This document shows, one piece after another, positions 1 through 33,558 of a stretch of 33,558 nucleotides of DNA (positions within the stretch are counted from its first letter, which is position 1; each line of letters starts with the position of its first letter). The notes below the pieces were generated by a model. That model was not told the DNA's origin and made no database searches. It saw only the letters and a program-made list of their open reading frames with translations. The stretch is from Candidatus Neomarinimicrobiota bacterium (GTDB lineage Bacteria; Fidelibacterota; Marinisomatia; Marinisomatales; S15-B10): positions 1 through 33,558 of the forward strand of contig JAZGBI010000037.1 of the NCBI GenBank assembly GCA_036476315.1, read 5' to 3'. Both the position numbers and the translations under genes were made by a program.

Positions 1-488
1 TGGCTTCGCTTTCGTATATTATCCTTAGCTATATCTTGCTCGTTGTCGCGTTCATCGACCTGGATCATCTTGTTGTTCCTAACGGGATTATTGTTTTCGG
101 TATCGTCGCCGGAATGATTCTTCTTTCCGTAAACGGGTTGTCGATTGGGTGGAACGCCGCGCTGCTTGGGGCGGTTACCGTATCGGGATTTCTATACCTG
201 ACCGGCGTTTTGGGTAAGCTGCTTTTCAGAAAACAGAGTATGGGTCTCGGTGATGTGAAATTGGGTGCCCTCATTGGCCTTTTCGTCGGCTGGAAATGGG
301 CCATAGTGTTGCTCTTTCTCACATTCTATATCGCCGCCCTCGTGGGACTGGCAGGCCTGGTGACCAATCGAATGCGGTTTGGCCAGAGAATCCCCTTCGG
401 TCCGTTTCTGTCATTGGGGACCATATCAACTCTGTTCTTCGGAGACTTTATCTGGGATTTCATTATTCTGAAAATCATATTGAGGTAA
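1..488 (+). CDS. pilD: Prepilin peptidase (PilD/GspO family), C-terminal part, truncated by window edge
   Basis: Inner-membrane aspartyl peptidase that removes the leader from type IV prepilins and usually N-methylates the new N-terminus. The frame is open from base 3, so the start lies outside the window and about 161 C-terminal residues are visible. Both catalytic aspartates of the A24 family can be seen: one in FIDLDHLVVPN (codon 57-59, in the typical D-x6-P setting) and one in the GLGDVK motif (codon 252-254). The rest is hydrophobic, with several membrane segments. The N-terminal zinc-binding/methylase part cannot be assessed. It ends 3 bases before the PilB-type ATPase gene, whose ribosome site overlaps its stop, so the two are almost certainly co-transcribed. 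Its substrates would be the seven prepilin-like proteins encoded at 5693-10569. Confidence 0.93.
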   Translation, partial: ASLSYIILSYILLVVAFIDLDHLVVPNGIIVFGIVAGMILLSVNGLSIGWNAALLGAVTVSGFLYLTGVLGKLLFRKQSMGLGDVKLGALIGLFVGWKWAIVLLFLTFYIAALVGLAGLVTNRMRFGQRIPFGPFLSLGTISTLFFGDFIWDFIILKIILR

Positions 489-491
489 GGT

Positions 492-2180
492 ATGGCAATC
501 AGGTCAAAAAAGCCGCTGGGGCAGATGCTTGTGGAAGGTAACAAGATCTCCAAGGAAGAGCTGGCGAAGGCACTGGAATACCAGAAGGAAGCCGGGACAT
601 ATTTGGGGAAAGCTCTCATCAACCTGGAAATCATTTCAGAGGAAGAATTCGACGAATTTCTGGGCGAGCAACTGGGAATCCCTCTCATTAATCTGGGAAG
701 TTACGAAGTGTCCAGGGATGCTCTTGAGTTATTGCCGGACAAGGTGGTGAGAAAACACAAGGTGCTACCGTTATTCGAGATAGAGGGAGTGCTTAGTGTG
801 GCCGTATCGGACCCGCTTGACGACAACGCTCTTGATGCCGTCGCCCGGGAAACGGGATTAAACGTGGAACCGGTTCTCGCCCTCTCGACGGATATCGACA
901 GTGCCATCGATGTATACTATGGCATTTCCAAAATAATTGGAGACATAGACACGGACGATTTCGTTCAAGCGAGTGACCAGGTAGCCTTGGAAGAGCTGGC
1001 TGACGAAACGAAGATAGTGGCCCTCGTCGACGGTTTGATCAAACAGGCCGTCAAATACTTGGCGAGCGACATTCATATAGAAGCTCGCGAAAACGATATT
1101 CGCGTACGATTGAGGATAGATGGAAAGCTGCAAGATTTCCACACTCCTCCCAAGAGCCTCCATCTTCCCCTTCTCTCCCGCCTGAAAATCATGTCGGGGC
1201 TTGATATTGCTGAGACACGACGCCCTCAGGATGGCCGGATCCATCTCTCATCAGACGGGAGGAGACTCGATCTGAGATTCTCCACTTTTCCAACCTACTA
1301 TGGAGAGAAAGCTGTCCTTCGAGTGCTCGACGTTGAAAAAGCCAAGTTGAAATTGGATGAGCTGGGCTTCGAGCCGAATGTTATGAAGACGTATGGGGAT
1401 CTCATTTCGAGTGGCGAAGGCGTCATTCTTTTTTCCGGTCCCACTGGAAGTGGTAAAACGACGACCCTCTACGCCACTTTGAACACGATTAATTCTCCCA
1501 CAAAAAACATCGTGACTATCGAGGATCCCATTGAGTACGAGCTTGTCAACATAAACCAGGCACAGGTCAATCGGAAAGCCGGCTTAACCTTTGCAGCCGC
1601 ACTGAGGTCCATTTTGAGGCAGGATCCCGACATAATCATGGTGGGCGAAATAAGGGACGAGGAGACAGTTGAACTCGCAATACGCGCGGCCCTGACGGGT
1701 CACCTGGTGTTCAGCACAATTCACACGAATGACGCCGCGGGTGGATTCGCTCGCCTACGGAACTGGGAAATGGAACCTTTTCTTATCACGTCAACTATCA
1801 AGGCGATCATCGCTCAACGTCTCATCAGGAAACTGTGCCTCAAGTGCCGAAAGCCTTATGCCCCGCCCCCAGAGGAATTGAGAAAGTTAGGCCTGGAGGA
1901 AAATGGTGAGTATACCTTTTACAAAGCGACAGGTTGCCTCTCCTGCAGGAACGCAGGTTATACTGGCCGGATCGGTCTGTTTGAATTGCTCGTGATGACT
2001 CCAACAATCGGACAAATGGTGACGTCGAACGAATCTGCGCAGGAAATACGAAAGGCCGCTGAAAACGAAGGTATGGTAACGCTCTTTCGCGACGGTACGA
2101 ACAAGGTAGTCCATGGAATTACATCCTTCGACGAGTTTGTCACCACCGTCTCGGCCACTGTGACCCAACTGGACAAGTGA
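492..2180 (+). CDS. pilB: Type IV pilus assembly ATPase, PilB/MshE/GspE family
   Basis: Cytoplasmic hexameric ATPase that powers pilus extension through PilC. At 562 residues it has the family length. Residues about 1-160 form a MshEN/GspE-N domain, which in MshE binds cyclic-di-GMP. The Walker A box GPTGSGKT is at 316-323. The Walker B region is DPDIIMVGEIRDEET, from about 378. Two CxxC pairs (449-452 and 482-485) give the tetracysteine zinc motif of extension ATPases, which retraction ATPases (PilT) lack. The ATG is preceded by GAGGTAAGG. A 7-bp hairpin without a U-run (2200-2220) lies downstream, so transcription may continue into the regulator gene. Extension ATPase is secure; whether the system is T4aP, MSHA-like or type II secretion depends on the other genes, which favour a pilus. 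Confidence 0.95.
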   Translation: MAIRSKKPLGQMLVEGNKISKEELAKALEYQKEAGTYLGKALINLEIISEEEFDEFLGEQLGIPLINLGSYEVSRDALELLPDKVVRKHKVLPLFEIEGVLSVAVSDPLDDNALDAVARETGLNVEPVLALSTDIDSAIDVYYGISKIIGDIDTDDFVQASDQVALEELADETKIVALVDGLIKQAVKYLASDIHIEARENDIRVRLRIDGKLQDFHTPPKSLHLPLLSRLKIMSGLDIAETRRPQDGRIHLSSDGRRLDLRFSTFPTYYGEKAVLRVLDVEKAKLKLDELGFEPNVMKTYGDLISSGEGVILFSGPTGSGKTTTLYATLNTINSPTKNIVTIEDPIEYELVNINQAQVNRKAGLTFAAALRSILRQDPDIIMVGEIRDEETVELAIRAALTGHLVFSTIHTNDAAGGFARLRNWEMEPFLITSTIKAIIAQRLIRKLCLKCRKPYAPPPEELRKLGLEENGEYTFYKATGCLSCRNAGYTGRIGLFELLVMTPTIGQMVTSNESAQEIRKAAENEGMVTLFRDGTNKVVHGITSFDEFVTTVSATVTQLDK

Positions 2181-2279
2181 AGAAGCATGTCCGCAGACAC
2201 GCAGGCCGTCTTCGCCTGCGAGACAAAGTCGCTTCCTGCGTTCATCATCGGCTCTCCAAAGTGCGGTGATGAGTGCTAG

Positions 2280-3707
2280 GTGGCAGCAGCAAATCGAATG
2301 GTAAAGCTAAAAGCCCACCCACGAAGGGTTATTTGCATAGGAAAAAGCAGAAAGTTGGAAAAGACTTGTCGGGAAGCTCTTGATCCTTCAGATTGGGAAG
2401 TCCATTGGGCTCAAAACGGGCTCATCGGTCTGGAGGAAATGTCCGTCAATGAATATGAAGTGGCAATTGTGGACGATTCACTGCCCCTGCTTACTTCAAG
2501 CGAACTGATAAGGCGGATCTCCGACCTGCGACCGGTTCTGCCCGTCCTGGCCGTTGTGGACTCCGATGAGAGAAGAGGTCAGATAATGTCGGATTTCGGA
2601 TCCGGATTATTCTCCTATCTGGAAAAACCCTTTTCCCTCGAGCGCTTGCGGAAGAGCGTAGAGGAAGCCTACGACTACCGTGAATTCGTCATGTCCCAGA
2701 AGAAAGAGATGAGGGCTTTTTTCAACATGACGGGATGTGAGAATATCGTGGGCCGGTCCTCTGCAATGCTGAGGATTTACGAGGTCCTCTTCAGGATTGC
2801 GAATACGGATGTAACCGTCGCAATCTACGGTGAGAGCGGTACGGGTAAGGAGCTGGCGGCAAGATTCCTGCATTTCTCAGGGACCCGGGGTGAGAAGCCT
2901 TTTGTTGCCGTCAACTGCGCTGCCATTCCGCATGAGCTTTTGGAAAGCGAGCTGTTCGGTCATGAGAAAGGGGCGTTCACAGGGGCGGGGGAACGGAAGA
3001 GTGGAAAATTCGAAGTGGCTAACAAGGGAACTCTCTTTCTTGATGAAATTGGAGACATGAGTCTGCCGCTTCAGGCAAAGATACTCAAGGTGATGGAGAG
3101 AGGAGAATTCGAACGAGTAGGCGGGACAAAGACAATCGAAGTGGACGTTCGTTTGATCTCTGCGACGAACCAAAATCTTGAAAAAATGATCAAAAATGGG
3201 GAATTTCGTGCCGACCTCTACCACAGGATTAATGTATTTCCTATTTTCCTGCCGCCATTGAGTCGCAGACGAGATGACATTCCTCTTCTCTCCTATGATA
3301 TACTGTCGAAAACGTCCCAACGCCACAGGAAAGAGTCGGTTTATCTCAAAGCTGATGCACTGGAATTCTTGACGAACCGAACCTGGGAAGGAAACGTTCG
3401 TGAGTTGGAGCATACGATTGAGAGGGCGGTCCTTATGACAGACAAATCATTTCTGGGGGCCGAAGATTTCCAATTCCCGGAAGTCGAAACCCGGGAGACT
3501 TACCAGGAGCCGTCTGCTAGTTCTGAGCACCTTTATCGTGGGCTAAGCCCGGACCGTAAGCCCTTGACATTGAAGGCTGTGGAGAAGGCGGCTATCGAAG
3601 GTGCCGTTGAACGCAACAACGGAAATCTGTCAAAAACAGCTTCTGAACTCGGGATCAGTAGAACGACACTTTACAGAAAACTCAAAGAGCACGGTTTGAG
3701 TAGGTAA
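2280..3707 (+). CDS. Sigma-54-dependent activator, NtrC/PilR family, with degenerate receiver
   Basis: Transcription activator that would remodel sigma-54 RNA polymerase at pilin promoters. Domains in order: a receiver-like domain (about 14-130), an AAA+ domain with Walker A GESGTGKE (184-191) and the sigma-54-contacting GAFTGA loop (231-236), Walker B in LFLDEIGDM, and a C-terminal Fis-type helix-turn-helix (about 435-475). The receiver keeps a candidate phospho-acceptor Asp65 (VDDSLP) and the conserved lysine K116, but the acidic pair that holds Mg2+ is replaced by Gly20-Lys21, so normal phosphorylation is doubtful. No sensor kinase gene is adjacent. The start used is GTG 2280; ATG 2298 is equally possible, and neither has a strong ribosome site. 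The gene lies between pilB and pilC, and a sigma-54 promoter lies at 5634, which suggests control of pilin expression. Confidence 0.9.
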   Translation: MAAANRMVKLKAHPRRVICIGKSRKLEKTCREALDPSDWEVHWAQNGLIGLEEMSVNEYEVAIVDDSLPLLTSSELIRRISDLRPVLPVLAVVDSDERRGQIMSDFGSGLFSYLEKPFSLERLRKSVEEAYDYREFVMSQKKEMRAFFNMTGCENIVGRSSAMLRIYEVLFRIANTDVTVAIYGESGTGKELAARFLHFSGTRGEKPFVAVNCAAIPHELLESELFGHEKGAFTGAGERKSGKFEVANKGTLFLDEIGDMSLPLQAKILKVMERGEFERVGGTKTIEVDVRLISATNQNLEKMIKNGEFRADLYHRINVFPIFLPPLSRRRDDIPLLSYDILSKTSQRHRKESVYLKADALEFLTNRTWEGNVRELEHTIERAVLMTDKSFLGAEDFQFPEVETRETYQEPSASSEHLYRGLSPDRKPLTLKAVEKAAIEGAVERNNGNLSKTASELGISRTTLYRKLKEHGLSR

Positions 3708-3709
3708 TC

Positions 3710-3951
3710 AGGCTAAGGCTGAGGCCAAGGCGAAGGAAAAACAATAGGCGAAGGCTGAGGCGAAGGAGAAAAGGCCGAGGCTAAGGCTAAGGAGAAGGAA
3801 AAGAAAGGATAGGACAAAGACTCTTTTGGTTGAATTTGTGAGTCTGCTAGAAATATCACTGAGGAACTGTCCACAGGATCCATTGGAAATGCTCTTATTC
3901 ATTCACTGGAATCCTAGCCTCTGCCTTAGCCTCAGCCTATGCCTAAGCCTT
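3710..3951. repeat. Symmetric hexamer-array element, copy A
   Basis: The gap between the regulator and pilC. The left arm (3710-3800) is a degenerate tandem of AAGGCT/GAGGCN hexamers. A spacer follows, and the right arm (3913-3951) is the complementary series (CCTTAG/CCTCAG/CCTAAG). The spacer shares GAAGGAAAAGAAA (3794-3806), TTGAATTTG (3830-3838) and GAAATATCAC (3850-3859) with copy B at 5182-5378, so the two copies are homologous. The right arm ends 20 bases before the pilC ATG. If transcribed, the arms could pair over long stretches. No coding sense is credible: reading frames through the arms give only Lys/Ala/Glu or Leu/Ser tracts. Confidence 0.8.
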
Positions 3952-3970
3952 TCTAATTGGAGATAATAAG

Positions 3971-5179
3971 ATGGCGACATTTGAATGGATCGCGCGGGGC
4001 CCGGAGGGAAAGACCGTTAAGGGTACTCATGACGCAGAAACGGAAGATCAGGTTCTAAGATACCTTTCCACTCAGGAGTTCACACCCATCTCAGTTCGAA
4101 AAACAAGGGGATCCATACTGAATAAGAAATTTGACTTTGCGTTGAGTAGGGTCAGGCCCGAAGAAATATACGATTTTACTCGCCAGCTCGCGGTCATGTT
4201 GAAGGCCGGTGTACCCATTCACGAGAGCCTCCTTGCCCTTCAGGAACAGACTGAAAGTCAAAAATTGAAACAGGTCATCTCGGACGCGGCTGACAACATC
4301 TCAGAAGGAAAAAGTTTTTCAGAATCGCTTGCTGGATACCCCGATGTTTTCAGTCCCATGGTCGTCAATATGGTGAGAGCGGGAGAGAGTGCGGGTGTTG
4401 TGGATGACGTCTTGACCAGATTAGCGAGCTTCATCAATCACGACATAAAGGTCAGGAGAGATGTCAAAAAGGCCATCAGATATCCGATCATCGTTCTGAC
4501 AGGCGTATTCCTGGCCGCTGTGGGTGCCATAACATTCGTACTTCCCCAATTCTCCGGGTTGTATGGCAGATCAAATGTTCGACTTCCATTGCCCACGCGT
4601 TTTCTATTGGGGATAAGCGATTTCATTCAGAATTACTGGCTTATAGTTTTTCTGGGGACTGGCCTTATAGTCCTCGCTCTTTCCTGGTATGTCAGAACTG
4701 ACCGCGGACGACTTTCCCTCCACAGGTTCTACATCAGCATGCCGATCTTCGGAAAAATTTATCACAAGGCGGCTCTGGGGCGGTTTTCCCACGTGCTCGA
4801 AACACTGGATAGAAGTGGTGTTCCAATCCTTGAGTCACTGAAAATCTCCGCAAGCACCCTTGGGAACGACGTGATTAGCCGGGAAGTTGATAAGGCTATC
4901 GAAAAGGTTGCCCAGGGCCGGTCCATTGCCGTTTCCCTGGGAGAAGGTTCTCACTTCCCGAGACATATGCTAAAGATGATGGAAGTGGGGGAGGCGGCAG
5001 GTTCCTTGGACATCATGCTCCATGAGGTGGCCTCATTGTACGATACCGAAGTGGATGAGCTCCTGGGGAAGTTGACCACCATGATCGAACCGATCCTTAC
5101 CGTAATCATGGGAGCCGTCATCCTAACTCTGGCCCTGGCGATGTTCCTGCCCATGTGGGGTATGTATGAGGCGTTTTAA
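3971..5179 (+). CDS. pilC: Type IV pilus inner-membrane platform protein PilC/GspF
   Basis: Polytopic platform protein that couples the PilB ATPase to pilin insertion. Its 402 residues match the family. After an N-terminal PilC-type stretch (MATFEWIARGPEGKTVKG) come two T2SSF repeats, each followed by membrane segments: the first ends in the hydrophobic YPIIVLTGVFLAAVGAITF, and the second ends at the C-terminal IEPILTVIMGAVILTLALAM. The GE[AS]AG motif typical of T2SSF repeats occurs twice (RAGESAGVVDD and EVGEAAGSLDI). The ATG has GGAG eight bases upstream. It lies between repeat copies A and B, which is unusual for a gene normally packed tightly with pilB. Confidence 0.95.
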   Translation: MATFEWIARGPEGKTVKGTHDAETEDQVLRYLSTQEFTPISVRKTRGSILNKKFDFALSRVRPEEIYDFTRQLAVMLKAGVPIHESLLALQEQTESQKLKQVISDAADNISEGKSFSESLAGYPDVFSPMVVNMVRAGESAGVVDDVLTRLASFINHDIKVRRDVKKAIRYPIIVLTGVFLAAVGAITFVLPQFSGLYGRSNVRLPLPTRFLLGISDFIQNYWLIVFLGTGLIVLALSWYVRTDRGRLSLHRFYISMPIFGKIYHKAALGRFSHVLETLDRSGVPILESLKISASTLGNDVISREVDKAIEKVAQGRSIAVSLGEGSHFPRHMLKMMEVGEAAGSLDIMLHEVASLYDTEVDELLGKLTTMIEPILTVIMGAVILTLALAMFLPMWGMYEAF

Positions 5180-5181
5180 TT

Positions 5182-5378
5182 GCAAGGCGAAAGCTGAGGC
5201 GAAGATAGGACAAAGGAGGCAAAGGCTGAGGCTAAGGCACAGGCGAAGGAAAAGAAATGAAAAAAAGAAAATTCTGCTTGAATCTGGAAGGAATATCACC
5301 GTTTTGAACCTTAGCCTTAGCCTAAGCCTTAGCCTATGGCCATGCCTTAGCCCAGGCATAGCGCTAGCGAAAGCCTAA
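5182..5378. repeat. Symmetric hexamer-array element, copy B
   Basis: Lies between pilC and the 41-residue ORF. The left arm (5182-5252) is AAGGCN/GAGGCN hexamers. The spacer carries GAAGGAAAAGAAA (5245-5257), TTGAATCTG (5278-5286) and GGAATATCAC (5290-5299), matching copy A. The right arm (5308-5378) is CCTTAG/CCTAAG hexamers and ends about 16 bases before the next ATG. The orientation relative to transcription is the same as in copy A. Confidence 0.8.
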
Positions 5379-5393
5379 TACAGGAGGAAAGAA

Positions 5394-5519
5394 ATGGCTG
5401 AATTCAAAGAATGGTTTTTCAAGAGACAGTTGCCGGCATGGGGATATCTCCTGGCCTTGATCGTCCTGGGCGGGATCTTTTTGTGGCTTATCTGGTCGGT
5501 CACGGATGTCCTGAAATAG
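5394..5519 (+). CDS. Small single-pass membrane protein (41 aa), unknown
   Basis: I do not recognise this protein. It has 41 residues: a charged/aromatic N-terminus (MAEFKEWFFKRQLPAW), one hydrophobic helix (about 17-36, rich in Leu/Ile/Gly/Trp) and a short tail ending DVLK. Coding is supported by a perfect AGGAGG at 5382-5387, six bases before the ATG, which is the best ribosome site among the pilus genes here. It lies between pilC and the sigma-54 pilin promoter, directly after repeat copy B. A role as a small accessory subunit of the PilC platform or of pilin membrane handling is inferred from position only. Its size and position do not match any standard pil gene known to me. Confidence 0.7.
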   Translation: MAEFKEWFFKRQLPAWGYLLALIVLGGIFLWLIWSVTDVLK

Positions 5520-5633
5520 TACAGGGCCATTGTTTTTGTATCATAATGCTACACTCCGCGCTGGATGTGCGAGAAACGCTCGAATGATTTAATTGTATAA
5601 TTTTTCAACATCTTATGCTCTCCAGTCAATTTG

Positions 5634-5650
5634 TTGGCATACTATTTGCT
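5634..5650 (+). promoter_or_regulatory. Sigma-54 (-24/-12) promoter for the pilin genes
   Basis: TTGGCAT, five bases, then TTGCT. The invariant GG (5636-5637) and GC (5648-5649) are separated by exactly ten bases, as the sigma-54 consensus TGGCAC-N5-TTGCA requires. Predicted transcription start is near 5661, giving a leader of about 32 bases before the pilin ATG at 5693. The matching activator type is encoded at 2280-3707. Confidence 0.8.
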
Positions 5651-5692
5651 GATTGTGAGAGTGTAATGACACTGACAACAAACTAGGGAGAA

Positions 5693-6172
5693 ATGAAAAT
5701 GCTTAAAAGGATAGCCAAGAACTTCAAGCGGACAGGCGGATTTACGTTGGCGGAACTGGTTGTGACGACTGCCGTGATGGGAACTTTGGCCGCGGTCGCG
5801 GTGCCCAGGTTCTCCGATGTGAACGAGATCGCGAAAGAAAGGAAGACGATGGCGAACATCGACAACGTCATGTCAGCGGCTCAGAACTACTACAGCGATA
5901 TGACGGTAAGAGTTGGTCGGGGAAGGTTTCCAGGTCAAAATAGATTCGATGACCCTGTCGCGGAAACCTCTGTGTTTTATAGCGATGACGACACTTTCAA
6001 TCATCTGTTCGGTGACAATGTGGTTGATAGTCCTTACGAAGAGGCTCAGTACAGGTTTATGGTTTCGCCGGGAAGTGGAAGTGGCCAAAAGGCTGTTTCT
6101 CCCACTATAACCGTCTGGGATGATGAAGATAAGGAAGAGCCGAAAACGCTAATTAAATCCTACACACCGTAA
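5693..6172 (+). CDS. Type IV pilin (major pilin candidate 1)
   Basis: Prepilin of 159 residues. The leader is basic and ends in Gly16; predicted cleavage is before Phe17 (GG/FTLAELVVT), with the conserved Glu at mature position 5 and a hydrophobic N-terminal helix to about residue 42. The rest is a polar globular domain with no disulfide-loop cysteines. GGGAG precedes the ATG, and it is the first gene after the sigma-54 promoter, so it is a good candidate for the abundant fibre subunit together with its neighbour at 6224. An Asp-rich stretch (SDDDTF) lies about two thirds along. Because several pilin genes follow, which is the major subunit cannot be decided from sequence. Confidence 0.88.
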   Translation: MKMLKRIAKNFKRTGGFTLAELVVTTAVMGTLAAVAVPRFSDVNEIAKERKTMANIDNVMSAAQNYYSDMTVRVGRGRFPGQNRFDDPVAETSVFYSDDDTFNHLFGDNVVDSPYEEAQYRFMVSPGSGSGQKAVSPTITVWDDEDKEEPKTLIKSYTP

Positions 6173-6223
6173 ATGTCACTAAGCCTACATCCTTTTAGAG
6201 AGAAGGAAGGAGTAAACAATCCT

Positions 6224-6667
6224 ATGAAACTGAAAGACCAGGCGGGTTTCACTCTGATCGAACTCATCATGGTGGTGATTATCCTGGGCATTCTTTCGGC
6301 CGTTGCGATTCCGAGATATATGAACATGGTCGCGACAGCGGAGGAAGCCGCTGAGGATGCTGTCATCTCTCAGATCAAGGCCGGTCTCGAAACCTACGCT
6401 ACTGAGAAACTCATTACTGAAGGACGGCGTGTCTGGCCCACGAATCCTTTCGATGCCCTTGAGACAAAGCCTGATAAATATGAAACAGGTGCTGGCACAG
6501 ACGCTGACGAGGACGGAGAGTGGACATTCAACACGACCACAGGTAATGTCACGCATCAGCGAAACGACAATACGAGATGGCATTGGGACTTCGATCCCGG
6601 GGTTCAAACCGGTGACCAAGCAGGAATCGGGACTCTGGGCAATCGTACGGCGGACGTGGGCACCTAG
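6224..6667 (+). CDS. Type IV pilin (major pilin candidate 2)
   Basis: Prepilin of 147 residues from ATG 6224, with an 8-residue leader MKLKDQAG, cleavage before FTLIELIMV and Glu5 present. An upstream in-frame ATG at 6173 touches the previous stop, but the AAGGAG-type ribosome site (about 6204-6212) lies after it and a short basic leader is more typical, so 6224 is preferred. The mature helix is followed by an alpha region (about 40-70) and an acidic, Thr/Asn-rich C-terminal domain (DADEDGEW, HWDFDPG) that could bind divalent metal. It shares the transcript of the preceding pilin and is followed by a terminator-like hairpin at 6718, so the two pilins form a unit. Confidence 0.88.
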   Translation: MKLKDQAGFTLIELIMVVIILGILSAVAIPRYMNMVATAEEAAEDAVISQIKAGLETYATEKLITEGRRVWPTNPFDALETKPDKYETGAGTDADEDGEWTFNTTTGNVTHQRNDNTRWHWDFDPGVQTGDQAGIGTLGNRTADVGT

Positions 6668-6717
6668 CCAAAGTGATAGTGTGCTGTAATTTGCTGCGTT
6701 TGAGTAACAGGTTGCAT

Positions 6718-6760
6718 GCCTCAGGATCGATCGACTTCCGTCCTGAGGCTTTGTTGTCTC
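6718..6760 (+). terminator. Rho-independent-type terminator after the two pilin genes
   Basis: Perfect 9-bp stem GCCTCAGGA (6718-6726) and TCCTGAGGC (6741-6749), 14-base loop, then TTTGTTGT. The U-run is interrupted by a G, so termination may be partial, which would let some transcription reach the minor pilin genes. Confidence 0.65.
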
Positions 6761-6839
6761 CGTGCCCGAATAACAAGGACAGCGTGACGCGGAGAACATT
6801 CGGAACGGAGCCGGGCGCAGTCGGACAACACCAGCAAAG

Positions 6840-7325
6840 ATGAACAGGAAGAAACAATCGACGAGGAATTCCTCCGGTTTTACGTTGGCGGAGCTTGTGA
6901 TTACCGTCACCATATTGGGTATTCTTGCAGCTGTGGCGCTTCCCAAGTTTAGTGATCTAACTGAGAGGACACAGACGGAACGTAACATCGGGAATATCCA
7001 TGTCATACGGGAAGCCTTCATGCAGTACTATTTCAAGCAGCATATGAAGGGGAATCCTCACTTCCCTGACCCCCCGGGAGGCGTGGACAATCTCATGACC
7101 GAGGAATGGGCTAGTCTCCCCATACCATCTAATCTGACTGAGGTTGTGACACCGGCATCACTTTTTTCTGATGGGAAGGTTCCTCTCAATTCGAATCAGA
7201 GCCCCTTTTCCTACTACGTCACGGTCTCGACAAATACCAACGGCGTGCCCTTACACACCATGACTCTGGGTGACCCCGATCCTGACAGCCCCACATACGA
7301 CGTGGAATTCTCGTTTTCGCTGTAG
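6840..7325 (+). CDS. Type IV pilin-like protein
   Basis: Prepilin-like protein of 161 residues. The 13-residue basic leader ends in SSG, with cleavage before FTLAELVITVTILG; Glu5 is present. The hydrophobic helix ends in AAVALPKFSDL, very like the first pilin (AAVAVPRFSDV), so the two are probably paralogues. The remainder is Pro/Ser/Thr-rich (PDPPGGVDN, PDPDSPTYD). The ribosome site is weak. It lies after the terminator at 6718 and starts the minor pilin group, so it is either a third fibre subunit or the first minor pilin. Confidence 0.85.
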   Translation: MNRKKQSTRNSSGFTLAELVITVTILGILAAVALPKFSDLTERTQTERNIGNIHVIREAFMQYYFKQHMKGNPHFPDPPGGVDNLMTEEWASLPIPSNLTEVVTPASLFSDGKVPLNSNQSPFSYYVTVSTNTNGVPLHTMTLGDPDPDSPTYDVEFSFSL

Positions 7326-7413
7326 CATAACTCCCCTAAAGCGTACCAGAGTTGTGCACTCACCCAAAGCTCCAGAGGAGGTCCGTAACGAGGTCGCTCC
7401 CAGTCGAAAAGTC

Positions 7414-7905
7414 ATGACAGAGGTTAATAAGCGGTCTGATACCGGGTTTACCTTAATACAGTTGGTCATCTTGACTGTTGTCATAGGTATTTTGTCGGTG
7501 GTGGCTGTCCCCATTATTACGGACACACTAGGATCGACCCGAATCTACACCGCTGCTCAAAGGATTGTTTCCGATATTCAGGAAGCTCAGTCCTTCGCCA
7601 AAGCCAGCCACGATTCTGTTTGGGTGGTTTTTGATGTGGTGAATGATGAATACTCTTTGTACCGGGGAGAAGACAATGCTGTAAGAGATATTCAGAAACA
7701 TCCGGTTACAGGTGACGATTGGATCGTCTCATTTCAGGTGGCGCTTTATAGAGGTGTTGACATTACAAGCGCAAGTTTTGGCGGTTCCACAGAACTTCTA
7801 TTTGACTCGTGGGGCGACGCAACCTCCGGGGGGACAGTAGTCTTGAACAATTCGGTAACAGTGCAGGTTACTGAGCTGACCGGAAGAACAACAATCTCGC
7901 CATGA
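7414..7905 (+). CDS. Minor pilin, FimT/GspH type, with Gln at mature position 5
   Basis: Minor pilin-like protein of 163 residues from ATG 7414; the frame is open further upstream (to 7270), but that part overlaps the previous gene and lacks a leader. The leader MTEVNKRSDTG is followed by FTLIQLVILTVVIGILSVVAVP. The fifth mature residue is Gln (codon CAG) instead of the near-invariant Glu. The C-terminal part has the FimT/GspH look: TAAQRIVSDIQEAQSFAKASHDSVWVVFD followed by a beta-rich segment. In FimT/GspH families this subunit primes the pilus tip. It ends one base before the next gene. An upstream AGAGGAGG is too far to act as its ribosome site. Confidence 0.82.
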   Translation: MTEVNKRSDTGFTLIQLVILTVVIGILSVVAVPIITDTLGSTRIYTAAQRIVSDIQEAQSFAKASHDSVWVVFDVVNDEYSLYRGEDNAVRDIQKHPVTGDDWIVSFQVALYRGVDITSASFGGSTELLFDSWGDATSGGTVVLNNSVTVQVTELTGRTTISP

Positions 7906-7906
7906 C

Positions 7907-8680
7907 ATGAAGAATCGACGAAATTCAAGAGTTTTCGCTCCCGGAAAGATGGTCCCGGAGTCTTTGAAGGATCAATCCGGAGTTTCCCTGATAGAACTTC
8001 TTGTTGTGATCGTTCTACTGGGTACGGGTTTCTTCTCGCTGCTTCAGGTCTTAACTTTTAGCTCAGACACGAGGGCAGAAGCCGAGATTCGGTCGGTTCA
8101 GGCAACGTTGGCCAGAGATCTAATGAACGAGATCCGGAGTAAGCGATTCGATGAGTACCTGACGGAACTGTGGAGCAGCGTGCTCGGGCCTGAGGAAGCC
8201 GGCTATGCAGAATTTGACGACGTAGATGACTTTCACGGCTGGACAGAATCTGCGGTTCCAGAGTTTTCTCCTTACTCGCGATCAGTGGAGGTGGTCTATG
8301 TGGACACGGCTGGAGGCCTTAAGTCGCCTGTGGGTGCACCCACCGATTACAAACTTGTTACAGTCACAGTGGGACACAGGTCCCTTTCTCCTGTGATAGA
8401 TTCACTGGTGGTCACACCAGGCATCCCTTCTCCTGGGATCAGTTCTCCATTCTGCATGGCGGGGGGTTTAGTCTTGGAGAACCTGACAACTGGGACCACC
8501 CACACATTCTATGGACCTTTTCCAAAACGTCAGATGACGTTTACTGTAGACGGTGGAGCGGGAATATTTGTTGTCGATTGCAGCACGTGCCTTGCGGTGG
8601 GTGACGTAAGTGGGCAGCTTAGAGTTGCTGGTTTTGACGATCCCAGCGGTCAAATTGTCACCGCTTGTGGAGGTCCTTAG
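7907..8680 (+). CDS. pilV: Minor pilin, PilV/GspI type
   Basis: Minor pilin-like protein of 257 residues. From ATG 7907 the leader is 25 residues ending DQSG; an internal ATG at 7949 would give an 11-residue leader. Mature start VSLIELLVVIVLLGTGFFSLLQ with Glu5 matches the PilV N-terminal signature, as does the following region (RSVQATLARDLMNEIRSKRFDE). The C-terminal third is Gly/Thr-rich beta sequence with three cysteines near the end (CSTC and TACGGP) that could form a disulfide at a pilus tip. Gene order FimT-PilV-PilW-PilX is the standard minor pilin order. Confidence 0.82.
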   Translation: MKNRRNSRVFAPGKMVPESLKDQSGVSLIELLVVIVLLGTGFFSLLQVLTFSSDTRAEAEIRSVQATLARDLMNEIRSKRFDEYLTELWSSVLGPEEAGYAEFDDVDDFHGWTESAVPEFSPYSRSVEVVYVDTAGGLKSPVGAPTDYKLVTVTVGHRSLSPVIDSLVVTPGIPSPGISSPFCMAGGLVLENLTTGTTHTFYGPFPKRQMTFTVDGGAGIFVVDCSTCLAVGDVSGQLRVAGFDDPSGQIVTACGGP

Positions 8681-8702
8681 CAGTTCTATCTGACGGGTGT
8701 CC

Positions 8703-9284
8703 ATGACTTACAATACTCCAATGACCAAATTTAGTCAGAGAAAGAATCTCGCATGCGGATTCACTTTGATGGAGCTCGTAATTGTGATCATTGCATTTGG
8801 CATTATTGGTGTTATATCCGTTGCTATCCTCCGATCGGCTGGTGACGTATACTGGGGGATCACTAACCGAAAGGCCGTGGTGATTACCAACCAAACTGCT
8901 CTATCGCGTATGGTCCGTGAGATTTCACTTCAACTGGACAGGAGTCGTCTGGAATATGCCTCGGACGATCAGCTTCAACTCGTAACCCCACGGCTTCACA
9001 CCTTAACGTATTCCATAGGTGGTGCTCAAATCAGCCTTTCGAAGAATGAGAATCCATCTCGCGTGCTGGCCGATCATATAGTTTTAGCCAATACTTCATT
9101 CGGCTACCGAGACTCTTTCGGTAACATTCTCAACGCGTTCCCGTTATCTTCTGCCGACAGACAAAAAGTATGGACAATTGATCTTGAAGTTGAAACAGGG
9201 CTCGACACGGATACTCTGGCGCTGAAGTCCACGATATTTCCCGAGAATCTGAGGTATGGTCAAAGAATGCCATATCATGATTAG
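8703..9284 (+). CDS. pilW: Minor pilin, PilW/GspJ type
   Basis: Minor pilin-like protein of 193 residues from ATG 8703 (in-frame GTG 8697 is the alternative). The leader ends KNLACG and the mature start is FTLMELVIVIIAFGIIG with Glu5. The following region (RKAVVITNQTALSRMVREISLQLDRSRL) is typical of PilW/MshO/GspJ proteins. Its 3' end overlaps the next gene by 8 bases (ATG 9277 against stop 9282-9284), which implies translational coupling. A cysteine sits just before the cleavage glycine. Confidence 0.8.
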   Translation: MTYNTPMTKFSQRKNLACGFTLMELVIVIIAFGIIGVISVAILRSAGDVYWGITNRKAVVITNQTALSRMVREISLQLDRSRLEYASDDQLQLVTPRLHTLTYSIGGAQISLSKNENPSRVLADHIVLANTSFGYRDSFGNILNAFPLSSADRQKVWTIDLEVETGLDTDTLALKSTIFPENLRYGQRMPYHD

Positions 9285-10569
9285 AAAACTCAAAAGAACT
9301 TTGCGCTATTTCTCTGAAGGCCGAGATGGGATGGCGCTGATGGCCTCGACCCTGGCCATCTTCGTTGTGCTCATTCTGTTGGCCACTACCATCGTCCCCT
9401 TAATGATTGGTGAGCGGAGGATGGCTGCAAACGTTGTTGTTGAATCGAAAGCCAGTCACATTGCTCATACGGGGCTTGAGAGAGCCATTCAGCATTACCG
9501 CCGTACGAGAGTTCCGCCACAGTTTAGCAGTGTTTCGCACAATACTGGAACTTACATTGTTCGGTCTGACCTTCTGAACGACGAGTCTGGAACGCCGCTG
9601 TCCTGGTGTAACTATGTCATGATCAGGAGCAGAGGCAGAGTAGGAGAAAAGGAACTCATTCCTGAGCCCCCGGGCCAAGGGAATTTGAAGTACAAGCGCT
9701 GGCGGATAGAAAGGAATATGAGAGTAATTCTCTCCAGCTTCCCCCATGCCTTTCTTTTCTCCTTTTACTCCCAGAATCTCGATAACGGAGTATTGGACGT
9801 GGGCGGATCAACTGTTAACGGATCCGTCTATTTTAGAGGAAACATTGACTCCTCAATTCCCATTTCTCAGGACGTCTATACCCCCGGAGGTTTCTCCGCG
9901 GTCACGGGATCCGTTACCTATCACTCTGACCCTCAACCTCCATTTCCCTATCTTGATCAAACGCCATATTTGACACTCCTCGAAACTGCGTCGGGATATC
10001 CCTCCGGAGACTATGTTCTGGAGACCCCGAAGGGTAAGCCCGTGTTCCTGGACCTAAAGACCTATGCCGATAACACGCTATATGTCAATGGCAAGGTGAA
10101 GTTGACTCAAGTCTCCGTCAAAGGCCCGGGGAGAATTGTCGCAACTGATTCAGTGACGATAATCAGCACCCCATTTCAGAATGATATCATGGTCGTGAGC
10201 GGTAATGCCACCCAGATCCAGTCGTCTTTAGACATGGGCTCCGGTGTCTGCGTTGAGGAGGATGGCGTTATCATTTACTCCGGGGGAGAGCTTACCGTTG
10301 AAAGCTCCACAGTCTACGGTTTGGGAATCTCCATGGGAAGATTGGTTATGAATTCAGCCAACTGGACAGGAGCGGTTCTTGCGCTCGGCGGGGCGAGTCC
10401 CTCGGCTCCCAATCTGGTTCAAGGCTCCACCCTCGTCGGGTCATTAGTGGCTAAGAACAATGTTGACTTCTCAAGTTCCACACTCGTTCGCGGGCCCTTG
10501 CCTCTGGCAGAAGGGAAGGACATCGGTCTGGAGCCATATGTCATACCCGGGTCCTGGCTGGAATACTGA
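9277..10569 (+). CDS. PilX/MshP-like pilus protein with long beta-rich passenger domain
   Basis: Protein of 430 residues from ATG 9277; ATG 9256 with GAGG four bases upstream is an alternative start. The N-terminus is PilX-like: basic leader ending GRDG, then MALMASTLAIFVVLILLATTIVPLM. It has no Glu5, as is usual for PilX/GspK-type subunits. The next region (SHIAHTGLERAIQHYRR) also fits PilX/PilX_N. From about residue 155 to the end the protein is a repetitive beta-rich domain (NGSVYFRGNIDS, NTLYVNGKVKLT, VSGNATQIQSSL, SGGELTVESSTVYG, VQGSTLVGSLVAKNNVDFSSSTL) that reads like a stacked beta-helix or bactofilin-like fold. Ordinary PilX proteins are about 170-200 residues, so this is an unusual extension. 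A role as an exposed tip or adhesion domain is inference. Confidence 0.75.
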   Translation: MIRKLKRTLRYFSEGRDGMALMASTLAIFVVLILLATTIVPLMIGERRMAANVVVESKASHIAHTGLERAIQHYRRTRVPPQFSSVSHNTGTYIVRSDLLNDESGTPLSWCNYVMIRSRGRVGEKELIPEPPGQGNLKYKRWRIERNMRVILSSFPHAFLFSFYSQNLDNGVLDVGGSTVNGSVYFRGNIDSSIPISQDVYTPGGFSAVTGSVTYHSDPQPPFPYLDQTPYLTLLETASGYPSGDYVLETPKGKPVFLDLKTYADNTLYVNGKVKLTQVSVKGPGRIVATDSVTIISTPFQNDIMVVSGNATQIQSSLDMGSGVCVEEDGVIIYSGGELTVESSTVYGLGISMGRLVMNSANWTGAVLALGGASPSAPNLVQGSTLVGSLVAKNNVDFSSSTLVRGPLPLAEGKDIGLEPYVIPGSWLEY

Positions 10570-10673
10570 ATAACCACTTAGTCCAGTGGCCGACCTCGGA
10601 GGTATTTCCGTGTTAGCTTGCTTGATGAACAAGAATTGGTTATCTTTTGCGCAAAGAAGGTGCACATGCGACT

Positions 10674-10880
10674 ATGACACGAATTGTCATTTTCCCCGCA
10701 ACTGCGGCTATTCTATTTGGGCTTCTCCTACTTGTCGCTCCCTCTGTGATAGAGTCCATTGCCCAGCTGGAAAAGGGCAAGAAGACTGCTGACGAGATGA
10801 TTTTGAAAAACAGAAGAAAATTTGGCGTTGGATTTGCACTTCTGGGTCTGATGGCTCTTTTCTCAGCCTTTATCCCGTAG
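10674..10880 (+). CDS. Small two-helix membrane protein, copy 1
   Basis: Protein of 68 residues from ATG 10674; an in-frame TTG at 10647 would add nine residues. AAGAAGG lies about 12 bases upstream. Two hydrophobic segments (about 3-22 and 50-67) flank a charged loop (LEKGKKTADEMILKNRRK). It is a clear paralogue of the next gene: both have F-G-x-L-L-x(3)-[AS]P after the first helix start, an Ile-rich turn, a D-x-x-x-[KL]xxR loop and FGV/FGVxLxLxAL in the second helix. I do not recognise the family. It sits directly after the pilin cluster. Confidence 0.65.
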   Translation: MTRIVIFPATAAILFGLLLLVAPSVIESIAQLEKGKKTADEMILKNRRKFGVGFALLGLMALFSAFIP

Positions 10881-10906
10881 AACGGATAGCGTTTGGCACC
10901 GCATAC

Positions 10907-11110
10907 ATGATCCTGTTCCCTATCATCGGAAGTCTCCTGATTCTCTTTGGCGTGTTACTGATGGCTTCTCCCCGGATCATTCTTGGAATCGAGCGCACGG
11001 CCGATCGCATTTACGTTGTAGACCAGAAAATATTGAGGCATCGATATGTTTTCGGTGTTCTACTGGTTCTTTCAGCACTTTATATGATCTACGTCTATTT
11101 TATTATGTGA
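10907..11110 (+). CDS. Small two-helix membrane protein, copy 2
   Basis: Protein of 67 residues with two hydrophobic segments (about 2-24 and 48-66) and a charged loop (IERTADRIYVVDQKILRHRY). Length, topology and conserved positions match the gene at 10674, so the pair arose by tandem duplication. No recognisable ribosome site precedes the ATG. The two may form a hetero-oligomer in the inner membrane; function unknown. Confidence 0.62.
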   Translation: MILFPIIGSLLILFGVLLMASPRIILGIERTADRIYVVDQKILRHRYVFGVLLVLSALYMIYVYFIM

Positions 11111-11118
11111 CACGCTCT

Positions 11119-11169
11119 TCCCGTCACGACGGGATCTCCTCGCCTGTCTGCCATAGCACCGGGGCAGAC
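11119..11169. repeat. Two intergenic hairpins
   Basis: Inverted repeats after the second small membrane protein gene: TCCCGT/ACGGGA (11119-11134, 4-base loop) and GTCTGCC/GGCAGAC (11146-11152 with 11163-11169). There is no U-run, so neither is a typical terminator. The GTCTGCC/GGCAGAC core recurs around 30050-30080 and 32055-32080 in other gaps. Confidence 0.5.
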
Positions 11170-11272
11170 ACCTCATGACACCACTCTCCAACCCAGAAGA
11201 CCTGTTTTTGAAGGAGTATATTCGCGATCAAATGGGTAAGTTTAGGCGATTTTCACTTTCGGCAAAGATCCT

Positions 11273-12460
11273 ATGCTCACACTTGTCACAAACGTCGCAC
11301 CGGGCAGAACACCCGGCAAGGTACTGTCTGTTTATCTGTCAATTCTGGTCCTAGCCGCCTGTCCCAGTCTGATCAGGTCCGAGAAAAGTGTGCGCTTTGC
11401 CGTTATCGGTGATTACGGAAGCGCCAGCCGGTCGGAACAGGATGTTGCCGAACTCGTGAAAAGCTGGCGTCCGGATTTCATAATAACCACAGGTGATAAC
11501 AACTATCCAAGCGGTGATGCCTTCACCATCGATGCGAACATCGGCCAGTACTATCACGCATACATTTTCCCGTATCTGGGTGGGTACGGTGAGGGAGCCG
11601 ATACGAATCGTTTCTTCCCCTCACTGGGTACTCACGATTACTACTGTTACGAATGTCCCCAGCCATACCTCGATTATTTCGAGCTTCCAGGAAACGAACG
11701 TTACTACGATTTCACCTGGGGACCCGCTCATTTCTTCGCTGTCAACAGTAACGAATTTGAGCCGGACGGAACGGACAGTACGTCAGTTCAGGCTCTCTGG
11801 TTGAAGGAGCAGCTTTCTTCCTCCATAAAGAATTTCAGGTTTGTCTATGTGCACCATGCTCCTTATTCATCAGGACCTCACGGTTCCACATTTCGAATGC
11901 GGTGGCCTTACCGGAAATGGGGCGTGGACGCGGTCTTCTCCGGACATGATCATGTTTATGAGCGGATCAAACAGGATAACGTACTGTACCTGGTCAACGG
12001 CCTGGGCGGCGACAGCAGGTATGCATTCCCCGATTCAATAGAAGGAAGTGAGTTTCGATACAGTCATGACTTTGGTGCAATGCTCGTCGAGGTATCTCCC
12101 AAAAGTGCCGTTTTTCGATTCATAAATCGCAACGGAGAGGTCATAGATGCTCACGAGTACGGGAAATACGCCGAACGGTATGACAACGGTCAACTAAAGG
12201 CTCAATGGAGGATGAAGGACGGGGACTTCGATGGAATACAGACGCAATGGTATAGAAGTGGCAGGAAAAAGGGGGAGTGGAACTACACGGGCGGTGAGTT
12301 GGATGGGAAACAGATTCAGTGGTACGAAAATAGGCGACTAAAACTTGAGCACTACTATCACGATGGCGTGCCAGTGGGAAAATGGACGGAGTGGCACGAG
12401 AATGGGTTCGTTAAAGGTGAGTGGTATTTTGAGGGTGGAAAGGAAATCACGCGCCGCTAA
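11273..12460 (+). CDS. Lipoprotein metallophosphoesterase with C-terminal MORN-like repeats
   Basis: Predicted lipoprotein: a hydrophobic stretch ends in the lipobox LAAC (Cys30), so the mature protein would be membrane-anchored. The catalytic domain is a calcineurin-like / purple-acid-phosphatase-like metallophosphoesterase. Visible motifs are GDYGS (Asp47), TGDNN (Asp75), GTHD in place of the common GNHD, VHHAPYSSGPHG and GHDHVYER; these supply the usual Asp/His metal ligands, but the Asn of GNHD has become Thr. From about residue 290 four or more MORN_2/toxin-antitoxin-type repeats follow (YDNGQLKAQW, WYRSGRKKGEWNY, WYENRRLKLEHYY, WHENGFVKGEWYF). The join of the two domains is unusual. The substrate is unknown. 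It is followed by a small hairpin (12462-12475) without a U-run. Confidence 0.85.
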   Translation: MLTLVTNVAPGRTPGKVLSVYLSILVLAACPSLIRSEKSVRFAVIGDYGSASRSEQDVAELVKSWRPDFIITTGDNNYPSGDAFTIDANIGQYYHAYIFPYLGGYGEGADTNRFFPSLGTHDYYCYECPQPYLDYFELPGNERYYDFTWGPAHFFAVNSNEFEPDGTDSTSVQALWLKEQLSSSIKNFRFVYVHHAPYSSGPHGSTFRMRWPYRKWGVDAVFSGHDHVYERIKQDNVLYLVNGLGGDSRYAFPDSIEGSEFRYSHDFGAMLVEVSPKSAVFRFINRNGEVIDAHEYGKYAERYDNGQLKAQWRMKDGDFDGIQTQWYRSGRKKGEWNYTGGELDGKQIQWYENRRLKLEHYYHDGVPVGKWTEWHENGFVKGEWYFEGGKEITRR

Positions 12461-12500
12461 TCCCGAAACTTCGGGAGAAGTTACGCTAATGGTTGCGGCT

Positions 12501-12576
12501 TAGTGTTCTAGTGTTCATGTGTTCAAGTGTTTGTGTTTTCTGGTACCTTAACACGTTAACACCTTAATACCTAAAC
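12501..12576. repeat. Symmetric octamer array
   Basis: The left arm has four to five octamers with core TGTTC (TAGTGTTC twice, ATGTGTTC, AAGTGTTT, GTGTTTTC; 12501-12540). The right arm, after only four bases, has four octamers on the other strand (ACCTTAAC, ACGTTAAC, ACCTTAAT, ACCTAAAC; 12545-12576). The right-arm complements share TGTT and a final G with the left units. The architecture is that of the hexamer arrays but with a different unit and almost no spacer. Confidence 0.7.
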
Positions 12577-12603
12577 ACCTGATTTTTCGTCCCTTCGTGT
12601 TCT

Positions 12604-12712
12604 TCTCCCTCCGGAGGAGACCCTACGGGTCATAGGGACTCCTACGGAGGTGGCGAATCTTATCTCAAGATCCTTTGGAAGATCCTGTGGATCTCAAGAT
12701 CCTGCGGATAAT
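12604..12712. repeat. Cluster of small palindromes and a dispersed AAGATCC element
   Basis: A run of short palindromes of the form CCT-N-AGG or TCC-NNN-GGA: CCTCCGGAGG (12608-12617), ACCCTACGGGT (12620-12630), CTCCTACGGAG (12639-12649), then three AGATCCTNNGGA units (12668-12708). GGCGAATCT (12652-12660) followed by CTCAAGATCC and ending GGATAAT (12712) is also found, without the inserts, at 22384-22410, and more diverged at 29364-29390. This looks like one dispersed element enlarged by internal duplication and by a nested palindrome. Confidence 0.6.
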
Positions 12713-12717
12713 CCAGA

Positions 12718-12840
12718 CTAGTATTTTCTGTTTCTCCAGATTCTCCAGATTGCGTTGATCATCAGGATTAGCAGGGCCCAGAACCACGTTACGCCTGAGA
12801 ACAGAGCCTGTTCAAAATAGTATTTGAGAAAATGTTCCAC
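12718..12840 (-). CDS. Possible small membrane protein (40 aa)
   Basis: A minus-strand frame from GTG (12840-12838) to TAG gives 40 residues: a polar N-terminus (VEHFLKYYFEQALFSG), a hydrophobic Trp-rich helix (VTWFWALLILMINAIW) and a basic tail (RIWRNRKY). The topology is protein-like and resembles the 41-residue protein at 5394. No clear ribosome site is visible, and an in-frame stop lies three codons upstream of the GTG, so the case rests on composition. It ends just outside the palindrome cluster. It could be a chance frame. Confidence 0.35.
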   Translation of the reverse strand: MEHFLKYYFEQALFSGVTWFWALLILMINAIWRIWRNRKY

Positions 12841-13124
12841 TGTTAGACATCAGGGAATAATCGAGCCAGCCACCGATTCCCATGACGATTGTACTGATTC
12901 TGGCTCTTCAAGAAGACGGTTGGACATAAGTTCATTCAAACCTACCGATGCCAGTCATTAATTTACGGTCTGGGATCGGAAATTAGTTCCCAATAGTTTG
13001 CGACTGAATCCAACATGCTAGTGAATGTTTCCCAAAAACGCTTTCAAGAACGGGGTCCCTCGAATGACTCGGTAGAAAGGTTTTCCATTTCAACCTATTC
13101 AATGGTAAGGACCGGCAATGAAGT

Positions 13125-13339
13125 GCCAAATGACGGAGAAATCTCAAATCACAAATTCCAAATGACAAACAAATTCCAAATGACAAGTTCCAATGACCAA
13201 ACTGTTGAAGGTTTTGCCTGTCTTATGAATAGCATCTTTCACATGTTTGGAATTTGGTGCTTGTTATTTATTTGACATTTGGTGCTTGGTCCTTGGTGCT
13301 TATTTGAGTTTTGGTGCTTGGAATTTGTGATTTTGTCTT
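13125..13339. repeat. Symmetric 14-mer array (CAAATTCCAAATGA type)
   Basis: The left arm (13125-13203) repeats CAAATTCCAAATGA-like units. The right arm (13244-13339) repeats units around TTTGGTGCTTGG and GGAATTTG. The outer ends are a perfect 16-base inverted repeat: AAATCACAAATTCCAA (13146-13161) against its complement at 13318-13333. The spacer (13204-13243) is unique. Repeats of this kind are, from memory, common in genomes of uncultured bacteria; their function is unknown to me. The reading frames through it are repetitive and not credible. Confidence 0.75.
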
Positions 13340-13397
13340 ATGTGAGTGTATCGCAAAAGCCTTGCAACAAGCCAACCTTTTCAAGCCTCAGGAATGT

Positions 13398-13448
13398 GGA
13401 GTGAACCATTTCCTGATGGTTCAGCATCATCGGGAGATGATGCACTCC
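13398..13448. repeat. Three-way-junction (cruciform) sequence
   Basis: Outer stem GGAGT (13398-13402) with ACTCC (13444-13448), enclosing two perfect hairpins: AACCAT/ATGGTT (13404-13421, 6-base loop) and GCATCATC/GATGATGC (13424-13443). The loop of the second hairpin is GGGA, a GNRA tetraloop, which hints at RNA. It might be a small structured RNA or a REP-like element; no gene is adjacent. Confidence 0.6.
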
Positions 13449-13493
13449 CTATTTCGGTACGATTAGGGTGAAATTCGTAGTTCTCATATAGAG

Positions 13494-13522
13494 TTGACAA
13501 ATGGACAAGTGGAACGTAAATT
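13494..13522 (+). promoter_or_regulatory. Sigma-70-type promoter candidate
   Basis: TTGACA (13494-13499), a 17-base spacer, then TAAATT (13517-13522). The -35 box is perfect and the -10 box matches four of six. A transcript would start near 13529 and run through hairpin-forming sequence (CACTC/GAGTG near 13560-13580 and others) for about 240 bases before the ExeA-like gene. Confidence 0.45.
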
Positions 13523-13720
13523 AGATCGATGCGGAGGAAACCCAGTGCCTTCCGACGGCCACTCTTCTTAGCACTGAGTGCCGGTTGCTCAAATTACCCG
13601 TCCCACCTCTATCTGTTTGCGTCATACTGACTCCTTTTCGGAGGCTCCTCATCTGAGGCGGCAAAAAAAGCTGACCGCTCATGTTTCAAAGTTGTTATGA
13701 GATACTTTCCGCAAGGGGAA

Positions 13721-13736
13721 TGGTCCAACGGTTGCA
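13721..13736 (+). promoter_or_regulatory. Sigma-54-type promoter candidate for the secretin operon
   Basis: TGGTCC, five bases, TTGCA. GG (13722-13723) and GC (13734-13735) are exactly ten bases apart. The -12 element is perfect and the -24 element matches four of six. The predicted start is near 13747, 19 bases before the GTG of the ExeA-like gene. If real, it places pilin genes and secretin genes under the same sigma-54 control. Confidence 0.5.
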
Positions 13737-13765
13737 ATAATACTGTATGGTTGGCGGGATAGTCT

Positions 13766-14590
13766 GTGGAATACTATGAAATGATCGGCCTCAGACGGGA
13801 GCCGTTTTCCACCTCGCCAGATCCGGAATACTTGTATCTGTCGGAGCAGCATAAGGAATGCCTTGATCGTCTTGAAATTTCTGTCCGGTTGCGAAGAGGA
13901 TTGAGTGTTATTATGGGCAGCGTCGGTACGGGAAAAACGTCGTTGAGTCGCAAGCTCATCCGGACATTCCAGAGTGATGGAAAGTACGATTTCTATCTCA
14001 TTCTCGATCCCAAATTTGATTCAGAATTTGAGTTTCTGGGCCACTTGATCGATCTTTTTCAGGTGGAATCCAGGGGCAATTCTGTACTTGAGTGCAAGGA
14101 TATTCTTGAGAATTTCTTCCTGAAGCGGGGTCTCGACGAGGATCGAATTATCGTTTTGATCATAGATGAAGGTCAGAATCTTACTCCTGAGTATTTGGAA
14201 GCTTTGAGAACATTGCTAAATTTTGAGACTGATGAGTTTAAGTTGCTCCAGCTGGTCATTTTTGCCCAACAGGAGTTCAGGAAGCTGCTCAAAGAGTATA
14301 AGAATTTCGGTGACAGGGTATCCACGGGATACGTTTTGAACCCTGTTAATAAAAAGGAAACCAGAGAGCTTATCGAGTTTCGCCTCGTAAAAAGCGGATA
14401 TGAGGGAAATCCCAAACTCTTCACTCAAGGAGCCATAGAGCAGATCTACAACTATACACAGGGGTATCCCAGGCGAATTATCACTTTGTGCCACAACCTG
14501 CTCGTTGAAATGATTATGTCGCAATCGAAGTCGGTAGGAAAGAGCCTGGTCGTTTCTGCCATAAGAAAAGAACGCACGTGGAATGCCTAA
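13766..14590 (+). CDS. ExeA/GspA/MshM-like AAA ATPase
   Basis: Protein of 274 residues. The N-terminus (MEYYEMIGLRREPFSTSPDPEYLYLS) is the ExeA family signature, supporting GTG 13766 as the start although an in-frame ATG lies at 13781. Walker A is GSVGTGKT (51-58). Walker B is VLIIDEGQN, with Asp134-Glu135. The C-terminus has the usual helical AAA lid (FTQGAIEQIYNYTQGYPRRIITLCHNLLVEMI). In Aeromonas ExeA helps the secretin assemble through peptidoglycan; here it lacks the periplasmic peptidoglycan-binding domain, so it is closer in size to MshM. It is the first gene of the secretin operon and overlaps the next gene by 8 bases. Confidence 0.88.
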   Translation: MEYYEMIGLRREPFSTSPDPEYLYLSEQHKECLDRLEISVRLRRGLSVIMGSVGTGKTSLSRKLIRTFQSDGKYDFYLILDPKFDSEFEFLGHLIDLFQVESRGNSVLECKDILENFFLKRGLDEDRIIVLIIDEGQNLTPEYLEALRTLLNFETDEFKLLQLVIFAQQEFRKLLKEYKNFGDRVSTGYVLNPVNKKETRELIEFRLVKSGYEGNPKLFTQGAIEQIYNYTQGYPRRIITLCHNLLVEMIMSQSKSVGKSLVVSAIRKERTWNA

Positions 14591-16682
14591 AGATAAGAAG
14601 GATAAAAAGGAAGCTGCAGCGAATAAACTCCTGAAGGTCCTCAGGGATCGGGATGTTGAGGCGGAAACGGAAAAGACACCTCCTCCAGAGTCACCTACCG
14701 CGGAAGTCACCCCGGAACATCTCAAGGAGGACGATGCTGAAGAATTGATCGGCGTTGGCCGACCTCGGGTCGAGGAGGAGCCGTTCCCCGATCAATCGAT
14801 CGATCCTGTTTCGTCCTGGGATAGGACACCTGAAGAAGATGTCTCCATAGGTACTGTTCCCCCCAACAGGGTAACTTCCCGGACAAAAAAGGAAGGAATT
14901 TCTGCCATACTCCACGAGATAATACGATATGTCAACTGTGATAAGGTTGTGACCGGCGTTTTGGTCGAGGGGGGGATGTTTGCAGTGGCGAGTGTCGAGG
15001 ATCAGAAGGGAACGAAGCGGCTCGTGGACTTTGCAGCTACTCAAATGGATCCGGATTTGGTTCTGGGGGGCGATGACGAGAGACAGCAGGCCGGAGCCGA
15101 AATTGTGGGGAAGCTTCTGTCAGAAAAGAACAACAAGCAAAAGTCCTTCTTCACACTCAAGGAAGAATTATCTCTACCGGGGAAAGTCGTATCCTGTTTT
15201 CCTGAGGCTGTTTCAGTGGTGAAAGATGTGGAGTTACCCAGCGTCGGCAAGAAAGAGCTGGCAGACGCGATTGAATGGAACGCGAAGAAGGATCTTCCCT
15301 TTGCTGAGGAGAAACTAATCATTGACCACATCAAACAGCCGGAAAACGGGGCCGCGGAAACAGGTGGGGGGCACAACCTTGTGGGTGTTTCCAGCGAAGA
15401 GTCCATAAACGACTCAGTTCAAGTCATGATCGACACAGTAGGAGTCCCGAGAAAAATCGCTCCTGCTGCTTATGCGGCCTGGAGCGCCTTTGTCTGGAAT
15501 TACCCTGAATTTTCAAAAGACGACACCATCGTCATTCACATAGGAGAGACCAAAACTGTTGTTCTATTCATTAGTGGCAAACTGCTTCGCTTTGTGCGGG
15601 AAATTCAGCTTGGTGGGATTGATTTTTCGAAGGCGATACCGGCTGAAATTACGCTCGGGAGCGACCGCGTCGTCGTAACGCCAAGGATGGCAGAGAAGTT
15701 GAGACAGGAATTTGAGATTCCCACCGGAAGAACACAGGGTTCAGACGAGGATGAGGCAAGGGATTCACAGCTGATGCCCCACTTTCGGAACACGCTGGAA
15801 AGATTTGTTGGAGCCATGACAAGGGCATTCAATGTCCATCGCAAGGAATTCCCCATGAACAGGGTCAAGAGGATCTTCCTGACGGGATCCGGCGCCGCCC
15901 TCGGAAACCTCTCATCCTACCTGAGCGAGGCTCTCGGCAAGAAAGTCCTGCTGCTTGATCCGGTTAGAATGCTCCTGGGAAAGGAGCTTCTCGATGATGG
16001 GGGCAACGATAACATGAATAGCCTTCATCTCAGCATTCCCATTGGACTGGCTCTGAACATTCACAGGGGCATAAACCTGCTTCCGAAAAGACTACGGCGC
16101 GAAGAGCTATTCCTGATTGTCAATCATGTGGGGCGAAAAGTACTCATCGCCTTGTTCGTTCTCTTTCTGAGCCTTTCCGGAATGACCCAGCTTGACCTTC
16201 TCGGTACACGAACTCAACTGGATATCCAGGAAAAGGTTGAGTCTCAGCTAACACCCATCAAGCATCGATATGACACACTGATTCAGGAACTGACAGAGAT
16301 GGGAGGTTACGGCGGCATGGTTGAATCCGACAGGAGATTCCATGAAAAGGAAGTGGCGATTCTAAAGATGCTGAGCAATGTCACCCCCAGAGAGATTTTC
16401 CTGACCTACCTCGGTTTTCGCGAAGGATGGGTGGTTTCGGAAAGCAGGCGCGTGGGTCGAGCAACGGTCACCGATACGGAAATAGAGGCGTCAGACGAAG
16501 ATTTCATCAGAATGGAGGGCCTGGTGGCGACCAATCCTGCCCTGCAGGAAGCATTTCTGGGGAATTATATTGCCACTCTTGAATCAAACGGACTGTTCGC
16601 GAATATTTCAATTGTGGATAAACGCCAGGATCTAAAACAGAGGACAGAAGGACTATCCTTTGTCTTGAAGTGTCAGCTATGA
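14583..16682 (+). CDS. PilM-PilN fusion protein
   Basis: Protein of 699 residues that joins two components of the T4P alignment complex. Residues about 1-100 are charged, Pro/Glu-rich and probably disordered. Residues about 105-490 resemble the actin-like PilM/ATPase-fold domain (LVEGGMFAVASV; DAIEWNAKKDLPF; DTIVIHIGETKTVVLFISGKLLRFVREIQLGG; IFLTGSGAALGNLSSYLSEAL). At 497 the sequence changes to INLLPKRLRREE, the conserved motif of the PilN N-terminus, followed by a membrane helix (about 519-534) and a periplasmic coiled-coil/ferredoxin-like part (to 699). In standard loci PilM binds that same INLLP peptide of a separate PilN; here it is covalently attached. It overlaps the ExeA-like gene by 8 bases and pilO by 4. 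Confidence 0.82.
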   Translation: MPKDKKDKKEAAANKLLKVLRDRDVEAETEKTPPPESPTAEVTPEHLKEDDAEELIGVGRPRVEEEPFPDQSIDPVSSWDRTPEEDVSIGTVPPNRVTSRTKKEGISAILHEIIRYVNCDKVVTGVLVEGGMFAVASVEDQKGTKRLVDFAATQMDPDLVLGGDDERQQAGAEIVGKLLSEKNNKQKSFFTLKEELSLPGKVVSCFPEAVSVVKDVELPSVGKKELADAIEWNAKKDLPFAEEKLIIDHIKQPENGAAETGGGHNLVGVSSEESINDSVQVMIDTVGVPRKIAPAAYAAWSAFVWNYPEFSKDDTIVIHIGETKTVVLFISGKLLRFVREIQLGGIDFSKAIPAEITLGSDRVVVTPRMAEKLRQEFEIPTGRTQGSDEDEARDSQLMPHFRNTLERFVGAMTRAFNVHRKEFPMNRVKRIFLTGSGAALGNLSSYLSEALGKKVLLLDPVRMLLGKELLDDGGNDNMNSLHLSIPIGLALNIHRGINLLPKRLRREELFLIVNHVGRKVLIALFVLFLSLSGMTQLDLLGTRTQLDIQEKVESQLTPIKHRYDTLIQELTEMGGYGGMVESDRRFHEKEVAILKMLSNVTPREIFLTYLGFREGWVVSESRRVGRATVTDTEIEASDEDFIRMEGLVATNPALQEAFLGNYIATLESNGLFANISIVDKRQDLKQRTEGLSFVLKCQL

Positions 16683-17284
16683 AAATGCCGAAGATCTCCC
16701 TCAATTTGACGAATCTCAGGGAGCAGAAGAAATTTATTGTCACGGTCTCCGTGACGAGCGTAATACTCCTTGTCTGGCTGCTGGCAATTCAATTACCGCT
16801 GACCAGGAATTATCATCAAGCCAGGTCAAAGCTGGAAGGCCTGGAAGTATCCAACACCGAAATTCGTGCCCTGCAGTCAAGACTCGGTGTACTCGTTGAA
16901 CAGAGAAACAAGTCGGTGAAAAACTATGCGGAAATTCTCAGAATGATTCCTGGGTCGGAAGGAGTTTCACAATCTGTGAGTGCTGTTTCTGTGCTCGCAT
17001 CTGAACACAATCTCAGGATGGAGATGTTTAATCCTTCAGCCGTTTCAATCGAGTCAGAAAAGTTCGTTCCCGTCGGCGAACTAAGTAACGTGTTGGTGGA
17101 AAAATATCCCATTGACGTTTCTTTGGAAGGTGATTACCGGGACTTTGGCTTCTTTTTGGACGATCTGAAGAAGCTGCCCTATCTGTACACGGTTAAGAAT
17201 CTGATAATTCAACCGACGATAACCGGCAATGCTCTTAAGCTGGACATGGTGATTTATGCCTATTTGCAGCGTGAGGTGGGCTAA
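16679..17284 (+). CDS. pilO: PilO-like pilus alignment protein
   Basis: Inner-membrane protein of 201 residues, with the start at ATG 16679 in an ATGA overlap with the upstream stop. A short basic cytoplasmic part (MKMPKISLNLTNLREQKK) leads to one membrane helix (FIVTVSVTSVILLVWLLAIQLPL), a coiled coil (about 45-85) and a periplasmic ferredoxin-like domain with the PilO-type motif YPIDVSLEGDYRDFGFFLDDLKKLPYL. PilO pairs with PilN and binds PilP. It is followed after 3 bases by pilP. Confidence 0.88.
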   Translation: MKMPKISLNLTNLREQKKFIVTVSVTSVILLVWLLAIQLPLTRNYHQARSKLEGLEVSNTEIRALQSRLGVLVEQRNKSVKNYAEILRMIPGSEGVSQSVSAVSVLASEHNLRMEMFNPSAVSIESEKFVPVGELSNVLVEKYPIDVSLEGDYRDFGFFLDDLKKLPYLYTVKNLIIQPTITGNALKLDMVIYAYLQREVG

Positions 17285-17287
17285 GGG

Positions 17288-17806
17288 ATGTTGACCACTC
17301 GTGTGAAGTTTCTCGCCGGTGTACTCGCTCTCTCCGTGTTGTTTCTTATTTATGATACCTTTCAGCGAAGTTCTGCAAAACCGAAATCTGCAACACCCCA
17401 ATCACAGGTATCGATGCCAGAGGTAGCTCCTCCGGAGAGCCCCGAGTCGGGCACGCGGAGAAACGTGATTCCTTCCAGTGCGAGAGTATTTGCTGGCGGT
17501 ATGAATCCCTTGGAAGGCTGGGGAAGAAATCCGTTTCTCAAACCGGTGGCTGCAGACATGACCAAACCGGTTGCGGAGGCGATTACCGAAAAGCTTGCGG
17601 CTTTGCCACCTGAGATGACTTTCACGGTTCCCGAGCTAACGGTATCAGCTATCACGTGGGCGTCCGGACAGGCGAAGGCTCTGATCAATGGTAGGATTCT
17701 CGGGGTGGGGGACGTGATAGAAGGGATGTTGATCATGGATATAGAGGAGGCCAGTGTTACCTTTCGGGGCGGTGGAAAAACCCTGACTCTTGAGGTGGGA
17801 ACCTGA
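17288..17806 (+). CDS. pilP: PilP-like pilus protein
   Basis: Protein of 172 residues that would link the PilN/PilO complex to the secretin in the periplasm. Unlike classical PilP it has no lipobox; it starts with an uncleaved-looking N-terminal membrane helix (LAGVLALSVLFLIYDTF). A Pro/Ser-rich linker follows, then a conserved NPF-type segment (GWGRNPFLKPV) and a C-terminal beta domain (LTVSAITWASGQAKALINGRILGVGDVIEG) typical of the PilP/GspC HR domain. The ATG follows the pilO stop by 3 bases with GGG nearby, and the secretin start follows its stop by 1 base. GspC-like anchoring is therefore also possible. Confidence 0.82.
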   Translation: MLTTRVKFLAGVLALSVLFLIYDTFQRSSAKPKSATPQSQVSMPEVAPPESPESGTRRNVIPSSARVFAGGMNPLEGWGRNPFLKPVAADMTKPVAEAITEKLAALPPEMTFTVPELTVSAITWASGQAKALINGRILGVGDVIEGMLIMDIEEASVTFRGGGKTLTLEVGT

Positions 17807-17807
17807 G

Positions 17808-19190
17808 ATGAGTGATCAACCTACGGCCTGGTTAACGCGGGCAATTCTACCGATAATCTCAACCATGTTGATGGCCAATCCATCAGATAATCGAGCGGAA
17901 CAGCCTGTTGGGGGTCGTCAGGGAGGCGAGACCGGTAATCCCACCGGTCGCATTGAGATTGGCGAGATAGACCCTCTTGACCAGCTGTTCTCTATTGACA
18001 TGGTTGAGGCTGATCTTACTGAAATTCTCAGGCTGATCGGTGAGCAGGCCGGTCTCAATATCATAGTGAGTTCCGAGGTTCAGGCAACCGTTACGGCTAA
18101 TTTGGACAACGTCACGGTGCGCTCTGCGCTCGATGTAATCCTGAAAACAAACGGGTTTAACTATTTCTTTCAGGAGAACATAATTGTTGTTAAGCCAGCG
18201 GGAACTGAAATGGTGGGAGAACTTGAGACCGAAATATTCAAGCTCGACTATATCAATTCGGAAGACCTGAGCCTTCCGCTTGCATCCGTTCTCACCCCCC
18301 GCGGCAAACTGGAAAGCTTCAAGAGAATTGTTGGAAAAGGCGGTGAGTCGAAGGCCGGTCCCTCCAATGTGGCTGTCGTCTCAGACGTTCATGAGAACTT
18401 CCCTCGGATTCGGAGCTTGATAAAGGAGCTTGATGTGGCTGTGCCTCAGGTGAATGTGGCCGTGAAATTCATTGAGACCACGCTAGACACATCCGAGGAG
18501 ATGGGAATAAACTGGAGTCCGTCTCCCCTTAGTCTCGGACCACCCGATACGCTCCTTGGGACTCGAGGATTTCCCCTGAAATTGAACAATTTCACCATGG
18601 CAACACTCAACCCGATCCAACTCACTTCCGCACTGAATTTCCTGAGGGGACGAGGAAAATCGAAGCTGCTTTCAAGCCCTCAAATCACAACGCTCGATAA
18701 TCAAGAGGCGGAGTTCGAAGTCGTAACAACCGTTCTTATTGAAAGACTTCAGCTGCAGACAGGGTCCCCATCCCGCGCGGGCGGAGCGGCTGCGGGTGGC
18801 ACTGGTGCTCAAGGGTTCGGTGGTGCCATCCCGTTCGTGAGCCTCGAGGAAAAGGACATCGGCATCAAAATGACGGTCACGCCGAGAGTGAATGAAGGTG
18901 GCTTTGTGACTATGGTGATTCAGGCAACAGTGGAAGCTCTTCTTTCCTCCGCCGAGATCGAAACCGAGAGACCGAAGACATCCAAACGTAGCGCTCAGAC
19001 TCAGGTGATCGTGGCTGACGGTGAGACTGTCATCATCGGGGGTCTCATGAGCGAAAACAACATAGAGTCAACAAAAAAGGTCCCCATTCTGGGGGACATC
19101 CCCGTCCTGGGAGTCCTTTTTAGATCCAAGAAGACAATTACTGAAAAGAGAGAACTTCTTATTTTTATCACTCCGACAATCGTAGGCTAA
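17808..19190 (+). CDS. pilQ: Secretin, PilQ/MshL/GspD family, short form
   Basis: Outer-membrane secretin through which the pilus leaves the cell. From ATG 17808 it has 460 residues with a signal-like hydrophobic stretch (AILPIISTMLMANPS). There is an STN/N0 domain (about 60-130: IDMVEADLTEILRLIGEQAGLNIIV), one further N domain (GRKLESF-like region to VAVPQVNVAVKFIE), and the C-terminal secretin core with VPILGDIPVLGVLF and ELLIFITPTIV at the end. At 460 residues it is shorter than Pseudomonas PilQ (over 700): AMIN domains and extra N1 repeats are absent. A Gly/Ala-rich stretch (about 325-345) sits at the usual gate position. It is the last gene of the operon. Confidence 0.92.
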   Translation: MSDQPTAWLTRAILPIISTMLMANPSDNRAEQPVGGRQGGETGNPTGRIEIGEIDPLDQLFSIDMVEADLTEILRLIGEQAGLNIIVSSEVQATVTANLDNVTVRSALDVILKTNGFNYFFQENIIVVKPAGTEMVGELETEIFKLDYINSEDLSLPLASVLTPRGKLESFKRIVGKGGESKAGPSNVAVVSDVHENFPRIRSLIKELDVAVPQVNVAVKFIETTLDTSEEMGINWSPSPLSLGPPDTLLGTRGFPLKLNNFTMATLNPIQLTSALNFLRGRGKSKLLSSPQITTLDNQEAEFEVVTTVLIERLQLQTGSPSRAGGAAAGGTGAQGFGGAIPFVSLEEKDIGIKMTVTPRVNEGGFVTMVIQATVEALLSSAEIETERPKTSKRSAQTQVIVADGETVIIGGLMSENNIESTKKVPILGDIPVLGVLFRSKKTITEKRELLIFITPTIVG

Positions 19191-19447
19191 CTTACTTCAC
19201 ACCTCTCTTCCGCTCTCGTCCGGACACCAAAAGGAACCACAGATTACACTGATTTCACCAATTAACACGCGGACAAGGCACCACCTTTGGCGGGACAAGG
19301 TGAAGCTGCCCGAAATTCTGAGGAATAGCATTGCACAACTAAATGTTGCTATTTAGTCATTGTGACCTTAGCCTTAGCCTCAGCCTTAGTCCGATGTCCA
19401 GCCTTGGCTTATGCCTTAGCCTAAATTGATTACTCAGAGGACATACT
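19191..19447. repeat. Intergenic region with half-elements of two repeat families
   Basis: ACCACAGATTACACTGATTT (19234-19253) followed by a related decamer stretch resembles one arm of an (ACCACAGATT)n array. ACTAAAT/ATTTAGT (19338-19357) is a perfect 7-bp hairpin. From 19364 to 19424 lies a right arm of the hexamer family (CCTTAG/CCTCAG/GCCTTGG units) with no left arm, ending 23 bases before the TTG start of the cyclase gene. AGAGGA (about 19435-19440) serves as the cyclase ribosome site. No promoter is obvious. Confidence 0.6.
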
Positions 19448-22219
19448 TTGGTTAAAAAGAACCGGCCCTCGTTCTTCTATCTGTTTCTTTCGATCAGCAT
19501 CTCTATCATCTTTGTCGGCGTTTCGTTTTCCAAGATCTACAACAGCTTTGAGCTAAAAATGTTGGATGCAAGATTCAGAATTAGAGGGCCGATTTCCACA
19601 AGAACTGACATCGCCACTGTGGATATCGATGTTCGTGCCCTTCAGGAAGAAGGCCGGTTCCAGGATTGGTCCCGTGATAAGCACGAGAGAATCATCAGCT
19701 TTGCACACGAGCACGGGGTCAAAATGGTGGCCTTTGATATCTATTTCCCGGAGCGCAGCACCCGGTACATACTGGACAACGATCTCAACCTCCTGGATGA
19801 GGATGAGTTCAACAGCGAGACAGTTCGTGGTCTGATGCGGGATTACGACCATGGGATGGCCGTAGCGATGATTGAAGCGGGCAATGTCTATCTTGCTCAG
19901 AGCTTCAAGCCCTTGAGTGAGGGACAATACGACGCCCGACCCCGAACTCCATCTCAAGATCGGGCCTTGGAACTCCTGGAACCGTACTACCAAGAACACG
20001 CCGATACAATCGGACATTTCCTTTTTGGGTTTTATGATATCGAGCCTCCTATTCCTGACTTTATTTCCGCAAGCAAAGGAATTGCCTATGCTCAAGCTGT
20101 AGCGGATGATGATGGAGTTATCCGCCGGTATCCTCTCGTGGCCCAATACGACGGGAGGCTGTTTCCGTCCATGGCACTTCTGATGGCTTGCGACTATTTT
20201 GGTGTCGACTTCCGGGCTGTGAAGGTCGTGCCCGGTGATTACGTAGCTATTCCGAGAGGTGGGACAACGGGAAACAGCGGTGAGGCCCTTCGTATCCCCA
20301 TCTCAAAGGAAGGACATATGTTGGTCAACTGGGCAGGAGATTGGGAAGATGATTTTGAACATTTTCCCTACTCTTTACTGAAGGAGTTCTCTGAGGCTGA
20401 ACATCCGAACTATGTTCTCTCAGGAATAAAGTCGCTCATCCGGGAAAATCCTCTCCTGGTTCAAAATCCCAAAGCCCTCCTGGAAAAAGCGAAGGCCCTG
20501 AAGCTTGGACCGGAGCAGATAGTGAGGGACGCATTCTCAAAGGTCCTGATGGCGAAAAGCGTTGAGACTCTTCTTGAAGATAATCTCTCCATGGAAGTAA
20601 AGGACTTCTTTGAGTCTCAGGGTATTTCTCTCGACAAGGTTGCACCGGGGATGATACGCTTCTTTCAGGAGATCAAAACCAACCTCATGATCGAAAAGCT
20701 TCTTGCCGAAGATCAACAACTGAGCTATGATACACTCCTGGTCCGACTTAAGCTGGAGGGAGGCGCGCAGCTTAAGAGAAACTTCACCATCATCAGTAAT
20801 CTTCTCCGAACCCAGGGCACGGCGACCCATCAACACCCTCTTTACTTCTATTCATCGCCCACTGAGTATTCTCTGCAAGGGAAGGCCATTGCTCCCTTTG
20901 AGTTCCAGAACAAGATTCTCTTTTACGGTCTCACCGCGACAGGAACTCACGATCTCAATCCTATGCCGTTCAACCCGCGCTACCCGATGGTCGGCCTCCA
21001 CGCGAACGCCTTGAATACGATCCTCTCCCAGAATTTTATCCGACGGACCCCTAAAGTGTACGAGATTGCCATCATGTTAATAATAGGAATCATCCTGGGG
21101 CTACTTGTTCCACGGTTCCAGGCGGTGGTAGGGGCGGTTTCAACGGTCTCTCTTTGGGGTATGTACGCCTCCCTGAATGTGATAGCTTTCTCGAGATCAG
21201 CAGTATGGATCGACATTATCGGACCATCACTGATCTTCCTCTTCGGTTATCTTACTATAACCATCTACAACTACATCTCCGAAGAAAAGGACAAGAAGTT
21301 TCTCCACGAGACATTCAAGGCTTATCTATCCCCGGATCTTATCGACAAGATGTACGAGGAGAAACAGTCACCTCAATTGGGTGGTGAGGAACGTATTCTG
21401 ACTGCCATGTTTACGGATATCCAGAGCTTCTCTACAATTGCGGAGGAATTGGGGAGTCCTACCAAGCTTGTGGAATTGCTGAACGATTATCTAACGGCCA
21501 TGACTGACATCCTGCTTGAGCACGATGGGACGCTCGACAAGTACGAGGGGGACGCGATTATTGCCTTTTTTGGTGCGCCGGTTCCTATGGAAGATCATGC
21601 GGAAAAAGCCTTTCAGACGGCATTGGCTATGCAGAGCAGGCTTGTTGATCTTCGGAAAAACTGGTCATCAGAAGGCGAAAGGTGGCCTCAAATCGCAAAA
21701 GATATGCTTATGCGGATAGGCCTGAATTCAGGTCCCATTGTCACCGGGAATATGGGTTCCAGAACCAGGATGAATTACACCATGATGGGTGACGCGGTGA
21801 ATCTGGCGTCACGCCTGGAATCCATCGCCAAGCAATACGGCGTTTTTACCGCCTGCAGCGGCGAAACCCTGAATCTTGCCGGCGAAAGCAGTTTTGTGAC
21901 GAGGCTCATCGATCGAATCAGGGTGGTGGGGAAGAGTGAGCCGGTGAGTATGTTCGAACTCGTGGGCCTTCGCGGCGAGGTGAATTCGGAAGTAAAGGAA
22001 ATGCTGGACATGTTCGAGGAGGCGCAGGGATATTATTTTCAGCAGGATTGGAATCAGGCTATTGAATTATTCAAGAAGTGTCTGAATCTGGAGCCATACG
22101 AGAATCATCCCTCAACCTCCGTAACTCCTTCCAGGATGTTCATAGACCGGTGCGAGGAATTCATGGAAGTGCCACCTGAAGGGGAGTGGGATGGTGTCTA
22201 CACTGCTACCTCAAAATAG
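19448..22219 (+). CDS. CHASE2-domain class III adenylate cyclase
   Basis: Membrane sensor-cyclase of 923 residues, TTG start with AGAGGA ten bases upstream. One N-terminal membrane helix (about 9-27) is followed by a long extracytoplasmic CHASE2 domain (about 35-535: DARFRIRGP, VDIDVRALQEEGRFQDWSRD, VAFDIYFPE, DGVIRRYPL) with an insert of about 150 helical residues (about 310-460), then three membrane helices (about 537-610). The class III catalytic domain starts near 645 and has metal-binding Asp657 and Asp702, purine-specifying Lys698 (LDKYEGD) and Asp782 (MGDAVNLASRLE), and transition-state residues Asn785/Arg789, which favour ATP over GTP. A TPR-like hairpin (EEAQGYYFQQDWNQAIELFKKCLNLEP) ends the protein. 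The stimulus is unknown. The location next to a pilus locus invites a link to cAMP control of pili, as in Pseudomonas, but this is inference. Confidence 0.93.
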   Translation: MVKKNRPSFFYLFLSISISIIFVGVSFSKIYNSFELKMLDARFRIRGPISTRTDIATVDIDVRALQEEGRFQDWSRDKHERIISFAHEHGVKMVAFDIYFPERSTRYILDNDLNLLDEDEFNSETVRGLMRDYDHGMAVAMIEAGNVYLAQSFKPLSEGQYDARPRTPSQDRALELLEPYYQEHADTIGHFLFGFYDIEPPIPDFISASKGIAYAQAVADDDGVIRRYPLVAQYDGRLFPSMALLMACDYFGVDFRAVKVVPGDYVAIPRGGTTGNSGEALRIPISKEGHMLVNWAGDWEDDFEHFPYSLLKEFSEAEHPNYVLSGIKSLIRENPLLVQNPKALLEKAKALKLGPEQIVRDAFSKVLMAKSVETLLEDNLSMEVKDFFESQGISLDKVAPGMIRFFQEIKTNLMIEKLLAEDQQLSYDTLLVRLKLEGGAQLKRNFTIISNLLRTQGTATHQHPLYFYSSPTEYSLQGKAIAPFEFQNKILFYGLTATGTHDLNPMPFNPRYPMVGLHANALNTILSQNFIRRTPKVYEIAIMLIIGIILGLLVPRFQAVVGAVSTVSLWGMYASLNVIAFSRSAVWIDIIGPSLIFLFGYLTITIYNYISEEKDKKFLHETFKAYLSPDLIDKMYEEKQSPQLGGEERILTAMFTDIQSFSTIAEELGSPTKLVELLNDYLTAMTDILLEHDGTLDKYEGDAIIAFFGAPVPMEDHAEKAFQTALAMQSRLVDLRKNWSSEGERWPQIAKDMLMRIGLNSGPIVTGNMGSRTRMNYTMMGDAVNLASRLESIAKQYGVFTACSGETLNLAGESSFVTRLIDRIRVVGKSEPVSMFELVGLRGEVNSEVKEMLDMFEEAQGYYFQQDWNQAIELFKKCLNLEPYENHPSTSVTPSRMFIDRCEEFMEVPPEGEWDGVYTATSK

Positions 22220-22240
22220 TATAGCCACATCAATTCATCA

Positions 22241-22408
22241 GCCACGAAGGAACACGAAGTAACACTAAGAATCTTAAGAGCTTAGAGACAAATGATACTT
22301 TTGACTGTCTCGAAATACTTTTGGTGAAAAAATGAATTCAAGTTTTTGTTTTTATACTCTTTGTGTATCTTAGCGTTCTTAGTGGCGAATCTCAAGATCC
22401 CGTGGATA
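22241..22408. repeat. Symmetric CACGAAG/CACTAAG array plus AAGATCC element
   Basis: The left arm (22241-22278) has units GCCACGAAG, ACACGAAG, ACACTAAG and TCTTAAG. The right arm (22351-22385) is their reverse complement (complement units ACACAAAG, CGCTAAG, GCCACTAAG). The arms are about 75 bases apart. The right arm runs directly into GGCGAATCT then CAAGATCC (22384-22400), the element also found at 12652-12712, which ends GGATAAT; its final AT plus the next G form the ATG of the FG-GAP gene at 22409. Confidence 0.72.
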
Positions 22409-25400
22409 ATGAAGGTTAGAAGATTCCTGTCCCCAGTTATTGTTTGCCTGATAGCGTTCTTCCAGGGTGTTGCATCTGCCTCGGTTGACTCCCAGGATAC
22501 AATTTTTGTTGAAGATGAGAGCCTTCGAGGGACGCTTATCCAGTTTGCGGGCGGGGAAAGTGCCTGGGGATTTCTCAACGAAGACACGATTCCTGACCTT
22601 GCCCACACCGGCTACTCGGATTCGCTGGGAGGAACGATTGTCTCCATCTATTTCTTCAACGGGGAGGGTGAGATTGACACGATGCAATCTCTAACGGCCG
22701 GATTAATAAGCGATCCCGCCGGAGGGTTTGGCAGCATCGCTCTGGGTGATTATGACAATGATGGAGATCTGGATATTCTGGTAACGGGAGGAGCTGCGGC
22801 CGTTCTGTTCGAAAATGACTCGACAGGCAGGTTTGTCTCTTCTGTGCTGACTCATTTTCCTTTTCTGGTCTACAGCAAGGGACGATGGATCGACCTGGAC
22901 AATGACGGTGATCTCGATCTTTTCATCATGGGTCTGGACGCTATTGAGGAGAGACTCGTTACGAAAATCTACTTGAACGGTCCTCTGGGGACCTTTGTGG
23001 CTGATGAGACGCAAATCCTGGCCAATCTCGCCAATGGTGACGCAGCGTGGGGTGACTATGATAATGATGGCGACCTGGATCTTGTTGTGGCAGGTCAAAG
23101 TACCGACGTCCTTTCTCATGTCATCAAGGTATTCAAAAACGAGCCCACCGGTCGTCTGGTGGAGGATCCTAATCCGAAGTTGACCGGATTGAAAGCCGCC
23201 ACTGTTTCATGGGGTGATTACGATAATGATGGCGATCTCGACCTGATAAGCACAGGGTGGGATGGCGTGAGTCCGGCGACTTATATCTATGAGAACGAGC
23301 CAGTGGGGACTCTGTCTGAAGAAAAGAATCAGATTTCTTTTGGAGTCACTTACGGTTCAACGAATTTGGGCGATCTGAACAATGACGGAAATCTCGACAT
23401 GATATTGACGGGCGCCGACAGTGTCAGCGCGGATGCAGAGACACTTCTTGTGCACACGGCCAAGGTCTATCTGGGTGATGGAGACGGTCTGTTCACGGAG
23501 ATTCAAACGATCGAGGGAGCCATTAACGGTAGCTTCGGTGACTACGACGGAGACGGTGACCTGGACCTGTTTGTCAATGGATATGCCGTTCCGGGAAGCT
23601 TGAACACTGCTTACGCCAAGATTTTCACCAACACTGTCGAGGTGGCAAACGAAGATCCTTCTCCTCCCGCTTCTCTATCGTCTTTCGCCGTGGGCAATAA
23701 GGTGACCCTGACCTGGAGTCAGGGCTCTGACGACAGGACGCCAAAATCAGCGCTGGTTTACAACGTCAGAATGGGAACGTTGGCCAATGGGAACGCAATC
23801 CTTTCCGGGACGGTGCCTCTTGGGGTTGGAAACATTGGGCAGGGGCTTATCAAAGTTTTTCGGGATATTCCTCCGGGAACTTACGTCTGGAGCGTTCAAG
23901 CCATTGACCAAGGGCTGCACGCTTCGGAGTGGTCCACTGAAGATACTCTAATCATTCAGCGCCTGGTAAAATCTAACCAATCACTGTCAGGCGTTTGGTT
24001 CAATACAGCGTCGTGGAATGATTACGACAATGACGGGAACCTGGATCTCGCCTTAACCGGTATTTCTTTTGCTCTTGGTGATACGGCTACAAGGTTATTC
24101 AAGAATGAACCGCCGGGAAGGCTGTCCCAGGATTTAGCGCAAGACATTCGGGCCGTGTGGGGAGGATCCATGGCCTGGGGTGATTACACGAACGACGGCT
24201 TTCTCGATTTTGTTATTTCCGGGCTGGATGGGCTGGCTCCAGCGACGTACCTGTATGAATGGGTTGAATCGGAACGGAAATTCAGGCTGGATGCAACGCA
24301 GGAAGTATCCCAGGTCTGGGGAGGAAATCAGAATTCGGACTGGGCCGACTACGACAATGACGGTGACCTGGATCTCGTTGTGGGAGGTCTCGATTTTGAC
24401 AGCCAGATGATTCTCAAGATCTTTCACAACGATACGTCAAGTATATTTATGGAAGACACACTGCAGAACCTTGAGCCTCTGTGGCCTTGTGTCAATAGAT
24501 GGATAGATTTCGACGCTGACGGTTTCGTCGATCTTTTTACATCCGGCGTGAGCTCGGACAGCATCTATTTCCAGAAGATCTACATCAATGATTCCCGGGG
24601 TCTATTTGTCGAAAGCATCTCTCAGATAGGTGAGGGAGTGAAGGCGGGGGCCGCTGCCTGGGGTGACTTCGACAGTGATGGATTTCCCGATCTCGCGGTA
24701 ACCGGGCTTCATGACACGGGAGAGCTCACGCTGAAAGTATTCAATAATGAGGACGGCATCTCATTAACGCAGGTGGTAGCATTCCCAGGTGTCTATTTTG
24801 GTTCCCTGGATTGGGGTGATTATGACAACGACGGTGATTTGGATCTCGTGGTCTCAGGGAATTCCACTTTCTTCGGAGAGATTGGTGCTGATCCTGTGAC
24901 CCACGTTTACCGCAACGATACCGGGGACGATTCGACAGCTTTCGTTCAAGATGATTCGCTGTTCCTTGAAGGAGCGGGTGCAAGTACCGTACTGTGGGGA
25001 GACTATAACGGGGACGGTGATCTGGATCTCCTTGTGGCTGGTAACAGCTCCTCCGGCGATGAGTTTTCACTGGTCTACGATAATCTTGAATCGATCGAAA
25101 ACGCGAACCTGCCGCCTCAGGCGCCTTCGGGACTTCTGGCTCTTGTGGATACCCTGGAGGCGACCATTAACCTGGAGTGGCTTCAAGCGGAGGATCAAAT
25201 CTCCCCTGCATACGGTTTTACCAGGTCCGAGGGTCTGACCTATAACCTGCAGGTTGGAAACAGTGATGGAGGGCATGAAATTGCTTCCGGTAACCTGTCC
25301 TATGGACTCGGATCCCGGGGACCTGGCGAACAGGCGTATTTGCGCGATATTGATACATCGCCTCCTGGAGTGGATACGGTGATTGCGACATTCGGGTCCG

Positions 25401-26485
25401 GCATTGCAGCAAGGCAGATTAACCTGGTCATCAGATTTCTCGAGACGGGGGTCTACTACTGGCGTGTGCAGGCGGTGGATAACGGCTTTGCCCGGTCTGA
25501 CTGGTCTTCCACCCAATCATTCTATTTCGGGATGAACAACAACGTTGCTCCGGATGTCGCCATCCTCCATCCTGGAAGGGCATTTCCAGACACCATTTGG
25601 GCGACCCAGCAGAGTTTTTCGGAAAATGTCTGGACCGGAAGTCTCGTCTTGCCGGATACAGGATTTTCAGGTGAGGCGATAGAAATAGTGATTCAAAGGG
25701 CCAGAAATATGGCGGGAATTGACATGATGCCCACCACATTTTACCGGTCACCGTCAAAAGTCACGAGGGCGGAGGGAGGAACGGTTATCAGTGACGACGG
25801 GATGGTAACGCTTCAGCTCTCCCCGAACTCCGTACCCGAAGATGACGTGGTCAAGATCCGTGCTCTGGCATCGTCTCCTCCCGACAGCCAGGGAGCAGTT
25901 CCAGTCACGAGATTGTACCGAATCTCTGGCGAGACTTCCGTGCTAAGAAAACCAGCGGTCCTCCGTATGGTATACGACACCTCCCTCGTCTCTCTTTCTT
26001 CGCTTCCGTATGATCCCGACTCATTGTTCATCGGTCATGTCTCAAACACCGATTCGACTGTACGCTGGGCCGGAGGAACGATTGATACAACGGCTGGGTC
26101 CCGCAGAATCACCACCTGGATTGATACATTAGGTCTCTATGCCGTCTTTGAAAATCGAGGATTTCAGGTCCCTGCTTTCAAGGCACTCGATAATCTGACG
26201 TGTCAACCCAGAATTTTCTCTCCAGGAGGAGGTGTATTTGACGCAAGAACAAACATTCTTTTCGATTTGAACGAAAATGAGAAAGTAACCATTAGAATCT
26301 TCAACCCTGCTGGCCGGCTTAAGCGAACAGTCGTCTCGGGCGACCTTATGCAAAAAGGTTCCAACGCAGTTTCCTGGGATGGAATGGATGATGAAGGCCA
26401 GGTGCTGGTAAGCGGGCTATATATCATCACCGTTGAAACGTCAAGAAAGACCGGAGCGACGACCGTGGGTGTTTTGAACAAATGA
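22409..26485 (+). CDS. Large exported FG-GAP/VCBS repeat protein with FlgD-like C-terminal domain
   Basis: Secreted protein of 1358 residues from ATG 22409; the frame is open back to TTG 22346, but the ATG gives a clean signal peptide (MKVRRFLSPVIVCLIAFFQGVASA). I count 13 calcium-binding repeats of the DYDNDGDLDL kind, in two blocks of six and seven, which would fold as FG-GAP beta-propellers. Each block is followed by a fibronectin-III-like domain ending in a YVWSVQAIDQG or YYWRVQAVDNG motif. After a further beta-sandwich region, the C-terminus is a FlgD-type Ig domain (FDLNENEKVTIRIFNPAGRL ... GMDDEGQVLVSGLYIITV), a frequent end domain of exported FCB-group proteins. Surface attachment or adhesion is the usual inference. 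It overlaps the next gene by ATGA, so the two products are made together. Confidence 0.9.
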   Translation: MKVRRFLSPVIVCLIAFFQGVASASVDSQDTIFVEDESLRGTLIQFAGGESAWGFLNEDTIPDLAHTGYSDSLGGTIVSIYFFNGEGEIDTMQSLTAGLISDPAGGFGSIALGDYDNDGDLDILVTGGAAAVLFENDSTGRFVSSVLTHFPFLVYSKGRWIDLDNDGDLDLFIMGLDAIEERLVTKIYLNGPLGTFVADETQILANLANGDAAWGDYDNDGDLDLVVAGQSTDVLSHVIKVFKNEPTGRLVEDPNPKLTGLKAATVSWGDYDNDGDLDLISTGWDGVSPATYIYENEPVGTLSEEKNQISFGVTYGSTNLGDLNNDGNLDMILTGADSVSADAETLLVHTAKVYLGDGDGLFTEIQTIEGAINGSFGDYDGDGDLDLFVNGYAVPGSLNTAYAKIFTNTVEVANEDPSPPASLSSFAVGNKVTLTWSQGSDDRTPKSALVYNVRMGTLANGNAILSGTVPLGVGNIGQGLIKVFRDIPPGTYVWSVQAIDQGLHASEWSTEDTLIIQRLVKSNQSLSGVWFNTASWNDYDNDGNLDLALTGISFALGDTATRLFKNEPPGRLSQDLAQDIRAVWGGSMAWGDYTNDGFLDFVISGLDGLAPATYLYEWVESERKFRLDATQEVSQVWGGNQNSDWADYDNDGDLDLVVGGLDFDSQMILKIFHNDTSSIFMEDTLQNLEPLWPCVNRWIDFDADGFVDLFTSGVSSDSIYFQKIYINDSRGLFVESISQIGEGVKAGAAAWGDFDSDGFPDLAVTGLHDTGELTLKVFNNEDGISLTQVVAFPGVYFGSLDWGDYDNDGDLDLVVSGNSTFFGEIGADPVTHVYRNDTGDDSTAFVQDDSLFLEGAGASTVLWGDYNGDGDLDLLVAGNSSSGDEFSLVYDNLESIENANLPPQAPSGLLALVDTLEATINLEWLQAEDQISPAYGFTRSEGLTYNLQVGNSDGGHEIASGNLSYGLGSRGPGEQAYLRDIDTSPPGVDTVIATFGSGIAARQINLVIRFLETGVYYWRVQAVDNGFARSDWSSTQSFYFGMNNNVAPDVAILHPGRAFPDTIWATQQSFSENVWTGSLVLPDTGFSGEAIEIVIQRARNMAGIDMMPTTFYRSPSKVTRAEGGTVISDDGMVTLQLSPNSVPEDDVVKIRALASSPPDSQGAVPVTRLYRISGETSVLRKPAVLRMVYDTSLVSLSSLPYDPDSLFIGHVSNTDSTVRWAGGTIDTTAGSRRITTWIDTLGLYAVFENRGFQVPAFKALDNLTCQPRIFSPGGGVFDARTNILFDLNENEKVTIRIFNPAGRLKRTVVSGDLMQKGSNAVSWDGMDDEGQVLVSGLYIITVETSRKTGATTVGVLNK

Positions 26486-29298
26486 ACCTCACCGTTGACT
26501 TCCCGATGAGCGTCGATCGGTGTGGCGTCGTCAGACTCCTGTTCATTCTGGTCCTTGGAGTGAATTCGGCGTTCCCGCAGGGAGAAGAACAGGTATTCGT
26601 GGGGTCCCGCCCCCTGGGCATGGGCGAGACATTCGTCGCCGTCGCCGACGATGGGAACACCATCTATTGGAACCCCGCTGGACTCCCCGGTCTGCGAAGG
26701 CAGGAAATCACCACAAGCTACACTGATCTATTCGGTCTGGCGATCATCAATAGCTACGTCGGTTACGTCCTTCCCTTGAGGGACGAATTCGCCCTGGGCC
26801 TCGATTGGTATTATCTCGGATTTGATGATGAGGAGCTTGGGTACTCCCGCAATAAAGTGAATTTCGCCTTTGGCTTCCAGCTCTTCCAGAGAGTTGCTCT
26901 CGGAGGTAACATCAAGTACATTTTCAATGATATGAGTCTGGACGGGACGTCGTACGGCAGAAGTTCCGGAGTCGGATGGGATTTCGGAGTGCTGATCACT
27001 CCATGGCCGAAACTGAGAATCGGTCTGGTGGGGTACGACATTTCTGGGACGTCGGTCACGTATGACAACAATATCGAAGAAGAAATTCTCAGTCAGAAGA
27101 TGCGAGCCGGACTTGCATGGAAACCCCGTGAAGGTCTAACAATAGCACTTGACGTTGATGACCGCTGGCATTTGGGGGCGGAGTACTGGATATTGGAAGG
27201 ACTCGGAATACGAGGGGGTGTCCAAAGGGATCGCCGGACGCACAAGTCGGATCCGCCGTTGATTGTTCCTTCTGCAGGCATTGGATTGAGATACAAAGCA
27301 CTGAGATTTGATTATAGCTTTGAACAGAATCCTTATCTGTACCCCACCCATCGATTTTCCCTTTCGTTTCAGCTTCGTCCGGCACTTGTGAGCATTACCT
27401 CTGCGTCAGTCCTGCATACGCCGTTATTCAGATCGTTATACCACTTTTATGAGGATGAGGAATTCGCTCAGGTGACTCTAAAGAATTCAGCGGACAAAGA
27501 TTTGCCTGTAAAAGTATCGCTGTACGTACCTACGATGATGGAAACTCCACACGAAGAGAACATCGTCTTGCCGGCGAAGACCGTTCAGGAGTATACTCTC
27601 GGGGCGACATTCTCCGATGACATTCTGACATCCCCTCGTGCGCCATTCGACAACCTTGTCCAACCCGAGGTGAAAATCTCCTACACTCAAGAAAGACAGG
27701 AAAAATTCGCTCAGAAGAAAATGGATCCTACGTACGTATTGGGACGGGGCAAAATAAGCTGGGCCGAGCCTGAAAGAATCGCCAGCTTCGTTATGCCGGA
27801 GGATCCCGCGGTGGATCGAGTAGCCAAGTACTATATTGGATACTATGCGCCGATTCTCAAGAATTACCTGAATCGTTCGAATCTCGGCAGAGCCATGATA
27901 TTGTTTGACGCACTGGGAAGTCAGGGACTGTCATACGGTCCCGATCCTCAAACCCCCTTTCTGCAAATCTCGAAAGACCGGAGTGCATTCGATACGGTGA
28001 AATATCCTGTTGACTTGCTGAAAACGAAGGTGGGAGACTGCGACGATCTCACAGTGCTGTACGGGTCCTTACTGGAGAATTTGGGAATTGCTACAAGATT
28101 TCTCGACGTATTTGCTCCGGGTGAGGGGCACATATTCTTGATGTTTGACAGCGGTGTATCTCCTCAATCCGTGGAAGAGACTTTCCTGCAGCAATCTGAC
28201 GTGGCCATCGTGGATGGTCGCGTATGGATCCCCGTGGAAACCACTCTGGTGGGACAACCCTTCTTTCTCGCGTGGCAGCAAGGGGCTTTCGAGTACCAAA
28301 AGCGCAAGAACGAACAGACCATGAATGAGATTGACGTTCGCCGAAGCCAGCAAACGTACCGACCTGGAAGCATTGAAGGCATTTACGACACGGTTCTGGA
28401 AGAGAAAGGTGTAAGTGATCTTCTAAAAGCCGATCTCGAACAGTACAGTCTCATGATACAGCAAATCGTGTTTCGCCAAACAGGAAATCTGCGGAGCGCG
28501 GAGGATTATTATGACGCGGCGGCCATTTATTTGGATTTCTCCCGCCTGTCAGAGGCCATGGAGATGCTGGAAGATGCTCTAAGGCTCAGGAAGAATTTTC
28601 CAGACGCCGTCAATACCCTCGGCGTTGTCTACACGAAAATGGGGGAGTACGACGCGGCCATAGAACAGTACAACCGGGCCCTAAAGCTCTTGCCCGATCA
28701 CCCGGGATTCAAATTGAACATTGCCATTACTCACTACCTTCAAGGAAAAAAGATTCTTGCCCAACAGGAATATGAGGAAGTAGTGAGATTAGACCCCAAT
28801 TTTGCGGGAGGGTTGGATCTGCTCCTGGGGATTCAGGAGAGAGACGAGGGAGGACCCCCGGAGGAACCTATCCAGTTTATGAAAGAGATATCCCCCTTAA
28901 TCGTGACCGAAGAGCTTGAAACGGAAATCTCTCCCCCGGCGCGTCAGATGTGGCTGGGAGCTGAGGGAGAAGATGTGAGAGACCGGGCTCCTGAGGTCGA
29001 AGCGCTGGAGACGTTCAGAAAAAGGAAAGCTAAGAGCGATAACGCGGTAGGACTGGCCTTTGCCCGCCGGGGAAACATGGAGATGGCCGCGGATTTCTTT
29101 CGAAGGGCTCACAGATCTGATCCTGACAATACCGGTTACCTGGTGAACCTCGCCACGGCTCACTATGTCCTTGGACGATATGATGCCGCGCTAATGGAAT
29201 ACGATGAAATCGCAATCCGGAATCCTGAACTGCTTCCGCAGTTGAAATTCATCGTGAGCAAGGGCAAGGAAAGAGCTGGAATCAGGCTCTTTGAGTAG
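26482..29298 (+). CDS. PorV-like barrel / transglutaminase-like / TPR fusion protein
   Basis: Exported protein of 938 residues; signal-like stretch after ATG 26482 (VVRLLFILVLGVNSAFPQG). Residues about 30-300 resemble the PorV/UPF0164 outer-membrane barrel: the start FVGSRPLGMGETFVAVADD, then NTIYWNPAGL, alternating beta strands, and FRFDYSF-like ends. Residues about 300-470 form an unassigned beta/helical linker. A transglutaminase-like domain follows, with Cys520 (VGDCDDLTVLYGSLLENLGI), His550 (GHIFLMFD) and WIPVETT, where the third catalytic Asp would be Glu. From about 670 to the end are TPRs (AAIYLDFSRLSEAMEMLEDAL; DAVNTLGVVYTKMGEYDAAIEQYNRAL; and others). I know no standard protein with this order. 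It is translationally coupled to the FG-GAP protein and may secrete, anchor or process it; that is inference. Confidence 0.82.
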   Translation: MNLTVDFPMSVDRCGVVRLLFILVLGVNSAFPQGEEQVFVGSRPLGMGETFVAVADDGNTIYWNPAGLPGLRRQEITTSYTDLFGLAIINSYVGYVLPLRDEFALGLDWYYLGFDDEELGYSRNKVNFAFGFQLFQRVALGGNIKYIFNDMSLDGTSYGRSSGVGWDFGVLITPWPKLRIGLVGYDISGTSVTYDNNIEEEILSQKMRAGLAWKPREGLTIALDVDDRWHLGAEYWILEGLGIRGGVQRDRRTHKSDPPLIVPSAGIGLRYKALRFDYSFEQNPYLYPTHRFSLSFQLRPALVSITSASVLHTPLFRSLYHFYEDEEFAQVTLKNSADKDLPVKVSLYVPTMMETPHEENIVLPAKTVQEYTLGATFSDDILTSPRAPFDNLVQPEVKISYTQERQEKFAQKKMDPTYVLGRGKISWAEPERIASFVMPEDPAVDRVAKYYIGYYAPILKNYLNRSNLGRAMILFDALGSQGLSYGPDPQTPFLQISKDRSAFDTVKYPVDLLKTKVGDCDDLTVLYGSLLENLGIATRFLDVFAPGEGHIFLMFDSGVSPQSVEETFLQQSDVAIVDGRVWIPVETTLVGQPFFLAWQQGAFEYQKRKNEQTMNEIDVRRSQQTYRPGSIEGIYDTVLEEKGVSDLLKADLEQYSLMIQQIVFRQTGNLRSAEDYYDAAAIYLDFSRLSEAMEMLEDALRLRKNFPDAVNTLGVVYTKMGEYDAAIEQYNRALKLLPDHPGFKLNIAITHYLQGKKILAQQEYEEVVRLDPNFAGGLDLLLGIQERDEGGPPEEPIQFMKEISPLIVTEELETEISPPARQMWLGAEGEDVRDRAPEVEALETFRKRKAKSDNAVGLAFARRGNMEMAADFFRRAHRSDPDNTGYLVNLATAHYVLGRYDAALMEYDEIAIRNPELLPQLKFIVSKGKERAGIRLFE

Positions 29299-30192
29299 GG
29301 AACAGGACTTGAATCCCGCAGCTGGTTTTCTCCTCACTTTTTCTCGATTTTGTCGAGATCACTGAATCTCAAGATTCTGTGGAGAATCGTCGCTAAGTGA
29401 TGTGAGGGTCTTTGTGCTTTTTGTCTTGATACAAAAAGCACGAAAAAAATCAAGGCTGGATTCCTCCGGGCTGGGCCGTCATTGGTTTCCTCGAAAGAAA
29501 CCAAACTCCCCCGATAGTCATCGGGGTCAGACAAGGATTCTTTCTTAACGGAAACCGCCTCCGGTTCTATTACGCCCGAAGGAATTAGGTCGGTTAAGAA
29601 ACCTTGATAGTCGATACCATTGCGGAGATCTTCAGACAGTTGTGGACTCTCCAAATGGGATTATTCGAATAATCTTCCGGGCTAGATACTTCAGATACGT
29701 CGAAATGAGAGCGGGAGTATCCTTCTTGGTGCCGATTCATCGGCACCATCAGTGGCCCTAAAAGAATTTGCGCAATAAAGGGGATGCCAAGTCCGTGGAA
29801 GAGAATCAATTACTGTTTGAGTCCTCCCGACTTGTCGGGGGGAGGAGTTTAATTGATTCCCACGGACGCAGGCAGTCCCGCCCAAATTATTTTCCAGCCA
29901 AAGGCCTTTTGGTACTTTTCTGCCTGAGAAAAGTACAGAGAGAAACACTCTGTAGATAATCTCACAATGAGAACGTGGAGGAATCCGAGGAACGGAAGTT
30001 CCTGGGACAGCACTCAGATTGAACAATCACCACAAGATTCTATGTAGTTCCGGCAGACAGGATCGGCAGACAGCATCGGTCTTGTATCTGACCGCCGGAA
30101 TGTGTAAAATAGTGATGAACACGATCTGGTTTGTGTGACGGTGGTGGAAAAAACATGAATTTGGTTAAGTACCGGGAGCTCGGGGAGAAATT
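29299..30192. repeat. 894-bp gap packed with perfect hairpins
   Basis: No credible gene. Nine or more inverted repeats follow one another: TCTCGA/TCGAGA (29342-29358), an 11-bp stem GTGCTTTTTGT/ACAAAAAGCAC (29414-29441) whose loop CTTGAT can pair with ATCAAG at 29449-29454, TTGGTTTC/GAAACCAA (29482-29504), CCCCGAT/ATCGGGG (29509-29526), TTTCTTAAC/GTTAAGAAA (29541-29601, enclosing smaller ones), ATTATTCGAATAAT (29660-29673), a 10-bp stem TGGTGCCGAT/ATCGGCACCA (29727-29748), a composite stem of 8 bp plus 10 bp (29791-29867) with a GC-rich inner hairpin, and GTACTTTTCT/AGAAAAGTAC (29912-29936). From about 30050 to 30080 is a CGGCAGACAG direct repeat. GGGGAG before 30193 is the next ribosome site. 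Confidence 0.75.
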
Positions 30193-30690
30193 ATGAGATA
30201 CGCATCAACCACGATTAGTCTATTGACGACGCTCTTTCTGTCAAGTTATCTTGGGGCGGCACTTCAAGACACAGCCGAACAGAAGGACAGTTCACCTGGA
30301 AAGGAAGAACAGGCGGATCTTTCTGATATCTGGCTCAATACCGTATGGAAGAATATCGACGAGATCACGACAACAAAGGAATCGTTTGATGTGGAGAAGG
30401 TTACTACTGTAGCGGGCGTTCGCGGAGCAGAGGCAGAAGATGAGGCTACGAATGAACTGTACTACAGGGGAAGTATGCGTTCCCCGAGTATGGAGGATTT
30501 GAAATCAGCGATAGAGAGGTTGGAGGGCCTTATCGAAGACGACCCGGATGGAGAAAAGGCGCCGGAATTCAGATACTATGTTATCCAATGCTATCTTCAG
30601 TTGGGGAACGAGGACAAGGCTGGAGAACTGGGGGAAAAGCTTCTTGAAGACCACCCAGATTCGAAGTGGGCGGCGCTGTATAAGAAATAA
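30193..30690 (+). CDS. Small exported protein with TPR-like C-terminus
   Basis: Protein of 165 residues with a signal peptide (MRYASTTISLLTTLFLSSYLGAALQ). The ATG is preceded by CGGGGAGAAATT, a good ribosome site. The middle is acidic and low in structure signals (about 25-95). The last 65 residues form helical pairs with TPR character (EDLKSAIERLEGLIEDDPDG, FRYYVIQCYLQLGNEDKAGELGEKLLEDHP). No catalytic motif is visible. It is probably periplasmic or lipid-free at the outer membrane; its role is unknown. It converges on the minus-strand gene at 30717 with only 26 bases between stops and no visible terminator. Confidence 0.75.
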   Translation: MRYASTTISLLTTLFLSSYLGAALQDTAEQKDSSPGKEEQADLSDIWLNTVWKNIDEITTTKESFDVEKVTTVAGVRGAEAEDEATNELYYRGSMRSPSMEDLKSAIERLEGLIEDDPDGEKAPEFRYYVIQCYLQLGNEDKAGELGEKLLEDHPDSKWAALYKK

Positions 30691-30716
30691 CTCATTTTAT
30701 ATACTCACTCCATAAT

Positions 30717-31073
30717 TCAGTCGGATCCTGCAACGAGCCAGAAATAGGAATAGAATAATACAAGTCCTGTAACCACCAGGCAGAAGGTTCCCACACCAGA
30801 AATTTCTCGAGCTTTCTCGAAGTTTTCTTCCTGCTTCTGCCGGTAGAGATGGCGGAAATTGATCTTCTTTCCGGCCTTCTTCGCCTCCTGCTTGCAGCGT
30901 ACCGCCGCGACCCAGAATTGGGGAATTTCAACTAGTGAGAGGGAGTTGAGACCCTCCGTTTGAGCCTTCTTAATAATTCGATGGTCGCAAGGGGCGTTCT
31001 CTTCAGCCATCTTCTCCGGTTGGGCAGATATAAGCGTTGAAAGGACGATTAATGTGAGGAGTATTTGCTTCAT
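30717..31073 (-). CDS. Small exported membrane protein, unknown
   Basis: Minus-strand protein of 118 residues from ATG 31073, which gives a signal peptide (MKQILLTLIVLSTLISAQPEK); the frame opens earlier at a GTG (31100). The mature part has two cysteines (APCDHR and VRCKQE) that could form a disulfide or bind a ligand, a basic helical stretch (KKINFRHLYRQKQEENFEKAREIS) and a C-terminal membrane helix (GTFCLVVTGLVLFYSYFWLV). Topology would be periplasmic with a C-terminal anchor. I do not recognise the family. Confidence 0.7.
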   Translation of the reverse strand: MKQILLTLIVLSTLISAQPEKMAEENAPCDHRIIKKAQTEGLNSLSLVEIPQFWVAAVRCKQEAKKAGKKINFRHLYRQKQEENFEKAREISGVGTFCLVVTGLVLFYSYFWLVAGSD

Positions 31074-31308
31074 ACGCCGTGGATCATTGTTTGAGTTCAC
31101 ACCAGGGTTTGCGACTGCTCCCCCCTTCCAATCCCATTTCTACTGACCATGTAGTATGTCTCACTTTTTCCCGATTTGGTCGGGATACTGCAAAAACTTG
31201 GCCCGTCTACACGTCGTTACGACGGACAAGCAGGCAGGGAAATATTGAGCCAAGAATGGGTGTCGGGATCTCAAGATCGAGGACGAATCACCACCCGGCG
31301 CAACGGGA
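31074..31308. repeat. Gap with hairpins, one shared with the 29.3-kb region
   Basis: At 31160-31190 lies a hairpin (stem TCCCGA/TCGGGA, loop TTTGG) that is a near copy of 29333-29364 (stem TCTCGA/TCGAGA, loop TTTTG), including the flanking CTCACTTTTTC. Further inverted repeats are CGTCG/CGACG (31212-31224) inside CTTGGC (31197-31202) with GCCAAG (31249-31254). Nothing codes. Confidence 0.6.
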
Positions 31309-31623
31309 TTAGGCCCGCTCCTCCAGTTTGGAACGAACTCTTACTTCTTGGGCTATTGTTTCTGAGAGTCTGTCCTCTTCAACATCAAGATCGTAGTCCA
31401 TTTGTAAACCGAGCCAGAACTGTGGAGACATTCCAAAATAATGAGCCAAGCGAAGAGCTGTATCTGCCGTGATTCTCCGTTTCCCCAGCACTATTTCATT
31501 TATTCTTCGAGGCGGAACCCCTATGTCATTGGCCAGTCTGTTCTGACTCAATCCCATCGGCTTGAGGAACTCCTCCATCATTATTTCACCAGGGTGCACT
31601 GGTGGAATTCTTCGGGCTGTCAT
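31309..31623 (-). CDS. higA: HigA-family antitoxin
   Basis: Antitoxin of 104 residues. The N-terminal part is an HTH_3/XRE domain (HPGEIMMEEFLKPMGLSQNRLANDIGVPPRRINEIVLGKRRITADTALRLAHYFGMSPQFWLGLQMDYDL), which is the HigA consensus. It neutralises HigB and represses its own promoter. The ATG is preceded on the minus strand by AGGAGGTGAT (31626-31635), a full 10-base complement to the usual anti-Shine-Dalgarno sequence, which overlaps the toxin stop codon (31634-31636). Such a site should give antitoxin in excess over toxin. Order toxin-antitoxin is as in other higBA loci. Confidence 0.93.
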   Translation of the reverse strand: MTARRIPPVHPGEIMMEEFLKPMGLSQNRLANDIGVPPRRINEIVLGKRRITADTALRLAHYFGMSPQFWLGLQMDYDLDVEEDRLSETIAQEVRVRSKLEERA

Positions 31624-31633
31624 GGATCACCTC

Positions 31634-31915
31634 CTAGTGATAATCAGTGATTTCAACATTCATAACCTCCCCTTCATTCCATTCAAAACAGACTCTCCAC
31701 TGATCATTGATGCGTATGCTGTGTTGTCCTTTTCTGTTTCCAGACAAGGCTTTGAGTCTACTAGATGGTGGAACGCGCAAGTCCTGCAGAGTCTGAGCAC
31801 GGTTTAACATTCGTAGTTTTCGAAAGGCGGTTTTCTGAATGTCATGAGGATATTTCCGTGAAAAAACTCGTCTGAATGTTTTTTCTGTTTCCTTCGACCT
31901 AAACGATTTTATCAC
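31634..31915 (-). CDS. higB: HigB-family toxin (RelE superfamily mRNA interferase)
   Basis: Toxin of 93 residues: MIKSFRSKETEKTFRRVFSRKYP at the start and DLRVPPSSRLKALSGNRKGQHSIRINDQWRVCFEWNEGEVMNVEITDYH at the end are the HigB signature. HigB proteins cleave mRNA on the ribosome. The start is GTG 31915-31913, in the position where family members begin. The predicted -10 box lies only 5 bases upstream, so the mRNA is leaderless or nearly so, which would keep toxin translation low. The antitoxin gene follows after 10 bases. Confidence 0.93.
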   Translation of the reverse strand: MIKSFRSKETEKTFRRVFSRKYPHDIQKTAFRKLRMLNRAQTLQDLRVPPSSRLKALSGNRKGQHSIRINDQWRVCFEWNEGEVMNVEITDYH

Positions 31916-31920
31916 GCTAG

Positions 31921-31955
31921 AAAGTAGGGCCTATAACGCATAACGTCAAGCGTTA
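31921..31955 (-). promoter_or_regulatory. higBA promoter and operator
   Basis: Read on the minus strand: TTGACG (31949-31944), a 17-base spacer, TACTTT (31926-31921). An inverted repeat TAACGC (31934-31939) / GCGTTA (31950-31955) with a 10-base centre encloses the -35 box, the expected place for HigA autorepression. Confidence 0.65.
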
Positions 31956-32175
31956 AGAATAACCGACCACTCTGGTCTCCATTCTTTAGCGAGCATGCTT
32001 TTCCGCAGGACCCTGTGGGGTTCGTTTCCGCCTACTCCCGAGGGGGCAGGCAGGTCTGCCTCAGGCACAAGCAAAATGGCAAAAATGTGAAGATTTGGGG
32101 TTGACTGGATAAACGGGCTTGTGGTTAACCGGTGATGGTGGGAGGTTTGTTACGACGGTCAAGAGAAATATTCAG
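31956..32175. other. Short gap between higBA and the barrel gene
   Basis: No gene. It holds a GGCAG/CTGCC inverted repeat near 32055-32070, related to GTCTGCC motifs in other gaps, and a GGTTAACCGG motif at 32132-32141. No clear terminator for the barrel gene is visible. Confidence 0.5.
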
Positions 32176-32877
32176 CTACCAGCCGAAGATTATTCCGAAT
32201 CTGAAAGCAGGTTTTGACAGATTGATGGTTCCGAACACGGCTTCTTCATCACCCCCGTTCGTCCACTTGTCCCCCTTAAACTTCCCCCTGAGGTACCCCA
32301 GATTGGCTTCGACAGCCAGAAATGTGCCAATGTAGTATCGCACCCCTGTCCAGGTGTAGAGCGCAGAATTGCCGTTACGCGTGCCCGCCCGGGTCGTCGC
32401 CGAAAACTGAAAATGCGAGCTTGGTGCCTCTATGTTCTGTTGAATAAACTCGGCTTTTCCGAGAAGGAGCGCAAACCCGAAATTCGCTTCGAATCTCCTG
32501 AAAAACGTAAAGAACGTCTGAATTGATATCCCACGCATCAGCATGATCAGGACAAAATCGTCCGAAGACTTCTCCGGGATCAGCGCGTTGGAAAGTCTGA
32601 AATACCCAAGTCTTACAGAAGGATAAACCTGGACGGAGATGTCATACCCAAAGGGTAACCACAACGGTCCAACCTTTTTGTCGAGAGAATCCTTGATGGA
32701 ATCGTTGAATTGCGAATAATCTGGGTATATTACTCCCAGTCCCAGCCCCGCGGAATACTTGAACTGTCCAGACACTGCGGTGACGGCAACGAACAGGAAA
32801 GTGACTGAAAGTCTGGCTACTGGGCGAGGCCGTAAGTGCGAGATCAAGTTATTCACAGGCGATTTGTCTTCTGCCAT
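32176..32877 (-). CDS. Outer-membrane beta-barrel protein, unknown
   Basis: Minus-strand protein of 233 residues from ATG 32877 (MAEDKSPVNN...); a longer frame to 32940 overlaps the divergent gene and is less likely. A hydrophobic signal-like segment ends VTAVSGQ, followed by short amphipathic beta strands (FKYSAGLGLGVIYP, YDISVQVYPSVRLGYF, ALYTWTGVRYYIG, TFLAVEANLGYLRG) and a C-terminal strand ending FRFGIIFGW. The terminal aromatic residue is the usual outer-membrane barrel sorting signal. The size fits an 8- to 10-stranded barrel. The family was not recognised. Confidence 0.8.
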   Translation of the reverse strand: MAEDKSPVNNLISHLRPRPVARLSVTFLFVAVTAVSGQFKYSAGLGLGVIYPDYSQFNDSIKDSLDKKVGPLWLPFGYDISVQVYPSVRLGYFRLSNALIPEKSSDDFVLIMLMRGISIQTFFTFFRRFEANFGFALLLGKAEFIQQNIEAPSSHFQFSATTRAGTRNGNSALYTWTGVRYYIGTFLAVEANLGYLRGKFKGDKWTNGGDEEAVFGTINLSKPAFRFGIIFGW

Positions 32878-32921
32878 TGACAACGACTCACTAAATTTAA
32901 TCTGGCATGCTTCAAATCGAA

Positions 32922-33558
32922 ATGAAGTTCTTTCTCCCATCGTTGTTTGTGGTCTCCTGTCTCTATTCGGCCCCAGTGCACCACGAGATTGTTTTTGAAG
33001 GGGGTGAGACTATTTCGGGGAGAGTGGCGAGAATCACGGGTGACTCTCTCTATTTCCAGCCCTTTGGACTACCATCACAGGTAGCTTTTTCATTGGAAGA
33101 CGTACTGTACTCGCATGACGGCGAGGGGAGGCTTTTTCATATATCGCAACGGCTGAAGGATTTCATCCAGAAAGCTGTGGGTCGTGGGGGTACCATTACC
33201 ACAAAAGACGGCCAGGTTATCCCCTACGTTGATCTAGAAGATGAACTCTTCATGCACAGTCCGGGACTGGCATTCCGGGTAACGGATTCGGATCCAAAGG
33301 AGCACATAAACTTGTGGAGCATACATAAGTTGACTGTTGACCACACCCTGTCTGAATACGCTGTCAGGAAAGGGTTTTACGCAGGAAGCGGGCTGGCCCT
33401 TCTGTCCTTCCTTCTGAAGTTCGACTCGTTCAGGCAATTCTTGAATTTCAACAAGCTATATTCGAACACAATGGACGTATACCCCAGTGCCGTTACTTTC
33501 CTGCCGTTGATGACAACAGGGTGGGTAATCTACGACCTATTCCGAGGGGATAGGGAAC
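32922..33558 (+). CDS. Exported protein, C-terminus outside the window
   Basis: The frame from ATG 32922 stays open for 212 codons to the window end, so the gene is real but truncated. The start gives a signal peptide (MKFFLPSLFVVSCLYSAPVHH); ATG 32907 in frame would add five residues. The first mature part is beta-rich (EIVFEGGETISGRVARITGDSLYFQ; FSLEDVLYSHDGEG), like repeated small beta domains that respond to 'functional' surface settings of FCB exported proteins, and the middle has a hydrophobic segment (FYAGSGLALLSFLLKF). I cannot name the family. It is divergent from the barrel gene with 44 bases between the starts, so the two probably share a promoter region. Confidence 0.72.
   Translation, partial: MKFFLPSLFVVSCLYSAPVHHEIVFEGGETISGRVARITGDSLYFQPFGLPSQVAFSLEDVLYSHDGEGRLFHISQRLKDFIQKAVGRGGTITTKDGQVIPYVDLEDELFMHSPGLAFRVTDSDPKEHINLWSIHKLTVDHTLSEYAVRKGFYAGSGLALLSFLLKFDSFRQFLNFNKLYSNTMDVYPSAVTFLPLMTTGWVIYDLFRGDRE

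Follow-up and report, generated by a model that had tools for sequence, protein, structure and literature searches.

It is already known in principle that a CHASE2 cyclase can have a partner in the outer membrane or a TPR partner, and several described systems illustrate this. In Campylobacterota, a CHASE2 adenylate cyclase clusters with a FecR outer-membrane protein and a TPR protein (PMC9239204), and the accessible part of a report on S. meliloti describes the CHASE2 cyclases CyaD1, CyaD2 and CyaK as responding through the outer-membrane barrel NsrA (PMC13001267). In magnetotactic bacteria, a CHASE2 cyclase gene comes next after the gene for the Ig and TPR protein MtxA (PMC4439547), and a FecR/LysM protein has been found paired with a CHASE2 kinase (PMC5192318). 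The inputs of CHASE2 domains are largely unknown, and the module described here provides concrete candidates for the signal source of a CHASE2 cyclase. It comprises four genes, coding for a CHASE2 cyclase, an FG-GAP repeat protein, a barrel fused to an Ig-like, a transglutaminase-like and a TPR part, and a small TPR protein, and it lies in a stretch of 33,558 nucleotides of a Candidatus Neomarinimicrobiota genome (contig JAZGBI010000037.1), which was analysed as a whole and is called the window below. Both the architecture of the fusion protein and the four-gene module appear to be undescribed in the searchable papers, a scope that left most subscription papers outside: neither was found there, nor did papers on PorV with transglutaminase, on T9SS in Marinimicrobia or on CHASE2 with FG-GAP describe the architecture.

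The barrel gene (26482–29298, plus strand; an open ORF with an ATG start) encodes a protein of 938 residues, in which a first-pass annotation, made from the letters alone, had seen an N-terminal PorV-like barrel, a transglutaminase-like domain and C-terminal TPRs in an unfamiliar order. All three parts were recovered by profile or model, together with an Ig-like domain that had been missed. The barrel (residues 37–298; 26590–27375, plus strand) matches the NCBIfam family PorV_fam (NF033709) over residues 40–297 with 96.3 bits against a curated cut-off of 90, which assigns it to the PorV/PorQ family, and it is an ortholog of neither PorV (NF033710, 27.1 bits, cut-off 250) nor PorQ (NF033711, 17.2 bits, cut-off 220). 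The full-length model, which is weak overall (pLDDT 63), gave barrel-type fold matches to FadL and to the PorV of two T9SS translocon structures (6h3i and 8gl6). The barrel is followed by a conserved Ig-like sandwich (residues 299–428; 27376–27765, plus strand), which precedes the transglutaminase-like domain, is predicted with high confidence and returned Ig-type domains when the first half of a separate model of residues 300–645 was used in a fold search. The chain ends in two TPR blocks (residues ~646–790 and ~842–926; 28417–29259, plus strand), which are helical in the model and have strong matches to Pfam TPR families (TPR_1, E 1e-20) from about residue 680 on.

The transglutaminase-like domain (residues 429–606; 27766–28299, plus strand) matches Pfam Transglut_core (PF01841) at residues 504–586 with 21.0 bits, just below the gathering score of 23, and its assignment also draws on conserved residues and on the model. 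The Cys520, His550 and Glu-for-Asp of the first-pass annotation proved to be invariant in 23 of 23 close relatives (codons at 28039–28041, 28129–28131 and, for Glu586, 28237–28239, plus strand), and they are also kept in remote relatives, including Poribacteria-, delta- and Ignavibacteria-labelled proteins. Since the third conserved acid is Glu in all relatives, where Asp is usual, the replacement is, judging by the alignment, a family feature and no defect of the window's copy. Structure prediction of the triad had been named as a check, and residues 300–645 were folded from a diverse alignment of 25 sequences, a region chosen after the poor full-chain model (mean pLDDT 90, pTM 0.88). In the predicted topology, Cys520 stands at the start of a helix, His550 at the start of a strand and Glu586 just past a strand, an arrangement that fits a transglutaminase-like fold; support from the fold search was more qualified, with transglutaminase 2 and two putative cysteine proteases returned at significant E-values and at low TM-scores over the two-domain chain. 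A sequence search of solved structures with this region gave no convincing match, and Pfam returned no match to LapG / Peptidase_C93 at E<=0.1 in the barrel protein. A weak similarity to the anti-phage protein ProA (NCBIfam NF058533, E 9e-8, residues 390–628), on which the literature search found no paper, most likely reflects a shared transglutaminase-like domain.

Single-chain relatives of the barrel protein occur in 27 of the 245 genomes of the phylum, the full-length ones at 46–63% identity. Besides the window's genome, the carriers belong to two further families of its order, and the nine remaining genomes of its own family all lack such a relative. A scan of GTDB contigs returned 45 relatives, from Neomarinimicrobiota and from MAGs labelled Latescibacterota, Gemmatimonadetes and Handelsmanbacteria, as well as more remote relatives labelled Poribacteria, Deltaproteobacteria and Ignavibacteriales, all of these phylum labels being the submitters' own. 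Since Latescibacterota- and Gemmatimonadetes-labelled rows are intermixed in the tree, the two labels may stand for a single phylum. At least two or three phyla share the conserved domain order, which is not unique to the window. What survives of the earlier claim of an unfamiliar order is that no published role was found for it. The window's protein groups in the tree with a genome of family f10, so that loss within the window's family or transfer are both possible. We also considered a contaminant contig, and misbinning is not indicated: the G+C content of the window is 0.496, against 0.493 for the other genome pieces, and the tetranucleotide correlation between the two is 0.74, where the other pieces, split into two halves, correlate with each other at 0.78.

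Directly upstream of the barrel gene lies the gene of the FG-GAP repeat protein (22346–26485, plus strand; PF13517 and PF13860), which has a FlgD-Ig/T9SS-CTD-like C-terminus. Its ORF is drawn from a TTG, and by eye the true start is likely an ATG at about 22409. The ATGA in which its stop overlaps the start of the barrel gene (26482–26485, plus strand by the ORF coordinates) had been pointed out in the first-pass annotation and is kept in the Neomarinimicrobiota relatives. The type IX context that had been suggested for the pair is present in the genome, with SprA (SprA_N, 137.7 bits), PorU (697.6 bits), 41 T9SS-type CTD matches and other PorV-like barrels; no PorV there scores over the ortholog cut-off, and no match to PF12081 (GldM/PorM) was found in the genome, where a divergent motor is possible. 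The type A CTD of the FG-GAP protein itself (26246–26452) is marginal, with 18.6 bits for the whole protein and 22.3–23 in the genome scan (cut-off 23), and 13 of 14 FG-GAP relatives have a Por_Secre_tail at E<=0.01. SprA, PorU and the CTDs of the genome, together with the PorV-family score, the PorV fold match and the translational coupling through the ATGA, are what would be expected of a dedicated T9SS shuttle or anchor for the FG-GAP protein, the barrel taking the CTD, the transglutaminase-like domain trimming or handling the cargo and the TPRs holding partners, with the cyclase as a regulator that merely shares the locus. We regard this, the main rival explanation, as unlikely while giving it real weight. 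The barrel scores far under both ortholog cut-offs (27 against 250 and 17 against 220 bits), and the same genome offers ~40 further CTD matches and PorV-like barrels besides this one. SprA is found in 223 of the 245 genomes, making T9SS near-universal in the phylum, and the barrel protein in about 28 of them, so the barrel protein is not a general part of T9SS, and T9SS is independent of the module.

The conserved neighbourhood carries the argument further. Wherever the flanking DNA of a full-length relative is long enough, an FG-GAP gene lies directly upstream, which answers the question of partner co-occurrence raised by the first-pass annotation, and a small TPR gene directly downstream, and the same loci contain a CHASE2 class III cyclase on the strand of the barrel gene. 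In the window these correspond to a small secreted TPR protein (30193–30690, plus strand), recognized by Pfam and by the alignment of its relatives, and to a CHASE2 class III adenylate cyclase (19448–22219, plus strand; PF05226 and PF00211). The cyclase gene lies ~4 kb upstream of the barrel gene in Neomarinimicrobiota and ~1.2 kb downstream of it in Latescibacterota/Gemmatimonadetes-labelled loci. Across nine aligned CHASE2 cyclases, D657, K698, D702, T778, N785 and R789 are invariant, and this D/K/D/T/N/R set is the adenylate-cyclase pattern of class III enzymes; the window's cyclase would accordingly be of the adenylate-cyclase type, with intact catalytic residues. The small TPR protein likewise occurs in 27 of the 245 genomes, 26 of them in common with the barrel protein (hypergeometric P about 9e-33), and the two mismatches fall at contig ends: in genome G145 the contig breaks inside the barrel gene, the last part of which is present, and in G070 it ends within the barrel gene, so that the small TPR gene cannot be judged. 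Because the FG-GAP gene is no more constant than the cyclase or the small TPR protein, the module is larger than the barrel/FG-GAP pair, and the same constancy counts against a shuttle with the FG-GAP protein as its cargo. The earlier proposal that the barrel exports, cross-links or anchors this partner therefore keeps its link to the partner and loses its limits.

Some local features of these loci deserve mention. Six Latescibacterota/Gemmatimonadetes-labelled loci (L095, L097, L101, L104, L107 and L108) apparently have two FG-GAP proteins before the barrel gene, the second of which in L095 has, by eye, an ASPIC/UnbV-like end. The barrel and small TPR genes are separated by ~895 bases in the window (29299–30192), by ~345 in the nearest relative (L046) and by ~25 in several f13 relatives; the window's spacer has no Rfam match, as is true of the entire window, and contains one 14-nt inverted repeat at 29411–29444.

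Remote versions of the protein suggest which parts belong together. Outside the phylum, identity in the transglutaminase-like domain is still 41–51%, falling to 37% in the Poribacteria-labelled protein. The delta- and Ignavibacteria-labelled proteins have lost the barrel: other N-termini stand in its place, and identity over that region is down to 18–20%; that the enzyme-like domain is still ~41% identical in such relatives is a further point against the shuttle or anchor. An Ignavibacteriales-labelled locus encodes a transglutaminase-like protein with a different N-terminus and then a CHASE2 cyclase. In the Poribacteria-labelled locus, the fusion of PorV and transglutaminase-like domain comes after a protein with a FlgD-Ig-like C-terminus and has a CHASE2 histidine kinase two genes on. 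As the pairing of transglutaminase-like domain and CHASE2 recurs in remote versions that lack the barrel or have another output, the enzyme-like domain and the CHASE2 sensor look like the core, with the barrel as a means of placing the enzyme-like domain at the outer membrane. The flanks of one delta-labelled locus with the transglutaminase-like and TPR part (L110) gave no CHASE2 cyclase match.

Between the PorV fusion and the histidine kinase of the Poribacteria-labelled locus there is a second, short transglutaminase-like protein (L109:5246-6181), which lacks the Cys motif and has PVWTQ in place of PVETT at the acid position; it is probably not catalytic. A FecR domain in this second protein seemed possible by eye and was dropped, having no Pfam support. 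In the window's family, CHASE2 cyclases of other genomes (L128, L132 and L133) adjoin FecR proteins (PF04773), and in L132 and L133 a protein of ~910 residues with no Pfam match stands between the FecR protein and the cyclase.

Upstream of the module, the window contains type IV pilus assembly genes (13766–19190, plus strand), identified by profile matches as those of an AAA ATPase, PilM/N-like, PilO and PilP-like proteins and a secretin. In family f13, too, the module stands directly behind the pilM-N-O-P-secretin genes, with short gaps, which is the basis for supposing that the TPRs and the barrel aid secretin or pilus assembly in the manner of PilW/Tgl-type TPR proteins. We hold a pilus accessory of this kind to be very improbable: the weak TPR similarity to Tgl and PilW is generic and far under the family cut-offs, and none of the window's pilus assembly genes found a match in the flanks of the Latescibacterota/Gemmatimonadetes-labelled loci. 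Before the pilus genes are 1.3 kb with no convincing gene (12461–13765), containing a perfect 16-nt inverted repeat (13146–13161/13318–13333) as well as direct repeats that are short and degenerate, and before these a phosphoesterase-like protein (11273–12460) with C-terminal repeats that by eye are MORN-like; the repeat part matches opposite-strand DNA just past the module in several f13 loci.

The reading that we favour, tentatively and as somewhat short of probable, is that the barrel/transglutaminase-like/TPR chain is the envelope arm of a four-part CHASE2-cAMP signalling module, in which it takes FecR's place. It is suggested by published CHASE2 cyclases whose function or gene neighbourhood involves outer-membrane barrels, FecR and TPR proteins. 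PorV-type barrels have both ends on the periplasmic side, so the Ig/transglutaminase-like/TPR part should be periplasmic, and the CHASE2 domain is likewise periplasmic. With this topology, which we infer by analogy, the FG-GAP beta-propeller protein would be exported by T9SS through its C-terminal domain, with the PorV-like barrel either holding it or serving to sense it, and the Ig/transglutaminase-like/TPR part would hang in the periplasm, its enzyme-like domain perhaps active as a protease or a cross-linker. If the proteins make contact, this periplasmic arm and the small TPR protein could relay the state of the surface protein inward, to the periplasmic CHASE2 domain of the inner-membrane cyclase; the output would be cAMP, and in Neomarinimicrobiota the module may be wired to the type IV pilus genes. 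A periplasmic location would also make it hard for the Ig/transglutaminase-like/TPR part to cross-link a protein that has already reached the surface, as the first-pass annotation had supposed. Several points count against signalling, namely the delta-labelled locus without a cyclase match, the change of side of the cyclase gene between phyla, the restriction of the pilus link to Neomarinimicrobiota, the marginal T9SS signal of the FG-GAP protein and the FecR domain, of which the Pfam scan found none among the module proteins. Signalling and a role in secretion or anchoring can be true together.

The small TPR proteins share ten residues, VAGVRGAEAE (~30409–30438), that are identical in 15 of 15 copies across groups and phyla, at an overall identity to the window's copy of 33–57%, and that are likely a docking or processing site. 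Such a motif in an otherwise divergent secreted partner, along with the invariant Cys/His/Glu and the fold matches to putative cysteine proteases, would suit a LapG-like device, in which a periplasmic cysteine protease, under cyclic-nucleotide control, would release or activate an adhesin or the small TPR protein by cutting it when required. TVAG resembles the LapG site, a likeness that may be chance. We consider the device improbable, given that Pfam has no LapG family match and that no LapD-like c-di-GMP receptor was seen among the scanned neighbours. LapG does resemble the present protein in its transglutaminase-like fold with Cys/His/acid and in its surface-protein context; it differs in belonging to another Pfam family, and here the domain is fused to a barrel, the third residue is Glu and the messenger would be cAMP, not c-di-GMP. 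Distinctly improbable, in our estimate, is a proteolytic trans-envelope cAMP circuit, whereby a putative protease tethered at the outer membrane and gated by the T9SS-exported beta-propeller would cut the small TPR protein at VAGVRGAEAE and thereby switch the cyclase.

A CHASE2-cAMP module of the kind that we favour would mean that a fixed four-gene set in uncultivated FCB-type phyla links cAMP to a secreted surface protein, a barrel in the outer membrane and a periplasmic domain of enzyme-like type, and it suggests that the PorV barrel was put to another use than general secretion. With PorV the protein has in common the barrel family, by sequence and by fold, and a partner with a T9SS-CTD-like end; it differs by its score far under the ortholog cut-off, by about 640 extra residues and by its accessory distribution. 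MtxA is similar as a secreted Ig-like and TPR protein adjoining a CHASE2 cyclase, and is described without a barrel and without a transglutaminase-like domain. The NsrA system, which we set beside the module by role, likewise has an outer-membrane barrel upstream of CHASE2 cyclases and cAMP, and the accessible part of its report (PMC13001267) mentions no fused transglutaminase-like domain of the kind present here. The cluster of Campylobacterota (PMC9239204) shares with our locus the joint encoding of a CHASE2 cyclase, an outer-membrane partner and a TPR protein; the module described here has no FecR domain, and in it the partner is a PorV barrel fused to an Ig/transglutaminase-like/TPR part, with an FG-GAP protein of T9SS-CTD-like C-terminus added to the set.
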